64,000 nt of DNA from contig NZ_FNAV01000015.1 in assembly GCF_900102075.1 (NCBI RefSeq), positions 62,001-126,000 of the forward strand, given 5' to 3'. Source of the stretch: Salipiger thiooxidans. Lineage in GTDB: Bacteria; Pseudomonadota; Alphaproteobacteria; Rhodobacterales; Rhodobacteraceae. The notes beneath the pieces are model-generated. The model did no database searches. It was not told the DNA's origin and saw nothing but the letters and a program-made list of their open reading frames with translations. Of this stretch, positions 1-64,000 are shown one piece after another; positions within the stretch are counted from its first letter, which is position 1; every line of letters starts with the position of its first letter. The position numbers and the translations under genes were made by a program.

Positions 1-595
1 AGACGGGATTGCCCCTTCGTGGCGTGGCATCCGCGGTCAGCACCGCCACGGCGCCGGAATCCTCGAGCCGGCTGGCGATGGCGGGCGGCGCGAAGCCCGA
101 AAACAGCGGCACCGCCACGGCACCCAATCGGGCGATGCCTAAAAAGGCGGCGTCGATTTCGGGGATCATCGGCATGTAGATGCCAACGGCCTGGCCGGGT
201 TTTACCCCGCGCCGGGCCAGCGCCGAGGCCACGCGCGCGGACTCGGCGGCAAGATCGGCATAGGTCCAGCTGCGGCGACACCCATCTTCGCCGACCCAGT
301 CGATCGCGGTCTTGTCGCCCAGACCTGTCTCGATGCGGGCATCGAGACAGGTTTCCGTCAGGTTCAAGGCGCCGCCGACGGCCCATCGGATCGATTCCGG
401 TCCATCGGACATATCCCGTAACCGCGTGTAGGGGCGATGGAACCGGATGCCGGCAAACTCGATGATCCGGCCCCAGAACCAGTCCGGGTCGGTGTTGGCC
501 CGGCTGGCAAGATCCTCGTAACTGTCCGTGCCACAATCTTTCAGGAAAGCGGCCAGCGTGCTTGAACGCTGAATGTCAGTGTCTGGTTGAAACAT
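1..595 (-). CDS. Acetyl-CoA-synthetase-like AMP-forming acyl-CoA ligase, N-terminal part (cut by window edge)
   Basis: The reverse strand encodes about 198 residues from an ATG at 593-595, preceded by GGTGAGGA as ribosome binding site, and runs off the left edge with no stop. The start (MFQPDTDIQRSS...) and the DPDWFW stretch near residue 40 resemble the N-terminal cap of acetyl-CoA synthetases. It is followed by the beginning of the AMP-binding fold (TYADLA, then GVKPGQAVGIYMPMIPE and FSGFAPPAIASRLEDSGA). The family makes acyl-CoA from a free acid, ATP and CoA. The signature P-loop and C-terminal lysine lie outside the window, so activity cannot be judged. It probably supplies the substrate for the surrounding acyl-CoA genes. 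Its acyl preference is unknown. Confidence 0.8.
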   Translation of the reverse strand, partial: MFQPDTDIQRSSTLAAFLKDCGTDSYEDLASRANTDPDWFWGRIIEFAGIRFHRPYTRLRDMSDGPESIRWAVGGALNLTETCLDARIETGLGDKTAIDWVGEDGCRRSWTYADLAAESARVASALARRGVKPGQAVGIYMPMIPEIDAAFLGIARLGAVAVPLFSGFAPPAIASRLEDSGAVAVLTADATPRRGNPV

Positions 596-615
596 TCCTC
601 ACCTTTCTTCACCGC

Positions 616-642
616 AAAAAAGGCCGCACCTTGGGCACGGCC
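616..642 (-). terminator. Rho-independent terminator of the BadH-like SDR gene
   Basis: On the reverse strand a GC-rich hairpin (GGCCGTGCC, loop CAA, GGTGCGGCC, with two G-U pairs) is followed directly by six T residues. It sits 66 bases after the SDR stop codon and just before the ligase start, so the ligase probably has its own promoter or depends on read-through. Confidence 0.7.
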
Positions 643-707
643 AGTCAGGGAGGTAACTTCTGGCCGACTTGGCGGCGCCGCCTTGTGACGGACGCCGCCA
701 CCTGCGT

Positions 708-1469
708 TCAGCCGTGCATCGACAAGCCGCCCGAAACCGAAATCACCTGCCCGGTGATGAACCCGGCGTCGTCGGAGGACAGGAAGCAGATGATGCCGGG
801 GTAGTCCGTAGGCTGTGCCAGGCGCTTCATCGGGATGGCCCGCTTGAGGCCCTCGGCGATCTTTTGACCGGCATCGCCCTGGGCGACCTGGGCAAACAAC
901 GGCGTATCGGTCGGCCCGGGGGCGACAGCGTTCAATTGAATGCCCTTGCGCGCAAGTTCCCGCGCCACGGTTTTGGTGAACGAGATGATGCCGCCCTTGC
1001 AGGCCGAATAAACCGCTTCGCCCGATGACCCGACGCGACCGGCGTCCGAGGCGATGTTGACCACCCGGCCGCCGCCGTTCTGAACCATGCCCGGAAGCAC
1101 CGCGTGATGCATGTTCAACGGTCCGTAAAGGTTGATGTCGATGACTTTTTTCCAGATTTCGGCATCGGTATCGAGGAACGGCTTGATCACGTCCCAGCCG
1201 GCGTTGTTCACAAGCACGTCGATCGGACCATTGGCCGAGAACTCGGCGACAGCCTTGTCGACCTGGGCGCGGTCGGTGATGTCCACCTTGAAGGCCTGTG
1301 CCTTGCCGCCCGCCTCGGTGATCAGGCGAACGGTGTCCTTCGCTCCGTCTTCGTTCATGTCAAAGATTGCGACCTCGGCGCCTTCCTGACCGAACCGTTC
1401 GCAAACCGCACGCCCGATGCCGCTGCCGCCGCCCGTTACAATCACGCGTTTTCCACTCAACCCTCGCAT
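708..1469 (-). CDS. SDR-family dehydrogenase, BadH-like (2-hydroxycyclohexanecarboxyl-CoA dehydrogenase type)
   Basis: This 253-residue classical short-chain dehydrogenase has the NAD(P)-binding TGGGSGIGRA motif near residue 12, NNAGW near 90, and the catalytic Ser-Tyr-Lys set in NIASDAGRVGSSGEAVYSACK. The segments NNAGWDVIKPF, HHAVLPGMV and FITGQVISVSGGL match what I recall of BadH, which oxidises a 2-hydroxyacyl-CoA ring intermediate. A 3-hydroxyacyl-CoA dehydrogenase role on another substrate is equally possible. The start at 1467-1469 was chosen over longer options because GAGGAGGA lies 7-8 bases upstream. It is transcribed divergently from the tandem TetR gene across an operator-like repeat. 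A terminator follows it. Confidence 0.8.
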   Translation of the reverse strand: MRGLSGKRVIVTGGGSGIGRAVCERFGQEGAEVAIFDMNEDGAKDTVRLITEAGGKAQAFKVDITDRAQVDKAVAEFSANGPIDVLVNNAGWDVIKPFLDTDAEIWKKVIDINLYGPLNMHHAVLPGMVQNGGGRVVNIASDAGRVGSSGEAVYSACKGGIISFTKTVARELARKGIQLNAVAPGPTDTPLFAQVAQGDAGQKIAEGLKRAIPMKRLAQPTDYPGIICFLSSDDAGFITGQVISVSGGLSMHG

Positions 1470-1536
1470 ATGGAGATCCTCCTCTTCCGCTATCATTTTG
1501 GCAAAGAACTTGATTCGACGCCGCTCATCGCATATT

Positions 1537-1550
1537 CTAACACTTGTTAG
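1537..1550. promoter_or_regulatory. TetR-type operator, perfect inverted repeat CTAACA-CT-TGTTAG
   Basis: A 14-bp perfect inverted repeat with 6-base arms lies between the BadH-like gene and the tandem TetR gene, 11 bases before the latter's ATG. Near-identical sites occur at 7979, 15071 and 15148, all in divergent promoters of this island. Autoregulation plus control of the SDR is the simplest reading, by inference. Confidence 0.65.
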
Positions 1551-1560
1551 GTTTATTGCA

Positions 1561-2931
1561 ATGGACAGGCTTGCCGCTGACAAGTATCGAAAATTCATGA
1601 TGAGACAATCTGATACCATCAAGCATACCGACGATGACTTGAGCAAGTCAGAGAGGACCCGCAGCGGTATCCTCGCTGCGGCCGCCCGCCTTTTCCGGCA
1701 TGAGGGCTATTATGCGACGACGATGCGCGACATCGCGCAGGAATCCGGCATCGAAGCAGGAAGCATTTATTACCATTTCCAATCCAAGGAACAGATACTC
1801 AGCGAAGTTCTGGATCTTGGTGTTCGGCAAATGTACGAGAGGGTCTGCGAGATTGTCCGCCCGACGAAGGACAATCCGAAGGATTTCCGTGAGACCTTTG
1901 CCCTGCTTATCGAAACGCATCTGACCTATCTGCTGACCGAAAGCGATTTTACATCGGCCAATATCCGTAACTATCCGATGTTGTCGGATGAGGCGCGCGC
2001 GCCGCATCGCGAACTGCGGGCATCCTACGCAGGCGTCTGGACCAGTTTTCTGAGCGAGGCGAAACGCGCCGGCGACCTGCGAAGCGACATTTCGGTAACT
2101 GTGATCCGCCAGTTCATTCTGAGCGCCATGAACTGGACCGTGGAATGGTACGATGTGGACCGGTATCCGGTGAGCATTCTCGCGGAACGGATGAGCAAGC
2201 TGATCCTCGACGGCATGTGTTCGCGGCGCATCGTCGACACGAAAGGGCTGAAGCCAGACCGCTCCTTTTCGACCGATATCCCTGAATCCATCAACAAGGC
2301 CGCGAAAACCCGCGCAGAGATCCTGAGAGCCGCCGCGCGCATGCTGAGAGACAACGGGTACAAGGCGACCACGCTGAGGCAGATCGCTGAAGAAGCCGAT
2401 ATGAAGGCGGGCAGCGTCTATTACCATTTCAAGTCCAAAGAAGCGATCGTGGACGAGGTCTTGCACGCCGGGTTGAACGACCTGCTATTGGGTGTCAACG
2501 CCGCAGCCCAGGAATTTCAGGCCCCATATGATCATCACGCAAGGATCGCGACGGCAATCTGGGCGCATCTGGACTATCTGTTCAAGGCAAGCGAATTCAC
2601 GTCCGCGAACATCAGAAGCTACGGGATGCTGCCCAATCACTTCAGAAAGAGACACGGGGGCATCCGTCATCAGTACGGAAAACTCTGGGACAGGATTCTG
2701 CGCGAAGCGCAGGGGGACGATGCCATAAGATCGGATATCAAGATTGTTCCGTTGCGTCAGGTCATGTTGGGTGCCTTGAACTGGACGGTCGAGTGGTTTG
2801 ATCCGAACAAGGCGGACGTCGAAGGGTATCTTTCCCTGCCCGAATTCTCTGGCATGCTTATCAAGCTGCTTCTCGAAGGGATTTGCGACAGGCGAGATAC
2901 CGCCTGCGCAGAACCAAACGAGGCTTGCTGA
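1561..2931 (+). CDS. Transcriptional regulator with two complete TetR repressor units fused in tandem
   Basis: This 456-residue protein holds two TetR units. The first DNA-binding domain spans about residues 32-80 (SERTRSGILAAAARLF ... AGSIYYHFQSKEQIL). The second spans about 248-300 (AKTRAEILRAAARML ... AGSVYYHFKSKEAIV). Each is followed by its own ligand-binding domain, and these are clearly related: DFTSANIRNYPML/EFTSANIRSYGML and SAMNWTVEWYD/GALNWTVEWFD. Ordinary TetR proteins are about 200 residues and bind DNA as dimers. This one looks like a covalently linked dimer born by duplication. The ligand domains resemble those of KstR2/FadR-like acyl-CoA sensors. ATG 1561 was taken as start. 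ATG 1597 or 1600 are alternatives, because no strong ribosome binding site separates them. It probably represses this catabolic island and responds to an acyl-CoA. Confidence 0.85.
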   Translation: MDRLAADKYRKFMMRQSDTIKHTDDDLSKSERTRSGILAAAARLFRHEGYYATTMRDIAQESGIEAGSIYYHFQSKEQILSEVLDLGVRQMYERVCEIVRPTKDNPKDFRETFALLIETHLTYLLTESDFTSANIRNYPMLSDEARAPHRELRASYAGVWTSFLSEAKRAGDLRSDISVTVIRQFILSAMNWTVEWYDVDRYPVSILAERMSKLILDGMCSRRIVDTKGLKPDRSFSTDIPESINKAAKTRAEILRAAARMLRDNGYKATTLRQIAEEADMKAGSVYYHFKSKEAIVDEVLHAGLNDLLLGVNAAAQEFQAPYDHHARIATAIWAHLDYLFKASEFTSANIRSYGMLPNHFRKRHGGIRHQYGKLWDRILREAQGDDAIRSDIKIVPLRQVMLGALNWTVEWFDPNKADVEGYLSLPEFSGMLIKLLLEGICDRRDTACAEPNEAC

Positions 2932-2952
2932 TCGCAGCCGCCATCGCGATCA
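2929..2952. terminator. Short hairpin between convergent genes
   Basis: TGATCGC and GCGATCA form 7-base arms around a 10-base loop that spans both stop codons of the convergent TetR and thioesterase genes. There is no T-tract, so termination activity is uncertain. Confidence 0.3.
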
Positions 2953-3351
2953 AACCAGGAGGAAGTGATACAGCCCTTCCGCCACTGGTTTATCTCGGGA
3001 CGTCTGCCAGGAAATCGCACTGACACTCGCGATCCGCTTCCCCTTGCGCGTTACATGTGCGCTGGCATACAGCGGCCCCTTGGTGGCCGGCCTTAGATAA
3101 TCCACGGTAAGATTGATCGGCTTGGCGGGAACGTCCGAAAATTCGGGATGGACCGCGATGGCCGACGTGGCCTCCATGAAACTTGCGATTATACCGCCGT
3201 GGTAAAGCTCCAGGACCGGGTTTCCGATATGACGGGAGGCAAAGGTCATCTCTGCATCGGCATGAAGGCTGTCAAGCCTCTGGACCTCGAAGTCGAGAAA
3301 CCGGAAAAACGGCACCTTGGATACGTTGGCGTTGACGGTTTGCAGGTCCAT
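2950..3351 (-). CDS. PaaI-type hotdog thioesterase
   Basis: This 133-residue single hotdog domain protein has the PaaI/YbgC-type active-site stretch NPVLELYHGGIIASFMEATSAIAV, where the acid and small residues follow HGG, and the typical sheet NLTVDYLRPA. Such enzymes hydrolyse acyl-CoA thioesters, often to release CoA from dead-end intermediates. It is the last gene of the leftward operon starting at 7934, and its start codon overlaps the stop of the previous thioesterase (TAATG), which implies translational coupling. The preferred acyl group cannot be read from sequence. Two adjacent hotdog genes may encode a heteromer, though this is only an inference. Confidence 0.75.
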   Translation of the reverse strand: MDLQTVNANVSKVPFFRFLDFEVQRLDSLHADAEMTFASRHIGNPVLELYHGGIIASFMEATSAIAVHPEFSDVPAKPINLTVDYLRPATKGPLYASAHVTRKGKRIASVSAISWQTSRDKPVAEGLYHFLLV

Positions 3352-3833
3352 TACGAGGCTTTTCCTTCTGTCGTTGCGCCAAACAGGCCGGTCTCACCGC
3401 GCGTCAGTGCAAACGAGGCGGTTCCACGGGCAATTTCCGCGTCTTCATGCCCATCGAACCAGATGCTGCCGGCATCAAATGCAATGTGGCGGGTCTGTCG
3501 AAAGCAATGCGCGCGCACGATGACATCCGCGCGCGAATAGGCGGGGCGCAGGTAATCGACCCGCAGATCCAGCGTCGCCATGGTGCTGACGCCATCAATC
3601 GCCACAAAGTTCGCAAGCCCGAAAACACTGTCCAGAAGGGCGGTCAGAATGCCGCCATGAAGCAGGGTTTGGTCCTTGTCGACGCAGAAGTCAGGATTGA
3701 ACGGCATCCGGACCCGAACGCCTGCGCTTGATACCTCTTCGATATCAAGCGCCATGTGGGTAATCAGACCACTGCCACGCGCATTCCACATCTGCGCGAT
3801 CCGCTCCATTTTCTGTTTGGTGACTTCTGGCAT
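3351..3833 (-). CDS. PaaI-type hotdog thioesterase, second copy
   Basis: This 160-residue hotdog protein has the motif QTLLHGGILTALLDSVFGLA at about residues 55-75 and the sheet ATLDLRVDYLRPAYSRADV. It belongs to the same family as the downstream gene but is only distantly similar, so the pair is an old duplication or two separate acquisitions. Both are co-transcribed with the crotonase upstream, 12 bases away. The expected role is hydrolysis of an acyl-CoA in the branched-chain pathway of this operon. Substrate unknown. Confidence 0.75.
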   Translation of the reverse strand: MPEVTKQKMERIAQMWNARGSGLITHMALDIEEVSSAGVRVRMPFNPDFCVDKDQTLLHGGILTALLDSVFGLANFVAIDGVSTMATLDLRVDYLRPAYSRADVIVRAHCFRQTRHIAFDAGSIWFDGHEDAEIARGTASFALTRGETGLFGATTEGKAS

Positions 3834-3845
3834 GCATTCTTTTCC

Positions 3846-4649
3846 TCAGCGCCCCGTGAAGTGGGGTTTTCGTTTCTCGATAAACGCGGCGATCGCCTCG
3901 TGGTGGTCTTCGGTCTGATGCATAAGGGCCTGATAGGCCGCAGCGGAATTCAGGAAATCCGGCAGATCCATCCGTTCGGCATTGCGCATCAGGCGCTTGG
4001 CGACGCGTACCGCGCGCGGTGGTTTCGCGGCGATCATGGCGGCCCGTTCGCGCGCCCGTTCCATCAGCGCGTCATGCGGCACAACCTCTAGCACCATGCC
4101 AAGTTCCAGCGCCTCTTTTGCCTCGACCATGCGGCCCGAGAATGTCAGATCGGCCGCTTTCTGATGGCCAAGGCGGCGCAACATGAACCAACTGCCCGCA
4201 TCGCCGGGGATGATGCCCAGGTTCAGGAACACCTCGCCGAACTTCGCCTTCTCGGATGCGACGCGCATGTCGCACATCATGGTCAGATCGCATCCCGCGC
4301 CAACCGCCGCGCCATTGACCGCCGCGATCGTCGGGATGTCGAGGTTGTAAAGCGCAAGCGGCAGGCGCTGCACACCGTCGACATAGCTTTGCGCCGCCGT
4401 CAACGGTTCCTTGCGAAAGACGCTGTCGGGATCGTTCATTTCCTTGATGTCGCCGCCGGCACAGAACGCCGTACCTGCGCCGGTCAGAATCATGACGCTG
4501 ACTTGCGGGTCCGCCTGCACCTTGGCAAATGTGTCCAGAAGCGAGGCGATCATGTCGTTGCCGGTGATCGGGTTGCGGCGTTCCGGATCGTTCAGCGTAA
4601 CCGTGGCGATGCGATCGGAGATATCCAGAAGGACATGTGGCTCACTCAT
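3846..4649 (-). CDS. Enoyl-CoA hydratase/isomerase (crotonase) family protein with altered catalytic residues
   Basis: This 267-residue crotonase has the oxyanion-hole segments AFCAGGDIKE (about 61-70) and NGAAVGAGCDL (112-122). The two glutamates of classic hydratases (rat Glu144 and Glu164) correspond here to Asp121 and Phe141 (FGEVFLNLGIIPGDAGS). A plain hydratase mechanism is therefore doubtful. Family members with one acid at this place often act as isomerases or on unusual acyl-CoAs. The gene overlaps the preceding SDR by 8 bases, so the two are coupled. It lies in the operon with two isovaleryl-CoA-dehydrogenase-like enzymes. Exact reaction not assignable. Confidence 0.8.
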   Translation of the reverse strand: MSEPHVLLDISDRIATVTLNDPERRNPITGNDMIASLLDTFAKVQADPQVSVMILTGAGTAFCAGGDIKEMNDPDSVFRKEPLTAAQSYVDGVQRLPLALYNLDIPTIAAVNGAAVGAGCDLTMMCDMRVASEKAKFGEVFLNLGIIPGDAGSWFMLRRLGHQKAADLTFSGRMVEAKEALELGMVLEVVPHDALMERARERAAMIAAKPPRAVRVAKRLMRNAERMDLPDFLNSAAAYQALMHQTEDHHEAIAAFIEKRKPHFTGR

Positions 4650-5496
4650 TTTTACCGTCTCCGCGTTCGCGTTTGTCGAACATGTCGGGATTGATCATGT
4701 CACGGGCATCGTGGCCCATATGCAGGGTTTCCCCGCCGTCTACATAGATGTCTTCGCCGGTTATGAAATTTCCCAGATCGGATGCAAGGAAAATAATCGT
4801 GCCGGCGATGTCTTCGGCCAGGCCCATCCGGTTCAGGACAGAGCGGTTCAGTTCTTTCCACCGTTCCGGGGGAATGGGATAGCGGCCAAGCGCCTCGGTC
4901 TTGATCGTTCCCGGCGCGACGCAGTTCAGACGGATGCCGTATTCGCCCCATTCGGCGGCCAGCGTTTTCATCATCCCGGTCACCCCCGCCCGCGCGGCAA
5001 CGGTGTGGACAAAGCCGGTCAGCGCCGTCCGCGCCGAAATGGCGGTGACGAAGACGACCGAACCACCGTTATCATACATGAAATGATCCGCGGCCGCGCG
5101 GGTCATCTGCCATGATCCGATCAGGTTGTTGCGGATCACCGCCTCGAAGCCCTTGTTGGTGATGTCACGCGCAGCGGCGATATACTGGCCGCCCGCATTG
5201 TTCACCAGAACGTCAAGCTGCCCGTAATGGTCCTTGATGCGGCCCATCGCGGCTTCGATGCTGTCCTCGTCGCGGGTGTCGCCGGGCACGACGAACGCCT
5301 CGCCCCCAGCCGCGCGGATCATTTCGGCGGTTTCTTCCAACGGCTCTTCGCGGCGCGCGAACAGTGCCAGCCTGGCCCCGCAAGACGCCATTTCAAGCGC
5401 CGTCGCCCGACCCATTCCCGAACCGGATCCGGTCACAAGGGCAACCTGGCCCGCCATTAGATCCGGAGCATAACGCGATGTTCTTTTCTCGCTCAT
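4642..5496 (-). CDS. SDR enzyme of the peroxisomal trans-2-enoyl-CoA reductase / 2,4-dienoyl-CoA reductase type
   Basis: This 284-residue Rossmann protein has TGSGSGMGRA (about 22-31) and VNNAGGQY (98-105). In place of the usual YxxxK it has VHTVAARAGV (163-172), followed by AAEWGEYGIRLNCVAPG. That loss of Tyr and the VHxxxARAGV form are what I recall from eukaryotic PECR and DECR, which reduce enoyl-CoA or dienoyl-CoA with NADPH, rather than from 3-hydroxyacyl-CoA dehydrogenases. In this operon a reductase would let the cell remove or move double bonds in unsaturated branched chains, as needed for terpenoid acids. It sits 10 bases after the dehydrogenase gene and overlaps the crotonase start. 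Confidence 0.75.
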   Translation of the reverse strand: MSEKRTSRYAPDLMAGQVALVTGSGSGMGRATALEMASCGARLALFARREEPLEETAEMIRAAGGEAFVVPGDTRDEDSIEAAMGRIKDHYGQLDVLVNNAGGQYIAAARDITNKGFEAVIRNNLIGSWQMTRAAADHFMYDNGGSVVFVTAISARTALTGFVHTVAARAGVTGMMKTLAAEWGEYGIRLNCVAPGTIKTEALGRYPIPPERWKELNRSVLNRMGLAEDIAGTIIFLASDLGNFITGEDIYVDGGETLHMGHDARDMINPDMFDKRERGDGKNE

Positions 5497-5506
5497 GGTT
5501 TCCCCC

Positions 5507-6706
5507 TCAGTTTTTCAGAAGTTCGCCGGAGATGATCAGCTTGCGCACCTCCTGAGTGCCCGCACCAACCTCAAGCACACGCCCGGTCCGGTAAAGCCGG
5601 TTCACTTCCGTGTCACGCATGTACCCCGACCCGCCGTGGATCTGGACGGCCTTGTCCAGCACGAACGAGGTTACCTCGGCGGCCTTGAAAATCGCCGCCG
5701 CCGTGAGCTTGTGAATTTCGCCGCGCCCGCCTTCGCCCTCTTCCAGGCCCTCGCACATGGCGACGGTTTTCAGGGACAGGCTGCGCGCCGCCTCGATCCG
5801 CGTGTACATGTCGGCCAGCATCGCCTGCACCATCTGGAAGCTGGCGATCGGCTTGCCGAACTGCTGGCGCGTCTTGGCGTAATCGACGGAGATATCCAGC
5901 GCGCGCTGCGCAATGCCAAGCGCGTTGAAGCAGACGATAGCCCGTTCAAGGTCGAGCCCCGACATCGTGACCGCCACGCCGCCGTCCAGCTTGCCGACCA
6001 TGTTCTTGGCGGGCACGCGGCAATCCTCGAACACCAGTTCGCCGGTTGGCGAGCCGCGGAACCCCATCTTGTTGAGCTTCTGCGCCACCTTGAAACCGGG
6101 CGTGTCGGTTTCCACGATGAACGCGGAAATGCCCTTGGCGCCCTTTTCCGGCGAGGTCTTGGCATAGGCCAGCACCAGATTGGCAATCGGCCCGTTGGTG
6201 ATATAGATCTTGGTGCCGTTCAGGATGTAATCGTCGCCATCCTTTTTCGCCGTTGTCCGCATCGAGCCAAGCGCATCCGACCCGGCGCCGGGTTCGGTCA
6301 GGCCCAGTGCGCCGACCAGCGTGCCGTTGCACAGGCCGGGCAGATATTTGCGGCGCAGATCGTCATTGGCGTTGCGGTAGATGTTGTTGACGCACAGGTT
6401 GTCGTGGGCCACATGCGTCAGCCCGATGGCCGCCGACGCGCGCGACAGTTCTTCGGTGATGATGCAGGCCGACGTGAAATCCAGCCCGGCACCGCCAAAT
6501 TCCGGCGGCACGTTCAGCCCCAGATACCCCATCTTGCCCAGCGTGGGAAAGACCGAGGCGGGCAGATCATCGGTGTCGTCCATTTCCGCGTTCAGATGGT
6601 GAAATTCGGACATGAAAAACTTGCCGGCCTGATCGGCCAGCGCCTGCTGTTCGTCCGTCATGAAATGTGTCGGAAGGTCGATGTCGTTGCGCAGTTGCTT
6701 GTTCAT
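5507..6706 (-). CDS. Acyl-CoA dehydrogenase, isovaleryl-CoA dehydrogenase type (copy 1)
   Basis: This 399-residue flavoprotein has LTEPGAGSDA at about 137-145, the substrate-contact RGSPTGELVFEDCRVP, and the putative catalytic base Glu254 in SGLDLER. That is the position used by isovaleryl-CoA dehydrogenase rather than the C-terminal position of short/medium-chain enzymes. The C-terminal loop reads VGAGTQEVRKL and lacks the alternative Glu. It would oxidise a 3-methyl-branched acyl-CoA to the enoyl-CoA, passing electrons to ETF. It is 13 bases from a clear paralogue upstream, so the two may have different chain-length ranges. Confidence 0.85.
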   Translation of the reverse strand: MNKQLRNDIDLPTHFMTDEQQALADQAGKFFMSEFHHLNAEMDDTDDLPASVFPTLGKMGYLGLNVPPEFGGAGLDFTSACIITEELSRASAAIGLTHVAHDNLCVNNIYRNANDDLRRKYLPGLCNGTLVGALGLTEPGAGSDALGSMRTTAKKDGDDYILNGTKIYITNGPIANLVLAYAKTSPEKGAKGISAFIVETDTPGFKVAQKLNKMGFRGSPTGELVFEDCRVPAKNMVGKLDGGVAVTMSGLDLERAIVCFNALGIAQRALDISVDYAKTRQQFGKPIASFQMVQAMLADMYTRIEAARSLSLKTVAMCEGLEEGEGGRGEIHKLTAAAIFKAAEVTSFVLDKAVQIHGGSGYMRDTEVNRLYRTGRVLEVGAGTQEVRKLIISGELLKN

Positions 6707-6719
6707 GGTCTTGCCCCCC

Positions 6720-7934
6720 TCAGGCGCGCAGCAGTTCTTCGGCGATGATGATCTTGCGCACCTCGCTGGTGCCCGCGCCGATCTCCAACAGCTTGTTTGC
6801 GCGGAACAGCCGGTTGATTTCGGTGTCCTGCATGTAGCCGGAGCCGCCGTGGATGTGGCAGGCCTCGGTGACGGCCTTGTTGAACGCCTCGCCCGCGTAA
6901 AGGCAGGCAGCCGCGGTCAGCTTGTGAATCTCGCCGCGACCACCGGCCCCCTTGGGCAGGCCGACACAGGCGGCCAGCGCGCGATAGCTGAAGGCGCGGG
7001 CGGTTTCGACCTCGGTATAGATCTCGGCCAGTTTCGACTGCACCATCTGGAAACTTGCGATCGGCTTGCCGAATTGTTCGCGGATCTTGGCGTATTCCAG
7101 ACCCAGTTCCAGCGCGCGGTCGGCCATGCCCACGCAGACCGAGGCGACCATCGCCCGTTCCAGATCCAGCCCGCTCATCACCACCGAAACGCCGCTGTTT
7201 TCAGCGCCCATCATGGCCGAGGCCGGCACCCGGCAATCCTCGAATACCAGTTCCCCGGTCGGCGAGCCGCGAAAGCCCATCTTGTCGAGCTTTTGCGCCA
7301 CTTTGAAACCGGGATTGTCGGTTTCGATGATAAAGGCCGAAATGCCCTTGGCGCCCTTGGATTTGTCGGTCTTGGCATAGAGCAGGACCACATCGGCGAT
7401 CGGCCCGTTGGTGATGTAGATCTTCGAGCCGTTGATGACATAGTCATCGCCGTCGCGAACCGCCGTGGTCGCCATGGACCCAAGCGCATCCGAGCCCGCG
7501 CCGGGCTCTGTCAACCCCAATGCGCCGACAAGATCGCCGGAACACAGGCCCGGCACATATTTCTTGACCTGTTCCTCGGACCCGTTGCGCAGCAGGTTGT
7601 TCAGGCACAGGTTGTCATGTGCCCCGTGCGACAGCCCCACGGCCGGATTCCATTTCGAGATGACTTCGGACACCAGCGCCTGGGTGAATTCGTTCTGCCC
7701 AGATCCGCCCAGTTCCTCGGGCGCGGTGATGCCCAAAAGGCCCAGCTCTCCCATCTGTTTGAACAGATCGTCAGGCCACCATTCCTCCTCATCCATACGC
7801 GCCTGAAGCGGGTGCAGCACCTCGCGCGACACCCGATCTACATGATCGACGATCTGGCGCTGCTCATCGGTCAGCGAATAGTTCGCCTTGATGGCTTCCA
7901 GTTCAGCGATGGCCGGTCCGTCCTTGCTGGACAT
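6720..7934 (-). CDS. Acyl-CoA dehydrogenase, isovaleryl-CoA dehydrogenase type (copy 2)
   Basis: This 404-residue enzyme is strongly similar to the next gene: ALGLTEPGAGSDALGSM, TGELVFEDCRVPA, SGLDLER with the putative catalytic Glu259, and GGSGYMQDTEINRLFR. The start at 7932-7934 was chosen because GGGAGGAAAAG precedes it. It is the first gene of the leftward operon and is read divergently from the crotonase at 8066 across an operator at 7979. Tandem isovaleryl-type dehydrogenases suggest handling of two related branched acyl-CoAs, for example a long isoprenoid intermediate and a short leucine-type product. This is inferred from context. Confidence 0.85.
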   Translation of the reverse strand: MSSKDGPAIAELEAIKANYSLTDEQRQIVDHVDRVSREVLHPLQARMDEEEWWPDDLFKQMGELGLLGITAPEELGGSGQNEFTQALVSEVISKWNPAVGLSHGAHDNLCLNNLLRNGSEEQVKKYVPGLCSGDLVGALGLTEPGAGSDALGSMATTAVRDGDDYVINGSKIYITNGPIADVVLLYAKTDKSKGAKGISAFIIETDNPGFKVAQKLDKMGFRGSPTGELVFEDCRVPASAMMGAENSGVSVVMSGLDLERAMVASVCVGMADRALELGLEYAKIREQFGKPIASFQMVQSKLAEIYTEVETARAFSYRALAACVGLPKGAGGRGEIHKLTAAACLYAGEAFNKAVTEACHIHGGSGYMQDTEINRLFRANKLLEIGAGTSEVRKIIIAEELLRA

Positions 7935-7978
7935 CTCTTTTCCTCCCGAAGAATGTCTTGTGCAGTGTTGACCAAAAT

Positions 7979-7992
7979 CAAACACATGTTAG
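7979..7992. promoter_or_regulatory. TetR-type operator CAAACACATGTTAG in divergent promoter
   Basis: This 14-mer matches the repeat at 1537 at 12 of 14 positions and is identical to the site at 15071. It lies 45 bases upstream of the dehydrogenase start (leftward) and 74 bases before the crotonase start (rightward), so it can control both operons. Confidence 0.65.
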
Positions 7993-8065
7993 AAATTAGA
8001 TCAAGGCATGCTTTCGGCGACCCGAGGTTGCAAGCAAGGCGCTAACAGAAGGGGAGGGTTCGGAA

Positions 8066-8851
8066 ATGGTCGAGAACGTCGTCCGTTCGGAGGCCCGAGG
8101 GCACGAAATACGCATTACAATTTGCCGTCCGGACCAGCGCAATGCCCTGAATCGCGACGTGGCAGAGGGAATCGTCGCCGCGCTCCAGGTGGCCGAGGCG
8201 GACGCAGATTGCCGGGTGATCGTGGTGACCGGCGAGGGCGAGCGCGCTTTCTGTGCCGGCGGCGACCTCAAGGCGGGGGCCGACGGCGGCCCGTTCGTTC
8301 AGGATCCGGCGGATCCGGGGCATTTTGCCGGCAGGTTGTTCGAAGCTCTTCACGCCTGTCGGAAACCGACCATCGCGCGCATCAACGGTGTGGCCGTTGG
8401 CGGGGGCGCGGGCATCATCTGTGCCTGCGATCTGGCGGTGATGGCGGATCACGCCAAAATCGGCACGCCCGAGGTAAAGGTGGGGCTGTTTCCCATGACC
8501 ATCGTTCCGCCGATGATGCGCGTGTTGCCACGGCGCAGGCTGATGGAGATGTTCATCACCGGCATCCCCCTGACGGCCGAGGAATCGCTGCGCCATGACC
8601 TGGTCAACTATGTGACAGACAGCGCCGGCCTTGATGACAAGGTCTCCGAACTGGTCGCGCAAATAGCCGCGCAATCGCCGACCGCGATCCGGTTGGGGAA
8701 ATACGCCTGCCACGCGATGGATGACATGACCTATCCGCAGCAGATGCGATTTGCGGAAACGCTGTTGCCGCGAATGGCACAGACCGAAGACGCGCGCGAG
8801 GGCTTCGACGCCTTCACTGCCAAACGCAAGCCGGAATGGACGGGCCGCTGA
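8066..8851 (+). CDS. Enoyl-CoA hydratase/isomerase family protein
   Basis: This 261-residue crotonase has AFCAGGDLKAG (about 61-71) and the second oxyanion-hole segment NGVAVGGGAGIICACD. The Glu164-equivalent is present as Glu136 in IGTPEVKVGLFPM, but the Glu144 position is Gly116. Single-Glu crotonases are seen among methylglutaconyl-CoA and isohexenylglutaconyl-CoA hydratases and among isomerases. It is the first gene of the rightward operon that continues with AtuA and a biotin-dependent carboxylase, where a hydratase acting after carboxylation is expected. It starts at ATG 8066 after GGGGAGGGTTCGGAA. Confidence 0.8.
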   Translation: MVENVVRSEARGHEIRITICRPDQRNALNRDVAEGIVAALQVAEADADCRVIVVTGEGERAFCAGGDLKAGADGGPFVQDPADPGHFAGRLFEALHACRKPTIARINGVAVGGGAGIICACDLAVMADHAKIGTPEVKVGLFPMTIVPPMMRVLPRRRLMEMFITGIPLTAEESLRHDLVNYVTDSAGLDDKVSELVAQIAAQSPTAIRLGKYACHAMDDMTYPQQMRFAETLLPRMAQTEDAREGFDAFTAKRKPEWTGR

Positions 8852-8872
8852 AACAGCGGGGAGGAGAAGACT

Positions 8873-10672
8873 ATGTCGGATCGAAAGCTGCGCATCGGAT
8901 GCGCGTCCGGTTTCTGGGGGGACACGCCCGAGGCCGTCGGCCAGCTGGTTTCCAGCGGCGATATTGACTACCTGGTGTTCGACTATCTGGCCGAGGTGAC
9001 GATGTCTCTGATGGCCCGCGCCCGCGCCAAGACGCCGGAGGCGGGCTTTGCGCCGGACTTCGTCAAGGCGCTGGTGCCGTGGTTGCCTGAGATCAAGGCC
9101 AGGGGGATCAAGGTGGTGGCCAATGCCGGTGGGGTGAACCCCCGCGGCTGCCGCGATGCGCTTGCCAGGGCGGCGGAAGAGGCTGGGATCGACCTGTCCG
9201 TCGGTGTCGTTCTGGGCGACGATCTGATGGACCGCGCGGACGAGATCCGCGACCGTGGCGTGACCGAAATGTTCTCTGGCGCGGATTTCCCCGACGATAT
9301 CTGGAGCATGAATGCCTATCTGGGCGCCCGCCCCATCGCCACCGCTCTGGACGGCGGCGCCGAGATCGTGATCACCGGGCGCTGCGCCGACAGCGCGGTG
9401 GCGCTTGGCCCGCTGATGCATGAATTCGGCTGGGGCGATGACGATTGGGACAAGCTCAGCCAGGGCTCGCTGGCGGGTCATCTGATCGAATGCGGACCGC
9501 AAGGGACGGGCGGCAACTTCACCGATTGGCAGGACGTGCCGGGCTGGGACAACATGGGCATGCCCATCGTCGAGATCTCGCCGGACGGCAGTTTTGTCAT
9601 GACCAAGACGCCCGATACCGGCGGACTGGTTGTGCCGGGCTCGGTCGGCGAACAGATGCTTTACGAAATCGGCGATCCGCGGGCCTATCTGCTTCCGGAC
9701 GTGATCTGCGACTGGTCCGGCGTCACGCTGGAACAGGTCGGCCCGGACCGCGTGCTGGTCAAGGGCGGCAAGGGCCTGGGGCGCACCGACAGCTACAAGG
9801 TGTCGGCCACCCATGCCGACGGCTGGCGCGCGGTCACCACGCTGACGCTGGCTGCCATCGACGCGCCAGCCAAGGCCGAGCGCGTCGCGGATGCGATCCT
9901 GACCCGCTGCCGCCGGATTTTCCGCGACAGGAACCTCGGCGACTTTCGGCAGGTCAGCGTCGAGGTTCTGGGGGCCGAGGCCGCCTATGGCGCCAACGCC
10001 CGCGCCCGAACCCGCGAAGTGGTGCTCAAGATCGGTGCGGCGCATGACGACCGGCGCGCGCTGAACATCTTTGCCGGGGAAATCGCACCGATGGCCATTT
10101 CCACCGCGCAGGGCCTGACCGGATTTTTTGCCGGGCGGCCGAAGGTGCAGCCGGTGGTCCGCCTTTTCTCGTTCCTGCAAGACAAGTCCGACACGCCCGT
10201 TGCGGTCGAGGTCGACGGCAAGGATGTGCCGGTCATCGTGGCCACCACGCCTGTGCAACTCGATCCGCCCGCCGTACCGCACGCAGACAGCCGCGACGCC
10301 GGCGCAGATGCGGTCAAGGTGCGGCTGGTCGATCTGGCCTGGGGCCGCTCCGGCGATAAGGGCGACATCGCCAATATCGGCATTCTGGCGCGCAAGCCCG
10401 AATATCTGCCCTATATCCGGTCGGCCCTGACCGAAGACGCGGTGAAAGACTATTTCGCCCATCTGTGCGACGGCCCGGTCGAACGCTTCGATCTACCCGG
10501 AAGCCATGCGCTGAACTTCCTGCTGCATGAATCGCTGGGCGGCGGCGGCATTGCCTCGGTCCGCATCGACCCGCAGGGCAAGGGGTTCGCGCAGATGCTG
10601 CTCGACATCGAAATTCCCGTACCGGCCGATCTGGCTGTGCAAAACGGGCTGCACCCCGCCAAGAGTGCGTGA
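8873..10672 (+). CDS. AtuA-family protein (acyclic terpene utilisation, DUF1446 type)
   Basis: This 599-residue protein begins RIGCASGFWGDTPEAV and carries the family segments FDYLAEVTMSLMARA, VVANAGGVNPRGC, ITGRCADSAVALGPLMHEFGW and a C-terminal part with LAWGRSGDKGDIANIGIL. AtuA is the first gene of the citronellol/geraniol gene cluster of Pseudomonas and its biochemical activity is, as far as I know, not settled. It is followed by biotin carboxylase, carrier and carboxyltransferase genes, so it may work with the carboxylase or on its product. The start ATG follows GGGGAGGAGAAG. Twelve bases separate it from the biotin carboxylase. Confidence 0.85.
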   Translation: MSDRKLRIGCASGFWGDTPEAVGQLVSSGDIDYLVFDYLAEVTMSLMARARAKTPEAGFAPDFVKALVPWLPEIKARGIKVVANAGGVNPRGCRDALARAAEEAGIDLSVGVVLGDDLMDRADEIRDRGVTEMFSGADFPDDIWSMNAYLGARPIATALDGGAEIVITGRCADSAVALGPLMHEFGWGDDDWDKLSQGSLAGHLIECGPQGTGGNFTDWQDVPGWDNMGMPIVEISPDGSFVMTKTPDTGGLVVPGSVGEQMLYEIGDPRAYLLPDVICDWSGVTLEQVGPDRVLVKGGKGLGRTDSYKVSATHADGWRAVTTLTLAAIDAPAKAERVADAILTRCRRIFRDRNLGDFRQVSVEVLGAEAAYGANARARTREVVLKIGAAHDDRRALNIFAGEIAPMAISTAQGLTGFFAGRPKVQPVVRLFSFLQDKSDTPVAVEVDGKDVPVIVATTPVQLDPPAVPHADSRDAGADAVKVRLVDLAWGRSGDKGDIANIGILARKPEYLPYIRSALTEDAVKDYFAHLCDGPVERFDLPGSHALNFLLHESLGGGGIASVRIDPQGKGFAQMLLDIEIPVPADLAVQNGLHPAKSA

Positions 10673-10683
10673 AAGGACGGATA

Positions 10684-12153
10684 ATGGGGATTTCCAAACT
10701 TCTGGTCGCCAATCGAGGCGAGATCGCGGCCCGCGTCCTGCGCACCGCCAGGGCGCGCGGCCTGGCGACCGCCGTCGTGCGGCACCGCTTGGAACAGGAG
10801 GGGCCGGCCCATCTGATTGCCGACGAGGTCGTGACCATCGACGGCCCCACCCCCGTGGCCGCCTATCTCGACATTCCGCAGATCGTCGAGGTCGCGAAAA
10901 AAATCGGCGCGGACGCGGTGCATCCGGGTTATGGATTCCTGTCGGAAAACGCGGGCTTTGTCGCTGCCCTGGAAAAGGCCGGCGTGACCTTCGTTGGCCC
11001 CACATCCGAGGTCATCGACCTGATGGGCGACAAGATCCGCGCGCGCGCCTTTGTCGAGGAGCGCGGCTTTCCGGTTGCCCCCTCGGCCATCGAGGATGAC
11101 GACCCCGCAAGTTTTGTCGAACGCTCCCGCGCGGTCGGCTATCCACTGCTGATCAAGCCCTCGGCGGGCGGCGGCGGCAAGGGGATGCGCGTGGTGCGCG
11201 AAGACGGCGCGTTAGAGTCGGAAATCGAAACCGCGCGCCGCGAGGGCGAGCGTTATTTCGGCGACGGGCGGCTGTTCGTCGAACGCTATATCGAACGTCC
11301 GCGCCATATCGAGGTGCAGGTGATGGGCGACGGGCAGGGCAATGTGGTCCATTTCTGGGAACGCGAGTGCTCGATCCAGCGCCGGTTCCAGAAGATCATC
11401 GAGGAAACGCCCTCGCCGGCGCTGACCCCCGAACAGCGAGACGAGATCTGCGAAACCGCCGCCGGCATCGCCCGCGCCGTCAATTATCGCGGCGCTGGCA
11501 CGGTCGAGTTCATCTATGCGCAGGACGGCTCCTTTTATTTCCTCGAAATGAACACCCGGCTTCAGGTTGAACATCCGGTGACCGAGATGGTGACGGGGTA
11601 TGACCTTGTCGCCGAACAGCTGCGCATCGCGGCGGGCGAGGGGCTGAGCGCAGCGCAGACCGACATTCCGCAGTCAGGTCATTCGATCGAGCTGCGCATC
11701 TGCGCCGAGGACGCAACGGAAGATTTCCGCCCCGCGATCGGCGACATCCTGCTGCTGGACGAGCCGCAGGGCGAGGGCGTGCGTGTGGACAGCGGCATTC
11801 TGGACGGTGGCAAGGTCACCACCGACTTTGACCCGATGCTCTCCAAGCTGATCGTGCACGGGCCGGATCGCACGCAGGCCATCGCCCGCGCGCGGCAAGC
11901 GGTGCGGAATTATGTGATCCTCGGGGTGACCACCAACACTGGTTATCTCGATGCGATCCTTGCGCACCCTGATTTCGCCTCGGGCAATGTCTCGACCGGG
12001 TTTCTGGCCGAGCAGGCCGAGGCGCTGACCGCGCCGGGCGAAGATGTGACCGAGCTGCTGATGGCGGTCGCCGCCCTGTCGGATGAACGGCTGGTGAGCG
12101 ACGTGATGCAGATACCCGAGATGCACCGGAAAATGGGCGGGTGGAGAAACTGA
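10684..12153 (+). CDS. Biotin carboxylase subunit of an acyl-CoA carboxylase (no fused biotin domain)
   Basis: This 489-residue ATP-grasp enzyme has ANRGEIAARVLRTAR near the start, the ATP-binding glycine loop SAGGGGKGM at about 160-168, and EMNTRLQVEHPVTE near 288. It carboxylates biotin using ATP and bicarbonate. It ends after the biotin carboxylase C-terminal domain, and the biotin carrier is a separate gene starting in its stop codon (TGATG). Fused alpha subunits, as in the second system at 19752, are about 660 residues. ATG 10684 is preferred to an in-frame GTG at 10669 because AAAGGA lies just upstream of it. Arg31-33 of the motif near TAVVRH is less standard than the AVYSEAD seen in most homologues. 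Confidence 0.85.
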   Translation: MGISKLLVANRGEIAARVLRTARARGLATAVVRHRLEQEGPAHLIADEVVTIDGPTPVAAYLDIPQIVEVAKKIGADAVHPGYGFLSENAGFVAALEKAGVTFVGPTSEVIDLMGDKIRARAFVEERGFPVAPSAIEDDDPASFVERSRAVGYPLLIKPSAGGGGKGMRVVREDGALESEIETARREGERYFGDGRLFVERYIERPRHIEVQVMGDGQGNVVHFWERECSIQRRFQKIIEETPSPALTPEQRDEICETAAGIARAVNYRGAGTVEFIYAQDGSFYFLEMNTRLQVEHPVTEMVTGYDLVAEQLRIAAGEGLSAAQTDIPQSGHSIELRICAEDATEDFRPAIGDILLLDEPQGEGVRVDSGILDGGKVTTDFDPMLSKLIVHGPDRTQAIARARQAVRNYVILGVTTNTGYLDAILAHPDFASGNVSTGFLAEQAEALTAPGEDVTELLMAVAALSDERLVSDVMQIPEMHRKMGGWRN

Positions 12154-12656
12154 TGCGGCGGATATACCAGATCGACGGCGACGAGACCGAATGCTGGCTG
12201 TCCCATGACGGCAATCGTTTTATCCTCAACACGCCCGATGGCGCGGTTCCCTGCCAATTGGACCCCACCGGGGCGCCCGGTGGCCATGTGCTGCGCGCGC
12301 GCGGGCGCGTGCAGGACGTGCGGCTGGCCGTCGGCCCTGACGCGACTTTTGTGCATATGAACGGGCGGACCTACGCGATCGGGCGGATCGATCCCGCCGA
12401 GCGTCTGGCCGGACGCGATGGCGTCGCCGCCGATGACCGCATCGTCGCGCCGATGCCCGGCGTGGTCGTGTCGGTGAACGCAAAGCCCGGCGATCACGTC
12501 AAGGAAGGCCAGCGGTTGCTTGTCATCGAAAGCATGAAACTCGAAACCAGCCTGACCGCGCCGCGCGACGGCGTGGTGGCCGAAATACCATTTGCCGAGG
12601 GCGACAGTTTCGGGCTGAAGGCCACGCTTGCCCTGCTGGCTCCGGAGGAGGAGTGA
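12153..12656 (+). CDS. Biotin carboxyl carrier protein of the AtuA-linked carboxylase
   Basis: This 167-residue protein has a C-terminal biotinyl domain. The sequence VIESMKLETSL places the biotinylated lysine at about residue 129, with the usual AMKM replaced by SMKL. The lead-in APMPGVVVSVNAKPGDHVKEGQ is typical. The first 90 residues form an unassigned beta-rich part that may bind the partner subunits like the BT domain of fused alpha chains. It starts by overlap with the biotin carboxylase stop and ends just before the carboxyltransferase, so three separate genes make one enzyme. Confidence 0.85.
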   Translation: MRRIYQIDGDETECWLSHDGNRFILNTPDGAVPCQLDPTGAPGGHVLRARGRVQDVRLAVGPDATFVHMNGRTYAIGRIDPAERLAGRDGVAADDRIVAPMPGVVVSVNAKPGDHVKEGQRLLVIESMKLETSLTAPRDGVVAEIPFAEGDSFGLKATLALLAPEEE

Positions 12657-12658
12657 CC

Positions 12659-14266
12659 ATGCGCCGGATCGAAAGCCAGATCGACACCAATGCCCCTGAC
12701 TTCAGGGCCAATCACGCGGCCATGTCCGAGCGGCTGAAAGAGTTTCACGCCCGCCAGCACGCGGCGCGTTTCGAACGCCCGCAGCGCGATATCGACCGTT
12801 TGGCGCGTCAGAACAAGCTGGGCGTGCGCGAGCGGCTGAAGCTGCTGCTGGACCCCGGCACACCGTTTCTGGAGTTCTCGACGCTCGCCGCCTGTCGCGA
12901 ATATGATGGCGCTGTGCCCGGTGCCGCCGTGGTGACGGGCATCGGCATCGTGCAGGGGCGCGAGGTCGCCATTCACGCCAACGACGCCAGCGTCAAGGGC
13001 GGCGCATGGTATCCCCATACCGTCAAGAAAATCGTGCGGCTTCTGGATGTGGCATTGGAAAACCGCCTGCCGGTTGTCCATATCTGCGACAGCGCCGGCG
13101 GTTTCCTTCCGTTGCAGCACGGCGTCTTTCCCGACCGCTATCTGGGCGGACGCGTCTTTCGCAATCAGGTCAAGCTGAGCCAGGCGAACATCCCGCAAAT
13201 CGCGGTGGTCGGCGGGCATTGCACCGCAGGGGGCGCCTATGTGCCGACGCTGAGCGATTACAACATCATCATCGAAGGCACCGGGGCGATTTTCCTCGGG
13301 GGTCCGCCGCTGGTGAAGGCCGCCACCGGCGAAGAGGTCGGCGTTCAGGAGCTGGGCGGGGCGGTCATGCACACCTCGGTCTCGGGCACCGGCGATTACC
13401 GCGCCGCCACCGAAGAACAGGCCTTTTCACTGGCGCGCGAAATTGTCAGCCAGTGGAAACGCACGCCCAAAACGATCATCGAAACCGCCTCCTTCGAGGA
13501 ACCTTACTACGACCCCAAGGAACTCTACGGGATCATCCCCAAGGACCGGAAAACCCAGTTCGACATGCGCGAGGTTCTGGCCCGGATCGTGGACGGTTCG
13601 CGCTTTCACGAATATCAGCCCGATTACGGCACCACCATGATCTGCGGCTTTGCCCATATCTGGGGCTATAAGGTGGGGATTTTGGCCAACAACGGGGTGC
13701 TGTTCAACGACAGCTCGCTCAAGGCCGCGCATTTCATGCAGCTTTGCAACCAGAACCGCACGCCTCTGGTCTTTTTCCAGAACATCACCGGCTACATGGT
13801 GGGGCGCGAATACGAAGAGCGCGGCATCGCCAAGGACGGCGCCAAGATGCTGATGGCGCAGGGTGGGTCGGTCGTGCCGAAATTTACTGTGATCGCCAAT
13901 GCGTCATATGGGGCGGGCAATTACGGCATGTGCGGACGGGCCTGGGATGCGCGCACGCTGTTCATGTGGCCACAGGCCGAAATCGGCGTGATGGGGGCGG
14001 ATCAGGCCGCAAACACCATGGCCGACGTCAAGATCCGGCAGCTTCAGCGCGAAGGCAAGGAGTTGAGCGAAGAGGAAATCGCCGCGATACGCGACCCGGT
14101 GCTGGAAAAATTCCGGCGCGATGTCGAAGCCTATACCTCGACCTCGGAAATGTGGGACGACGGTATCCTCGACCCGGCCGACACCCGCAACGCGCTTGGC
14201 ATGTCGATTTCCGCCTCGCTGAACGCACCGATCGACGATCCGCACTATGGTGTCTTCCGGCTGTAA
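12659..14266 (+). CDS. Acyl-CoA carboxylase carboxyltransferase (beta) subunit, AtuA-linked
   Basis: This 535-residue carboxyltransferase has two crotonase-like halves. The N half holds VTGIGIVQGREVAIHANDASVKGGAW and GGHCTAGGAYVPTLSD. The C half holds GILANNGVLFNDSSLKAAHFMQLCNQ and ASYGAGNYGMCGRAWDART. It moves CO2 from biotin to an acyl-CoA. The pattern is that of methylcrotonyl/geranyl-CoA carboxylases, but HTVKKIVRLLDVALENRLPVVHICDSAGG and LGGPPLVKAATGEEVGVQELGGAVMH differ from the second beta subunit at 17355, so substrate range is likely different. ATG 12659 follows GGAGGAGGAG. A hairpin terminator follows the stop. Confidence 0.85.
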   Translation: MRRIESQIDTNAPDFRANHAAMSERLKEFHARQHAARFERPQRDIDRLARQNKLGVRERLKLLLDPGTPFLEFSTLAACREYDGAVPGAAVVTGIGIVQGREVAIHANDASVKGGAWYPHTVKKIVRLLDVALENRLPVVHICDSAGGFLPLQHGVFPDRYLGGRVFRNQVKLSQANIPQIAVVGGHCTAGGAYVPTLSDYNIIIEGTGAIFLGGPPLVKAATGEEVGVQELGGAVMHTSVSGTGDYRAATEEQAFSLAREIVSQWKRTPKTIIETASFEEPYYDPKELYGIIPKDRKTQFDMREVLARIVDGSRFHEYQPDYGTTMICGFAHIWGYKVGILANNGVLFNDSSLKAAHFMQLCNQNRTPLVFFQNITGYMVGREYEERGIAKDGAKMLMAQGGSVVPKFTVIANASYGAGNYGMCGRAWDARTLFMWPQAEIGVMGADQAANTMADVKIRQLQREGKELSEEEIAAIRDPVLEKFRRDVEAYTSTSEMWDDGILDPADTRNALGMSISASLNAPIDDPHYGVFRL

Positions 14267-14274
14267 AAGATCAC

Positions 14275-14303
14275 GCCCCGGCGCGCCGCGCTGGCGCCGG
14301 GGC
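14275..14303. terminator. Strong GC hairpin between convergent genes
   Basis: GCCCCGGCGC and GCGCCGGGGC form perfect 10-base arms around a 9-base loop, 8 bases after the carboxyltransferase stop and 17 bases before the end of the convergent carbonic-anhydrase-like gene. There is no T-tract on either side, so it may act bidirectionally or with Rho. Confidence 0.55.
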
Positions 14304-14319
14304 CCGAAGGCGCGGCGCG

Positions 14320-14931
14320 TCAGGTCGCCTTCTGCCGCGCCTCCTGTATCGACACGACATCAGAGGCCGCCATCTCCGGCCTGTTGGCCTCGACCGCTTT
14401 CAGGGGGTCAACAGGCTTCAATCCGGCCAGACAGTCGCGCGCCAATTGCTGATATTCGGCCGTCCCGCGGGTTTTCCATGCGATTTCCTTGTCGCTGACC
14501 TCGCGGATAACCTTTGCCGGCGATCCGACCACCATGGAACGCGGCGGGATCACCGTTTCGCCCCGCACGAACGCCTGCGCGCCGACAATCGATTCCGCGC
14601 CCAGCATGACGCCGTCCATGATGACGGCATTCATGCCGACCAGAGCATTCCGTCCGACGGTGCACCCGTGCAGGATCGCGCCGTGGCCGATATGACCGTC
14701 GGTTTCGACCACCGCATCACGGCCGGGGAAGGAATGGAGGATGCAATTGTCCTGAACATTGGCCCCGTCGCCGATCACGATCCTGCCAAAATCGCCCCGC
14801 AGGCTTGCGCCGGGCCCGATATAGCACCCCTGGCCGAGTATGACGTTTCCGATCAGCACAGCCTGAGGATGAACGAATGTCCCCTCGGGAACAACGGGAA
14901 CGAAGCCCTTGAATTCATAGCAATACGCCAT
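14320..14931 (-). CDS. Gamma-carbonic-anhydrase-fold hexapeptide protein, PaaY/CaiE type
   Basis: This 203-residue left-handed beta-helix protein has recurring hexapeptides ([53 protein letters not shown]). Histidines in CILHSF and [11 protein letters not shown] match the metal ligands of the gamma-carbonic-anhydrase fold. PaaY from phenylacetate operons is a thioesterase of this fold, while other members hydrate CO2. Either role makes sense here: clearing a dead-end CoA ester, or supplying bicarbonate for two adjacent carboxylases. ATG at 14929-14931 was chosen for AGGAAG 7 bases upstream. It is divergent from the thiolase across two operator copies. Confidence 0.8.
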
Positions 14932-15070
14932 TGTTTTCTTCCTTTTGCGGACTGGACGTCTCTGGAGTCCGACAGCAGGCGCCCGATGTTCGGCATCCGC
15001 CATTCCAACGCTGGTGCGGGTCTGACGGTCGGAAGCGAACTGGCGTTTCAGACGTCGAGGGAAGGTTATT

Positions 15071-15084
15071 CAAACACATGTTAG
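15071..15084. promoter_or_regulatory. TetR-type operator CAAACACATGTTAG
   Basis: This is identical to the 14-mer at 7979 and lies 140 bases upstream of the leftward PaaY-like gene in the divergent region shared with the thiolase operon. The following AGAAA also matches at both sites. Confidence 0.65.
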
Positions 15085-15147
15085 AAAATTCGGCAAGCAC
15101 CACCACCGCGTGACGTTGTTGACAGTGCCTTCCGTCGGTATGTAAAT

Positions 15148-15161
15148 CTAACAACTGGTAG
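15148..15161. promoter_or_regulatory. TetR-type operator CTAACAACTGGTAG
   Basis: This is a second, less perfect copy of the repeat (11 of 14 positions shared with the site at 1537), 55 bases upstream of the thiolase start. Its centre is 77 bp from the centre of the site at 15071. Two sites in one divergent promoter could bind one fused regulator each. Confidence 0.55.
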
Positions 15162-15215
15162 AAAATGTGATGGCGTTCGACTCATGGCGCTTGGATCAAA
15201 GCGGGAGAGAGAAAG

Positions 15216-16400
15216 ATGAAAGACAAGGCTTATGTCGTCGGCGTCGGGATGGTTCCGTTCCAGAAGCCGGGAAAATCCGAAAGCTATGATGTCATGGCAA
15301 CCGCGGCCACTCGTTCTGCGCTGGCCGACGCGGGGCTGGCTTATGACAAGGTCGAGCAGGCGTATGTGGGGTATGTCTACGGTGACAGCACCTGCGGCCA
15401 GCGGGCCCTGTACCATGTCGGCATGACCGGCATTCCGGTTTTGAACGTCAACAACAACTGCTCGACCGGGTCGTCCGCCCTGTTTCTGGCCCGCCAGGCC
15501 GTCGAGAGCGGCGCGGTAGAGTGCGCTCTGGCGCTTGGCTTCGAACAGATGCAGCCCGGCGCAATCGGCGCGATGTTCACCGATCGGGTAAGTCCGTTCG
15601 CGGCGTTCGACGAAGAAACCGACGACCTGGTGGGCAATCCGGACATTCCGCTGGCGCTTCGGTATTTCGGCGGCGCCGGCAAGGCACATATGGAGGAATT
15701 CGGCACGCCGCTGGAAACCTTCGCGAAGATCCGCGCCAAGTCCAGCCGTCATGCGGCCAAGAACCCGGTTGCCCTGTTCCGCCAGGAAGTAACCGCAGAC
15801 GACGTCATGGCGGCGCAGGTCGTCTGGCCCGGCGTGATGACCAAGCTGATGGCTTGCCCGCCGACCTGCGGCGCGGCGGCGGCAATCGTCTGTTCCAAAG
15901 CCTTTGCCGACAAGCATGGGCTTGACAGCTCGGTGCGGATCGCGGCCCAGGCGATGACGACGGACGGGCCCGAGACCTTCAACGCCCATGACATGCGCGA
16001 GGTGGTCGGCTTCTCGATGGCCAAGCGCGCCGCCGATCAGGTCTACGAGGCGGCGGGCATCGGCCCGAAGGATGTGGACGTGGTCGAACTGCACGATTGT
16101 TTCGCCCATAACGAGCTGATCACCTACGAGGCGCTTGGCCTTTGCGCACGCGGCGATGCAGCGAAATTCGTTGACGATGGCGACAATACCTATGGCGGCA
16201 AATACGTGACCAACCCATCGGGCGGTCTGTTGTCCAAGGGCCACCCGCTTGGGGCGACCGGTCTTGCGCAATGCACCGAGCTTGTTCAGCAGCTGCGCGG
16301 ACAGGCCGATGCGCGTCAGGTCGACGGCGCGCGCCTGGCGCTTCAGCACAACCTCGGCCTTGGTGGGGCCTGTGTGACCACGCTTTATGAAAAAGTCTGA
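15216..16400 (+). CDS. SCP2/SCP-x-type thiolase (acetyl-CoA acyltransferase)
   Basis: This 394-residue thiolase has the nucleophile Cys82 in VNNNCSTGSSA and the second active-site region SKGHPLGATG with His343. The motif ELHDCFAHNELITYEALGLC is typical of the SCP-x family, which accepts 2-methyl-branched 3-ketoacyl-CoAs that ordinary thiolases do not cleave. It is the first gene of the operon with the second carboxylase and would release acetyl- or propionyl-CoA from the chain. The start at 15216 follows GGGAGAGAGAAAG. It contrasts with the thiolase-like gene at 56998, which has lost the Cys. Confidence 0.85.
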   Translation: MKDKAYVVGVGMVPFQKPGKSESYDVMATAATRSALADAGLAYDKVEQAYVGYVYGDSTCGQRALYHVGMTGIPVLNVNNNCSTGSSALFLARQAVESGAVECALALGFEQMQPGAIGAMFTDRVSPFAAFDEETDDLVGNPDIPLALRYFGGAGKAHMEEFGTPLETFAKIRAKSSRHAAKNPVALFRQEVTADDVMAAQVVWPGVMTKLMACPPTCGAAAAIVCSKAFADKHGLDSSVRIAAQAMTTDGPETFNAHDMREVVGFSMAKRAADQVYEAAGIGPKDVDVVELHDCFAHNELITYEALGLCARGDAAKFVDDGDNTYGGKYVTNPSGGLLSKGHPLGATGLAQCTELVQQLRGQADARQVDGARLALQHNLGLGGACVTTLYEKV

Positions 16401-16424
16401 CGGCGTCATTCGGGAGGATAAACC

Positions 16425-17255
16425 ATGACTGACAAACTTGACGGGCGCGTGGCGCTGGTCTCCGGTTCGGGCCGGGGCATCGGGCGTGAAATCGCGCTCA
16501 AACTGGCCTCGGAAGGGGCCCGCGTCGTGATCAACGATCTGGATGCCGACCCGGCCAATGAAACCGCCGAGGCGGTGCGCGCCGCTGGCGGCGAAGCGGT
16601 GGTCTGTGCCGGTAGCGTCACCGAAGACGGCTTTGCCGAACGGTTCATCAAGACCGGCGTCGACAGCTTTGGCGGGCTGGACATCATCGTAAATAACGCC
16701 GGCTACACCTGGGACAGCGTCGTTCAGAAGATGAGTGACGAACAATGGCAGGCGATCATCGACGTGCACCTGACCGCGCCCTTCAAGATCCTGCGCGCCG
16801 CTCAGCCGGTGATCAGCGCCAAGGCCAAAGAAGAAGCCGCCGCCGGACAAGAGGTGTTCCGCAAGGTTGTGAACATCTCGTCCATCGCGGGCACCGGCGG
16901 CAACGCGGGCCAGATCAACTATGCCGCCGCCAAGTCCGGCATTCTGGGGGTCACCCGGACGATGGCCAAGGAATGGGGCCGCTACAAGGTCAACGTCAAT
17001 GCCGTGGCCTTCGGCCCGATCCGAACCCGCCTGACCGAGGGCAGCGCGGACGGCGACAGCACGATCAAGGTCGAGGAAAAAGAGATCAAGGTCGGCGTGA
17101 ACCCCGACCTTCTGTCCCAGATGGAACGGATGATCCCGCTGGGCCGGGTCGGCACACCGCAAGAGGCCGCGGGCGCGGTCTATCTGTTCTGTGCGCCGGA
17201 ATCGAACTTCATCTCGGGCCAGCACATCATCTGCGGCGGTGGCTTCGTGATCTAG
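16425..17255 (+). CDS. SDR-family 3-hydroxyacyl-CoA dehydrogenase-like protein
   Basis: This 276-residue short-chain dehydrogenase has SGSGRGIGRE (about 14-23), NNAGYTWDS and the complete catalytic set in VNISSIAGTGGNAGQINYAAAK, ending ISGQHIICGGGFVI. An insertion around AKEEAAAGQEVFRK and another near DGDSTIKVEEKEIKVGVN make it longer than a minimal SDR. It follows the thiolase by 24 bases and would form the 3-ketoacyl-CoA that the thiolase cleaves. In Pseudomonas the atu cluster also encodes two SDRs with ill-defined roles, so direct equivalence is not claimed. Confidence 0.8.
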   Translation: MTDKLDGRVALVSGSGRGIGREIALKLASEGARVVINDLDADPANETAEAVRAAGGEAVVCAGSVTEDGFAERFIKTGVDSFGGLDIIVNNAGYTWDSVVQKMSDEQWQAIIDVHLTAPFKILRAAQPVISAKAKEEAAAGQEVFRKVVNISSIAGTGGNAGQINYAAAKSGILGVTRTMAKEWGRYKVNVNAVAFGPIRTRLTEGSADGDSTIKVEEKEIKVGVNPDLLSQMERMIPLGRVGTPQEAAGAVYLFCAPESNFISGQHIICGGGFVI

Positions 17256-17306
17256 CACCGGCCGACTTGGCCGCGTGTTCGGGTCCTGACTGACGATTGG
17301 GATTCC

Positions 17307-17331
17307 CGGGCAGCCGCATGACGGTTGCCCG
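17307..17331. other. Hairpin in intra-operon gap before the carboxyltransferase
   Basis: CGGGCAGCCG and CGGTTGCCCG pair with one G-U over a 5-base loop. No T-tract follows. It lies in the 99-base gap between the SDR stop and the carboxyltransferase start and could mark an RNA processing or attenuation point. Confidence 0.4.
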
Positions 17332-17354
17332 AACTGCAACAGGATATCCGACCC

Positions 17355-18953
17355 ATGGCGCGTCTCGAAACAACAGTACTGACCGCATCCGAAACCTATG
17401 CGCGCAACCACGCGGCGCAAAGCGAACGCGTCGAGACCCTGCGCGCGCGCATTGCCGCGGCGACGTCGGGCGGGCGCCCCGACATGGTCGACCGGCACCG
17501 CAAGCGCGGCAAACTTCTGGTCCGCGACCGGATCGACCTGCTGGTGGATCCGGGCACCGCGTTTCTGGAACTGTCGTCGCTGGCCGCCTATGGTCAATAC
17601 GGTGGCGAGGTCCCCGGATCGGGGATCGTGACCGGCATCGGCATCGTCCACGGTCTGCCTTGTATGGTGATCGCCAACGACGCCACCGTAAAGGGAGGCT
17701 CATTCTACCACGAGACCGTGCAGAAACACATCCGCGCCCAGGAAATCGCGGCGGAAAACCGGCTGCCCTGCCTGTATCTGGTGGATTGCGGCGGGGCCTA
17801 TTTGCCCGAACAGGACCGCGTCTTTCCCGACGCCCGCCATTTCGGCAATTCCTTTTATCGCCAGACCAACATGTCGGCCAGCGGGTTGCCGCAGATCTCG
17901 GCCGTGTTCGGTGGTTGCACGGCGGGCGGGGCCTATATCCCGGCGCTGTCGGACGAGGTCATCATGGTGCGCGGTAACGCGCGCATTCATCTCGGCGGGC
18001 CTTCCATCGTCAAGGTGGCGATCAACGAAGAGGTCGATGGTGAAACGCTGGGCGGGGCAGAGATGCATTCTCGTGTCTCGGGCGTTTCGGACCATCTGGC
18101 CGAGGACGAACACCATGCGCTGGCGCTGATGCGCGACATCGTGGCCGAGCTTGGCCAATCGCGCCCGATGCAGCCCGACACGCCCCGCGAAGCGCCCGCG
18201 CATGACCCGTCCGAACTGCTCGGTGTCATCAGTGCCGACCGCAAGGAACCCTATGACATGCGCGAGGTTCTGCTGCGCATGATCGACGCTGGCGAATTCC
18301 GCGAATTCAAGCCCGGCTGGGGCGAAACGCTGGTCTGCGGCACGGCGCGCATCCATGGTTATCGCGTCGGTATCCTGGCCAACAACGGCGCGCTTTTGTC
18401 CGAAAGCTCGCTTAAGGGCGCGCAATTTGTATCCATGTGCGACCAGCGGAACATCCCGCTTTTGTTCCTGCACAATATTTCCGGCTTCATGGTCGGGACG
18501 GAGGCCGAGCGCGGCGGCATCGCCAAGGACAGCGCCAAGCTGGTCTATGCGATGTCGGTGGCCAAGGTGCCGCGCCTGTCGGTCCTTCTGGGCGGATCTT
18601 ACGGGGCGGGCAATTACGGCATGTGCGGGCGCGGCTTTGGGCCGAACTTCCTCTTTGCCTGGCCCACAGCGGAACTGGCCACCATGTCCGCCGACATCGC
18701 CAGCAACGTGATGTTGGAACTGCGTCGCCAGAAGGGTGGCGAGCCTGAAAGGATGCAGGCCGATCTGGCGCAGATCGAGGCACAGGTGCGCGCCCAATAC
18801 GGCGAACAGTCCGATCCCTATTACGCCACATCGCGGTTGTGGGATGACGGGCTGATCGAACCGGGTCAGACCCGCGATATCCTCGGATTGTGTCTGGCGA
18901 TCGTCTGTTCGGTACCCGAAGCAGGGCGCCACACGCCCGTATTCAGAATGTGA
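17355..18953 (+). CDS. Methylcrotonyl/geranyl-CoA-type carboxylase carboxyltransferase (beta) subunit
   Basis: This 532-residue carboxyltransferase has the methylcrotonyl/geranyl-type segments KGGSFYHETVQKHIRAQEIA, LYLVDCGGAYLPEQDRVFPDARHFG, GGCTAGGAYIPALSDE and SYGAGNYGMCGRGFGPNF. The stretch RIHLGGPSIVKVAINEEVDGETLGGAEMH departs from the FLAGPPLVKAATGE form common in methylcrotonyl enzymes, leaving a longer isoprenoid acyl-CoA possible. ATG 17355 was chosen over a TTG at 17325 that falls in a hairpin. The nearest AGGA is 13 bases away, so translation may be weak. Its alpha subunit is at 19752 with a hydratase between them, as in atu and liu clusters. Confidence 0.85.
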   Translation: MARLETTVLTASETYARNHAAQSERVETLRARIAAATSGGRPDMVDRHRKRGKLLVRDRIDLLVDPGTAFLELSSLAAYGQYGGEVPGSGIVTGIGIVHGLPCMVIANDATVKGGSFYHETVQKHIRAQEIAAENRLPCLYLVDCGGAYLPEQDRVFPDARHFGNSFYRQTNMSASGLPQISAVFGGCTAGGAYIPALSDEVIMVRGNARIHLGGPSIVKVAINEEVDGETLGGAEMHSRVSGVSDHLAEDEHHALALMRDIVAELGQSRPMQPDTPREAPAHDPSELLGVISADRKEPYDMREVLLRMIDAGEFREFKPGWGETLVCGTARIHGYRVGILANNGALLSESSLKGAQFVSMCDQRNIPLLFLHNISGFMVGTEAERGGIAKDSAKLVYAMSVAKVPRLSVLLGGSYGAGNYGMCGRGFGPNFLFAWPTAELATMSADIASNVMLELRRQKGGEPERMQADLAQIEAQVRAQYGEQSDPYYATSRLWDDGLIEPGQTRDILGLCLAIVCSVPEAGRHTPVFRM

Positions 18954-18963
18954 GGCCAAAAAC

Positions 18964-19755
18964 ATGACGACCTATGAAACCATTCATGTCGAAACCGACG
19001 CGCGTGGGGTTGCCACGGTAACGCTCAACCGGCCGGACAAGCACAATGCCCTGAACGGTACGCTGATCGCCGAGCTTTACGCCGCAACCGGGACGCTGGC
19101 TGCCGATGACACGGTGCGCATCGTGGTTCTCACCGGCAACGGCAAGAGCTTCTGTGCAGGGGGGGATTTCAACTGGTTCTCGTCGAATATCGACAAATCC
19201 CGCGCCGAACGGGTCGACCAGAGCGCGACGCTGGCGCAATTGCTGCGCCGCCTCGATACCCTGCCCAAACCGCTGATCGGACGGATCAACGGTCCGGCCT
19301 ATGGCGGCGGCGTCGGCATGATTTCGGTCTGCGATTACACGATCGGCGCCGAAGGGTCGCGGTTTGGCCTGACAGAGGTCAAACTGGGCCTGTTGCCGGC
19401 CAATATCTCGCCCTATGTCGTGGCCCGCATCGGCAAGGTGCATTCGCGCGAAACCATGCTGTCGGGGGCGCTGTTCGACAGCGCGCGCGCCGAACGGATC
19501 GGACTGTTGACCGAGGTCGTCGCCGCTGATGATCTGGACGCGGCCATCGAAAATGTGGTGCACGATCACCTTCAGGCCGCGCCGGGGGCCGTGGCCGACA
19601 CCAAGGCGCTGATCGCCTATGTCGCGGCCCACGATCTGGAAACCAACATGATCTACACTGCCGACCGTCTGGCCGACGCTTGGGAGACCGAGGAAGGCAT
19701 CGAAGGCATCAACAGTTTCCTCAACAAGAGCATTCCTTCCTGGCGGGTGAAATGA
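18964..19755 (+). CDS. Methylglutaconyl/isohexenylglutaconyl-CoA hydratase-like crotonase (LiuC/AtuE type)
   Basis: This 263-residue crotonase has SFCAGGDFNWF (about 62-72), YGGGVGMISVCD, and Glu138 in FGLTEVKLGLLPANISPYV. The Glu144 position is Gly118. The block LTEVKLGLxPAxISPYV is characteristic of hydratases that act on the glutaconyl-CoA product of methylcrotonyl- or geranyl-CoA carboxylase. Sitting between the beta and alpha subunits of such a carboxylase, it should hydrate that product to a 3-hydroxy-3-methylglutaryl-type CoA. No HMG-CoA lyase gene is visible in the window, so the lyase is encoded elsewhere or replaced. The stop overlaps the next start by ATGA. Confidence 0.85.
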   Translation: MTTYETIHVETDARGVATVTLNRPDKHNALNGTLIAELYAATGTLAADDTVRIVVLTGNGKSFCAGGDFNWFSSNIDKSRAERVDQSATLAQLLRRLDTLPKPLIGRINGPAYGGGVGMISVCDYTIGAEGSRFGLTEVKLGLLPANISPYVVARIGKVHSRETMLSGALFDSARAERIGLLTEVVAADDLDAAIENVVHDHLQAAPGAVADTKALIAYVAAHDLETNMIYTADRLADAWETEEGIEGINSFLNKSIPSWRVK

Positions 19756-21755
19756 GCTTTACTCGCGTCCTGATCGCCAACCGGGGCGAAATCGCCCGGC
19801 GCATCCAGCGCGGGTGCCGCAAGCTGGGGCTGGAAACGGTGGCGGTCTTTTCCGAGGCCGACCGCGATGCGCCTTTCGTGGCCGAAGCCGATCACGCCGT
19901 CTGCATCGGCGGGGCGGCACCATCGGAAAGCTATCTGAATATCGCCACGATTCTGGACGCCGCCCGCGCGACCGGCGCGGGCGCGGTGCATCCCGGCTAT
20001 GGCTTTTTGTCCGAGAACGCCGGTTTCGCCTCTGCGGTCGAGGCGGCGGGTCTTGCGTTTATCGGGCCCGGACCGGGCGCGATTGCCATGATGGGATCGA
20101 AGATCGAGGCCAAGGCCGCCGCCGAGACCGCAGGTGTGCCCGTCCTGCCCGGCTACCGCGGCGCGGAGCAATCCGACGCGCGATTGTTGCAAGAGGCGCA
20201 GGCGCTTGGCACACCGTTTCTGGTCAAGGCCAGCGCGGGGGGCGGCGGGCGCGGCATGCGCCTTGTCACCGATCTGGCCGACGCGCCCGAGGCCATCGCT
20301 TCTGCCCGGGCCGAGGCGAAAGGCGCCTTTGGCGATGCGGCGGTTTTCCTCGAACGCTACGCGCCCCGCGCCCGCCATGTCGAGGTGCAGGTGCTGGGCG
20401 ACAGCTACGGCACGGTGCTGCATCTGGGGGACCGCGACTGTTCGCTTCAACGCAACCACCAGAAGCTGATCGAGGAGGCCCCCGCCGCCGATCTGCCCGA
20501 GGCGGTGCGCGATGACATGCTGTCGGCGGCGGTGCGGCTGGCGCAGTCCATCGGCTATCGTTCGGCGGGGACGGTGGAATACCTCTACGATCCGGCGCGC
20601 GGCGAATACTACTTTCTTGAGATGAACACCCGCCTGCAGGTGGAACATCCGGTGACCGAGGCCATCACCGGCATCGACCTGGTCGAATGGCAGTTGCGCA
20701 TCGCGCGGGGCGAGGCCCTGACGCTGGCGCAATCGGACGTGCGGTTCGACGGCCACGCCATTGAGGTGCGCATCGCCGCCGAGAACCCGGCCGAGAATTT
20801 CAGCCCCGAGACGGGCCGGATCACCCTGTGGGCTCCGCCCGCAGGCGTACGGTTGGACAGCGGTGTCGCGGCGGGGTCGGTCGTGGGGCACCACTACGAT
20901 TCCATGCTGGCCAAGCTGATCGTCCATGCGGCGGACCGCGCCGGGGCGATCCGCAGGGCCGTCGCCGCGATTGATACCTTCGCCGTTGGCGGCGTGGGGC
21001 TGAACCTGTCCTATCAGCGGGCGCTGTTGACCCATGCGGATTTCCAGGCGTTTCGCCATCACACCTCGGGACTGTCCGAAATGTTTCCGGGTGGCTGGTC
21101 ACAGCCCGCACCCGACGCCCGAGATACAGGTCTCGCCGCCATGGCGCTGCATATGCATCTTGCCCCGGCGGGCGGGTCGCCCTGGCAAAGCCTCGGGGCA
21201 TGGCGGATCACGGCCCCTGCGGGACGGTCTGGTGCTGCGTCCTATTGGGCCACATCCGGGGATGAGCCGATCCGCTTGTCCGGCACCCCCGCAGAGCTTG
21301 CCGCCCTGTTTCCGGACGGCCAGAGCATCACCGTCGAAAGCGCCGTCCTGACAGGCGGCCGCCTGAGCGGGCGCATCGACGGGGTCCCCTTCACGCGCAT
21401 CGCCCATGTCGAACGCGCCCGCGATCATTGGCGGGTGCATCTGCAGACCCCTGCGGGAATGACCGTGACAGACCTGCGCACTCTGGAAGATCAACACCTT
21501 GCCCGCGCCAGCGTCGGGGCAAGCGGCGCTGACCTGCTGACGGCCCCGATGCCGGGCGCCGTTGCCGAGGTGCGCGTCGCGCTTGGCGACCGGGTCGCCG
21601 CCGGCGACACGCTCGTGGTGCTCGAAGCCATGAAACTGCTGCAAAGCCTGCCCGCGCCGGTCGCGGGTGTGGTGACGGAAATCTATTGTGCGCCGGGCGA
21701 TACGGTCGCCGGACACGCCCCACTCGTCAAACTTGACCCGGAGGAAACGACATGA
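19752..21755 (+). CDS. Acyl-CoA carboxylase alpha subunit: biotin carboxylase fused to biotin carrier
   Basis: This 667-residue fused subunit has ANRGEIARRIQRG at the start, ATP loop SAGGGGRGM at about 161-169, EMNTRLQVEHPVTE near 300, a BT-like middle part, and the biotinyl domain with VVLEAMKLLQSL (lysine about 628). It partners the beta subunit at 17355 to make a methylcrotonyl/geranyl-type carboxylase, with ATP, bicarbonate and biotin. Its length matches family alpha subunits. Start ATG 19752 overlaps the hydratase stop by 4 bases and its own stop overlaps the dehydrogenase start by 4, so the three proteins are translationally coupled. Confidence 0.9.
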   Translation: MSFTRVLIANRGEIARRIQRGCRKLGLETVAVFSEADRDAPFVAEADHAVCIGGAAPSESYLNIATILDAARATGAGAVHPGYGFLSENAGFASAVEAAGLAFIGPGPGAIAMMGSKIEAKAAAETAGVPVLPGYRGAEQSDARLLQEAQALGTPFLVKASAGGGGRGMRLVTDLADAPEAIASARAEAKGAFGDAAVFLERYAPRARHVEVQVLGDSYGTVLHLGDRDCSLQRNHQKLIEEAPAADLPEAVRDDMLSAAVRLAQSIGYRSAGTVEYLYDPARGEYYFLEMNTRLQVEHPVTEAITGIDLVEWQLRIARGEALTLAQSDVRFDGHAIEVRIAAENPAENFSPETGRITLWAPPAGVRLDSGVAAGSVVGHHYDSMLAKLIVHAADRAGAIRRAVAAIDTFAVGGVGLNLSYQRALLTHADFQAFRHHTSGLSEMFPGGWSQPAPDARDTGLAAMALHMHLAPAGGSPWQSLGAWRITAPAGRSGAASYWATSGDEPIRLSGTPAELAALFPDGQSITVESAVLTGGRLSGRIDGVPFTRIAHVERARDHWRVHLQTPAGMTVTDLRTLEDQHLARASVGASGADLLTAPMPGAVAEVRVALGDRVAAGDTLVVLEAMKLLQSLPAPVAGVVTEIYCAPGDTVAGHAPLVKLDPEETT

Positions 21756-22918
21756 CCAGACAGGACACCATCACCGCGGCCGCCGGCCCGTTCAATGAAG
21801 ACCTCGACATGATCCGCGACCAGCTGCGCCGGTTCATCCAAACCGAGGTGACGGCCAAGGCCGACGCATGGGAAGAGGAGGGCATGGTGCCCCGCGACGT
21901 GCTGCGCCGGATGGGCGAACTGGGCGTTCTGGGCATGCGCTATGACGAGGAATACGGCGGCGCGGGGCTGGATGTGATGTCCAGCGTGGTTCTGGCGGAA
22001 GAGGTCGGGCGGTCCACCTTTGGCGGTTTCGCGGCCACGGTGCTGGTGCATACCGACATGGCCTCGCCGCATCTTGAAAACGCCGGCACCTCGGAACAGA
22101 AGGCGCGCTGGATGCCTTCGATCACCTCGGGCAAAAAGATCGCCGCCGTCGCGGTGACCGAACCCGGCGCCGGGTCGGACGTGGCGGGCATGCGGACCCG
22201 CGCGGTGAAGGACGGGTCGGACTGGGTGCTGAACGGCACCAAGATGTTCATCACCAACGGGGTGCATGGCGATATCTTCTTCGTCGGGGCCAAGACCGAC
22301 CCCGATGCCAAGGGGTCGCGCGGGATCACCATGTTCGCGATCGAAAAGGGCACGCCGGGTTTCTCGGTCGGACGCGCGCTGAACAAGACCGGCTGGCTGT
22401 GTTCGGACACGGCCGAGTTGATTTTCGAGGATGTCCGAGTCCCGGCCGGCGACGTGCTGGGTGAGGTCAACAAAGGCTTTTATTCGGTGATGAAGAACTT
22501 CCAGAACGAACGCATCGTGCTGGGCGCGATGGCCTGCGCCGAGGCGCAGACCGCGCTGGACATGACCCTGGACTACGTCAGGCAGCGCAAGGCATTCGGC
22601 GGTGTGCTCTGGGACAAGCAAGCGATCCGCCAGCGGCTGGCCGACTGTCAGACCCGAATCGAGGCAGGTCGCCAGCTTGTCTATCATGCGGCCAGGCAGG
22701 ACGCCGCGGGCCGCGACTGCGTGAAAGAGGTCTCGATGGTCAAGGCCTATTGCGGCGAGCTGGTGAACTCTGTGCTTTACGACTGTGTGCAGTTCCACGG
22801 CGGCATGGGTTACATGCGCGAAACGCCCGTTGAACGCATGTCGCGCGATGCCCGCGTGCAGGCCATTGGCGGCGGGGCGAGCGAGGTCATGCTGGAAGAA
22901 GTCGCCAAGCGCATGTGA
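21752..22918 (+). CDS. Acyl-CoA dehydrogenase, citronellyl-CoA dehydrogenase (AtuD)-like
   Basis: This 388-residue flavoprotein has AVTEPGAGSDVAGM (about 135-147), LNGTKMFITNG, and the likely catalytic base Glu253 in KNFQNERIVLGAM. The C-terminal loop GGGASEVMLEEV has no base at the short-chain position. The NFQNER form with a long-chain-type active site is what I associate with AtuD and related enzymes that oxidise citronellyl-CoA to geranyl-CoA. It closes the operon of the second carboxylase, so it could make that enzyme's substrate. ATGA overlap with the alpha subunit. Confidence 0.8.
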   Translation: MTRQDTITAAAGPFNEDLDMIRDQLRRFIQTEVTAKADAWEEEGMVPRDVLRRMGELGVLGMRYDEEYGGAGLDVMSSVVLAEEVGRSTFGGFAATVLVHTDMASPHLENAGTSEQKARWMPSITSGKKIAAVAVTEPGAGSDVAGMRTRAVKDGSDWVLNGTKMFITNGVHGDIFFVGAKTDPDAKGSRGITMFAIEKGTPGFSVGRALNKTGWLCSDTAELIFEDVRVPAGDVLGEVNKGFYSVMKNFQNERIVLGAMACAEAQTALDMTLDYVRQRKAFGGVLWDKQAIRQRLADCQTRIEAGRQLVYHAARQDAAGRDCVKEVSMVKAYCGELVNSVLYDCVQFHGGMGYMRETPVERMSRDARVQAIGGGASEVMLEEVAKRM

Positions 22919-22967
22919 GCCATCGCTCAAGGAAAATCAAGGATCTGCTGACACGAGGACCAACGTC

Positions 22968-23534
22968 ATGAACATCGAAACCACCCGGCGCCAGCCAGTC
23001 GCAAGATTGTCCCGAGAGTTCTTTGTAATACTCATCGGGACAGCTCTTCTGACACTCTCGGCGAAAGTCGCGGTGCCTTTCTACCCGGTCCCGATGTCGA
23101 CCCAGACGCTGGTGGTTCTGAGCCTTGGGCTTTTTCTGGGACCGGTACGCAGTGGTCTTGTCGTCACTGCGTACCTTCTGCAAGGCATGTTTGGCCTTCC
23201 GGTGTTCGCGGGCACGCCACCCGCACCGGCAGGGCTGGCCTACATCATGGGTCCTACCGGCGGTTTCCTGATTGGATTCGTGCTCGCAGCGGGCGCGGCA
23301 GGCTGGGTGGTTCAAATGCTGGGAAGGGTTGGGCCAGCACTTTGCGCCACTGTCGCTGTGCTTTTCGGGTCGATACTCATGTATGGCACCGGCCTGCTCT
23401 GGTTGGGGGGTTTTGTCGGGTATGGCCAGGATTTGCTGAGCGCAGGTCTCTACCCGTTCCTGCTCGCGGACCTCACGAAGGCGGCGATTGCGGTGCTGCT
23501 GTTCACGGGGTTCCGCAATCGCTGTGCCATGTGA
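22968..23534 (+). CDS. bioY: Biotin transporter BioY
   Basis: This 188-residue hydrophobic protein has about six membrane segments and the BioY signature FYPVPMSTQTLVVLSLG, GMFGLPVFAGTPPAPAGLAYIMGPTGGFLIGF. BioY imports biotin, alone or with the energy-coupling BioM/BioN, which are not adjacent here. Placed 49 bases after genes for two biotin-dependent carboxylases, it probably supplies their cofactor when the pathway is switched on. ATG 22968 was selected for GAGGAC 8 bases upstream. No BioR-type box was found in the short upstream gap, so it is probably read from the catabolic operon. Confidence 0.9.
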   Translation: MNIETTRRQPVARLSREFFVILIGTALLTLSAKVAVPFYPVPMSTQTLVVLSLGLFLGPVRSGLVVTAYLLQGMFGLPVFAGTPPAPAGLAYIMGPTGGFLIGFVLAAGAAGWVVQMLGRVGPALCATVAVLFGSILMYGTGLLWLGGFVGYGQDLLSAGLYPFLLADLTKAAIAVLLFTGFRNRCAM

Positions 23535-23759
23535 CGACCGGACGCTTGGCTTCCATTTTCCAGTTGCCGGCTTGACCGGCGCCGGATCCCGTCTTGGGGT
23601 GACTGTAACGATGCCGAAACCAAAGGCAGAGAGACACATCTTGTTGTTTCGCCGGATGCACCGTCGTTCAGCGGAATTTATTTCACGTCTTGCGGCCAAG
23701 GGGGCGATGTCCTTTCCTCGGGCCGCAGGGCGTTGGCTGACAAACGGTGGCGATAACCA

Positions 23760-24593
23760 ATGACAAAGAGCAGCATGTTTTTCGCAGAGCCGGAACCTCC
23801 CCGTGCGCAATGCGTGCAGGTGGCCGAGGGCATCCAGAGGATTGTCGCGAACAATCCTGGAAAGATGACCTACCATGGGACGAACACCTACCTCGTCGAC
23901 ACATCCGAGGGTCGGTATGTTATCGACCCCGGTCCGGTGGAAGACAGCGGTCACCTCGACGCGATTATCCGGAATCTGGGAACCAGCCCAACCGGGATTC
24001 TCGTCACGCATCACCATTCCGATCACTTTGGCGCGGCCCCGGTCTTGCGCGAAAAGACAGGTCTGCCGGTGTATGTCTCGCGGGTTTTTCCGGACGACGC
24101 GTTTCAACCTGACGGAGTCCTGGAGGACGCAGAGATGATCGCTGATCTCACTGTCCTGCACACACCGGGCCATGCGAGCGATCACCTCTGCTTCGCGCGC
24201 CGGGACGGGGTTCTGTTCAGCGGCGACCATATAATGAGTTGGAACAGTTCGATCGTGAGCCCGCCCGACGGCAACATGCACGACTACTGTGCCCAGCTTC
24301 AGCGATTGATCGCGCGTGACGACAAGATTTACCTGCCGGGTCACGGTCCGGTTCTGCGGAATCCGCAACCCTATGCCAAACGGCTGCTCGCCAATCGGGA
24401 GCGTCGGGAAGCGGAGATTCTCGCGCACCTTGCGAACACCTCGGATACGGTGAAAAACATTGCCGCTTCTGTCTACAGGAAATCCGATCCGCATATTGCA
24501 ATGGCCGCAGAACGAAATGTTGCAGCGCATCTTGAGAAGCTTCTCTCGGAATCGCAGGTGGTGCAGGATGGAACGTACTGGAGACGAAATTAA
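23760..24593 (+). CDS. Metallo-beta-lactamase-fold hydrolase, LACTB2-like
   Basis: This 277-residue protein has the metal-binding THHHSDHFGAAP motif at about 83-93, HTPGHASDHLCF, SGDHIM and LPGHGP, the full set of a zinc hydrolase of the LACTB2/glyoxalase-II group. A C-terminal winged-helix-like part (AEILAHLANTSDTVKNIAASVY) is common in this group. Substrates in the family range from RNA to thioesters. Next to acyl-CoA genes a thioesterase role is tempting but unproved. A 225-base gap separates it from bioY. No clear signal was seen there. It is the last catabolic-island gene before an AT-rich strip and the plasmid-like block. Confidence 0.75.
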   Translation: MTKSSMFFAEPEPPRAQCVQVAEGIQRIVANNPGKMTYHGTNTYLVDTSEGRYVIDPGPVEDSGHLDAIIRNLGTSPTGILVTHHHSDHFGAAPVLREKTGLPVYVSRVFPDDAFQPDGVLEDAEMIADLTVLHTPGHASDHLCFARRDGVLFSGDHIMSWNSSIVSPPDGNMHDYCAQLQRLIARDDKIYLPGHGPVLRNPQPYAKRLLANRERREAEILAHLANTSDTVKNIAASVYRKSDPHIAMAAERNVAAHLEKLLSESQVVQDGTYWRRN

Positions 24594-24643
24594 CATAAAA
24601 CGGATTATCGGATTTTTTATAAATTGTTGTTTTCATGCAATTT

Positions 24644-25756
24644 TTATTCACTCCAGTCGAGTTTCAACCAGTATCGCGTGTGCCTCCGCTCGCCGGTTCG
24701 AGCGAGCACGCCCTTCTCGACCAGATCCTGCAGATCGCGGGTCGCGGTCGCGCGTGAGGTTCCGGTGATCTTGAGGTAGTTGTCGGCGCTGAGGCCGCCT
24801 TTGAAACCGCCAGGGCCTTCCCGCAACATTCGAGCGATGGCCTTGGCCTGGCGTTCGTTCAAGTGGTCTCTGTGACGATCGTAGAAGTGTGCCTTGCTGA
24901 TGAAGAAGCCGACGCGGTCGAGTGTTGCCTGTTGGGCTTTCAAGACAACTTCCGCGAACCAGACGAGCCAATCGGTCACATCGAGCGTTTTTTGATGCTG
25001 CTCGAGCTGGTCGTAGTATGCCTTGCGCTGCTTCTCGATGGTGAAGGCGAGCGAGATGAGGGTCGGCTGGCCAATATTCTGCGCCAGCGACTTTTCAGCG
25101 AGGGCGCGACCCAAGCGTCCGTTGCCGTCTTCGAATGGGTGGATGCTCTCGAAATAGAGGTGGCTTAGCCCTGCGCGCGTCAGCGCTGGAAGCGGCTCTG
25201 CTCCCCCCGGCCCGGTCTTGTTGTACCAATCCGCGTATCGCTCCATCTCAGGCATGACCCGCTCCGAGGGCGGCGCTTCGAAATGGATCGTGGGCCGGTC
25301 AAGGCGGCCGGAAACGATTTGCATCGCCTCGGCGTGTTGTCGGTAGGCCCCGATGGTTTCCAACCGACTGTCATGGGACAGGAGCATTCGATGCCAGCGG
25401 TACAGCGTCTCATGGGTCAGCGGCTCTGCAAAACTGGAATAGACGTCGACCATCATTTCCGCGACGCCCTGTTCGCGCGGTTTGGCAGGGTAGCTGTCCG
25501 GATCGAGGCCCAGATGGCGGCGCAACGAAGACTGGACACTGAGCCGGTCGAGGATTTCACCCTCGATGGCGCTCGTCTGCATTGCTTCCTCGCTGAGCAG
25601 TTCGATGCGGAGTTGCTCGCGCTCCGGCTGGCTGACATGATGGACCGCGCCGAGGATTTCTCCGGACGACAGCAGGAACGTCTGCTCAAACGGCTCCAGC
25701 GCGGAGGCGTCATACCGGAAATCCGGCCAATCAGGCAGCGTCCAGTTCCAAGCCAT
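24644..25756 (-). CDS. Fic-domain protein with N-terminal inhibitory motif and C-terminal winged helix
   Basis: This 370-residue protein has the Fic active-site motif HPFEDGNGRLGR at 206-217, intact for AMP transfer (adenylylation) to a hydroxyl group of a target protein. Residues 61-67 (TSAIEGE) match the inhibitory motif placed N-terminal to the Fic fold, so no separate antitoxin is needed. The last 70 residues (AIARMLREGPGGFKGG ... RTGERRHTRYWLKL) look like a winged-helix DNA-binding domain, suggesting self-control. It starts directly at a perfect inverted repeat that holds its ribosome binding site. Convergent with the hydrolase gene across about 50 AT-rich bases. Target unknown. Confidence 0.85.
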   Translation of the reverse strand: MAWNWTLPDWPDFRYDASALEPFEQTFLLSSGEILGAVHHVSQPEREQLRIELLSEEAMQTSAIEGEILDRLSVQSSLRRHLGLDPDSYPAKPREQGVAEMMVDVYSSFAEPLTHETLYRWHRMLLSHDSRLETIGAYRQHAEAMQIVSGRLDRPTIHFEAPPSERVMPEMERYADWYNKTGPGGAEPLPALTRAGLSHLYFESIHPFEDGNGRLGRALAEKSLAQNIGQPTLISLAFTIEKQRKAYYDQLEQHQKTLDVTDWLVWFAEVVLKAQQATLDRVGFFISKAHFYDRHRDHLNERQAKAIARMLREGPGGFKGGLSADNYLKITGTSRATATRDLQDLVEKGVLARTGERRHTRYWLKLDWSE

Positions 25757-25783
25757 GAGTTATAGATATCCTTTCTATAACTC
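25757..25783 (-). promoter_or_regulatory. Inverted repeat abutting the fic start codon and enclosing its ribosome binding site
   Basis: GAGTTATAGA and TCTATAACTC are perfect 10-base arms with a 7-base centre. The second arm ends immediately before the fic ATG. In the transcript the centre reads AAGGATA, so the Shine-Dalgarno lies in a hairpin loop. It may be an operator for the Fic winged helix or an RNA switch. Confidence 0.65.
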
Positions 25784-25876
25784 ACAGATAGATCACTTTT
25801 GAGGCATAGAAGTCAACTCTATCGCTCAAAGGACCTGCGGGATGGGATGACCCACAAACCGACGCGAGGCCTTGAG

Positions 25877-26116
25877 CTAGGCCTTTTCAAGGTGCGTCAG
25901 ATCTTGCTGACGCGGTCTGGGGGTCTTCGGATCGACTGGGTTCTGTTCCGTCGCTTGAATGAATGGTTCATAGCGAACGTCCGCCATGGCGCCGTCGAAC
26001 CAGGCAGGCTGCACGTCGCCATTGTTCCATTGGTACAGGTAGCCAACCAGATTTTCAGATGTCTTGCAGAGGATGCGCATGATCGGTTCGCCAGTCAGGC
26101 GGGGCTTCGTGTTCAT
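25877..26116 (-). CDS. Small hypothetical protein of the plasmid-like block
   Basis: This 79-residue protein has no family I can name. AGGAGGAA lies 8 bases before the ATG, the strongest ribosome binding site in the area, which supports a real gene over the opposite-strand frame. It includes MRILCKTSENLVGYLYQWNNGD and PAWFDG, a compact N-terminal half, followed by a charged tail rich in Pro, Arg and Gln. It lies between fic and the partition genes, all read leftward. Function unknown. Confidence 0.6.
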   Translation of the reverse strand: MNTKPRLTGEPIMRILCKTSENLVGYLYQWNNGDVQPAWFDGAMADVRYEPFIQATEQNPVDPKTPRPRQQDLTHLEKA

Positions 26117-26277
26117 AATGCGTTCCTCCTAAATGGACCTCGTAACTCGTCACCACTGAGGTCTGAAAATCTATATGACGCTCAATAGCGCCACGTTTTC
26201 CGCAACTGCAAGGCGAGCTTCTGCCGTTGGGCGAAAATCCACCGGCGAAATGCAAGTTATCTTTTCAGATAGATCTC

Positions 26278-26940
26278 TTACGGTGTGTGCTGCTCATGCG
26301 GCGATGCAGCGCGAACGGCAATTTCTTCCAAGATTTTGTCGATCTCGCCCCATATGCGTGGTTCCACTTGGCCGCGGATCAGAGCCCATTTACTCAAGAC
26401 GTCGAGGGGGTCGTGGTCCCGAAGGAGCATACCCAGGCTGGCCGCATCGACTGCCAGTGATGTCCGGGCCTGCCACTGCGTGTTTCGAGTGCGCCGCTCC
26501 TCAGCAATTGGCGCGAAGACCGGCGACAGTTGCCAGCCTTTGACTGCACGGCGCAGGGCGGCACGCACCACATGTGCCGGCTCAACACCACAAGTTTCCA
26601 GCGCTGCTTCCTGTCGTTCGAGTGCGTTGACCCTGATGTCGATCTTCCGGGTCGGGCTCAAAGCTCGTGCCGAAACGGGAGCTCTCAGGCTGGTATGCGG
26701 GTCAGAGCTTTCCGCGGTGACTTGGTGCGGCGCCACGGCACTTTTCGGCGCACGCTCTGACTCGTGCCGATCAGCGCCAACGTCAGCGACTGGGGTGCCT
26801 GTCTTTGTTGCTGTGACCTGTACCTCTTCCTCCTTCTCGGGAACCTCGCGGTCACCCTGTTGCAGGGTGGCGGCGTAGGCTGGGTCGGGCCTAGTGATGG
26901 TCGGGATCTTCTTGCGCAATCGACTGTCCTCACGCAGCAA
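26278..26940 (-). CDS. Hypothetical protein downstream of ParA, possible partition partner
   Basis: This is an approximately 220-residue protein in the leftward frame after ParA. The exact start is unclear: a TTG near 26940 overlaps the ParA stop, and an ATG at 26997 would overlap ParA by 68 bases. The N half is disordered-looking and charged (REVPEKEEEVQVTATKTG). The C half (KIDIRVNALERQEAALETCG, AHVVRAALRRAVKGW) could hold a ribbon-helix-helix or other small DNA-binding fold. Genes directly after parA on plasmids often encode the centromere-binding partner. That role is inferred from position only. Confidence 0.55.
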   Translation of the reverse strand: MLREDSRLRKKIPTITRPDPAYAATLQQGDREVPEKEEEVQVTATKTGTPVADVGADRHESERAPKSAVAPHQVTAESSDPHTSLRAPVSARALSPTRKIDIRVNALERQEAALETCGVEPAHVVRAALRRAVKGWQLSPVFAPIAEERRTRNTQWQARTSLAVDAASLGMLLRDHDPLDVLSKWALIRGQVEPRIWGEIDKILEEIAVRAASPHEQHTP

Positions 26941-27649
26941 GAATGTTGTTGAGAATGTCCGTCGCCTCCTCAAGCGCCTCGACGACATGACGTACATGTG
27001 GACGCATAAGGGGGTTCGGATCGGATTGCTTTTCCAGCGCCAAGGCGTGGAGAAGCCCCTTCTGATCCATCTCCTTGTAAGTGTTTCGTCGCATCATGAC
27101 GGTCTCAATCACCGGAAAACGGGTGAGCGCTTCTTCAATCAGGGCGGCGTCAGCACGGGTCGTTTTCGGGTCGACCATGTTGAGGACGACGTGGTGGCGC
27201 GGAAGGCTGGAGGGGTCGTCAACACGGGATTTCAGTTTCTCAAACCAATCAGAAGTCTGCGCTCCGACATCGAAATCAGACGTCGACAGCATGACGGGCG
27301 TCACGATGTGGTCCGCAAGCACCGCAATGCCGTCTGACCATTCGGCACCGACCCCTGCGGTATCGATGAAGATGAAGTCTGCCGTGCCTGCCATGTAGAC
27401 CTGATTGATCTGATCCTCGACACCCGCCACGCTTTCGACGGTGACCGAGCAGAGAAGCGGCGAACTCAGCCCACCGGTTTCCGCCCGAGCATGCCAGGCA
27501 CCGAGTACTCTCGTGCTGTCCGTGTCGATCAACATCACTCTGCGTCCGGCGGCGATCGCGGCGCTGATCAAGGCGCGCGAAAGCGTCGTTTTTCCACTGC
27601 CCCCTTTCCGGGCCATCGCTGCGATCACCACAAGATTTTCGTTCGGCAT
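26930..27649 (-). CDS. ParA/MinD-family partition ATPase
   Basis: This 239-residue protein has the deviant Walker A motif ARKGGSGKTTLSRAL at about 10-24, the switch region VMLIDTDSTRVLGAW, and FIFIDTAGVG as Walker B. Such ATPases move and position plasmids or other cargo along the nucleoid. The length is that of the short ParA group without an N-terminal DNA-binding domain, so autoregulation would rest with a partner protein. The start at 27647-27649 has GGAGGATC directly upstream. Next to mobC and a relaxase, it marks this stretch as plasmid-derived. Confidence 0.85.
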   Translation of the reverse strand: MPNENLVVIAAMARKGGSGKTTLSRALISAAIAAGRRVMLIDTDSTRVLGAWHARAETGGLSSPLLCSVTVESVAGVEDQINQVYMAGTADFIFIDTAGVGAEWSDGIAVLADHIVTPVMLSTSDFDVGAQTSDWFEKLKSRVDDPSSLPRHHVVLNMVDPKTTRADAALIEEALTRFPVIETVMMRRNTYKEMDQKGLLHALALEKQSDPNPLMRPHVRHVVEALEEATDILNNILAA

Positions 27650-28201
27650 TCTGATCCTCCGCAAAAATAGTGAATCGCAACGATAATACCCAAATGTCGC
27701 TAAACGCATGAGGCGGAGGGGTCAAGCAGAAGTCGGGATGCGACCCGCGTTTGGCATGCAGCGGGCGGCGTTGTGCGATGACCGTGCGACGTCTGCCGTG
27801 GCGCCATCAGCATTCGCCGCGGGGCATCACACACCCTCCAAGTGTCGGGATACGCTTGGCGATGCGCTTCGGACAGAATGCAGGTGACGGTTAGCGCGCT
27901 CCAGACGACGGGAGGCAGTCTCGCGTATGTCGTTCTGCGGGTGACGCGAGCCGGTTAGCACGCAGCAAAACCCGTCTTGCGGGGTGCAAGAGACGGGGCG
28001 CGAAAGACGCGATGCGCGATGCGGAGACCGCATCGCGTGGTGCAATGAGCGCGACGCGCGATCCATTTGACAAAGGACGGAAAATCGCCCCTGCAGGGCG
28101 ATTTTCTACATTGAGTACAAGCCCTTATGGTCGACTCCACTTGCGTTGGGAGTCGGCGGGCTTGTACGAAGTTGGCAAGAAATAGGAACGTTAACTTCAA
28201 A
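27650..28201. other. Gene-free region with three hairpins before mobC, candidate oriT
   Basis: This 552-base gap has no convincing gene. Three perfect inverted repeats lie at its right end: GCGATGCGG/CCGCATCGC (28016-28036), GAAAATCGCCC/GGGCGATTTTC (28080-28106), and GTACAAGCCC/GGGCTTGTAC (28115-28167) with a nested GACTCC/GGAGTC stem. It also holds many GCGATGCGC-like short repeats. Origins of transfer typically lie next to mobC and carry such repeats. No nic site can be assigned by eye. The divergent parA and mobC promoters must also be here. Confidence 0.5.
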
Positions 28202-28789
28202 ATGCCCCGCCGCCGCAGACTGTCAGTGATCGAACGATCGACCATCTCCCAAGAGCGCCGGAACGGCGTCTCCGCGGTGTCGTTGGCAGCCCGCTACGAT
28301 GTCAGCCTGAAGACGATCTACAACGTGGTGAACCACTGGGATGAGCGTCAGACAGCGAACGGCAGCCGATCGCGGGTTGTGGGGATCCGGGTCTCGGACG
28401 ACGACCTGCGCCGGTTCGACGCGGCGCTGTCGCGGCGCGGGATTGCGCACCGCTCGGATGCCATGCGCCGCCTGATGCTGGCGGCCGAAGGTGTTTTCCT
28501 GCCCGACGACGAGATGTGTGACGAGTTGCGCAACCTCGGCGCCGCGCTCAACCGGGTCGGCAACAACGTGAACCAGATCGCGCGACGTCTGAACGAGGCC
28601 AAGGTGCGGGGCGAGAGACTGTCCTACCCGGCCTCAAGTCACCGTGACGTCCGCGCCCTTGCGGGTCTGGTCTTCGATCTGGCCGACCAGGTCCAGGAGA
28701 TGTCGCGTGCGCGGCGCAGCGTGCTGGACCTTGAGATCAGCTCTGCCCTGGCGGGCCTCGCCGAGAGGAATGAGAATGGCGCGGAGTGA
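28202..28789 (+). CDS. MobC-family mobilisation (relaxosome) protein
   Basis: This 195-residue protein has an N-terminal helix-turn-helix-like part (ERRNGVSAVSLAARYDVSLKTIYNVV). It is followed by a ribbon-helix-helix-like segment (VVGIRVSDDDLRRFDAAL) and the MobC signature LGAALNRVGNNVNQIARRLNEA. MobC helps the relaxase open oriT during plasmid mobilisation. It lies between the hairpin-rich region and the relaxase, and its 3' end overlaps the relaxase start by 14 bases. Start ATG 28202 is likely. AGGAAC is 8-13 bases upstream and not ideal. Confidence 0.8.
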   Translation: MPRRRRLSVIERSTISQERRNGVSAVSLAARYDVSLKTIYNVVNHWDERQTANGSRSRVVGIRVSDDDLRRFDAALSRRGIAHRSDAMRRLMLAAEGVFLPDDEMCDELRNLGAALNRVGNNVNQIARRLNEAKVRGERLSYPASSHRDVRALAGLVFDLADQVQEMSRARRSVLDLEISSALAGLAERNENGAE

Positions 28790-29315
28790 CCGGGTCCGTG
28801 GCATCGACCCGGCGCTATTTGACCGCGGCTGGAGCCGAGTTTCGGGATCCTGGCAGGGGCTTTCCAGGGGCGCGCAGATGGTTCGGGCCGCGCGCGGCTA
28901 TTCGCCAGCGATCTTCAAGGCTATCTCGAAAGGGGGCTGTCACACCGGGGCGCAGCTACGGGCTCAGCTCACATATCTCACAACAAAGTCGACCCATATC
29001 CTCGACAGTCGCGGCACCCATGACGGGAAGAAGCAGCTCTCGGAAGCCGAGATCAACCGAGTGGCGCGGCGGTTCGAGAACCAGTGGAACGAGCGCTACA
29101 GCCCCAAGCTTGGCCATACGTCGCATCTGCTGATGGCATTCCCGGTTGGGACCAGGGGTGAAGAGGTGCGCGATATCACCCAGGCGGTCTGCGAGAAGTT
29201 CTTTCAAGGTGAGGGGTCGCAATTCGACTATATTGCTGCAATACACCAAGATCGCGCGCATCCACATGCGCATATTGTTCTGAACCGCCGCAGCAAGGAT
29301 GGCGAAATGTGGTGA
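28776..29315 (+). pseudogene. MOBP-type relaxase, 3' part lost at an IS6-family insertion
   Basis: Only 179 codons remain. The segment HTGAQLRAQLTYLTTKS and the metal-binding histidine motif AIHQDRAHPHAHIVLNR identify a MOBP-type relaxase that would nick oriT and carry the strand in conjugal transfer. The frame ends in TGG TGA, where the stop codon is supplied by the GGTGA end of the inserted element. The rest of the gene does not reappear on the other side of the element, so material has been deleted. Mobilisation by this protein is probably lost unless the truncated nuclease domain still works. Confidence 0.85.
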
Positions 29316-30126
29316 TGTCACGTTAACTGCCCTATTGTTGTTCGCGTCGCGATTTCTTCTTATCTGACTGCAATGCAGACATCGGCTATCAGCTACAAGC
29401 GCCATCGCTTTCCATCCCAGATTATCGCTCACGCGGTCTGGCTCTACATGCGCTTCAACCTAAGCCTGCGTGAGGTTGAGGAGATGTTGCTCGAGCGCGG
29501 AATTGATGTGTCCTACGAAACCATCAGGCGCTGGACGGTCAAATTCGGGCCTCAGATCGCCCAGAATCTGCGACGGAGGCAAGCCCGTCCGGGTGATGTT
29601 TGGCATCTGGACGAAGTCGTCGTGAAGATTGCCGACAGGCCATTCTGGCTCTGGCGCGCGGTCGATCAACATGGGGTTGTGCTGGATGAAATCCTCCAGT
29701 CCAGTCGGAATAAGCCGGCTGCGAAACGTCTGATGCTCAGACTTCTCAAGCGTCATGGCTTCGTGCCAAAACGGATTATAACGGACAAGCTGCGATCCTA
29801 TGGCGCTGCCAAGCGCGACGTAGCGCCCGGTTTGGATCATTGGTCGCACAAGGGCCTGAATAATCGCGCAGAGAACAGCCACCTGCCGTTTCGAAAGCGG
29901 GAACGGGTGATGCAAGGACACCGATCACCCGGCGGCTTGCAGCGCTTCGTGTCTGTTCACTCAGCAACCCGAAACTGCTTCTTTGTCCCATCCTGCCGCC
30001 GCACAGCCTTAACCATCCGCTTCCATCGGTTGCAGGCACTTGATGTCTGGAAAACGGCTGCGAACATCGCCTGATCCCACTAACGCGATGCCTTCGCCGA
30101 TTGCCGACAGGTTAACGTGACAACAC
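29311..30126 (+). mobile_element. IS6-family insertion sequence, 816 bp
   Basis: The element carries one transposase gene and ends in matching inverted repeats: GGTGATGTCACGTTAAC at the left and GGTGTTGTCACGTTAAC (reverse strand) at the right, 16 of 17 bases alike. The length suits the IS6 family. The flanking octamers CGAAATGT and CGCCCAAT differ, so there is no 8-bp target duplication. The left neighbour is a broken relaxase, the right neighbour a broken lpd gene, indicating adjacent deletion or replicon fusion after transposition. Confidence 0.85.
29373..30074 (+). CDS. IS6-family DDE transposase
   Basis: This 233-residue transposase has an N-terminal helix-turn-helix (FNLSLREVEEMLLERGIDVSYETIRRW) and the DDE triad: Asp in DVWHLDEVVVKI, Asp in RIITDKLRSYGAA, Glu in NNRAENSH. 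The fold and length match IS6-family enzymes, which transpose by copying and give cointegrates. The gene is uninterrupted, so the element may still be active. Confidence 0.9.
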   Translation: MQTSAISYKRHRFPSQIIAHAVWLYMRFNLSLREVEEMLLERGIDVSYETIRRWTVKFGPQIAQNLRRRQARPGDVWHLDEVVVKIADRPFWLWRAVDQHGVVLDEILQSSRNKPAAKRLMLRLLKRHGFVPKRIITDKLRSYGAAKRDVAPGLDHWSHKGLNNRAENSHLPFRKRERVMQGHRSPGGLQRFVSVHSATRNCFFVPSCRRTALTIRFHRLQALDVWKTAANIA

Positions 30127-30206
30127 CCGCCCAATGCCACGGTGACTTCGATCACTGGCACATTGGAAAAATCGCCGATATCGGGGATTTGCACATCAAT
30201 CTTCAT
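30127..30206 (-). pseudogene. Remnant of lpd (dihydrolipoamide dehydrogenase with N-terminal lipoyl domain)
   Basis: The reverse strand reads MKIDVQIPDIGDFSNVPVIE... for 26 codons before entering the insertion element. The sequence matches the start of the lipoyl domains in the neighbouring aceF (VPDIGDFSNVLVIE). Position after aceF and the lipoyl start are typical of the E3 gene of this operon type. AAGGGGAAA precedes the ATG. All catalytic parts (FAD, NAD, redox disulphide) and the lipoyl lysine are missing, so the complex must use an E3 encoded elsewhere. Confidence 0.75.
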
Positions 30207-30217
30207 CGCGTTTCCCC

Positions 30218-31810
30218 TTACAGGCTGATGCGCCGGAAATCCGACAGGATTGTTTTCATCGTCACCAGGAAATGCGCCGCCGCCACACCGTCGACCACGC
30301 GGTGATCCCAGCTTAGGCTCATCGGCTGAACCAGACGGGGCTGGAACGCCGCGCCATCCCAGACCGGCCGAATCGCGGACCGGGTCATGCCAAAGATCGC
30401 AACCTCCGGCGCGTTGATGATCGGCGTGAAGTTGGTGCCGCCGATCCCGCCGAGCGACGAGATGGTAAAGGTCGCCCCCTGCATGTCACCGACCTTGAGT
30501 TTGCCCGCACGCGCAGCGCCCGCAAGTTTGGTCATTTCGGCTGCGATGTCGTAGATGCCCTTCTTGTCGGCATCCTTGATCACCGGCACGACAAGCCCTT
30601 CGGGCGTGTCCGCCGCGACACCGATGTTATAGTATTTCTTCAGGATCAGGCCATCGCCATCGAGCGATGCGTTGAACTTAGGGAACTGCTTGAGGGCAGC
30701 GACAGCCGCCTTCACCACGAAAGGAAGAATCGAGAGTTTCGTGCCATCCTTCGCCTCGCTGTTCACCATCTTGCGGAATGCTTCGAGATCGGTGACATCG
30801 GCGTCTTCGAAATTGGTGACATGGGGAATGATCGTGGCGTTGCGCGCCAGGCTTGGCCCCGAGATTCTGGCGATCCGCGACAGAGGCACGCGCTCGATCT
30901 CGCCGAATTTGGCGAAATCGACCTTGGGCCAGGGCAGCAGGTCAAGCCCCCTGTCGGCGCCGCTCGCCGCAGGGGCAGAGGGCGCGGCCAGCGCCGTCTT
31001 GACGAAATCCTGCACGTCCTCGCGGGTGATGCGGCCTTTGGGGCCGGTGCCGGAAACAGCGTTGATATCAACGCCAAGCTCGCGGGCGAATTTGCGGATG
31101 GCGGGCGAGGCATGCGCCAGCCTGGCCGGCTGAGCCGGTGCGCTGGGTGTCGGGGTCGGCCTGGCCACGGTCGCCGCAGCCGCAGCCGCCGGAACAGCTG
31201 TCGGCGTGGGCGCCGGGGCCGCGCTTTCGGGTGCGACCACCGCCAGCAGGCTACCGCGACTCACCTTGTCGCCTTCGGCGACGAGCAACTCGACAACCCG
31301 GCCCGCGACGGCCGAGGGCACATCGAGCGTGGCCTTGTCCGATTCAAGAATCACCACCGTGTCGTCAACGTCAATAATGTCGCCTACCGCGATCACGATC
31401 TCGATCACCGGCACATCGGTGAAATCACCGATATCGGGCACGAGAAGCTCGATTTTTCCAGTAAGGCCCGCACCTTCGGCGGGTGCGGCGGCAGAGGCGC
31501 TCAGCTCTGGAACCGCATCGGCGGCCTCGCGCACATCAGGCCGGGTGGTGTCAGCTTCGGGGACTTCGCCCGCGGCCTCCAGTGTCATCACGAGGCTGCC
31601 CTCGCTGAGCTTGTCACCCTCGACCACATGGATGGCGGCGATCTTACCGCCGGTCGGTGCGGGAATATCCAGGGTTGCCTTGTCGCTTTCCAGCATCAAG
31701 ATCGGGTCGTCCTTTGCGACGATATCGCCTACAGAGACGTTGATCTCGATCACGAGCACATTGGAAAAATCGCCAATATCAGGCACTTTCACGTCAATGG
31801 TGTTGGTCAT
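30218..31810 (-). CDS. aceF: Pyruvate dehydrogenase E2, dihydrolipoamide acetyltransferase with two lipoyl domains
   Basis: This 530-residue protein has two lipoyl domains with the modified lysines in ESDKATLD at about 44 and 159. An Ala/Pro-rich linker follows, then a peripheral-subunit binding domain (ASPAIRKFARELGVDINAVSGTGPKGRITREDV) and the catalytic domain ending SWDHRVVDGVAAAHF with the active His and Asp. It transfers the acetyl group from lipoate to CoA in the pyruvate dehydrogenase complex. ATG at 31808-31810 was chosen over one at 31828 that overlaps the aceE stop, because GGGAGG precedes it. It is followed by the broken lpd. Confidence 0.9.
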   Translation of the reverse strand: MTNTIDVKVPDIGDFSNVLVIEINVSVGDIVAKDDPILMLESDKATLDIPAPTGGKIAAIHVVEGDKLSEGSLVMTLEAAGEVPEADTTRPDVREAADAVPELSASAAAPAEGAGLTGKIELLVPDIGDFTDVPVIEIVIAVGDIIDVDDTVVILESDKATLDVPSAVAGRVVELLVAEGDKVSRGSLLAVVAPESAAPAPTPTAVPAAAAAATVARPTPTPSAPAQPARLAHASPAIRKFARELGVDINAVSGTGPKGRITREDVQDFVKTALAAPSAPAASGADRGLDLLPWPKVDFAKFGEIERVPLSRIARISGPSLARNATIIPHVTNFEDADVTDLEAFRKMVNSEAKDGTKLSILPFVVKAAVAALKQFPKFNASLDGDGLILKKYYNIGVAADTPEGLVVPVIKDADKKGIYDIAAEMTKLAGAARAGKLKVGDMQGATFTISSLGGIGGTNFTPIINAPEVAIFGMTRSAIRPVWDGAAFQPRLVQPMSLSWDHRVVDGVAAAHFLVTMKTILSDFRRISL

Positions 31811-31824
31811 GTCGCCTCCCCCTC

Positions 31825-34494
31825 TCATACGGTCCAGGGCGCCGGTGCCGAAGCATCCAGGCTGAATGCGTCCAGAGCCTTCGCCAGCGTGGCCGGTTCT
31901 TCGTCGCCTGCGCGCACCAGAGCCTCGATTACCGCCAGCGCGATGTTCTTGCGGTCCACCTCGAAGAAGGCGCGCAGGTCGGCCCGGTTGGCCGAACGGC
32001 CGAAGCCATCGGTGCCGAGCGCGATGAACCTTGCATCGACGTAGGGCGCAATCATCTGCGGTACGGCGCGGACATAATCCGTGGCCGCCACGATGGGGGC
32101 AGAACCGGCCAGTGTCTGGGACACATAGGCTTCAGTCGGGGTCGTGGTGCCGCCCAGACGGTTTTCCCGCTCCACCGCGCGCGCGTCGCGCGCCAGTTCG
32201 GAAAAACTGGTGGCGCTGAAAAGATCGGTGGCGATCCCATAATCCGTCGCCAGCATATCGGCGGCGGCGATCACCTCGGTCAGAATCGTGCCCGAGCCGA
32301 TCAGGCGCGCTTTGGCGCCGCCCTCGCCGCGCGATCCAATCTGATAGAGCCCCTTCAGGATGCCTTGTTCGGCACCGTCAGGCATGCTGGGCTGGGCATA
32401 GTTTTCATTCATCACCGTCAGGTAATAGAACTCGTCGGCCTGATCTTCCATCATCCGCTTCATGCCGTCGTCCATGATCACCGCCAGTTCATAGGCATAG
32501 GCCGGATCATAGGCGCGGCAGTTCGGAACGGTCGCGGCGATGACGTGGCTGGTGCCATCCTGATGCTGAAGCCCTTCGCCCGACAGGGTGGTGCGCCCTG
32601 CGGTGGCGCCAAGCAGAAAGCCCCGCGCCCGCTGATCGGCCGCGGCCCAGATCAGGTCGCCCACCCGCTGAAACCCGAACATCGAATAGTAGATGTAGAA
32701 CGGCAACGTCGGTGTATCGTGAACGGAATAAGAGGTCGCAGCGGCCGACCATGACGAAATCGCCCCGGCCTCGGTTATACCCTCTTCCAGCAACTGGCCG
32801 TTCTTGGCTTCTTTGTAGAACATCATCGACCCCGCATCCTCGGGTTCGTAAAGCTGCCCCTGCGGCGCATAGATGCCGATCTGGCGGAACAGGTTGTCCA
32901 TGCCGAATGTGCGGGCCTCGTCGGCCACGATGGGCACGATGCGTGGGCCGAATGTCTTGTCTTTCAGCAGCCCGCCCAACATCCGCACCGCGGCCATTGT
33001 GGTGGACATCACCTTGCCGTCTGCCTCGGTCGCGAATCTGGCGTATTTGCTGCGGTCGGGCACGATCAGACGCTTGGGTTCCGGGGTTTTGGCGCGCCGT
33101 CTTGGCATGTAGCCGCCAAGGGTTTCGCGCTGCGCGTGCAGATATTTCATCTCGGGGCTGTCGGCGGCGGGCTTGTAGAACTTGAGTTCTTCCAGATCCT
33201 TCTCCGTCAGCGGCAGGCCGAACCGGTCCCGGAAGGCGACCAACGCCTCCATGTCCAGTTTTTTCGACTGGTGAGCTGTCATCCGGCTTTCGCCCGCGTC
33301 CCCCATGCCAAATCCTTTCTTGGTCTTGGCAAGGATCACAGTCGGGCGGCCTTTGTGTGCCTTGGCGGCTGCGAAGGCAGCATACAGCTTGCGAAAATCG
33401 TGGCCGCCGCGTTTCAGCGCGTTGATTTCACCATCGGTCATATGCATGACGAGATCGCGGGTGGCGGGGTCGCGATCAAAAAACTTGGCACGGTTGTAGT
33501 CGCCGTCCTTGGAGCCCAGATCCTGATATTCGCCATCCACGGTTTCGGCAAAACGGCGCAGCAACACGAGGTCTTTGTCGCGGGCAAAGAGATTGTCCCA
33601 TTCCGAGCCCCAAAGCACCTTGATAACGTTCCAGCCGGCGCCGATGAACAGGCTCTCAAGCTCCTGAATAATCTGGCCGTTGCCGCGTACCGGCCCGTCC
33701 AGGCGCTGCAGGTTGCAGTTCACGATGAAGGTGAGGTTATCGAGGTTCTCGCGCGCCGCCAGCGTCAGCGCGCCAATGGATTCCGGCTCGTCCATCTCGC
33801 CGTCGCCGAACACGCCCCAGACGTGCCGCCCGGCGGTGTTGGCCAATCCGCGCCCTTCGAGGTAACGCATATAGCGCGCCTGATAGATCGCGCTCATCGG
33901 GCCGATGCCCATGGAACCTGTCGGGAACTGCCAGAAATCCGGCATCAGCCACGGATGCGGATAGGAACACAGCCCGTTTCCACCCACTTCCTGGCGGTAA
34001 TTCGCCAGCCTTTCCTCGCTCAGGCGGCCTTCCAGAAAGGCGCGGGCGTATACGCCTGGCGCCGAGTGGGGCTGAAAATAGACCAGATCACCCCCGAAAT
34101 CGTCTGATTGAGCGCGGAAGAAGTGGTTGAACCCGGTCTCGAAAATCTCGGCCGCCGAGGCATAACTGGCGATATGGCCACCCAGTTCGCCATAGGCCTT
34201 GTTGGCGCGCACCACCATCGCAAGCGCATTCCAGCGAATGATCGAGGTGAGCCGCTCTTCGACGTCAAGGTCGCCCGGATAATGCCCTTGCTGGGCCACC
34301 GGAATGGTGTTGCGATAGGACGAGAACGGCTGCCCCCCGGTGAAGACGCCGTTGCGGCGCGCCACGTCTTCAAGTCGGCGCAGCAGGTATTGCGCGCGCT
34401 CACTGCCGTTGGCCGCGGTGACAGCCGTAAGCGCATCGATCCATTCCTGTGTCTCGACTGCGTCAATATCTTGGGTCGGTACTTGGATGCTCAT
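31825..34494 (-). CDS. aceE: Pyruvate dehydrogenase E1, homodimeric AceE type
   Basis: This 889-residue protein has the thiamine-diphosphate motif GDGEMDEPESIG ... NLTFIVNCNLQRLDG at about 230-266. It also has the homodimeric E1 segments SYPHPWLMPDFWQFPTGSMG, KGFGMGDAGE and EGLQHQDGTSHV. It decarboxylates pyruvate and acetylates the E2 lipoate. Most alphaproteobacteria run their main complex with an alpha/beta E1, so this AceE form is probably an accessory complex. ATG at 34492-34494 follows GAGGACAGCCCCG. An Lrp-family regulator is divergent 134 bases away and likely controls it. Confidence 0.92.
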   Translation of the reverse strand: MSIQVPTQDIDAVETQEWIDALTAVTAANGSERAQYLLRRLEDVARRNGVFTGGQPFSSYRNTIPVAQQGHYPGDLDVEERLTSIIRWNALAMVVRANKAYGELGGHIASYASAAEIFETGFNHFFRAQSDDFGGDLVYFQPHSAPGVYARAFLEGRLSEERLANYRQEVGGNGLCSYPHPWLMPDFWQFPTGSMGIGPMSAIYQARYMRYLEGRGLANTAGRHVWGVFGDGEMDEPESIGALTLAARENLDNLTFIVNCNLQRLDGPVRGNGQIIQELESLFIGAGWNVIKVLWGSEWDNLFARDKDLVLLRRFAETVDGEYQDLGSKDGDYNRAKFFDRDPATRDLVMHMTDGEINALKRGGHDFRKLYAAFAAAKAHKGRPTVILAKTKKGFGMGDAGESRMTAHQSKKLDMEALVAFRDRFGLPLTEKDLEELKFYKPAADSPEMKYLHAQRETLGGYMPRRRAKTPEPKRLIVPDRSKYARFATEADGKVMSTTMAAVRMLGGLLKDKTFGPRIVPIVADEARTFGMDNLFRQIGIYAPQGQLYEPEDAGSMMFYKEAKNGQLLEEGITEAGAISSWSAAATSYSVHDTPTLPFYIYYSMFGFQRVGDLIWAAADQRARGFLLGATAGRTTLSGEGLQHQDGTSHVIAATVPNCRAYDPAYAYELAVIMDDGMKRMMEDQADEFYYLTVMNENYAQPSMPDGAEQGILKGLYQIGSRGEGGAKARLIGSGTILTEVIAAADMLATDYGIATDLFSATSFSELARDARAVERENRLGGTTTPTEAYVSQTLAGSAPIVAATDYVRAVPQMIAPYVDARFIALGTDGFGRSANRADLRAFFEVDRKNIALAVIEALVRAGDEEPATLAKALDAFSLDASAPAPWTV

Positions 34495-34628
34495 CGGGGC
34501 TGTCCTCGGCTTCACGTTACTGGTTGCTCTGCATAGCGCAACTTGACCGGCAGGTGGCGCTAAAATGATGGCGTAGCTCCCCAGTCTGCGGCATGAACTG
34601 CCTCAACATGCATGAATTGGAGAGAATT

Positions 34629-35105
34629 ATGCCGGTGAGTGATCTTGACGCGACAGACCGAAGAATCCTGAAGCAGCTGCAGAATGAAGGCAAACTAACC
34701 AACATCGAGCTTTCAAACCGGATCGGGCTGTCTCCGTCCCCCTGTCTTTCAAGAGTGCGCGCGCTGGAGCAGTCTGGCGTGATTTCCGGCTATGTTGCGT
34801 TGGTAAACCCCGAAGCCATCGGATTGGGCGTCAACGTCTTTATCCAGATCACCCTGGAGCGTCAGATCGAGCAGGCGTTGGAAACGTTCGAAAACCGGAT
34901 GGAGGCTTACCCGGAAGTTATGGAGTGCTTTCTGATGACCGGAGACAGCGATTATCTGATCCGCCTGGTTGTCCGCGATATCGCTGAACTCCAGCGCTTC
35001 ATCCTGCAGAAATTGTCAAATATTCCGGGTGTGGCCAACATTCGTTCAAGCTTTGCGCTCAAACAGGTGAAATATAGAACCGCCCTGCCGGTGGACGATC
35101 TCTAG
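34629..35105 (+). CDS. Lrp/AsnC-family transcriptional regulator of the pyruvate dehydrogenase operon
   Basis: This 158-residue protein has the N-terminal helix-turn-helix (LDATDRRILKQLQNEGKLTNIELSNRIGLSPSPCLSRVRALE) and a C-terminal ligand domain with the Lrp-type GDSDYLIRLVV stretch. The ribosome binding site GGAGAG lies 4 bases before ATG 34629, which is preferred to upstream ATGs at 34593 and 34608. It is divergent from aceE, the usual arrangement for a local regulator that senses an amino or keto acid. The ligand is not known. Confidence 0.88.
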   Translation: MPVSDLDATDRRILKQLQNEGKLTNIELSNRIGLSPSPCLSRVRALEQSGVISGYVALVNPEAIGLGVNVFIQITLERQIEQALETFENRMEAYPEVMECFLMTGDSDYLIRLVVRDIAELQRFILQKLSNIPGVANIRSSFALKQVKYRTALPVDDL

Positions 35106-35486
35106 CCCGAAGTCTCCTCCCGCGCGACCGTATCTGATCTGCCACGGGATTGTTCCTCCCCCGTTGATTAAAGTTCGACCTGACTTGAGGACGGACAATG
35201 AAGCCATAGGAGACTTACATTCCTGCCAATTTGGCGGCCGCGCAACGGTGCGGGTGGCGTTCGCTGTTCAGGCCACGCGAACGATGTCGGCTGTGCCGAA
35301 CCGCCCTCATGAACCGCGTCAGTGCCGGTGAAATTCCCGAAAGCGTCCGCGTGGGATGGCGTCGGTGGGCAAAGGCGAAGTCACGCCTTTGGCGCCAGTT
35401 TTGCAACATATGTAACCGCCCCAAGCGCAAGAGGTATCTTCAGATCTGATTTTGGCGCGTTGTCGGATGCTGACATAAGACCGGTC
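35106..35486. other. Gene-free stretch after the Lrp gene
   Basis: No gene with a credible start, codon pattern or family similarity was found. Short frames exist on both strands (for example 35231-35449) but look like random high-GC translations. AAGTCTCCT at 35110 and AGGAGACTT at 35208 are exact reverse complements 89 bases apart and might be old element ends. Confidence 0.4.
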
Positions 35487-35519
35487 TCATGATGCGGCCA
35501 TCAACATGCCGCGGGCCCG

Positions 35520-35741
35520 TATGGTGTGCGAAGGTCGGGTCCAGATCAACACCGCGTGCTCACAGGCACTCTGTTGCAGGCTGGTTCTCCCGATGCCGCC
35601 GCGCTGTCGCTGAGACCTGCCGATGTCCCCCACGGCTTTCTCGACCACCCTGATCTTGTCGGCATCGCTCCAGTGCCGACGACGCGGCGCATCCTCGGTG
35701 GACAGGATCTCGATCCGGGGTGTGAACGTAAGGTCGACCAT
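35520..35741 (-). pseudogene. Degenerate IS66-type OrfA (TnpA) fragment
   Basis: The frame MVDLTFTPRIEILSTEDAPRRRHWSDADKIRVVEKAVGD resembles the start of IS66-family OrfA proteins (a glycine/serine-poor lead, then RRRWSxxxKxRIV). After that the reading frame shifts, and similarity fades in the helix-turn-helix. It is one of several transposon remnants between the pyruvate dehydrogenase operon and the MarR gene. Confidence 0.55.
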
Positions 35742-35789
35742 AACGTCGGACTTATCATCGCCTCCAACGCCCCGTCAGACGGCCCCCGC

Positions 35790-36372
35790 CGGAGGGATAC
35801 GCTTAAACGAGCACTTGGGGCGGCACGAAACTGCGACAGGTCCATGTAGCCTCGCAGCTGCCTGTGCTTTCGCTTCACACTGACGTGGTTCTTCTCGCCG
35901 TAGTGGCGCTTGCCGTGCTTCTTCTTCCGGCGATCGTCAGGGTCCGTCCGCCCGGCCCTCGGGTTCCCTGCCGTTCTCGTCTCGCATGTTGAGGTTGTAC
36001 GACGGCCGCGCCGAGGATCTGTCCTGCCCGCGTGCGAAAGCGTATAGCGGTAAATTATTACCGCTATATCATTCGGCACCGGCCCACGAGATCGAGGCCA
36101 AAGAAGCGTATGAACAACAGCCGCTCGCGCAGTTGATACTTGATCTGGTTGCCGGACAGGGTGTAGACCGTGTTCAGCACGAGCGTCTTGAACATCAGCA
36201 ACCGCATCCATCGACGCGCGACTCGCTTTCCGCACCCGGTTTGCGGTGGCCCTGCTCAAGCGCCAGGCGAAACTCCTCTGACCGCACGAGCGCGTCGATC
36301 AGCGGATCTGTCGTGGCATCGAGAGTCGCGCAGCGTTTTCAAAGATCGAAGAACCCCATCTGCGCCATCGCT
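35790..36372 (-). pseudogene. Degenerate IS5-family transposase, split over frames
   Basis: The reverse strand gives pieces of one IS5-type transposase in different frames: MAQMGFFDL at the start, then YTLSGNQIKYQLRERL, RFFGLDLVGR and, further on, KKKHGKRHYGEKNHVSVKRK. A 26-bp palindrome (36042-36067) interrupts the protein after FGLDLVGR, and several frameshifts and stops follow. It is not functional. The start of an IS66 remnant lies directly downstream, so two elements collided here. Confidence 0.65.
36042..36067. repeat. Perfect palindrome TATAGCGGTAA-ATTA-TTACCGCTATA
   Basis: Eleven-base perfect arms flank a 4-base centre inside the IS5 transposase remnant, in sequence much more AT-rich than its surroundings. 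It may be a small inserted repeat or a folded remnant of a mobile element end. Confidence 0.55.
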
Positions 36373-36494
36373 TCATGCGCTGTACCGGTTTACCGCTTTA
36401 TTGATGTCGCAGCGTCAAGAACAAGGTAATTTTTCGAGGTGACCTGTAGTAACACCCAGATCGTTGCGCTATTCTTCCCATCAAGTCACGTTTT

Positions 36495-36540
36495 CTGAAG
36501 TCGCCGAACATGTGTATTGCAGAATTGACCGCGACTTCAG
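36495..36540. promoter_or_regulatory. Long-spaced inverted repeat upstream of the MarR gene
   Basis: CTGAAGTCGC and GCGACTTCAG are perfect 10-base arms separated by 26 bases, ending 52 bases before the MarR start. It could be an operator pair for MarR or a leader stem-loop. The neighbouring transposon debris makes an element end also possible. Confidence 0.4.
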
Positions 36541-36592
36541 GACGCTTGTGATTCAATAACGTCACCTTGGAATCTTATATGGCACCGTTAGC

Positions 36593-37093
36593 ATGAACGA
36601 AGCAACACACAGCGAAATTGATATACACACTTTGCGAAGCCACCCCGGGCACTTGATCCGTCGTAGCTATCAGATATTCCTTTCAATGTTTGAGGCAGTC
36701 GGAAAGGACGTCGACCTTTCTCCGGTGCGCTGGATTCTCATCGCGACAATTCGCTTGCGTCCCGGCCTCTCGATGGCCGAGGTCTCCTTTATGACGGGCG
36801 TGGACAAAGCTTCAACGGGTCGCACTATACGCAATCTTGAAGGCTCTGGCCTGATCCGCGTTGTGCGCAGTGCGCACGACAAACGCGAGCGGCGGGTGTA
36901 TACCACCACCAAAGGCGATAAACTGGTTCATGCGTTCTATCCGCGCATAAAGATTCTGCATGATGATATTATGGCAGCATTCGAACCGGAAGAGGCCAAG
37001 GAATTTGTTCGATTGCTCGGAAAATTCATCGAAGTTAACGATCACAGAAGCCGTGCCGCCCTTTCTGACAACCTGAGCGTTGGCCCTCTGTGA
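36593..37093 (+). CDS. MarR-family transcriptional regulator
   Basis: This 166-residue protein has the winged-helix core of MarR proteins: VRWILIATIRLRPGLSMAEVSFMTGVDKASTGRTIRNLEGSGLIRVVRSAHDKRERRVYTTTKGDKLV, with the wing DKRERR. These dimers usually repress neighbouring genes until an aromatic or acidic ligand binds. No obvious target gene is adjacent: transposon remnants lie upstream, and the CaiB operon beyond the downstream gap is convergent. It may act on its own promoter or at a distance. The GC content is lower than that of the catabolic genes, consistent with transfer. Confidence 0.85.
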   Translation: MNEATHSEIDIHTLRSHPGHLIRRSYQIFLSMFEAVGKDVDLSPVRWILIATIRLRPGLSMAEVSFMTGVDKASTGRTIRNLEGSGLIRVVRSAHDKRERRVYTTTKGDKLVHAFYPRIKILHDDIMAAFEPEEAKEFVRLLGKFIEVNDHRSRAALSDNLSVGPL

Positions 37094-37660
37094 ACGGCAG
37101 TGACAGTCTCGCCCTTGGGAATGGCGGGATGACCTGACTCCGGACGGACTAAAAACCGTCCACTTTCGCCTTTTCGGTCTCATGCCCCATGATTGCCACC
37201 GGCAACCGGGCACTCCCGCCGCTTCGAGATGTCATGATCCCGCGTTACCCCTGAACGCCGCGACAATCGCGTGTGCCGTTCCCATTTGGGAATGTGATCC
37301 GACCTGTGCGCGCATTTCGCTTGCAACGCAGACCGGCGGCGGAGTCCGCGCAAACTGCGAACCGATCCGCCATTTTTTCTGCTGCTATGGGCATTCGCGC
37401 AACGGGCGGATCATCAGGGCCGGGTTCTCGGGCTGACGGGGCTGCGCAGCGGCGATCCGACATGAATTTGCGAGTGCGCCAGCCGAGGCGGTCCGCCCGC
37501 CGCGCCTGGGGCAGCAGGCAACCCCGAAGGCCGACGTACCCGGTTCTTGCATCATTTCGACGGCGGACAACCCTGCGCCGCTCGACCGGGGTGCCATCTC
37601 GGTGTCAGGACCTCCGCCGCACGGTTCCTGTCAGTCGTTCCGGTCGAATTGCAGAGGCGC
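37094..37660. other. Gene-free 567-base region
   Basis: No credible gene was found. Frames on both strands are rich in Arg, Pro and Ser and lack ribosome binding sites. TTCCCATTTGGGAA (37279-37292) is a perfect inverted repeat with 6-base arms and could be an operator. A run of six T at 37373-37379 lacks a clear hairpin before it. Confidence 0.4.
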
Positions 37661-38788
37661 TCAGTCGGCTTCTTCGGCTTGGCCCAGTATTTCGGTTTGA
37701 TGCTCGCCCACCGCCGGGACTTGGCCGGCCGGCTCGCTTATCCCCGCCATCGGCACCGGAAAGGCCATCACCTGCGCCGCACCGGCGGCGCGTACCATTC
37801 CGCGCGCCTTGAGATGCGGGTCTTGGGCCAGATCCTCCAGTCGGTTGACCGGGGCAAAGGGGACGTCCTCGGCCTCGAAAACCCGTGCCCAATGCGCATA
37901 GGGACGCGCGGCGATCAGCGGGGTCAGGGCGGCGCGGATGTCATCCGTGCGATCTGTGCGTGCGGCGAAGTCGTCAAGCGCCGGATCGTCGAACCCCGTC
38001 ATCCCGGTTGCGCGGATGAGGCGGCGGAAGAAATGCGTTTCGATCGCGCCGATGGTGATGTATTTGCCGTCGGCCGTCCCGAAGATGCCATAGGCGGCCC
38101 GGCGCAGAATGTCGGCCTTGGTGATTTCGCGCCCGGCCTGGCGTCCGGCATCCCATACGCCGTAGCGCGGGGCGATCCAACTGGCCAGCGCGTCGGTGAT
38201 CGCCACGTCGAGGTACTGGCCCCGCCCGGTGGCGTCGCGTCCGCGCAGCGCGGCCAGGATGGTGATGATGGCATACATCGCTGCCGACAGATCTCCGATC
38301 GGCACGCCCGTCGTGTATTCTGGCGGTCCGTCGGGCGCGCCCGAGATCGCCACCGCGCCCGCCATCGCCGCGTAGTTCAGATCATGCCCCGGCCAGTCCC
38401 GCGCTGGCCCGGTCTGACCATATCCGCTGACCGAGCAGTAGACGAGGCCGGGATTGAGCGTTGAAAGCGTCTGGTAGTCGATCCCGAGCCGCGCGGTCAC
38501 ACCCGGGCGATAGCCCTCGATCACCACGTCCGCCCGCTTGGCCAGCCGCAGGAAAGCCGCGCGGTCCGCGTCGTCCTTCAGGTTCAGCACGATGCTTTTC
38601 TTGCCGCGGTTCACCGCCGCGAAGAGACCGGGGAACATGACGCGCGCGGCGTCGCCCGCGGGGCGCTCGACCTTGATGACCTCGGCCCCCATCTCGGCCA
38701 GTTGTTGCGTGGCATAGGGACCGGGCAGAAGCTCGGTCAGATCCAGGACACGAAGCCCTGAAAGCGGTGCAGTGCCGGTCATTTTCAT
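37661..38788 (-). CDS. CaiB/BaiF-family (class III) CoA-transferase
   Basis: This 375-residue protein opens PLSGLRVLDLTELLPGPYATQQLAEMGAEVIKVERP, the class III hallmark, and has RADVVIEGYRPG and VSGYGQTGP. The candidate catalytic Asp lies in TTGVPIGDLSAAMYA (about residue 165-170), as in formyl-CoA transferase. It would swap CoA between a dicarboxylate or similar acid and its product. It is the last gene of the TRAP-led operon and overlaps the citryl-CoA-lyase-like gene by 4 bases. ATG at 38786-38788 was chosen for AAAGGAACA just upstream. Confidence 0.82.
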   Translation of the reverse strand: MKMTGTAPLSGLRVLDLTELLPGPYATQQLAEMGAEVIKVERPAGDAARVMFPGLFAAVNRGKKSIVLNLKDDADRAAFLRLAKRADVVIEGYRPGVTARLGIDYQTLSTLNPGLVYCSVSGYGQTGPARDWPGHDLNYAAMAGAVAISGAPDGPPEYTTGVPIGDLSAAMYAIITILAALRGRDATGRGQYLDVAITDALASWIAPRYGVWDAGRQAGREITKADILRRAAYGIFGTADGKYITIGAIETHFFRRLIRATGMTGFDDPALDDFAARTDRTDDIRAALTPLIAARPYAHWARVFEAEDVPFAPVNRLEDLAQDPHLKARGMVRAAGAAQVMAFPVPMAGISEPAGQVPAVGEHQTEILGQAEEAD

Positions 38789-39597
38789 TGTTCCTTTCTG
38801 TCTCCGCGGGCCGGGTCGGCGATGCCAGCGCATTCCGCCGAATCGTCCTGCTCCAGGATCATGTCCCAGATCTTCTGACCCTGCGGGTTGTCGAGTTCTT
38901 CCATAAGATGCGCCAGAAGCCCGGCCGAGCGTCCGATCAGCGCGAAGGCCCGCGCCCAGATGGGGGAAAGCCCCATGTCCGACACGGTGGCCCCGACCGC
39001 GCCGGCGGCGTTGATCGGCAGCAGGCGACCATATTCCTCACGCGCGGCGGACTCGACGGCCGCCATGAACCGCCAGTGCCGCCCGTCGAACCCGTTCTCG
39101 CCCGCGATGCGCCGCAGGACCGGCGTGCGGGGGTCACCCGCCACATGGATCGGATGGCCGATGCCCGGCAGGACGCGCCGCGCCGCGCGAAAGGTGCGCA
39201 CCACCTCGCGCGCGTGGGCGGCATAGGCGGCCTCGTCGTCGTTGTCGGTCAGCCCGCCGATCTCGTCGCGGGTAAAGGCGGCGGCGTTCTGCATTGTGCC
39301 GAGAAAATGGTTTCCCGCCCCCAGCAAGCCGGCGGCCACAGCGCCCTGAAGCGATTCCGGCGCGCCGAGAATGGTCATCCGCGCGGCAATTGCGCTGGGG
39401 GTAAGGCCGTGGTCGGTGGCGGTGACGATGATCGCGTTGGTCATCGCGCGGGTGCGGGCGTCGGGTTCCGTTCCGGTGGCGGTGAAATAGATCATGTCGA
39501 TGAAATCCATCTTGCCGAGGACGTCATCCGCCAGGTCGCGCCCGCGCACGAAGATACGGTCGCGGGTGGTGAAGCCTATCTTCGTCTTGACCGTCAT
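38785..39597 (-). CDS. Citrate-synthase-fold lyase, citryl-CoA-lyase-like
   Basis: This 270-residue protein is much shorter than citrate synthase but has its active-site patterns: GAGNHFLGTM, GIGHPIHVAGDPRTPVLR (matching the GHxVxxxxDPR block) and a C-terminal NAAGAVGATVSDMG ... IGRSAGLLAHLMEEL. Short enzymes like this cleave citryl-CoA or related 3-hydroxy-3-carboxyacyl-CoAs to acetyl-CoA and a keto acid instead of making citrate. Between a MaoC hydratase and a CaiB transferase, cleavage of a hydroxylated CoA intermediate is the likely job. Start at 39595-39597, close to GGAAGGGCAAGGC. The substrate is unknown. Confidence 0.75.
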   Translation of the reverse strand: MTVKTKIGFTTRDRIFVRGRDLADDVLGKMDFIDMIYFTATGTEPDARTRAMTNAIIVTATDHGLTPSAIAARMTILGAPESLQGAVAAGLLGAGNHFLGTMQNAAAFTRDEIGGLTDNDDEAAYAAHAREVVRTFRAARRVLPGIGHPIHVAGDPRTPVLRRIAGENGFDGRHWRFMAAVESAAREEYGRLLPINAAGAVGATVSDMGLSPIWARAFALIGRSAGLLAHLMEELDNPQGQKIWDMILEQDDSAECAGIADPARGDRKEQ

Positions 39598-39942
39598 TGC
39601 CTTGCCCTTCCTTGTGTTTCGGTGGCCGCACGCGGAATCATTGCGCCCAGCCCCATGGTGCCCGCCGGACCGGCGCGCGCCGGAGTGAGGTCCATCGCCG
39701 CGATGGTGGCCAACGCATCGGTGGGACGCCTCGGCATGGCCGCATCGACGGGGCAAATCGACGCTCGGACCCGAAACCTCCTCGGGCCCGGGATTGAACG
39801 GGAAGACGTCTCTGTCGCAGTCGCAATGCGCGGCGCGATTTTGCAGCCCGCACCGCAGGGCCGGTCGCCGAGGCCGGGAATCGCCACGATCCGCCGTGCA
39901 GGAACCCGCGCAGGACTGGGGAAACCGCCCGCTCCCATTCGT
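39598..39942. other. 345-base gap inside the operon
   Basis: A leftward 118-codon frame (39594-39950) overlaps the MaoC stop and the lyase start as real operon genes do. Its translation is Arg/Pro/Ala/Thr-rich with no recognisable fold and no good ribosome binding site. It could be a degenerate gene. No other signal was seen. Confidence 0.35.
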
Positions 39943-40434
39943 TCAGGCACCTTGCGGTGCCCGCCGCACGAGCAGTTTCCAGATCCCTTCCACCACGGTT
40001 TCGCCGCGCTGGTTGATGACCTCGCGCCGGAACGACAGGATGCCGCGTTCGGGTTTCGACGTCTCGCGTTTCTCGGTCACGGTGACGCGCACGCCGATCG
40101 TGTCGCCGATGAAGGTGGGTTTCGGGAATCTGCACTGCATGTCCAGAAGCCCCAGAAGCGAAGGTTCGAGAAAATTGTTCATCAACATCCGCGTGGTCAG
40201 CCCGGACATCACCGACACCACCAGAAGCCCGTGCGCGATGCGCTGGCCGTAGGCCGATCCGGCGGCGTACTCGGCATCGACATGCAGCCGGTTGAAATCG
40301 CCGGAAAGGCAGGCAAATCCCGTCACATCGGCCTCGGTTATGGTACGGGTGGGGCTGTCGAACGCGTCTCCCTCGCTGAGATCCTCCCAGTAGAGCTGCT
40401 GGCCCGTCAGGGCTGAAAGGTCGGGGCGGGTCAT
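39943..40434 (-). CDS. MaoC-type (R)-specific enoyl-CoA hydratase
   Basis: This 163-residue hotdog protein has the hydratase motif core ACLSGDFNRLHVDAEYA (Asp and His catalytic pair) followed by AYGQRIAHGLLVVSVMSGL, the normal MaoC arrangement. It adds water across the double bond of an enoyl-CoA. The start at 40432-40434 overlaps the ligase stop (ATGA). Between an AMP-forming ligase/dehydrogenase pair and a citryl-CoA-lyase-like enzyme, it probably forms the 3-hydroxyacyl-CoA that the lyase cleaves, comparable to the hydratase step of itaconate breakdown. This link is inferred. Confidence 0.82.
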   Translation of the reverse strand: MTRPDLSALTGQQLYWEDLSEGDAFDSPTRTITEADVTGFACLSGDFNRLHVDAEYAAGSAYGQRIAHGLLVVSVMSGLTTRMLMNNFLEPSLLGLLDMQCRFPKPTFIGDTIGVRVTVTEKRETSKPERGILSFRREVINQRGETVVEGIWKLLVRRAPQGA

Positions 40435-41954
40435 CGGCTTTCCTCCTCCTGGGGCAGCGCCAGCACCGCCTCCTTGAGATCGGCCTTGAGAACGCGGCCG
40501 GTCAGGTTGCGCGGCACCGCTGTCATGAACACCACGCGGCGCGGGCGCTTGTAGCGGTCCAGCCGGGCCTCGGCATGGGCGATCACATCGGCCGCTGTCA
40601 GCCCGGCGCCCGGCGCGGGCACGATCACCGCGCAGATCGCCTCGGTCCAGCGCGGATCGGGCAGGCCGATGCAATGCGCCTCGGCAATCGCCGGGTGACC
40701 GGCCAGCGCCTCCTCGATCTCGGGGGCGTAGACGTTGATGCCGCCGCTCTTGATGATGTCGCGCTTGCGGCCAGTGAACCAGAGCAGCCCCTCGGCGTCG
40801 ATCCGGCCCAGATCGCCCACGGTCAGATAATCGCCGCGCCGGGTTTCGGCGGTCAGCGTCTCGTCCTTGTAATACCCGTCATAGCGGCTCTCGCTGCGGG
40901 TGCAGATCTCGCCGACCTCGCCCTGCGGCACCTCGGTGCCATCGTCGTCCAAAAGCTTGAGTTCGACCCCGAAGAACGGCCGTCCGACGCAATTGCCCGT
41001 AAAGTTGCGGCGCAGATCCCGCGCCGTGAGGTTGGCGTAGGGCCCCGCTTCGCTGGAGGCGGCATAGATCATCAGCGCGTCGCCGAACTTGTCCAGCGCC
41101 GCGCGCTTGAGGTCGGGATACATCTCGCCGCCGCCCGATTGCAGCGTGCGCAGCGACGACAGGTCGGCGTTCGCGAACCCCTCGACCTCGACCATCCGTT
41201 GAAGCATGGCCGGCAGCAACATGGTGGCGGTCAGCCGTTCGTCCTGGATCAGGCGCAGCGCGGCGACCCCGTCAAACCGGCGCATCAGGTAAACGCTGGC
41301 GCCCAGGTAAAGCGGCAGCAGCGTGTAGGTGCAGCCAGCCGACAGGCAGATCGGCAGCGCCGAAAGCGCCCGATCGTCGGGGCGGAAGCGTTGCTCGATG
41401 GCGCGTTCCTCCATGCCGAACAGGCTGCGCAGCGCACCCTTGGGCTTGCCGGTGGTCCCCGAGGTGTGCAGCATGATCGTGGTGCCATCCTGTCCTTGCG
41501 GCGGATCGGGCGGGGTGTCTGCCAGAAGGTCCGACAGCCGTGGCAGCCCTTGCGCACCCTCCGCCACATCGCCCAGGGCGATGATGTCGCTCACCACGGT
41601 CCGGAACAGATCGGCATGGTCCAGCGCCGCGTCGCCCAGCAGCAGCGTCTTGCTGTCCGAGCGGGCGACCACATCGGCCATGACCTCGGGCGCGATGCGA
41701 TAGTTGATCGGCGCGGGGATCGCGCCCAACCCGGTCACCGCCACATAGGCGGCAAGGAAATCGGGATGGTTCTCCGAGATCACCGCGACCTTGTCGCCCG
41801 GCCCGGTGCCGCGTCGCGCCAGCACCGTCATCATCCGTTCCACCCGGTCGAGGAGCTCCGTATAGGTCTGGCCGTGCCCCTCGAACACCACCGCCGGTTT
41901 CGTCGGAAACCGCCGTGCATTCAGCCTGAGGGCATGGAGAAAGGTCATCGGCAT
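40431..41954 (-). CDS. AMP-forming acyl-CoA synthetase
   Basis: This 507-residue ligase has the P-loop signature MLHTSGTTGKPKGALRS, the ATP/adenylate motifs IYAASSEAGP and YLTVGDLGRID, and the C-terminal catalytic lysine in NLTGRVLKADLKE. It activates a carboxylic acid as acyl-AMP and then acyl-CoA. It is read from the TRAP-transporter promoter, so the acid imported by dctPQM is its natural candidate. The start codon follows GAGGAGGCGGCC. The acyl chain type cannot be told from sequence. Similarity is broad across medium- and aryl-acid ligases. Confidence 0.85.
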   Translation of the reverse strand: MPMTFLHALRLNARRFPTKPAVVFEGHGQTYTELLDRVERMMTVLARRGTGPGDKVAVISENHPDFLAAYVAVTGLGAIPAPINYRIAPEVMADVVARSDSKTLLLGDAALDHADLFRTVVSDIIALGDVAEGAQGLPRLSDLLADTPPDPPQGQDGTTIMLHTSGTTGKPKGALRSLFGMEERAIEQRFRPDDRALSALPICLSAGCTYTLLPLYLGASVYLMRRFDGVAALRLIQDERLTATMLLPAMLQRMVEVEGFANADLSSLRTLQSGGGEMYPDLKRAALDKFGDALMIYAASSEAGPYANLTARDLRRNFTGNCVGRPFFGVELKLLDDDGTEVPQGEVGEICTRSESRYDGYYKDETLTAETRRGDYLTVGDLGRIDAEGLLWFTGRKRDIIKSGGINVYAPEIEEALAGHPAIAEAHCIGLPDPRWTEAICAVIVPAPGAGLTAADVIAHAEARLDRYKRPRRVVFMTAVPRNLTGRVLKADLKEAVLALPQEEESR

Positions 41955-41964
41955 GGCCGCCTCC

Positions 41965-43137
41965 TCAGGTAAAGGCCGAGATCCCGAGAACCTCGCGCCC
42001 TATGATCAATGTCTGGATTTCCGACGTGCCCTCGGGGATCAGCCCGCCGCGCGTGTCGCGGAACAACCGCTCGACCGGGTAGTCGGTGGAATATCCCAGC
42101 CCGCCGTGCGCCTGCAGCGCCATCGAGGCCACCTCATGCGCCGCCTCGCTGGCATAAAGCTTGGCGATCGAGCATTCCTTGCGCCCGGGCAGCCCCGCAT
42201 CAAGCGCCAGCGCAGCCCGGTCAGTCAGGGCGCGCGCCGCTTCGGTGCGGATGGTCATGTCGACGATCAGCTTCTGCACCAGCTGATAGCGTCCGATCAC
42301 GTTGCCGAACTGCTTGCGCGTCTTGACGTAATCGGTGGACAGGTCCAGCGACCGCTGCGCCGCGCCCACCGCGCCCGCCGCCACGTTGAGCCGACCGTAG
42401 TTCAGCCCGGTGAGGATCGCCTTCAGCCCCTTGCCCGCCGGACCCAGCAGGTTTTCCTTGGGCACCCTTGCGTCGCGAAAGGCCAGCTGCGATGTCGCCG
42501 TGGCCTTGATGAACATCGTGCCCACCCGCGAGGCTTCGAAATCGGTCTCCTCAGGGTCCACGATGAACAGGCTCAGATCGCCATCGCAGCCGGTGGTGAA
42601 GGTGCGCGCAACCAGGATGCCGACCCGGCCGTGAACGCCGTTTGTCGTCCACAGCTTGCCGCCGTTGATCTGCCAGTGGTCGCCCTTGTCCTCGGCACGG
42701 GTCTGCACCGAGGCGACGTCGGAGCCGTGGTCGGGTTCGGTGATCCCTACCCAGACCGGCATTTCGCCGGCCATGACGGGGTTCAGCCATTTTTCCTTTT
42801 GCCGGGCGTCACCCAGATGGTGCAGCAGCGCGGCGACGATGTTGACGGTGTTGAGCAGCACCCGAAGCGACAGCCAGCGATACCCCGCCTCCTCCATCAT
42901 CATCGCCCAGGTGCGGTAGCTGAGACCGTAGCCGCCCGCCTCCTCGGGCAGCAGCCCGCCGAGATAGCCGAACTGGCGCAGCGCGCCGACCATTTCCCAT
43001 GGCAGCTCGCCCGCCGCCTCGCATTCGGCGATGCGCGCCTCGGTCAGCTCGCGCGCCATGAAACCCCGGATGCTGTCCCTCAGCATCCGAGTCTCCTGTT
43101 CCTGATCATCGGCGGGTGGCGCGATGTATTCAGCCAT
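41965..43137 (-). CDS. Acyl-CoA dehydrogenase with glutaryl/short-chain-type catalytic Glu
   Basis: This 390-residue flavoprotein has ITEPDHGSDVASVQTR, the flavin stretch KLWTTNG, and the C-terminal base Glu in LIPEGTSEIQTLIIGREVLG, the position used by short- and medium-chain and glutaryl-CoA enzymes. It therefore differs from the isovaleryl-type enzymes of the first island. ITEPDHGSD replaces the common TEPxAGSD. The start at 43135-43137 overlaps the SDR stop by 8 bases. It would introduce the double bond that the MaoC protein hydrates. Confidence 0.82.
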   Translation of the reverse strand: MAEYIAPPADDQEQETRMLRDSIRGFMARELTEARIAECEAAGELPWEMVGALRQFGYLGGLLPEEAGGYGLSYRTWAMMMEEAGYRWLSLRVLLNTVNIVAALLHHLGDARQKEKWLNPVMAGEMPVWVGITEPDHGSDVASVQTRAEDKGDHWQINGGKLWTTNGVHGRVGILVARTFTTGCDGDLSLFIVDPEETDFEASRVGTMFIKATATSQLAFRDARVPKENLLGPAGKGLKAILTGLNYGRLNVAAGAVGAAQRSLDLSTDYVKTRKQFGNVIGRYQLVQKLIVDMTIRTEAARALTDRAALALDAGLPGRKECSIAKLYASEAAHEVASMALQAHGGLGYSTDYPVERLFRDTRGGLIPEGTSEIQTLIIGREVLGISAFT

Positions 43138-43879
43138 ACCGCCCCCCGGTGATGTGAAGCGTTTCGCCCGAGATGTATTCCGCCGCATCCGAGGCGAGGA
43201 ACACCACGCCGTTGGCGATGTCGCGCTCGGTGCCAAGACGCGGCACGGTGTTCATTGCCAGCGCGCGGGATTTGATCCGGTCGTAGTTCGGAAGCGCCTC
43301 GATCATGTCGGTTGCGATGAAGCCTGGCGCGATGGCGTTGACGGTGACGTTGAAACGCCCCTGCTCCATTCCAAGCGCACGGGTGAAACCGATGATGCCG
43401 GCCTTGGCCGCCGCATAGTTGGTCTGCCCGGGATTGCCGAGATAGGCGCGCGACGAAATGTTGACCACGCGGCCCCAGTGCTGTTCCATGAAATGGGGTA
43501 CCACGGCGCGCGAGCAGTTGTAGGCCCCTTTCAGGATCACCCCCACCACCGCATCCCAATCCTGCTCCGGCATCTTGGTGATGTAATTGTCGCGCGGAAA
43601 GCCGGCGTTGTTCACAAGTATATGGACGGCGCCGAATGCCTCGACCGTGCGGGCGACAAGCGCATCGACCTGTGCCGCGTCGGTGACGTCGCAGACGACG
43701 CCGATCGCCGCGTAACCGTCGGCCTCCAGCTCGGCGCGGGTGGCTTCGGTGGTTTCCGCGTCGATATCGGTGATCACCACCTTTGCCCCTTCCTCGGCCA
43801 GCGCGCGCGCCGTCACTGCACCGATTCCGCGCCCCGATCCGGTGACGATTGCCACCTTGTTCTTCAGTCCCAATTCCAC
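43130..43879 (-). CDS. FabG-like SDR, 3-oxoacyl reductase/3-hydroxyacyl-CoA dehydrogenase
   Basis: This 249-residue classical SDR has TGSGRGIGAVTA at about 13-24, NNAGFPRDNY, and the full catalytic set in VNISSRAYLGNPGQTNYAAAKAG, ending GETLHITGGRYG. It likely interconverts 3-hydroxy and 3-oxo acyl-CoA in this operon. The start codon is GTG at 43877-43879 with AAGGAG 7 bases upstream. It lies 20 bases after dctM and overlaps the dehydrogenase by 8, in a single leftward transcription unit. Confidence 0.82.
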   Translation of the reverse strand: MELGLKNKVAIVTGSGRGIGAVTARALAEEGAKVVITDIDAETTEATRAELEADGYAAIGVVCDVTDAAQVDALVARTVEAFGAVHILVNNAGFPRDNYITKMPEQDWDAVVGVILKGAYNCSRAVVPHFMEQHWGRVVNISSRAYLGNPGQTNYAAAKAGIIGFTRALGMEQGRFNVTVNAIAPGFIATDMIEALPNYDRIKSRALAMNTVPRLGTERDIANGVVFLASDAAEYISGETLHITGGRYG

Positions 43880-43899
43880 TTTCGGCTCCTTTGCGTTGC

Positions 43900-45189
43900 T
43901 TAATATTCGCCCGAGAACGCGGTCACGATTTCCGGGAAGAAGGCGATCAACGCCAGAACCGCGAACTCTGCCAGAACGAAAGGCAGCACACCCACAAAGA
44001 CCCGCTTGAGCGGCACCCCGGTGATCGAGCTGGCGACAAAGACGTTCATGCCGATGGGCGGCGTGATCAGCCCGATCTCGACGGTCTTGGTAATGAGGAT
44101 GCCAAACCAGATCGGCGAGTAGCCAAGTTCCATCACCATCGGAAAGACGATCGGCATGGTCAGGATCAGGATCGCCAGCTGATCCATGACGCAGCCCAGC
44201 AGCACAAAGATCACGATCAGGATCAGGATCACCATTCCCGGACTGACCTCCAGCCCCTGCACATAGGAAACCAGCGCTTGCGGCGCCATCGTGAGGGTCA
44301 CGAAATAGCCGAAGATATGGGCCCCGATGATGATGGTAAAGATCATTGCCGTGGGGCGGGTGGTGCGTTCAAGCGCGTCCATGAAGTCGCGCCAGCCCAT
44401 GCGCCGCAGCATCACGGCGGCGATCAGGATCGCGCCGAAACAGCCCGCCGCCGCGGCTTCGGTGACGGTGACGGCGCCGGAATAGATTCCGGCCACGACG
44501 AACACGAACAATACGATCACCGGCCAAAGCTCGCGCAGCGACAGGATGCGCTCTCGCCAGCTGTGGCTTTGCACCGGCGGCGCAAGATCGGGGTTCAGGC
44601 CCGCCCAGCCCATGGTGATGCCGGCAAAGGACAGCGCGGTGATAAGTCCGGGCACGATGCCGGCGATGAAGAGCCCGCCGATCGAGGTTTCGGTAATAAT
44701 ACCATAGACCATAAGCACCACCGACGGCGGGATCATGATCGACAACGTGCCGGCGGCCGCCACCGTGCCCACGATCATACCGCGGTCATAGCCGTATTTG
44801 TTGGCCTCGGGCGCGACGGTGCGGGCCATTGTCGCGGTGGCGGCGGTGGACGAGCCCGACACCGCACCGAAACCGGCGCTGGTGAACACGGTGGCCACCG
44901 CCAGCCCGCCCGGCAGATGCCCGACCCATTTGTTGGCGGCGCGGAACATGTCCGACGAGATCCGGCTGGCCGACAGGATCTCGGCCATCAGGATGAACAG
45001 GGGGATGGCGGTCAGCAACCAGGAGGCTGTGTTGCGATAGGGGGCGACCGACAGGATCCCGAGCGCAAGGTTGAGCCCGCCGATCAGATAAAGCCCGACA
45101 GTGCCGGCGATGCCCATTGCAAAGCCAATCGGCGTTCCGACGATAAGAAGTCCCGCCAGCAGGAAGGACACGGGTGCGAGATATTCCAT
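43900..45189 (-). CDS. dctM: TRAP transporter large permease (DctM type)
   Basis: This 429-residue protein has about 12 membrane segments. It has typical DctM stretches: FGAVSGSSTAATATMARTVAPEA, MIVGTVAAAGTLSIMIPPSVVLMVYG and LITKTVEIGLITPPIGMNVFVASSI. It is the sodium- or proton-driven channel part of a TRAP system for an organic acid. The start at 45187-45189 lies 2 bases after the small permease stop. Together with dctQ and dctP it begins an operon of acyl-CoA enzymes, which links transport to immediate CoA activation of the imported acid. Confidence 0.9.
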   Translation of the reverse strand: MEYLAPVSFLLAGLLIVGTPIGFAMGIAGTVGLYLIGGLNLALGILSVAPYRNTASWLLTAIPLFILMAEILSASRISSDMFRAANKWVGHLPGGLAVATVFTSAGFGAVSGSSTAATATMARTVAPEANKYGYDRGMIVGTVAAAGTLSIMIPPSVVLMVYGIITETSIGGLFIAGIVPGLITALSFAGITMGWAGLNPDLAPPVQSHSWRERILSLRELWPVIVLFVFVVAGIYSGAVTVTEAAAAGCFGAILIAAVMLRRMGWRDFMDALERTTRPTAMIFTIIIGAHIFGYFVTLTMAPQALVSYVQGLEVSPGMVILILIVIFVLLGCVMDQLAILILTMPIVFPMVMELGYSPIWFGILITKTVEIGLITPPIGMNVFVASSITGVPLKRVFVGVLPFVLAEFAVLALIAFFPEIVTAFSGEY

Positions 45190-45191
45190 AT

Positions 45192-45761
45192 TCAGATTGT
45201 CCGATCCGGGGTGTGGCGAAGCCGCTGCACGTCGCCGGCCGCGTTCACCAGAAGCCGCAGGACAATCAGCAGGCAACCGATCGGCGCGATCACAAGGGCG
45301 GTAACGAGCGGCGCGTCGATGTCGCCCGACGTGCGATACCCGAAATCCCACGCCTTGAGCGCCTCGCGCGAGGCGCCGTAGCACACCAGTGCGAAGAACG
45401 CGGCCGCCACAAGGCGCAGGACCACGTCTAGACCGGCGCGCAGCCTGTCTGGCAACGTCTCGAACAGGATCCCCACCCGCACATGGCCATCGTGCATCTC
45501 AAGATAGCTCAGGCTTCCGAACACGATGATGGGCATCAGATAAAGTTCGGTGATCCCTATGACGCCCTCGATCGGGTCGTTCAGGACATAGCGGGTGAAG
45601 ACCTGGACGAGGATCAGCACCAGCATGACCATCATTGCCGCACGCGACAGCCAGTTCGCCCAGGTGTCGACCCGGTCCATCGCGCGGCCAAGGGGGCCGT
45701 GCAGTCCTGCCTTGGGCGGCGGCACGGCTTCCCCTTCGGGATCAAGATCATGGGGATGCAC
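45192..45761 (-). CDS. dctQ: TRAP transporter small permease (DctQ type)
   Basis: This 189-residue protein has four predicted membrane segments (MMVMLVLILVQVFTRYVL; LYLMPIIVFGSLSYL; VLRLVAAAFFALVCYGA; LVTALVIAPIGCLLIVLRLLV). The conserved GHVRVGILFETLP loop after the second segment is typical of DctQ. It holds together the large permease and receives the binding protein. The start codon is GTG with AAAGGAGCTCGTCC upstream. It follows dctP by 12 bases. Confidence 0.88.
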   Translation of the reverse strand: MHPHDLDPEGEAVPPPKAGLHGPLGRAMDRVDTWANWLSRAAMMVMLVLILVQVFTRYVLNDPIEGVIGITELYLMPIIVFGSLSYLEMHDGHVRVGILFETLPDRLRAGLDVVLRLVAAAFFALVCYGASREALKAWDFGYRTSGDIDAPLVTALVIAPIGCLLIVLRLLVNAAGDVQRLRHTPDRTI

Positions 45762-45773
45762 GGACGAGCTCCT

Positions 45774-46817
45774 TTATTGCGTCTGGTACTTTTCGATATT
45801 CGCGCGAAAAGCCTCCACCACCTCGCCGCCGGGCATGCCGCGCCCTTCCAGTCCCGAAACCCAGGCATCGAAGACCGGCGCCGTGGTCGCCCTGACCTGT
45901 TCGCGCTGCGCTTCGTCCAGCACGATGACTTTGATACCGGCTTCGCGCATCTTGTTTTCAAGTTCGGCTGCCGAGCGGTCGGTTTCCTCGGCGACGCGCT
46001 GCATCGCCTCTTGCGCCGCCTGCTGCATGGCCTGCTGATGCTCGGGCGCAAGCCCTTGCCAGACCTCTTCGCGGATCACATAAGGCGCCCAGTACACAAA
46101 GACATCCAGCCCAAGCACAGCGGTATCGATCACCTCTTCGAGCTTGTAGGAATAGACGCTCGTGGTCGGAAAGATCGCGCCGTCAACCGTGCCGGTGCGG
46201 ATCGCCTGATAGGTTTCGGGGCTGGGAATATCCACCGGAGCCCCGCCCAGGGCCTTGATCGATTCCGACATGTTGCCGGCGATGATCTTCAGCTTGAGCC
46301 CGTTGATATCCTCCAGGCCGTCAATCTCTTTGCCGCGGGTAAAAAGATTGTAGGTAGAGGTCATCACGCCCCAGAGGGGACGCATCCCGTTCTTCAGGAA
46401 ATCGTTCCCCAGGATCGGCTCCGAGGTCACCGTATCGTAGAATGCCGGTGTGCCGACCTTGCTTTGCGAGAACAGGCCCGGCAGCGTGTGCACACCGGCC
46501 AGCGGCATGGTGCCTCCGTTATAGGCCGGTGGAACATAGCCAACGTCCACCACGCCCGATTGCACCATCGAGAACATGTCGCGAAGCGAGCCCATCTGCC
46601 CGGCGCCAAAATACTGAAACTTGACCTCGCCGTCGGTCAGTTCGGTCACCCGCTCCATCCAGTAGTTGGTGCCGGTCTCGACGATGTAGTGGCCCGGCGG
46701 AAAGGTGTCCGCCACCTTGAGGGTTGTTTCGGCCAGGGCCATCTGCGGCGTCAGCGCGCCCGCGACCATCATCGCCGCGCCTGCGGCAAGCCGATCCAGT
46801 CCGTTCAAAATGCTCAT
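45774..46817 (-). CDS. dctP: TRAP transporter solute-binding protein (DctP type)
   Basis: This 347-residue secreted protein has a signal peptide ending around PQMALA-ETT (about residue 29). It has the mature DctP fold: FGAGQMGSLRDMFSMVQSGVVDVGYVPPAY and IRTGTVDGAIFPTTSVYSYKLEEVIDTAV. The conserved arginine that normally salt-bridges a carboxylate is probably in the LKLKIIAGN region, but there it appears altered, so the ligand may not be a simple C4 acid. It is the first gene of the operon, with a palindromic operator candidate 172 bases upstream and GGGAGGAAGAC before the ATG. Confidence 0.88.
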   Translation of the reverse strand: MSILNGLDRLAAGAAMMVAGALTPQMALAETTLKVADTFPPGHYIVETGTNYWMERVTELTDGEVKFQYFGAGQMGSLRDMFSMVQSGVVDVGYVPPAYNGGTMPLAGVHTLPGLFSQSKVGTPAFYDTVTSEPILGNDFLKNGMRPLWGVMTSTYNLFTRGKEIDGLEDINGLKLKIIAGNMSESIKALGGAPVDIPSPETYQAIRTGTVDGAIFPTTSVYSYKLEEVIDTAVLGLDVFVYWAPYVIREEVWQGLAPEHQQAMQQAAQEAMQRVAEETDRSAAELENKMREAGIKVIVLDEAQREQVRATTAPVFDAWVSGLEGRGMPGGEVVEAFRANIEKYQTQ

Positions 46818-47578
46818 CGTAAGTCTTCCTCCCTGCGTCAGCCGACGCTCCCCGAACCAGGCCCTCTCCCTTGTTTTGGCGAGAGCCTCACGGACCCGTC
46901 CGTTGGTCGGCCTTCCTCGCCCGAGCCAACCAAACGGCAGGCCATCCGGTCAATGCGGAAGCGCCGCCCGCCCCGATCCGGCCACCAGATCGCACATATA
47001 TGCGATTGCGCGGGGGCCCGGCGCGCGCAGGGGCTCTACCCCGTTTGCACTCACGCTTCGGGCGCCTGTCCAGCCAAAGGATGCGGCGCGCCACACGGCC
47101 ATCTGCATCGCCTCCCTGAGGCTGACAGTTGCGGGATGTGGGCACGACAGTCGAATGGCCGGATGACAGTTTTCGGAGGGACATTGATGGCGGGGCAGCT
47201 GACGATCCGCGCCGGGCGATGGCCTGCGGCGCTTCCCGGCGGACGCATTATCCCGCATTATCCCGCAAGCTGGTCGATCGGGCATTTCGGGACGTGCGGC
47301 ACCGCGATCTGGTGCATCCGCAACCCGACCGCGCTGTCGGAAATCGTCGGGTGTCGTACCGGTTTTGAAATCCCGTCCAGAAGATACCCGGATCGAATAT
47401 CGAACACTGGCACGTTTCTGAACGTCATTTTACGACAGGGTGGTGGCGCCGTGGCCAGAACGGCCACCTGCGGCAGAGGGGCGGCACCCGGCCCGGACCC
47501 CGACAATCAGATCGGGGGGAATCGCCGCCGCATGATCTTGGGCCGGGCGGGGGTCATGGTGGATAAGAACACCGGCGT
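46818..47578. other. 761-base intergenic region between dctP and the IclR gene
   Basis: There is no credible gene. It contains the perfect ATCGCA-N6-TGCGAT repeat at 46989-47006 and a short tandem repeat (CGCATTATCC twice, near 47250-47270). It must carry the dctP promoter. The IclR gene ends at the right side, so its own promoter is elsewhere. Confidence 0.6.
46989..47006. promoter_or_regulatory. Palindromic operator candidate upstream of dctP, ATCGCA-N6-TGCGAT
   Basis: This is a perfect inverted repeat of 6-base arms around CATATA, 172-189 bases before the dctP start. Its reverse strand contains ATATGTGCGAT, which occurs again at 63450-63460 upstream of the CoA-transferase/TAXI operon. The nearby IclR gene is the natural candidate regulator. 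Confidence 0.6.
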
Positions 47579-48382
47579 TCAGCAAACCCTGGGGTCTTGA
47601 CCTTTCTTTCTCAGATGCTGAACGATTTCTTCACGCATGATCCTGACAATCTCGTTCTCGGATCGCAGGATGACATCCGTCGGTGCGCCAACCCCAACGG
47701 CAAACAGACGAGAACTCTGGTGGCTGGGAAACGGCATGGAGATCAACCCGGCGCCTTTGACGACCTGATCGGTTGACAGATAATACCCCTTGGCGCGGGT
47801 CTCGGCCAAGGAGGCGACGAAGGTCTTCACGTCCACCGCCGGTTTGTCGGGCGCACGATAGGCATTGATCTTTCGTAACAGGCGGCACACTTCTTCATCG
47901 CTGAAGCGGCTCATCAGAACCCGCCCCACCCCGGAATTCCCCAGCGGACGCCGCGTGCCGAGTGAAATGTGGTGGATCGGCGACTTCTTTGGACGGATCA
48001 CTTGCACATACTCGGCTTCGTCGCCGTTCTTTGTTCCCAGTACGACGACATGCTGCGTCCGTTGCGCGATCGCCTTGAGCAGCCGCTGGATGATGCCTTC
48101 ACCGAACAGATCCGGGCTCATCCAAGAGCCCAGAAGCGGGACGCGTTCGGTGGGAAAGTAGTTCTTGTTCCGGGCATCGTGGCTCAGGAAGCCGAGCTTG
48201 ACCATGCTCTTCAAGAGCGCCGAAGTGCTCGATTGCGGATACCCCAGTTTCTTCGAGACTTCCACGACCGACAGCGGGCGCCGCACCTCGTCGAAATACA
48301 CCAGCGTTTCACAGGTGCGGGCGACCGATTTTACGATATTGTCCCCGCGTGTCTTCACCGAAGTCTGTTCCGCGTCTTCCAT
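47579..48382 (-). CDS. IclR-family transcriptional regulator
   Basis: This 267-residue protein has an N-terminal winged helix (VARTCETLVYFDEVRRPLSVVEVSKKLGYPQSSTSALLKSMVKLGFL) and the IclR effector domain (GNSGVGRVLMSRFSDEEV ... YYLSTDQVVKGAGLISMPF). Such proteins switch catabolic genes in response to pathway acids. It is the only IclR gene between the TRAP operon and the CoA-transferase operon, and palindromes sharing an 11-base core precede both. A start at 48382 follows GGGAGGGGATC. A TetR-operator-like sequence lies 67 bases upstream. Confidence 0.88.
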   Translation of the reverse strand: MEDAEQTSVKTRGDNIVKSVARTCETLVYFDEVRRPLSVVEVSKKLGYPQSSTSALLKSMVKLGFLSHDARNKNYFPTERVPLLGSWMSPDLFGEGIIQRLLKAIAQRTQHVVVLGTKNGDEAEYVQVIRPKKSPIHHISLGTRRPLGNSGVGRVLMSRFSDEEVCRLLRKINAYRAPDKPAVDVKTFVASLAETRAKGYYLSTDQVVKGAGLISMPFPSHQSSRLFAVGVGAPTDVILRSENEIVRIMREEIVQHLRKKGQDPRVC

Positions 48383-48448
48383 GATCCCCTCCCAGCATAC
48401 TATTATATGAACAGTATTCAGAAAGTAGAATGGCTGCGGATGTTATTT

Positions 48449-48462
48449 CTGTCAACTGGTAG
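48449..48462. promoter_or_regulatory. Variant of the TetR-type operator upstream of the IclR gene
   Basis: CTGTCAACTGGTAG shares 12 of 14 bases with the site at 15148, and CAACTGGTAGAA is identical in both. It sits in the 140-base gap that should carry the IclR promoter, so the TetR island regulator may reach this region. Only half of the palindrome is conserved. Confidence 0.4.
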
Positions 48463-48522
48463 AAGATCGCAGAAGACGCGCCGCATGCCGCGAGGGGATC
48501 GGAAAGATGCCGGGTCCGGGTG

Positions 48523-50637
48523 TCAGTGGCCTCCTCGCCTGGTGGGAACGATTACGGCGTCCGCAGCCACGGCACCCTGGCCGCTGGGTCCAACGATCAA
48601 CGGGTTGACGTCAATGGTCTCAAGCGCTGCTCCGTGATGGGCCGCAAAGGCGGACAGGCGCGCAAGGGCGTCGGCAAGCGCGCCGATGTCGCGTTCGGGC
48701 GCGCCGCGGAAGGCGTCCAGCAGTTTGCGACCGTGGATTTCGTCGATCATCCGACGCGCTTCGGCGGGCCCGAAAGGGGCAACCCGGAAGGACACGTCCC
48801 CCAGGGCCTCGACCAGCACGCCGCCCAGCCCGAACATGACCACCGGGCCGAATGCCGGATCCTGGGTCACGCCGAGTATGGCCTCCAGCCCCGGTGCTGC
48901 CTGTTCGGCCACGACCAGCCCGTCGATCCGCGCATCGGGCGCTTTCTCGGACGCCAGTTCCAGAATGCGCGCCCCGGCAGAGCGGACCTCTTCGACCGAG
49001 CGCAAGTTCAGCGCCACGCCACCGATATCGGATTTATGCAGGATGTCGGGCGAGGCGATCTTCAACACGATCGGATAGCCCATCTCCTGCGCCGCCTCGG
49101 CTGCCGCCTCCGGGGTCTTGGCCAGGGTTTCGCGCACGATTGCGATGCCCGCTTCGGCCAGCAGCGCCTTGGCCTCGATCTCGTTCACCATGTCGTCCGG
49201 CAACGGCGACAGGTCGGACAGTTCGGGTATCGGGTCATGTTCGCCGGCCCGCGCGAAGGATCTGGCGAAATAGCGCAATGCGGCCATGGCACGGACCGCG
49301 CGGGTCGGTTCCTCGAACACGATGAACCCCGACTTTTCATATGCGGCACGGCCCTCGGGTTCGGTCAGCGAACAGAACAGCATCGGCCGGCCGGGAAACT
49401 TCTCGCGGATGCGCTCCAGCCCGGTCCGGATGGCTTCGTTCAGGTCGGCGACAAGACCGACCGTGGACATGAAGATGATGGCACCGTCAATTTCGCCGTC
49501 GCCAAACAACACATCCATGTTGGTTTCCAGCAGGTCGATCTGGTTGACCAGCTGCGCCGTCACATCGACCGGGTTTCGGACACCTGCGAAAGGCAGCACC
49601 TCTTTCAGCTTTTTCTGCGCGTGATCGGGAAGCGCGGGCACGTCCAGTTTCAGTTTCTCGGCCTCGTCGGCCATCAGCACCCCAACGCCGCCGGACACCG
49701 TCACAAGGCCCAGTCGGTCGCCCTGCATCATCGACGCGGATTCGGCGCAGGCATAGGTCACATCGAACATTTCATCGACCGATTGCGCCCGGTACACGCC
49801 GTATTGCCGAAAAGCCGCGTCATAGACCGCGTCGGACCCCGCCAGCGAGGCGGTATGCGATTGCGCGGCCTCGGCACCGACCGCGCTGCGGCCGACCTTC
49901 ATCATGACCACCGGCTTTTCCCGTGCGCGCGCCAGTTCAAGGGCCTCGACCAGCCTGTCGCGGTCAGTCGCGCCTTCGAGGTATCCCATGATTACGCGGG
50001 TTTCGTCATCCTGCGCGCAATAGGCTACCGCATCGGCGAAATCGACGTCGCAGGAATTGCCCGTCGTCGCCCAGAGGTTCACACCCAGTCCGCGCATCCT
50101 GACCAGCGTCATGCAATACGACCCGAAGGCGCCGCTCTGGCTGACGATCGACACGCCGCCGGGCTTGGGCAGGTGCTTTTCGACCCCCGGTGTGAAGGTG
50201 GCGTAAAGATTGTGGCGCACATTGGCGATGCCCAGGCAATTCGGCCCGACAAGCCGCATACCGCCTTCGCGCGCGATATCGACCATTCGCGCCTGAAGCG
50301 CGGCCCCTTCGGCATTAACCTCGGAGAACCCAGAGCTGAAGATCACCGCGCCCCGCACGCCGCGCGCCGCGCAATCCTCGACCGCCTGAACCGCCAGCGG
50401 CGCGGGCAGCGCGATCACCGCCAGATCCGGTGTCGACGGGGCCTCGGTGATCGACGGATACGCCGTCAGGCCCTGCACTTCGGGCGATTTCGGGTTTATC
50501 GGCAGGATCGTGCCCTGGAACCCATGCCGTTTGAGAAAATCCACCGGCCGTCCGCCGATGCGTTTCGGGTCGCTCGACGCGCCGATCACGGCAACAGAAC
50601 GAGGGGCGAAAATGGCATCCATTCCGTCAATACGCAT
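48523..50637 (-). CDS. ADP-forming acyl-CoA synthetase, alpha and beta domains fused
   Basis: This 704-residue enzyme has a CoA-binding Rossmann domain at the start (IFAPRSVAVIGASSDPKRIGG), GPNCLGI, SQSGAFGS and the phosphorylated His261 in AAQSHTASLAGSDA. An ATP-grasp part follows (ALLAEAGIAIVRE, GYPIVLKIASPDILHKSDIGGV, GLGGVLVEALGDVSFR, IDVNPLIV). It makes acyl-CoA from acid, ATP and CoA with release of ADP and phosphate. It is the last gene of the leftward CaiB/dehydrogenase operon. A split version of the same enzyme lies divergently at 53230-55313. Confidence 0.85.
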   Translation of the reverse strand: MRIDGMDAIFAPRSVAVIGASSDPKRIGGRPVDFLKRHGFQGTILPINPKSPEVQGLTAYPSITEAPSTPDLAVIALPAPLAVQAVEDCAARGVRGAVIFSSGFSEVNAEGAALQARMVDIAREGGMRLVGPNCLGIANVRHNLYATFTPGVEKHLPKPGGVSIVSQSGAFGSYCMTLVRMRGLGVNLWATTGNSCDVDFADAVAYCAQDDETRVIMGYLEGATDRDRLVEALELARAREKPVVMMKVGRSAVGAEAAQSHTASLAGSDAVYDAAFRQYGVYRAQSVDEMFDVTYACAESASMMQGDRLGLVTVSGGVGVLMADEAEKLKLDVPALPDHAQKKLKEVLPFAGVRNPVDVTAQLVNQIDLLETNMDVLFGDGEIDGAIIFMSTVGLVADLNEAIRTGLERIREKFPGRPMLFCSLTEPEGRAAYEKSGFIVFEEPTRAVRAMAALRYFARSFARAGEHDPIPELSDLSPLPDDMVNEIEAKALLAEAGIAIVRETLAKTPEAAAEAAQEMGYPIVLKIASPDILHKSDIGGVALNLRSVEEVRSAGARILELASEKAPDARIDGLVVAEQAAPGLEAILGVTQDPAFGPVVMFGLGGVLVEALGDVSFRVAPFGPAEARRMIDEIHGRKLLDAFRGAPERDIGALADALARLSAFAAHHGAALETIDVNPLIVGPSGQGAVAADAVIVPTRRGGH

Positions 50638-50659
50638 GGGTCTTCCTTTGATGTTCGAA

Positions 50660-51826
50660 TTAGTAGGATTTCGGCAGGCCGAGCGCGTGTTCCGCGATGA
50701 ACGACAGCACCAGTTGCGGTGTTACCGGCGCGATGCGGAACAGGATGGCTTCGCGCACAAGGCGTTCGACATGGTATTCCTTGGCATATCCGAAACCGCC
50801 AAAAGTCAGCTGCGCGGTCTGCGTCGCCTTGACCGCCGCTTCGCCGGCCAGGTATTTGCCCGCGTTGGCCTCGTTTCCGCAGGGCTTGCCCGCATCGTAA
50901 AGCGCGCCGGCGTTCATCGCCATCAGATTGGCCGCTTCCAGTTCCGCCCAGCAGGCGGCCAGCGGATGCTGCACGCCCTGATTCTGGCCGATCGGCCTGC
51001 CAAACACGACGCGCTCATTGGCGTAATTGGCGGCGCGGCGCAGCGCGTTGCGCCCGATGCCCACAGCCTCGGCGGCGACCAGCACCCGTTCGGGATTCAG
51101 CCCGTGCAGGATCTGGCGAAAGCCCTGACCTTCCTCGCCGATCAGATCGGCGGCCGGTATCGGCAGCCCGTCGATGAACAGCTCGTTTGAATCGACACAC
51201 TTGCGGCCCATCTTCTCGATCTCGCGCACGGTGACGAATGTCCGGTCAAGATCGGTGTAGAACAGGCTTAGGCCTTCGGTTGGTTTCTTGACATCCTCAA
51301 GCGGGGTGGTGCGCGCCAGCAGCAGGATCTTGTCCGCAACCTGGGCGGTCGAAATCCAGACCTTTTGCCCGTGCACGACATAGCGGTCACCCTGGCGCAC
51401 GGCGCGGGTTTTCAGCTTCGTCGTGTCCAGGCCAGTCGTCGGTTCTGTGACGCCGAAACAGGCCTTTTGCTCACCGGCCACCAGCGGCGGAAGGTACTTT
51501 TTTTTCTGGTCGTCGGTGCCGAACTTGACGACCGGATTGAGGCCGAAGATGTTCATGTGCACCGCCGAAGCCGCGCTGTTGCCGCCACCGGATTCCGCGA
51601 TCGCCTGCATCATGATGGCGGCGTCGACGATTCCAAGACCGGCCCCGCCGTATTCCTCGGGGATGGCGATTCCCAGCCAGCCATCGCGGGCCAGCTTCTG
51701 GTGCAGTTCGTGCGGGAAACCGCCTTCGCGATCCCGGTTTTGCCAGAACTCATCGTCGAATTCTGCGCAAACCCGCAGGATCGCATCGCGGATTCCCTGC
51801 TGATCGGATGTCATCTGATAGGTCAT
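50660..51826 (-). CDS. Acyl-CoA dehydrogenase family protein
   Basis: This 388-residue flavoprotein has FGVTEPTTGLDTTKLKT where most homologues have TEPGAGSD, plus HGQKVWISTAQVADKILLLAR. The likely base is the Glu in HGLNPERVLVAAEA, as in isovaleryl-type enzymes, since the C-terminal loop (RIAPVTPQLVLSF) has none. The odd flavin-site segment GLDTTKL suggests an unusual substrate or function. It lies between a CaiB transferase and an ADP-forming ligase on one transcript. GAGGAGAACACC precedes the ATG. Confidence 0.78.
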   Translation of the reverse strand: MTYQMTSDQQGIRDAILRVCAEFDDEFWQNRDREGGFPHELHQKLARDGWLGIAIPEEYGGAGLGIVDAAIMMQAIAESGGGNSAASAVHMNIFGLNPVVKFGTDDQKKKYLPPLVAGEQKACFGVTEPTTGLDTTKLKTRAVRQGDRYVVHGQKVWISTAQVADKILLLARTTPLEDVKKPTEGLSLFYTDLDRTFVTVREIEKMGRKCVDSNELFIDGLPIPAADLIGEEGQGFRQILHGLNPERVLVAAEAVGIGRNALRRAANYANERVVFGRPIGQNQGVQHPLAACWAELEAANLMAMNAGALYDAGKPCGNEANAGKYLAGEAAVKATQTAQLTFGGFGYAKEYHVERLVREAILFRIAPVTPQLVLSFIAEHALGLPKSY

Positions 51827-51856
51827 GGTGTTCTCCTCGAATCTCGCAATCCGCTC

Positions 51857-53071
51857 TCAGCGGTCCGGCCCGGCGATGGTGCCGTTCTGGGTGAGGGTGT
51901 CGATCTGCCCGGCGTCGTATCCGAGCTCTTCCAGCACCGCGCGGCTGTCGACGCCCAGCTCGCTGCGCCCGAGCCAGCGCAGCCGCCCCGGCGTCTTGTC
52001 CAGCTTTGGGATGGGGCCAACGACCTTGGTGTCGTCGCCCTCGACCCCGACGATATCGCCGCGCGCCGCGATCTGCGGATCGGCCAGGATGTCATCGACG
52101 TCATAGACCATCGCCGCCACGGCATCGTGGGCCTGGAAGATGTCGATCGCCTTCTGCGCGTCATGCCGGGCCACGAATGCCCCAAGCCGGTCCACGATTT
52201 CGTCCATGTGCTCCACGAAGCCGTCCAGATTTTGGAATTGCGGCTGTTCCGCCCATTCCTTTCCGCCCGCGGCCTCCAGAAGCCGACGTCCGGTCGCCGC
52301 ACTGCCGGCGCTGATTGTGACCCATTTCCCGTCCTGGGCGCGAAACACCCCCGCCGGGGCGTAGGAATTGGGGGCCTGAAGCCCGTTTCGGTCAACCGGA
52401 AGCCCCGCGCCGGTCCGCGTCGGAACGTGATAGTCGATCAGGCGCAACAGCGGCTCGAAGATGGCGAGGTCCACCACCTGGCCCCTGGCGCTGCCGTTGC
52501 GCACCGCATGAAGCGCCATCATCGCGCCGTAGGCCGCCATGAGGCCCGTGGTTGAATCCGCGGCGGGAAAGCCGGGGTGCATCGGCGCGTTGTCGGCAAA
52601 GCCGGTCATGTTGGCCAGCCCGCTCATGGCCTCGCCGGCCCGACCGAAACCCGGCCAGGAGGAACGCGGCCCGGTCTGCCCATAGCCCGAGATCCGCACG
52701 ATCACCAGATCCGGGTTCCATTCATGCAGAACCTCTGGCGCCAACCCCGCCCTTTCAAGCACGCCGGGGCGGAAGTTCTCGATCAGAACCTGCGCGTTTT
52801 CGACCAGGCGGCGCAGAACCTCGCGGCCGTCGTCGGTCTTCCAGTCCAGCGCCACCAGTCGCTTGTTTCGGGCCAGCGTCTTCCACCACACGCCGACGCC
52901 ATCCTTGGCGCGCGCGCTCAGAACCCGCAGCATGTCGCCCTGCCCCGGTCGTTCGATCTTGATCACCTCAGCGCCGAAATCCGAGAGCAGAGCGCCGCAC
53001 ATCGGCGCGGCAATCACATGCCCCATTTCAATCACCCTGAGGTCGCTCAGCGGCCCGTCTTTTATCGTCAC
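51857..53071 (-). CDS. CaiB/BaiF-family (class III) CoA-transferase, second copy
   Basis: This 404-residue protein opens PLSDLRVIEMGHVIAAPMCGALLSDFGAEVIKIERP and has VLIENFRPGVLE, ISGYGQTGP and the probable catalytic Asp in GFPAADSTTGLMAAYG. It is only moderately like the copy at 37661, so the two belong to separate pathways. It starts a leftward operon of three genes and is divergent from the split ADP-forming synthetase. GTG at 53069-53071 is the best start, with GGGAGAAGACC before it. The acyl donor and acceptor are unknown. Confidence 0.82.
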   Translation of the reverse strand: MTIKDGPLSDLRVIEMGHVIAAPMCGALLSDFGAEVIKIERPGQGDMLRVLSARAKDGVGVWWKTLARNKRLVALDWKTDDGREVLRRLVENAQVLIENFRPGVLERAGLAPEVLHEWNPDLVIVRISGYGQTGPRSSWPGFGRAGEAMSGLANMTGFADNAPMHPGFPAADSTTGLMAAYGAMMALHAVRNGSARGQVVDLAIFEPLLRLIDYHVPTRTGAGLPVDRNGLQAPNSYAPAGVFRAQDGKWVTISAGSAATGRRLLEAAGGKEWAEQPQFQNLDGFVEHMDEIVDRLGAFVARHDAQKAIDIFQAHDAVAAMVYDVDDILADPQIAARGDIVGVEGDDTKVVGPIPKLDKTPGRLRWLGRSELGVDSRAVLEELGYDAGQIDTLTQNGTIAGPDR

Positions 53072-53171
53072 GCGGTCTTCTCCCAGATTGCCATTTCTCG
53101 ATCGTCAAGCCCCAATCTCCGGGTCCAGCGCCCCTATTCTCCCCGGAACCGAAATCCATTGCGAGAATAAT

Positions 53172-53185
53172 CGAACGTCCGTTAG
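53172..53185. promoter_or_regulatory. Inverted repeat CGAACGTCCGTTAG in the CaiB/synthetase divergent promoter
   Basis: The arms of AACG-TC-CGTT and the outer TAG/CGA resemble the CTAAC...GTTAG operators of the TetR island, but with GTCC instead of ACAC in the centre. It lies between the divergent start codons at 53071 and 53230, a sensible place for an operator of this operon pair. A different TetR-like regulator may use it. Confidence 0.4.
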
Positions 53186-53229
53186 ATCTTCGAAACGGGC
53201 GGTGAAATTTTCACTTGACGGAGAAAGAA

Positions 53230-54645
53230 ATGGCTGAACCAGAGACGAATCGAATGGCGACACGCCGGCCTTCGGTTGCACAGGCATTGGATGGTTTGTT
53301 TGATCCCCGCACCATCGCGGTGGTCGGGGCGTCGCGCACCAAGGGCAAGCTCGGGCAGGCCGTGCTGGCGCTGCTGAAGAGCAACGGCTATCGCGGCAAG
53401 ATCATCCCGGTGAACCCGTCGGGCGGCGAGATCGAGGGGCTTGCGGCTGTGCGCAGTCTGGATGAGATCGACGGCCCGATCGACGTGGTCGTTCTGGCAA
53501 CCCCGGTCGGTGTCGCTCTGGATGCGCTGGAAAGCTGCGCCCGGCTCGATGTCAAGGCCGTGGTCGGGGTGACCTCGGGATTTTCGGAGGCCGGCGAAGA
53601 CGGGCGCAGCAACGAGATGCGGCTGCGCCGGATCATGCAGGACGCGCCCTTTCGTCTGGTCGGGCCGAACTGCGAAGGCGTGGTGCGCCCCGCAACGGAC
53701 CTGCAACTGACTTTCAGCCCGATGTTCAACGGTCTCAGGCCCGGCCCGGTCGCGATGATTTCCCAGTCCGGCGCGCTTGCGGGCCTTATGGCATTGCGTC
53801 TGGGCGAACGCGGCGTGGGGATCAATGCCATCGTCTCCAGCGGCAACGAAACCGATCTGACCGCGGCGGATCTGCTTGAATATCTGGGCAACGACCCTGA
53901 GACCCGCGTGGTGCTGTGCTACGTCGAGGAACTGCGCGACGGGCGACGGTTCGCCGAGGTGGCCCGGCGACTGACGCAGGACGGAAAGCATGTCGTTGCG
54001 GTCAAGGGCGGGCGAAGCCGCGCCGGATCGCGCGCGGTCCAGTCGCATACCGGCGCGATGGCCGGGGACGACCGGGTGATCAGCGCGGTGTTTCGTGAAA
54101 CCGGGGTTATCCGCGCGCGGGAATCCGTGGCCGCCGTCGATGCCGTCACGGCCCTCGCTGCGGGGCGGCGGCCTGCCGGCAACCGGGTCGGCATCATCTC
54201 TGTCACCGGCGGGCTCGGCGTCGAGATGACCGACCTTGCCGAAAGCGCCGGGTTCGAGGTGCCGGTCCTGGACGAGGCGACGCAGACCGCGCTGTCGCAC
54301 TATGTGCCGTTCTACGGCTCGGTGTCGAATCCGGTCGATCTGACCGGCGTCGTTCTGGCGAATCCCACCTATGTGGGCCGCTGCCTGAAGGCCGTCGCAG
54401 CTGATCCGGGCGTGGATATCGCCATCGCAATTATCACATTTGTGCCGGATCAGCAGTTCATCGAGGCGTTGGCCGAGGCGTTCGACAGCACCGGCAAGCC
54501 GATCCTGATCGTCTGGACCGGCGCGGCGCGCAGCAATGCCTCGGGCGAGGCGCTGCGCGAACGGGCTGTTCCGGTGTATGATTCGCCGGCGCGTGCGGCG
54601 TCGGGGCTTGCGGCGCTGGCGGCCATGACGGGAGAAGTGGCATGA
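53230..54645 (+). CDS. ADP-forming acyl-CoA synthetase alpha subunit
   Basis: This 471-residue protein corresponds to the alpha part only: LFDPRTIAVVGASRTKGKLG, LVGPNCEGVVRP, ISQSGALAGLMALR and phosphohistidine His273 in AVQSHTGAMAGDD. It binds CoA and passes phosphate to the acyl group. The ATP-grasp beta subunit is the next gene, overlapping by ATGA. ATG 53230 is preferred to a TTG at 53215 because GGAG lies 7 bases before it. It opens a six-gene operon that ends with a retro-aldolase-like pair, so it probably activates a carboxylic acid to start that pathway. Confidence 0.82.
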   Translation: MAEPETNRMATRRPSVAQALDGLFDPRTIAVVGASRTKGKLGQAVLALLKSNGYRGKIIPVNPSGGEIEGLAAVRSLDEIDGPIDVVVLATPVGVALDALESCARLDVKAVVGVTSGFSEAGEDGRSNEMRLRRIMQDAPFRLVGPNCEGVVRPATDLQLTFSPMFNGLRPGPVAMISQSGALAGLMALRLGERGVGINAIVSSGNETDLTAADLLEYLGNDPETRVVLCYVEELRDGRRFAEVARRLTQDGKHVVAVKGGRSRAGSRAVQSHTGAMAGDDRVISAVFRETGVIRARESVAAVDAVTALAAGRRPAGNRVGIISVTGGLGVEMTDLAESAGFEVPVLDEATQTALSHYVPFYGSVSNPVDLTGVVLANPTYVGRCLKAVAADPGVDIAIAIITFVPDQQFIEALAEAFDSTGKPILIVWTGAARSNASGEALRERAVPVYDSPARAASGLAALAAMTGEVA

Positions 54646-55313
54646 CCCCGAGGGAAACACTGGAAAACTGGCAGCGTGCCGGGCGCAAAGTGGTGCACGA
54701 GGCCGACGCGAAGGACCTGCTGCAACGCATCGGCATACCGGTGCCGAAACGCGACCCCACCGAGGGGCGCTGTGTCGCCAAGCTCTGTCACGACGACTAT
54801 CCGCATAAATCCGATCATGGCCTTGTCCGTCTGGGTCTTGCGCCCGAAGAGGCGCAGCAGGCCGCGGCCGAAATGGCGCAACGGTTTGCGGGCGGCACCC
54901 CGCTGATCGAGGAAATGGAAGAGGGGTCGGTGGCCGAATGGATCATCGGCTGCAAACGCGACGACACCTTTGGCCCGATCGTTCTGGCCGGTCCAGGCGG
55001 CATTCTGGTGGAACTGATCGACGCGGCCGAAATCCGGCTTGCGCCCGCGGGGCCGCAAACCGCCGAGACGATGGTGGATTCGGGCCCCGGTGCCAGGTTG
55101 CTGGCGGGGCTGCGCGGCGCGGAACCCGCCGACAAGGGGGCGCTGGCGGACCTGATTTCACGCATATCTGTTTTCTTCGCCGAAAACGCCGATCTGATCT
55201 CGGAAATTGAAATCAACCCTGTGATGGTTCGGGCGGACGGGAAAGGATTGGCCGCTGCCGACGCCTTGATCGTGTTGTCACCCAACGCGGATGAACAGGA
55301 GAGTTTAACGTGA
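54642..55313 (+). CDS. ADP-forming acyl-CoA synthetase beta subunit (ATP-grasp)
   Basis: This 223-residue ATP-grasp protein has LLQRIGIPVPKRD, CVAKLCHDDYPHKSDHGLV, FGPIVLAGPGGILVELI and the C-terminal EIEINPVMVRADGKG, corresponding to the second half of the fused enzyme at 48523. It makes ATP from the phosphohistidine or uses ATP to form it. Its start overlaps the alpha subunit (ATGA) and its stop overlaps the next gene's GTG start (GTGA). Confidence 0.82.
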   Translation: MTPRETLENWQRAGRKVVHEADAKDLLQRIGIPVPKRDPTEGRCVAKLCHDDYPHKSDHGLVRLGLAPEEAQQAAAEMAQRFAGGTPLIEEMEEGSVAEWIIGCKRDDTFGPIVLAGPGGILVELIDAAEIRLAPAGPQTAETMVDSGPGARLLAGLRGAEPADKGALADLISRISVFFAENADLISEIEINPVMVRADGKGLAAADALIVLSPNADEQESLT

Positions 55314-55810
55314 TACGTCACCCTTTCGGAGAGTTGTCACTGGGCCAGACCGGCGTTTCGAGCGGGCGGACGATGACGGAAACCGACGTCGTCAATTTCT
55401 GCATGCTCACCGGGAACTGGCTTGAGCTGCATTCCAACATCGAGCATGCCAAGGAGGCGATCTACGGCCAGCGCCTTGTTCAGGGCAGCCTCGTGTTTTC
55501 CATCGTCAACGCGATGATTCCCTTCGACAGCTCCGTGCTCGCTGCCTTCTACGGCTGCGACAGGCTGCGCTTTCTGCGCCCGACCTTCATCAACGACACC
55601 CTCTGGGCCCGCGTGGAAATCGTCAATCTCAAGGACCATGACGAAAAGCACGGTGTCGTGACCAGCAAGCTGGAAGGCATCAACCAGCGTGACGAAACGG
55701 TGATGCGCTGCGAGTTCAGCCTGCTGATCCGCAAGACCCGCCTCGATCGTCCCGGAGAACCGCCCAAAGTCAGGGCCGCGCACGACGCCACGCAAGGAGA
55801 GAGCGCATGA
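55310..55810 (+). CDS. MaoC-like hotdog hydratase, possibly lacking the catalytic Asp
   Basis: This 166-residue MaoC-type hotdog protein reads MTETDVVNFCMLTGNWLELHSNIEHAKEAIYGQRLVQGSLVFSIVNAM. The usual GDxNPLH core is GNWLELH here, so the His is kept but the Asp is replaced. In steroid side-chain genes such a chain pairs with a second hotdog or DUF35 protein. Only one is found here, so it could act as a homodimer or be non-catalytic. The start is GTG 55310 with AGGAG 8 bases upstream, coupled to the beta subunit. Confidence 0.72.
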   Translation: MIRHPFGELSLGQTGVSSGRTMTETDVVNFCMLTGNWLELHSNIEHAKEAIYGQRLVQGSLVFSIVNAMIPFDSSVLAAFYGCDRLRFLRPTFINDTLWARVEIVNLKDHDEKHGVVTSKLEGINQRDETVMRCEFSLLIRKTRLDRPGEPPKVRAAHDATQGESA

Positions 55811-56949
55811 ACTTTCTGACACCCGAACAGGAAATGTGGCGCGCGACCGTCGAGCGTTTCATCGATGAAGAGATCGGTCGCGACTACATCCGCAAATGCG
55901 ACCTCGATCGCGAATACCCCTATGAGGCCTACGAAAAGGTTGCCAAGCAGGGCTGGCTGGGCATCCTGTTTTCCGAGGAAAGCGGCGGGCTGGGCGGCGA
56001 CATCATGGATTACGCCCTGATGTGCGAGGGGCTGGCGAAATACGGTTTCGACTTTTCCACCGGCCTGATGGTCGCCACCTTCACCGCGATGAACATCGAG
56101 AAATTCGGCACGCCCGAACAGAAAGAGCGCTACATCCGGCCGTTCCTCGATGGCGACATCCGCTTCTCGATCTCGATTTCCGAGCCCGGCGCCGGGTCGG
56201 ACGCGGCTTCGACCAAGACCCGCGCGCGGCGCGACGGCAACGGCTGGGTGGTCAAGGGGCAAAAGCTCTGGTGCTCGGGCGCAAAGGCCGACAATGCGAT
56301 CCTTGCCATGCTGACCCGCACCGATCCCGATGCCCCCAAGCACAAGGGCCTGTCGGTGTTCCTGATCCCCAACGACACCGAAGGGCTGGACATCCGCAAG
56401 CTGCCGACCCTGGCACGGCGCGCAACAGGCACCACCGAGATTTTCGTCGATGACGTGAAACTGCCCGCCGATGCCCTGCTGGGCACCGAAAACGAAGGCT
56501 GGAAAATCATCACCGATCACCTGGAACTGGAACGTGTCGCCGTGGCCGCCGCCTATGTCGGCAACGCCCAGACAGCGGTGGACGATGCCCTGCGCTACGC
56601 CCATGAGCGGATTCAGTTCGACAAGCCGATCTTTGACTTTCAGGTGATCCGCCACATGCTGGCCGACATGCAGACCCAGGTCGACGCCGCGCGGCTGCTG
56701 GTCTATCGCGCCGCCAGCCTGGCCGCGGCCAAGACGCCCTGCACGCGCGAAGTGTCGATGGCAAAGCTCTTTGCCTCCGAGACCCTGCAAACCGTCACGC
56801 GCAACGGCATGCAGATCCTCGGCGGCCATTCCATGCTGCCCGAGGCGGATATGGAACGCTATTTCCGCGAAGGAATGCAAAGCACCATCGGTGGCGGGAC
56901 CTCGCAGATTCAGCGCACGCTGATCGCCAAGACCATGCGCCCGAACTGA
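55807..56949 (+). CDS. Acyl-CoA dehydrogenase
   Basis: This 380-residue flavoprotein has ISISEPGAGSDAASTKTRARRDG, GQKLWCSGAKADNAIL, and the likely base Glu in DHLELERVAVAAA. The C-terminal loop GGGTSQIQRTLIAK has no Glu. It sits between the MaoC-like and thiolase-like genes. Together they form the order dehydrogenation, hydration, C-C cleavage. Its start overlaps the MaoC stop by ATGA. Electrons would pass to ETF. Chain specificity is not known. Confidence 0.82.
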   Translation: MNFLTPEQEMWRATVERFIDEEIGRDYIRKCDLDREYPYEAYEKVAKQGWLGILFSEESGGLGGDIMDYALMCEGLAKYGFDFSTGLMVATFTAMNIEKFGTPEQKERYIRPFLDGDIRFSISISEPGAGSDAASTKTRARRDGNGWVVKGQKLWCSGAKADNAILAMLTRTDPDAPKHKGLSVFLIPNDTEGLDIRKLPTLARRATGTTEIFVDDVKLPADALLGTENEGWKIITDHLELERVAVAAAYVGNAQTAVDDALRYAHERIQFDKPIFDFQVIRHMLADMQTQVDAARLLVYRAASLAAAKTPCTREVSMAKLFASETLQTVTRNGMQILGGHSMLPEADMERYFREGMQSTIGGGTSQIQRTLIAKTMRPN

Positions 56950-56997
56950 CATCGGGGCCGCTTGGGGACACGACCGCACAACAAAGGGAAAGAGCAT

Positions 56998-58170
56998 ATG
57001 AAGAACGGACGCGATCCGGTGATCGTCGGCCTTGCCGACGCGCCAATCGAGGACGGGAAATTTGTCACGAAGGCTTCGGTTCTGGGCCATGCCGCCCTGG
57101 TGGCAAAGGCCGCCGTCGAAGAAGCCGGCCTGACGCTGGACGATGTGGACGGTCTTCTGACCGCCGGCATGTGGGGCGTACCGGGGCCGGGGCAGCTTGC
57201 GACGGTGACGCTGGGCGAATATCTCGGCATCATGCCAACCTATGTCGACGGCACCAATATCGGCGGCTCGGCGTTTGAGGCGCATGTCGCCCATGCCGCG
57301 ATGGCGCTGCGCGAGGGCTATTGCGAGGTGGCGCTGATCGTCTACAGCTCCGACCAGAAATCCTTGCGCAGCCGCAATCTGGGGGGGCGCCCCTCGGTCC
57401 TGTCGATGCAGCATGAAACACCCTATGGGATGCCGACGCCGGTGGGTGGCTACGCGATGGCGGCGCAGCGCCACATGCACGAATACGGCACCACCTCCGA
57501 GAACCTGGCCGAGATCGCCGTCGCCACCCGGAAATGGGCGCAGCTGAACCCCGCCGCGACGCGGCGCGATCCGCTGTCCGTCGACGACGTCCTGTCCAGC
57601 ACGATGATCTCGGAACCGCTGCACCTGCTTGATTGCTGCCTTGTCACCGACGGCGCGGGCGCCATCGTGATGACCACCGCCGAACGCGCCAAGGACCTCA
57701 AGACCAAACCCGTCGCGGTCAAGGGCTATGGCGAGGCACACACCCATTGGGCCATCGGAGAGATGCCCGATCTCGCCCGCCTGCTGCCGGCGCAAAAGGC
57801 TGGCGAAACCGCGATGAAAATGGCCGGCGTAAGCCATTCCGACATCGACGTGGTCGAGGTCTATGACAGTTTCACCATCACCGTCCTGCTGACGCTGGAG
57901 GCGCTGGGTTTCTGCAAGATCGGCGAAGGCGGCGATTTTGTCTCTGGCCAACGCACGGCGCCGGGCGGCGCCTTTCCGATGAACACCAATGGCGGCGGCC
58001 TGTCGGCGCTGCATCCGGGCATGTACGGGATGTTCCTGCTGATCGAGGCCACCCGCCAGTTGCGGGGCGTCTGCGGCGACCGGCAGGTCGCGGGTGCCGA
58101 GACCGCGCTGGTGCATGGCACGGGGGGCACGCTGTCCTCTGGCGCGACCGTGATTTTGCAGAAGGACTGA
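56998..58170 (+). CDS. SCP2-type thiolase-like protein without catalytic Cys, Ltp2-type retro-aldolase candidate
   Basis: This 390-residue protein has a thiolase fold, but the nucleophile loop that normally reads NCSTG is GTNIGGSAFEA at about 86-95, with no Cys. The later His-Pro of the fold remains (GLSALHPGMYGMFLLIEATRQLRG). Loss of the Cys occurs in Ltp2, the steroid side-chain aldolase that needs a DUF35 partner. A DUF35 gene follows directly here. It therefore probably cleaves a 3-hydroxyacyl-CoA to a ketone or aldehyde plus acetyl- or propionyl-CoA. ATG 56998 follows AAGGGAAAG. Confidence 0.78.
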   Translation: MKNGRDPVIVGLADAPIEDGKFVTKASVLGHAALVAKAAVEEAGLTLDDVDGLLTAGMWGVPGPGQLATVTLGEYLGIMPTYVDGTNIGGSAFEAHVAHAAMALREGYCEVALIVYSSDQKSLRSRNLGGRPSVLSMQHETPYGMPTPVGGYAMAAQRHMHEYGTTSENLAEIAVATRKWAQLNPAATRRDPLSVDDVLSSTMISEPLHLLDCCLVTDGAGAIVMTTAERAKDLKTKPVAVKGYGEAHTHWAIGEMPDLARLLPAQKAGETAMKMAGVSHSDIDVVEVYDSFTITVLLTLEALGFCKIGEGGDFVSGQRTAPGGAFPMNTNGGGLSALHPGMYGMFLLIEATRQLRGVCGDRQVAGAETALVHGTGGTLSSGATVILQKD

Positions 58171-58174
58171 GCCG

Positions 58175-58579
58175 ATGAGCACTGACAAACCGCTTCCGGT
58201 GATCGACCACGACAGCGCCCCCTATTGGCAGGCCGCACACGAGGGCCGTCTTGACATCCCGCTGTGCGGCGATTGCGGCAAGCATCACTTCTATCCGCGG
58301 GCGATCTGCCCGCATTGCCATTCCGACAACCTGAAATTCGACACGGTCAGCGGGCGTGGCGAGGTGCATACCTTCACCATCGCCCGCCGCCCGGCAGGCC
58401 CGGCCTTTGCCGACGACGTTCCCTATGTCGTCGCGTTGATCGAACTGGAAGAAGGCCCGCGGATGATGAGCCGGATCCAGACCGACGACCCGGAGAAAGT
58501 GCATATCGGGGCCGAGGTCGAAGTGACCTTCGTGAAAGCCACCGACGAGATCACCTTTCCCTATTTCAGGATGACCTGA
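58175..58579 (+). CDS. DUF35 OB-fold protein with zinc ribbon, partner of the thiolase-like protein
   Basis: This 134-residue protein has an N-terminal zinc ribbon (CGDCGKHHFYPRAICPHC) followed by an OB-fold (GRGEVHTFTIARRPAGPAFADDVPYVVALIELEEGPRMMSRI). DUF35 domains bind beside thiolase-fold enzymes and complete the active site of Ltp2-type aldolases. It ends the operon. The ATG is 4 bases after the thiolase-like stop. A strong bidirectional terminator follows. Confidence 0.85.
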   Translation: MSTDKPLPVIDHDSAPYWQAAHEGRLDIPLCGDCGKHHFYPRAICPHCHSDNLKFDTVSGRGEVHTFTIARRPAGPAFADDVPYVVALIELEEGPRMMSRIQTDDPEKVHIGAEVEVTFVKATDEITFPYFRMT

Positions 58580-58615
58580 GACAGCGGGCACAGGTCCGCG
58601 CAACCAATCGTAAAA

Positions 58616-58644
58616 GGGCCGCCGCAGAATACCTGCGGCGGCCC
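58616..58644. terminator. Bidirectional Rho-independent terminator
   Basis: GGGCCGCCGCAG and CTGCGGCGGCCC form perfect 12-base arms around AATAC. TTCTTT follows on the forward strand and TTTTA on the reverse strand. It separates the DUF35 gene from the convergent TAXI permease gene. Confidence 0.85.
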
Positions 58645-58667
58645 TTCTTTGTGAAAAGGCGCAGGCG

Positions 58668-60523
58668 TCACCCGGAACTGAGGGTCTTTCGCTCTCCGCG
58701 AAGAAAACGCCATGCAATGAGACCGGTCAATGCCAGCCCGCCGATAATATCGGCCATCGGCGCGGCATAGAACAGCAGCGCGGCCGCCGCCAGAAACAAG
58801 CCCCGGCCGATAAAGGACAGCGTTCCCCGAAGGTAACCGCTGAACCCGACACTGACAGCAAAAACCGCGGCGCTTGCCACGCCAACGTCCAGAATGACCT
58901 GACCGGTGCCGCCCTGTGCCAGGATCCCCGGCCGGAACACAAACAGGAACGGCACCACATAGACCGCCCCGGCCAGCGACAGCGCCCGACCCGCCACTTT
59001 CCAGAAATTGGCCCCGGCCAACGCGGCGGCGGCGTAGACGCTGGCGCAGACCGGCGGCGTGATGGCTGACAGGATCGCGTAGTAGAAGACGAACAGATGC
59101 GCCGTCAGTTCCGGCAGGCCAAGCCGCACGAGGCTGGGCGCGGCAACCGCTGCCGCCAGAACATAAGAGGCCGTGGTCGGCACATCCATGCCCAGCACGA
59201 TCGACAGCACAGCCGCCAGCAGCAGGGCGACGATCAGGCCCTGATCGGACACCGAAAACAGCAGATTCGAGATTTTCACCCCCGCGCCCGTCGCTGTCAG
59301 AACCTTGACGACGATCGCGGCACAGGCCAGCAGCGCGGCGATCATCACCAGCGCGCGACCGGCCTCGACCATCCCCTCGTAAACGTCGCGGGCCAGCCCG
59401 GTCCAACATGCCTTCAGCCCCTGCCCCCTTGTGGCGCGGCCAAAGGGGCGCACGGCCGCACAGGCCAAGATCAAAACGATGATCGACGCGGCACCGGCAA
59501 AGCTTGGCGTGTAACCCTGGAACAGAAAGTAAACCACTGTCGCGATAGGAAGAAACAGCGGGATCGCCTTGTCGGGCGCCAGAAAATCCGCCGGTTTCGG
59601 CATTTCGTTTTTCGGCGTGGGCTGAAGGCCCGCGCGGCGCGCATAAAGGTCCACCCCGAGCCATATCGCGAGGTAGTAGAGAAACGCAGGACCGACCGCT
59701 GCCACGGCGATCTGGGTGTAGGGAATGTTCAGGAACTCGGCCATGATGAACGCCCCCGCCCCCATCACCGGCGGCGTCAGCTGACCGGCGGAAGACGCAA
59801 CCGCCTCGACCGCCCCGGCAAAGGCCGGCGGATAGCGCAGCCGCTTCATCGTGGGGATGGTGATCGAACCCGTCGCCATCACATTGGCCACCGCCGATCC
59901 GGTCACTGTCCCGAACATCGCCGAGGACAGGGCGCAGACCTTGGCGGGGCCGCCAAACGTGCGTCCGGCGATCCAGGTGGCCATTTTCATGAACACGTCG
60001 GTTGCCCCCGTGGACAGCAGCAACGCCCCCAGAAGCACATAGATCGTGATGACCCGCGCGCCTACATCGGCAAGATAGCCGAACATGCCGGTGGTCGAAC
60101 TGTAGAAGGTCTCGACTGCCGTGCGGGCCGAAACACGCGGCGGGCGCCAGCCCCCGTCAATCAGATCGTACCCGAAGTAGTAATAAAGAACGGTGATCAG
60201 TGCCAGCAGGGGCAGGAACCAGCCGATCACCCGGCGGGCCGCTTCAAGCGTCAGCAGAACGGCCAGCAACCCGGCGGCCCGAGCGTGATGTCGATGGCCC
60301 GTTCCAGGCGGTTTCGACCGCCCGTCCGCGACGCGCGCGCGGCGTACAGGAAAAAGGCACCGCCCAGACCGAAGCCGATAAAGATCGGTCGTTGAACCAG
60401 CGGTTCGAACTGTCCGAACAGGGCATTGTAGAAATGCAGCGCGACGAATGCCGCAAACAACGCGCCGAGCGCCTGCGCGCCGCGCCGTTCCCAGAGCGAA
60501 GCTTCGGTCGATGAGTGTTTCAT
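58668..60523 (-). pseudogene. TAXI-type TRAP transporter fused permease, interrupted by a -1 frameshift
   Basis: Two reverse frames together make one permease of about 618 residues with many membrane segments. Frame one (60523-60278) ends RLERAIDITLG. The protein continues in frame two from 60278 as AAGLLAVLLTLEAARRVIGW. The shift falls in a run of G (GGG before CCGCCGGG), so one G appears to be missing. The continuing part has TRAP-type segments such as FGTVTGSAVANVMATGSITIPTMKR and SSAGQLTPPVMGAGAFIMAEFL. The start follows GGGAGGAAAC. It may be a real loss-of-function change, a natural shift site, or a sequencing error. Confidence 0.78.
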
Positions 60524-60606
60524 GTTTCCTCCCGAGACGGCGGGGCGCATGTGGCGCCCCGCTGGGCCGGTCCGTTCGACCGGCGGTACGACCGCGCAGC
60601 GCGTAT

Positions 60607-61578
60607 TCAGTTGCCGACGGCTTCTTTCCAGTATCGCGCCGCGCCCGGATGATAGGCGATACCGGCCTCCATCGTGGCGACGGCATCGGCGGCGATGTCG
60701 TACTCTGCCAGTTGCGGCCAGGCCTCGACCAGAAGGTCCATGTTCTGGTGGATGCTGCGGGCGATGTCATAGGCGGTCTCGTCGTCCATGACGCCGGTGC
60801 GGGTCAGGAAGAAGACATTGAGCTTGGGCACCCGCATCGCCTCGGACCCCGCAATAAGCCCGGCGGGAAGGGTTGTGAAACCGACGCCTTCCATGGCTTG
60901 CCTCGCCGCTTTCTCCTGCTCTTCGGAGAAGCCGATCAACCGCATCCTGGTGCTTGTCATCAGCTCTTGCAGGGTCGCATCGACAGAGTTTGCGGCACCG
61001 TATTTGCTGTAGCCGATGATCTGGCGGTTCTTGATACCTTCCACCGCGTCCCCGACGGCGCCGTGCACGAGGTCTGCGTTGATGTCGAACATCGACAGCA
61101 CGTTGGTGGTCAGGGTCTCGGCGGCCGATCCCCGGATGCCGGGATTGAATTTCTTGCCATCCAGATCGTCAAGCGAGGTCACGCCCGATTCCTCGGTTGC
61201 GGCAATCAACAGCACCGATGCGCTGTAGGGATAAAGCGCAACCGTATCGGCAATGGCGTTGCCCTCGAACTTGCCGGTTCCGTTGCGGGCCGAGATCAGG
61301 ATGTCGGTGGTGGCAAGACCCAGATCAATTTCTTCCCGCGCGAGGCGCAGGACATTGTCCACGCTGGCGCCGGTCTCGATCACGTTGACGGTGGCATCTT
61401 CCAGACCGGTCTCGATCGCCTTGCTCATCGCGACCGAGATCGTGAAATGGCTGGACGTCGGGCTTGTGGTCCCCATCGTGAGATCCTTGGCCGAAACCGA
61501 CCCGCCCACAAGAATGGCACTCAGGACGACCGCGGCACCGATGGTCCCCCGGCTTCCGTTTGTTATGAGTTTGAACAT
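60607..61578 (-). CDS. TAXI-family solute-binding protein of the TRAP transporter
   Basis: This 323-residue secreted protein has a signal peptide ending about GGSVSA-KD (residue 28). The TAXI-family mature part carries TMGTTSPTSSHFTISVAMSKAIE and LGLATTDILISARNGTGKF. It captures a carboxylate or amino acid in the periplasm for the permease just downstream (83 bases). ATG at 61576-61578 follows GGGAGGAAGAC. Because its permease is frameshifted, transport may be lost unless the shift is corrected or another permease serves. Confidence 0.85.
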   Translation of the reverse strand: MFKLITNGSRGTIGAAVVLSAILVGGSVSAKDLTMGTTSPTSSHFTISVAMSKAIETGLEDATVNVIETGASVDNVLRLAREEIDLGLATTDILISARNGTGKFEGNAIADTVALYPYSASVLLIAATEESGVTSLDDLDGKKFNPGIRGSAAETLTTNVLSMFDINADLVHGAVGDAVEGIKNRQIIGYSKYGAANSVDATLQELMTSTRMRLIGFSEEQEKAARQAMEGVGFTTLPAGLIAGSEAMRVPKLNVFFLTRTGVMDDETAYDIARSIHQNMDLLVEAWPQLAEYDIAADAVATMEAGIAYHPGAARYWKEAVGN

Positions 61579-61621
61579 GTCTTCCTCCCAGTCGTTGTTC
61601 AAAATTGTCGGCCCCCGCGCG

Positions 61622-62389
61622 TCAGGCGCGCAAGGTTCCGGTCTTGTCGATCCGCGCACGCAGGACAGTCAGTTCCTCCTCTGTTGGCGGCGGGGTCTGT
61701 GGCACGTCTCCGCTGATCCCAAGATCGAACCCGGTGTGACGCTGAACCTCCTTGGCGGTATTGCCGGCATGGACCGATTTCAGCCGCATCCGCAGCGTCT
61801 CCGGGTCGAAATCCATGACCGCGCGGGGCGTCACCACGAACCGCGGCCCTTCCTTGGTCAAGCCGGCGGCGCGCTTCGCCTCGGGGCCGGAAAGATGCCC
61901 CGGTATGGTGATGAAATCCGCTTTCTCGACAAAATTTCGCGCCGTATGAACGGTGGGGCAGATGTAGAACCGCGTCGACGTGTGGCAGTAGGACAGGTTG
62001 GCCGCGCCCGGTCCGCGCATCCTGGGCGCGTGCAGCGTGCCACCGACGTGATGCAGGTTGATGTTACCGAAGGCGTCGTGCTGCAACCCGCTGTGAAAGA
62101 AGAAATCCAGCCCGTGATGGCTGTGGCCGAACAGCTCGATGAACGTCTCGGCGGCCTCGCAGCGGCCCAGGGCGCGGTCGTCGAGCATCGAGGGATAGAG
62201 CCGTCCCGGCTCGGGGTTGAAAAACATCTCCCCGCCGACTGTCAGGTTGGGTGCGTGCAGTTCGCGCGCCAGGGCGATCGCCGCCATCGGCACCAGGGCC
62301 GCAGCACCCGCGGCGCCCAGTTCGCCATCGGCCAGGTCGCGGGCCAGCACGACGACCATTTGCTCAAGGGGGGAAATCGCCGCGCTCAT
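61622..62389 (-). CDS. CoA-transferase family I beta subunit (IpdB-like possibility)
   Basis: This 255-residue protein has the CoA-transferase beta fold: LVPMAAIALARELHAPNLTVGGEMFFNPEP, LDFFFHSGLQHDAFGNINLHHVGG and FITIPGHLSGPEAKRAAGL. No typical S-E-N-G catalytic block is visible, so a glutaconate-type transferase or an IpdB-type ring-hydrolase subunit are both possible. It is coupled to the alpha gene by ATGA. A TAXI binding protein follows 43 bases later, which suggests the imported acid is its substrate or CoA acceptor. Confidence 0.72.
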   Translation of the reverse strand: MSAAISPLEQMVVVLARDLADGELGAAGAAALVPMAAIALARELHAPNLTVGGEMFFNPEPGRLYPSMLDDRALGRCEAAETFIELFGHSHHGLDFFFHSGLQHDAFGNINLHHVGGTLHAPRMRGPGAANLSYCHTSTRFYICPTVHTARNFVEKADFITIPGHLSGPEAKRAAGLTKEGPRFVVTPRAVMDFDPETLRMRLKSVHAGNTAKEVQRHTGFDLGISGDVPQTPPPTEEELTVLRARIDKTGTLRA

Positions 62390-63324
62390 TCCTGCCGGGC
62401 CTCCGCTTCGAGCCGGGCGAAATAGTCCGCGCCCCCGACCGCATTGATATAGTCTTCCTGGGTCGTCGGGCCTGTCACATGGCGCGCGATGTAGGCATCC
62501 AGACCCGCGCGGTCGCCGGCCCGGGCGGCATCGCCCAGATCGGCGTAGGCGTCGATATGATCCTCGTCCATTGCGTAATGGGGGAAGCTCGCGGTGGGAT
62601 GCGCGCCGTAAGGCACCGCGACCACGGCATCCACATAGTGCGATGGCACGCTGACCCGCGATGGATCGTCAAGGATCACCTCGTCCGGCACGATCCTGTC
62701 CACGCTGGCAATGACCATGTCCGAGGCGCGCGCCATCAGCTGATCGGCATAGACCATCGTGCTGAGATGGCGCAGGTTCCCCCAGCGGTCGGCCTCTTGC
62801 GCGTGCAGAAACGTGACGCGGGGCCGGATGGGGCCGACGGCGTGGATGCGGCGACCCGAAAAGGGACAGTCGATTTCGCGGAGAAGCGGGTTGTGCTTCA
62901 GCACGTCCGACCCGCGCAGCGCGTCGATCGGCTGGAACGGAACACCATGGGCCGAGGCCATAAGCCCCCCCACCACGGTCAGCGCATCCAGCGCATGGGC
63001 CGTCACCTGCCCTGACTCGACCGCGCTTCGGAAATTGGGGCAGAGACGGTTTTCCAGCGTGACGCCGGGAATGAACACCTGTTCGACCGCTTCCGCCGCG
63101 ATCATCAGATCGACGTCATAGCCGGCGCCGGGAGATGAATAGACATGCAGGTCCTTTGCGCCCGCAGCCAGCAGCGCGCGCACCAATGCGACCGGCCGGC
63201 CCTGCTTGAACAGACCGCCAAGGCAAAGTTCCGGTCGTTCCAGCAAAGCGCTCCGGGCCAGACGCGCTGCGTCGTGCAGCGCCGTGACCTTGCTGCGCCG
63301 CGTGGGTTTCGTGTGGCCTTGCAT
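62386..63324 (-). CDS. CoA-transferase family I alpha subunit (IpdA-like possibility)
   Basis: This 312-residue protein has the alpha-fold stretches CLGGLFKQGRPVALVRALLAAGAKDLHVYSSPGAGYDVDLM, FIPGVTLENRLCPNF and HAQEADRWGNLRHLSTMVYADQLMARASD. With the beta gene it should swap CoA between acids, or hydrolyse a ring ketone-CoA as IpdAB does. The start is uncertain: ATG 63322-63324 was taken, but a GTG at 63408 is possible. It opens the operon, with a palindrome sharing the IclR-type core 117-136 bases upstream. Confidence 0.72.
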   Translation of the reverse strand: MQGHTKPTRRSKVTALHDAARLARSALLERPELCLGGLFKQGRPVALVRALLAAGAKDLHVYSSPGAGYDVDLMIAAEAVEQVFIPGVTLENRLCPNFRSAVESGQVTAHALDALTVVGGLMASAHGVPFQPIDALRGSDVLKHNPLLREIDCPFSGRRIHAVGPIRPRVTFLHAQEADRWGNLRHLSTMVYADQLMARASDMVIASVDRIVPDEVILDDPSRVSVPSHYVDAVVAVPYGAHPTASFPHYAMDEDHIDAYADLGDAARAGDRAGLDAYIARHVTGPTTQEDYINAVGGADYFARLEAEARQE

Positions 63325-63440
63325 GGTGTGGATCGTCGCTCCGATGCTTCTGTTTCCCCGGCGGACCGCCGGGGGATTTGCGCAGAGCAACTGTACTGGA
63401 ACGGACACGATCCGGCACTTTCCGGCGTGTGACAGCCATG

Positions 63441-63460
63441 ATCGAACACATATGTGCGAT
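63441..63460. promoter_or_regulatory. Palindrome ATCGAACACATATGTGCGAT upstream of the CoA-transferase operon
   Basis: It contains a perfect CACATATGTG core with arms matching at 8 of 10 positions, and ATATGTGCGAT is shared exactly with the reverse strand of the dctP-upstream repeat at 46989-47006. It lies between the stop of the leftward membrane-protein gene and the CoA-transferase start. Confidence 0.55.
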
Positions 63461-63488
63461 TGGCCGCTCCGGGTGCGGGATCAGGACA

Positions 63489-64000
63489 TCAGAGCAGCCC
63501 CGCCGCGACACCGCCAGCGACAATGAGAGCAATAAGGAGGATGCTGGCCAGACCGAACAGTCCGTTCCAGCGCAACCCGATGGTCAGGGGCCGTTCCCCC
63601 ACGATGGAAGACGCATAAACGACGGCTGTGATGGCGGGCCCCATGCAAATGATGCTGCTCCAGCCTCCAGCCAGCGCAAGGCCCAGAGCAAGCGGCGACA
63701 ACCCATCCACGCCGATGCGGTTGACCACTTCCGCCAGCAGCACCACCGAGATCATCGGATGCACCCCCAGCAGCCCGGTCAGGAATACCGTCATAATCAA
63801 CAGCACAACGGTCAGCACAGGCCGCGTTGCGATCCAGCCAAGATGGTCGGCAATCCATTCGACCGGAACGACCTCCAGCGCGACGAGGCCGATGAACCCC
63901 GCCGACGCGATAACGCTCATTTCGGTCGCGAATCCCGGTGCCTGCGTCACGAACCGGCGCGACATGTCCGGAATGCTGCCGATGCCCTTTCGCAGACCCA
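63489..64000 (-). CDS. Integral membrane protein, C-terminal part (cut by window edge)
   Basis: This is a leftward gene of at least 170 residues with no start in the window. Codons continue past the first visible Met to the edge. It has five or so hydrophobic segments, with polar breaks GVHPMISVVLLAEVVNRIG, GWSSIICMGPAITAVVY and ERPLTIGLRWNGLFGL. I do not recognise the family. Its place next to an uptake operon suggests a transporter or channel. It ends 165 bases before the CoA-transferase alpha start. Confidence 0.6.
   Translation of the reverse strand, partial: GLRKGIGSIPDMSRRFVTQAPGFATEMSVIASAGFIGLVALEVVPVEWIADHLGWIATRPVLTVVLLIMTVFLTGLLGVHPMISVVLLAEVVNRIGVDGLSPLALGLALAGGWSSIICMGPAITAVVYASSIVGERPLTIGLRWNGLFGLASILLIALIVAGGVAAGLL

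Follow-up and report, generated by a model that had tools for sequence, protein, structure and literature searches.

A plasmid-borne double TetR repressor of Salipiger thiooxidans with a palindromic predicted operator and a predicted acyl-CoA catabolic regulon

Introduction

The closest described system to the repressor discussed here is Mce3R of Mycobacterium tuberculosis, a double TFR (PDB 9B7Y) for which the published account gives a regulon that includes cholesterol metabolism and lipid transport among others, and 25-bp sites that are asymmetric and nonpalindromic (PMC11667970). Its authors present its structure as the first for a double TetR repressor, describe its halves as members of distinct TetR subgroups and report that 204 double repressors are predicted in actinomycetes; as described there, the chain can work with both helix-turn-helix (HTH) motifs on one site (PMC11667970). 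The first-pass annotation of the present DNA held that canonical TetR proteins have one unit, which is true, though Mce3R shows that double repressors are known (PMC11667970). Double repressors are rare and were already known from actinobacteria, and the present protein is not a new kind. The AtuR/RdmA regulator of Pseudomonas is a single-unit protein. It is described as a TetR repressor adjoining an atu-like cluster, with a site made of a pair of 13-bp inverted repeats, AGCAAGCGCTTGG/CCAAGCGCTTGCT (PMC9973270). A search of open-licence PubMed Central text gave, among the matches listed, no earlier report of a proteobacterial double family or of the cluster. The new elements here are a proteobacterial branch of double repressors, probably of separate origin, a predicted operator that is palindromic and a predicted regulon that is well defined.

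Results and discussion

Domains and start codon of the repressor

The window, i.e. the whole stretch of 64,000 nucleotides of S. thiooxidans DNA that was analysed, has an open frame on the forward strand at 1561-2931 that translates to 456 amino acids. A Pfam search places two copies each of TetR_N (PF00440) and the C-terminal TetR_C_24 (PF17932) in the chain, so that each half has an HTH and a ligand domain, and two full TetR units do lie in one polypeptide as had been claimed from the letters. The domain search of each half that had been proposed as a check agrees: half 1 alone passes both cut-offs (1.6e-19 for TetR_N, 2.7e-16 for TetR_C_24), as does half 2 (2.3e-17 and 4.7e-11), and both halves are members of PF00440 with 69.8 and 62.9 bits against a curated cut-off of 24. 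The protein is thus a double TFR in the sense of two HTH and ligand-domain units in one chain. The first unit, M1, has its DNA-binding domain at 1645..1788 (residues 29-76, recognition helix at about residues 65-73) and its ligand/dimerisation domain at 1789..2226 (residues 77-222). A variable linker of about 22 residues (2227..2292, mean pair identity of 0.23 in 32 doubles) leads to the second unit, M2, with its DNA-binding domain at 2296..2439 (residues 246-293, recognition helix at about residues 282-290) and its ligand/dimerisation domain at 2440..2880 (residues 294-440), all on the forward strand. Aligned to each other, M1 and M2 have 85 identities over 205 columns (41% identity), and the matching blocks that had been quoted for both halves lie within this alignment. 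At the DNA level, the block that encodes NWTVEW (48 nt, 75% identical, spacing of 648 bp) is the longest of the direct repeats reported for window 1-6000. In the recognition helix the motif AGSxYYHF is found in M1 of 32/32 aligned doubles and in M2 of 31/32, the other having PGS; one double outside this alignment (L025) has YYYF in the M1 recognition helix. We rejected an assignment to the ScbR autoregulator-binding factor (NF041196), as the halves score 84 and 75 bits against an equivalog cut-off of 150, and the whole chain reaches 154.9 bits because the scores of the two units sum.

The true start is probably the ATG at codon 13 (1597, giving 444 aa) and not 1561, since several orthologues (including L011, L016, L035, L059, L061 and L071) are interrupted by stop codons in frame within the stretch that corresponds to codons 1 to 13, and most orthologues have a Met at position 13. 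Residues 1-23 have pLDDT below 50 in the structural model, in line with the later start. Counter to it, the record of Sagittula sp. MA-2 annotates an identical protein from the counterpart of 1561.

Predicted fold

The protein was modelled by AlphaFold2 as one chain from an alignment (A1) of 32 doubles, out of a set of 80 made up of the window protein and 79 loci. The model has a mean pLDDT of 83.7 and a pTM of 0.82, with pLDDT below 50 confined to both tails. Foldseek ranks Mce3R (9b7y_A, 426 columns) first for this model, and a second aligner gives Z 26.6 for the same pair over 372 residues at 4.5 A with 16% identity, covering model residues 26-443. The top single-unit repressors (DarR, AibR with isovaleryl-CoA, and KstR2) reach Z of about 18, each matching one half. 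As Mce3R is the best match across both halves, the predicted arrangement of the halves resembles that of the solved Mce3R. In the single-chain model M1 and M2 are predicted to pack as one TetR-like pseudo-dimer; it may be noted that in a one-chain prediction two homologous halves may pair regardless of how chains behave towards each other.

Distribution and origin of the fusion

We scanned one genome per species with peptide patterns taken from the window protein, and the best 80 of 138 matches correspond to 79 loci. Both units lie within one open frame in all 79 of the fetched loci (L066 ends at a contig edge), which supports the fusion as real and says nothing on its frequency, because the loci were fetched with the window protein's own patterns. 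The survey of homologues thus finds the same fusion throughout, and a sequencing error or two separate genes are ruled out by these 79 intact loci together with an identical protein on plasmid p6 of Sagittula sp. MA-2, a plasmid typed as conjugative. Near-full-length matches were found in 9 genomes when 295 of the same family were scanned, and in 3 when 385 of the class were, the window's own genome being counted in both. Also, 76 plasmid records match the window protein, and in the first 39 of the 40 listed at least 90% of the protein is covered in one piece with an identity of at least 53.6%.

The origin of the two halves was examined in a tree of 89 rows, kept from 108 (26 chosen doubles, and singles of more than 150 residues) after removal of long-branched and near-copy rows. 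The proteobacterial M1 units (21 rows) form one clade with a support of 96/97, and the M2 units (21 rows) another with 100/99. Together with two singles, L126 and L149, they make up one group (100/99) that leaves outside 43 other singles and the double of Rhodococcus (L155), whose own two halves group together (100/83). This Rhodococcus protein is the actinobacterial double in the tree, the Mce3R sequence itself being left out. Forcing its M1 with the other M1 units is rejected by the AU test (p-AU 5.0e-4), as is forcing its M2 with the other M2 units (p-AU 5.0e-4), with the cautions that the groups were named after the first tree, that the L155 M2 branch is long and that gene conversion between halves may have had an effect. 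A common origin with the Rhodococcus double is thereby rejected for each half. Owing to the post-hoc groups and the long branch, the evidence for separate origins is good but not final; on this evidence the doubles would have arisen at least twice, and the proteobacterial branch is apparently a duplication inside one subfamily, separate from the Rhodococcus double. Within the group, L149 joins M1 (96/85), and a topology with M1 and M2 as one clade without L126 and L149 is not rejected (p-AU 0.432).

Predicted operator at the repressor genes

Between the repressor gene and a divergent SDR dehydrogenase gene on the reverse strand (708..1469) lies a predicted operator, CTAACACTTGTTAG, at 1537..1550, which would serve autoregulation and makes the SDR gene a predicted target. 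The outer five bases of each half of this site make a perfect palindrome. The pattern derived from it, CTAACANNTGTTAG, has 4 matches in the window when at most two mismatches are allowed, where 0.18 would be expected, and the 14-bp repeats named in the first-pass annotation are therefore real. We then scanned 300 bp upstream of the double genes (71 distinct genes, 70 of them with upstream sequence) for the core CTAACNNNNGTTAG. With at most one mismatch it is present in 66 of 70, the best site having no mismatch in 50 genes, one in 16, two in 2 and four in 2; many of these genes are close relatives and the counts are hence non-independent. Single-base-shuffled upstream sequences give 0 or 1 mismatch in about 0.5%. 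No site within one mismatch was found in the 300 bp upstream of L077, L148, L125 and L155 (4/70). In 47 double genes the operator starts exactly 96 bases ahead of the first unit.

Many single-unit relatives carry the same core, and the predicted operator is accordingly palindromic, unlike the sites described for Mce3R. The core was found in 33 of 58 distinct single genes (15 with no mismatch and 18 with one), including the nearest relative L126; the 58 include four distant paralogues from the window's own genome, none with a site, and in the singles L101-L105 the site lies 159-285 bases ahead of the unit, so that a different gene may be the one it serves. When the sites with no more than one mismatch are compared, the core is preceded by T and followed by A in 64/66 doubles versus 12/33 singles, and the window's own site (T before, G after) is one of the two exceptions among doubles. 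Variant sites also occur ahead of the genes of some singles (CTAAT-N4-ATTAG in L149; CTAAT-N4-GTTAG in L129, L131, L132 and L133), so that operator and recognition helix could be compared across the subfamily.

Predicted regulon

In the whole genome the pattern CTAACRNNYGTTAG with at most one mismatch has 9 matches, and all of these are on C21, a plasmid-like contig of 163 kb (163,410 of 5,868,215 bases). The reversed pattern gives 25 matches in the same genome, but with its different base order it is no matched control. All nine sites are near the starts of genes for acyl-CoA catabolism or uptake. Beside the site at 1537, the window has a predicted operator CAAACACATGTTAG at 7979..7992 between divergent acyl-CoA dehydrogenase and enoyl-CoA hydratase genes. 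To one side of it is a predicted target operon on the reverse strand (2950..7934; two hotdog thioesterases, enoyl-CoA hydratase, an SDR by NCBIfam, and two acyl-CoA dehydrogenases), and to the other one on the forward strand (8066..14266; enoyl-CoA hydratase, AtuA, biotin carboxylase and carboxyl transferase), where the annotation of relatives has a small biotin carrier gene separating the last two. A thiolase promoter has a distal (15071..15084) and a proximal (15148..15161) predicted operator, the imperfect half of the latter being opposite to that of the former, ahead of a third predicted target operon on the forward strand (15216..22918), which starts with thiolase/lipid-transfer protein, SDR and carboxyl transferase and continues with enoyl-CoA hydratase, biotin carboxylase with carrier and acyl-CoA dehydrogenase. 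A weaker predicted operator with one mismatch (53172..53185) precedes a class III CoA-transferase gene on the reverse strand (51857-53071) by about 100 bp. The other sites are numbered on the contig: C21:56410 is between a divergent acyl-CoA dehydrogenase and flavin oxidoreductase; C21:156188 is at a transglutaminase-like gene that precedes genes for MaoC and acyl-CoA dehydrogenase; C21:159857 is at a CoA-transferase gene, with a row of thiolase, MaoC and CoA-transferase genes in the opposite direction about 440 bp off; and C21:14438 is at an SDR gene, after which come genes for a branched-chain-type ABC ATPase and an AMP-binding ligase.

What the regulon does is judged from protein families, AtuA (PF07287, 8.4e-144) and carboxylase genes being present in the cluster; taken together, the genes point to branched or isoprenoid acids that are taken up and degraded as CoA esters. 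No named pathway could be assigned: for 10 regulon proteins no NCBIfam equivalog was above its cut-off among the matches listed (up to 25 per protein), and the SDR at 711-1469 passed the subfamily model NF005559. A BioY biotin transporter gene lies at 22785-23534, after two biotin-dependent carboxylase operons.

Asymmetric and paired sites

At the promoter of acyl-CoA dehydrogenase/hydratase, for which 72 of the 79 loci have enough sequence, the exact form CAAACAYATGTTAG is present in one orientation in 60. The remaining loci have a perfect palindrome (4), two mismatches (1) or three or four mismatches (7). The thiolase promoter was compared in 10 sequences, one from the window and 9 from plasmids; the comparison leaves out L153, which in this part has the same sequence as the window, and L163, L168 and L169, in whose stretches the gene is unannotated. 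Two sites 77-83 bp apart are found in 8 of the 10, the distal one with an imperfect left half and the proximal one with an imperfect right half, and in one of these eight (L167) both halves of the distal site are imperfect. L162 and L166 have a single site each, and elsewhere in the scanned stretches a promoter that has any site mostly has one. The idea of unequal half-sites may hold at the catabolic promoters, where sites often have one imperfect half and keep their orientation, but the repressor's own operator is a perfect palindrome in its outer bases. The conserved asymmetry fits, without proving it, a repressor that has polarity, and could also be caused by an overlapping promoter element.

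Mechanism and alternatives

The two complete units, the conserved fusion, the duplication origin, the operator conservation and the clustering of sites are results of computation. We think it likely that the protein acts as a single-chain TetR dimer that represses itself and a plasmid-borne acyl-CoA catabolic regulon and is released by an acyl-CoA. M1 and M2 would pack together as the subunits do in an ordinary TetR homodimer, with one HTH on each half of the palindrome CTAAC-N4-GTTAG, and the fused chain would have retained the palindrome of its homodimeric ancestor. It would repress its own gene along with those for AtuA and biotin-dependent carboxylases, acyl-CoA dehydrogenases, thiolases, CoA-transferases and the uptake operon, and would leave the DNA on binding a pathway acyl-CoA, probably from a branched or isoprenoid acid. 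We infer the intramolecular M1:M2 pairing from the model and by analogy with Mce3R, and likewise infer binding to the predicted sites, repression, the oligomeric state and the acyl-CoA ligand. Of the earlier proposals, that of a covalent dimer that would bind one operator is favoured; bridging of paired sites may also occur, one promoter having two sites about 80 bp apart.

A palindromic operator suits M1:M1 or M2:M2 pairing between two chains equally well. Two chains that pair in this manner would bridge two palindromes and loop the DNA, and since the recognition helices of M1 and M2 are nearly alike, either kind of dimer could recognise this one palindrome; the thiolase promoter with its two sites about 80 bp apart in 8/10 sequences would also agree. 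Yet the predicted chain pairs M1 with M2 as Mce3R does, where by the published account that pairing was demonstrated, and with mostly one site at the other scanned promoters we consider such a dimer of doubles unlikely. There is a better, though still minor, chance that the M1:M2 pseudo-dimers pair additionally and loop the DNA between plasmid operators, which would extend the single-chain dimer that we prefer. Mce3R is described as forming such a homodimer, with looping proposed by its authors (PMC11667970), and the sites about 80 bp apart have their imperfect halves on opposite sides; but the spacing varies from 77 to 83 bp, and a second interface falls outside a model of one chain. That one unit has lost DNA or ligand binding and is left as a scaffold is very improbable: one unit might in general be expected to decay after a fusion, whereas conservation is far higher in the two DNA-binding domains (mean pair identities of 0.75 and 0.76 in the 32 doubles) and the two ligand domains (0.67 and 0.71) than in the linker (0.23). 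As to what the fusion brings to the single-chain dimer, we put forward with considerable doubt that it gives polarity, the repressor reading a palindrome at its own promoter and CAAAC-N4-GTTAG and inverted pairs about 80 bp apart at catabolic promoters, and that it evolved independently and avoids mixed dimers with the single TetR paralogue that has its operator core in common on related plasmids.

Plasmid context

For the first 25 kb of the window, 14 plasmid records have 80% or more of the stretch. Plasmid p6 of MA-2 is 100% identical over window 866-17510 and 35278-42762, and there the two pieces are directly joined with a 9-base overlap inside an SDR gene, which marks a rearrangement breakpoint. 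Window 24644-29310 is plasmid backbone adjoining the cluster, with genes for a Fic/DUF4172 protein and a ParA/VirC1-like ATPase; its part 25001-29310 is 95.6-96.7% identical on four plasmids among the matches listed, and in relatives the backbone also has mobilisation genes. Our prediction is that the repressor controls a plasmid-borne acyl-CoA catabolic cassette in marine roseobacters and relatives.

Comparison with known systems

Orthology to AtuR is unsupported, as the upstream site here is CTAACNNNNGTTAG, unlike the AGCAAGCGCTTGG that the published description gives for AtuR. In the cluster of related plasmids (e.g. L159, L160, L161 and L164) a single TetR/AcrR regulator has the operator core CTAACNNNNGTTAG before its gene. 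It has one unit, and the core of its site is preceded by C and followed by T, G or C, versus the usual T and A of the doubles; these differing flanks may keep apart the two regulators that share the cluster. Its gene (25459-26088 in L159, 25461-26090 in L160, 28362-28991 in L161 and 17461-18090 in L164, among others) is ahead of a methylcrotonyl-CoA-carboxylase-like operon, about 16-19 kb from the double. It is unannotated at that place in L162 and unseen in the window, where in both cases the SDR gene is followed by the carboxylase operon.

The double of plasmid pDK3 of Rhodococcus sp. DK17 (L155) is 30.5% identical to the window protein in one piece, and it likewise adjoins genes for acyl-CoA dehydrogenase, CoA-transferase and HMG-CoA lyase. 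It differs in that its own halves group together outside the proteobacterial M1 and M2 clades and that the window-type operator is absent within one mismatch. Mce3R also has two complete TetR units per chain and is the top whole-chain structural match to the window protein, with an identity of 16% over the structural alignment. By its published description its halves belong to distinct TetR subgroups and its operator is nonpalindromic, whereas the halves of the window protein fall in neighbouring clades of one subfamily and its predicted operator is palindromic (zero mismatches in 50/70 genes). The possible gains from fusing a homodimer are a fixed partner, polarity and no mixing with paralogues. 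The proteobacterial doubles offer what Mce3R lacks, i.e. a strongly conserved palindromic predicted operator, singles that share its core and a compact predicted regulon, which together with the probable separate origin make the gain from fusing a homodimer directly testable.
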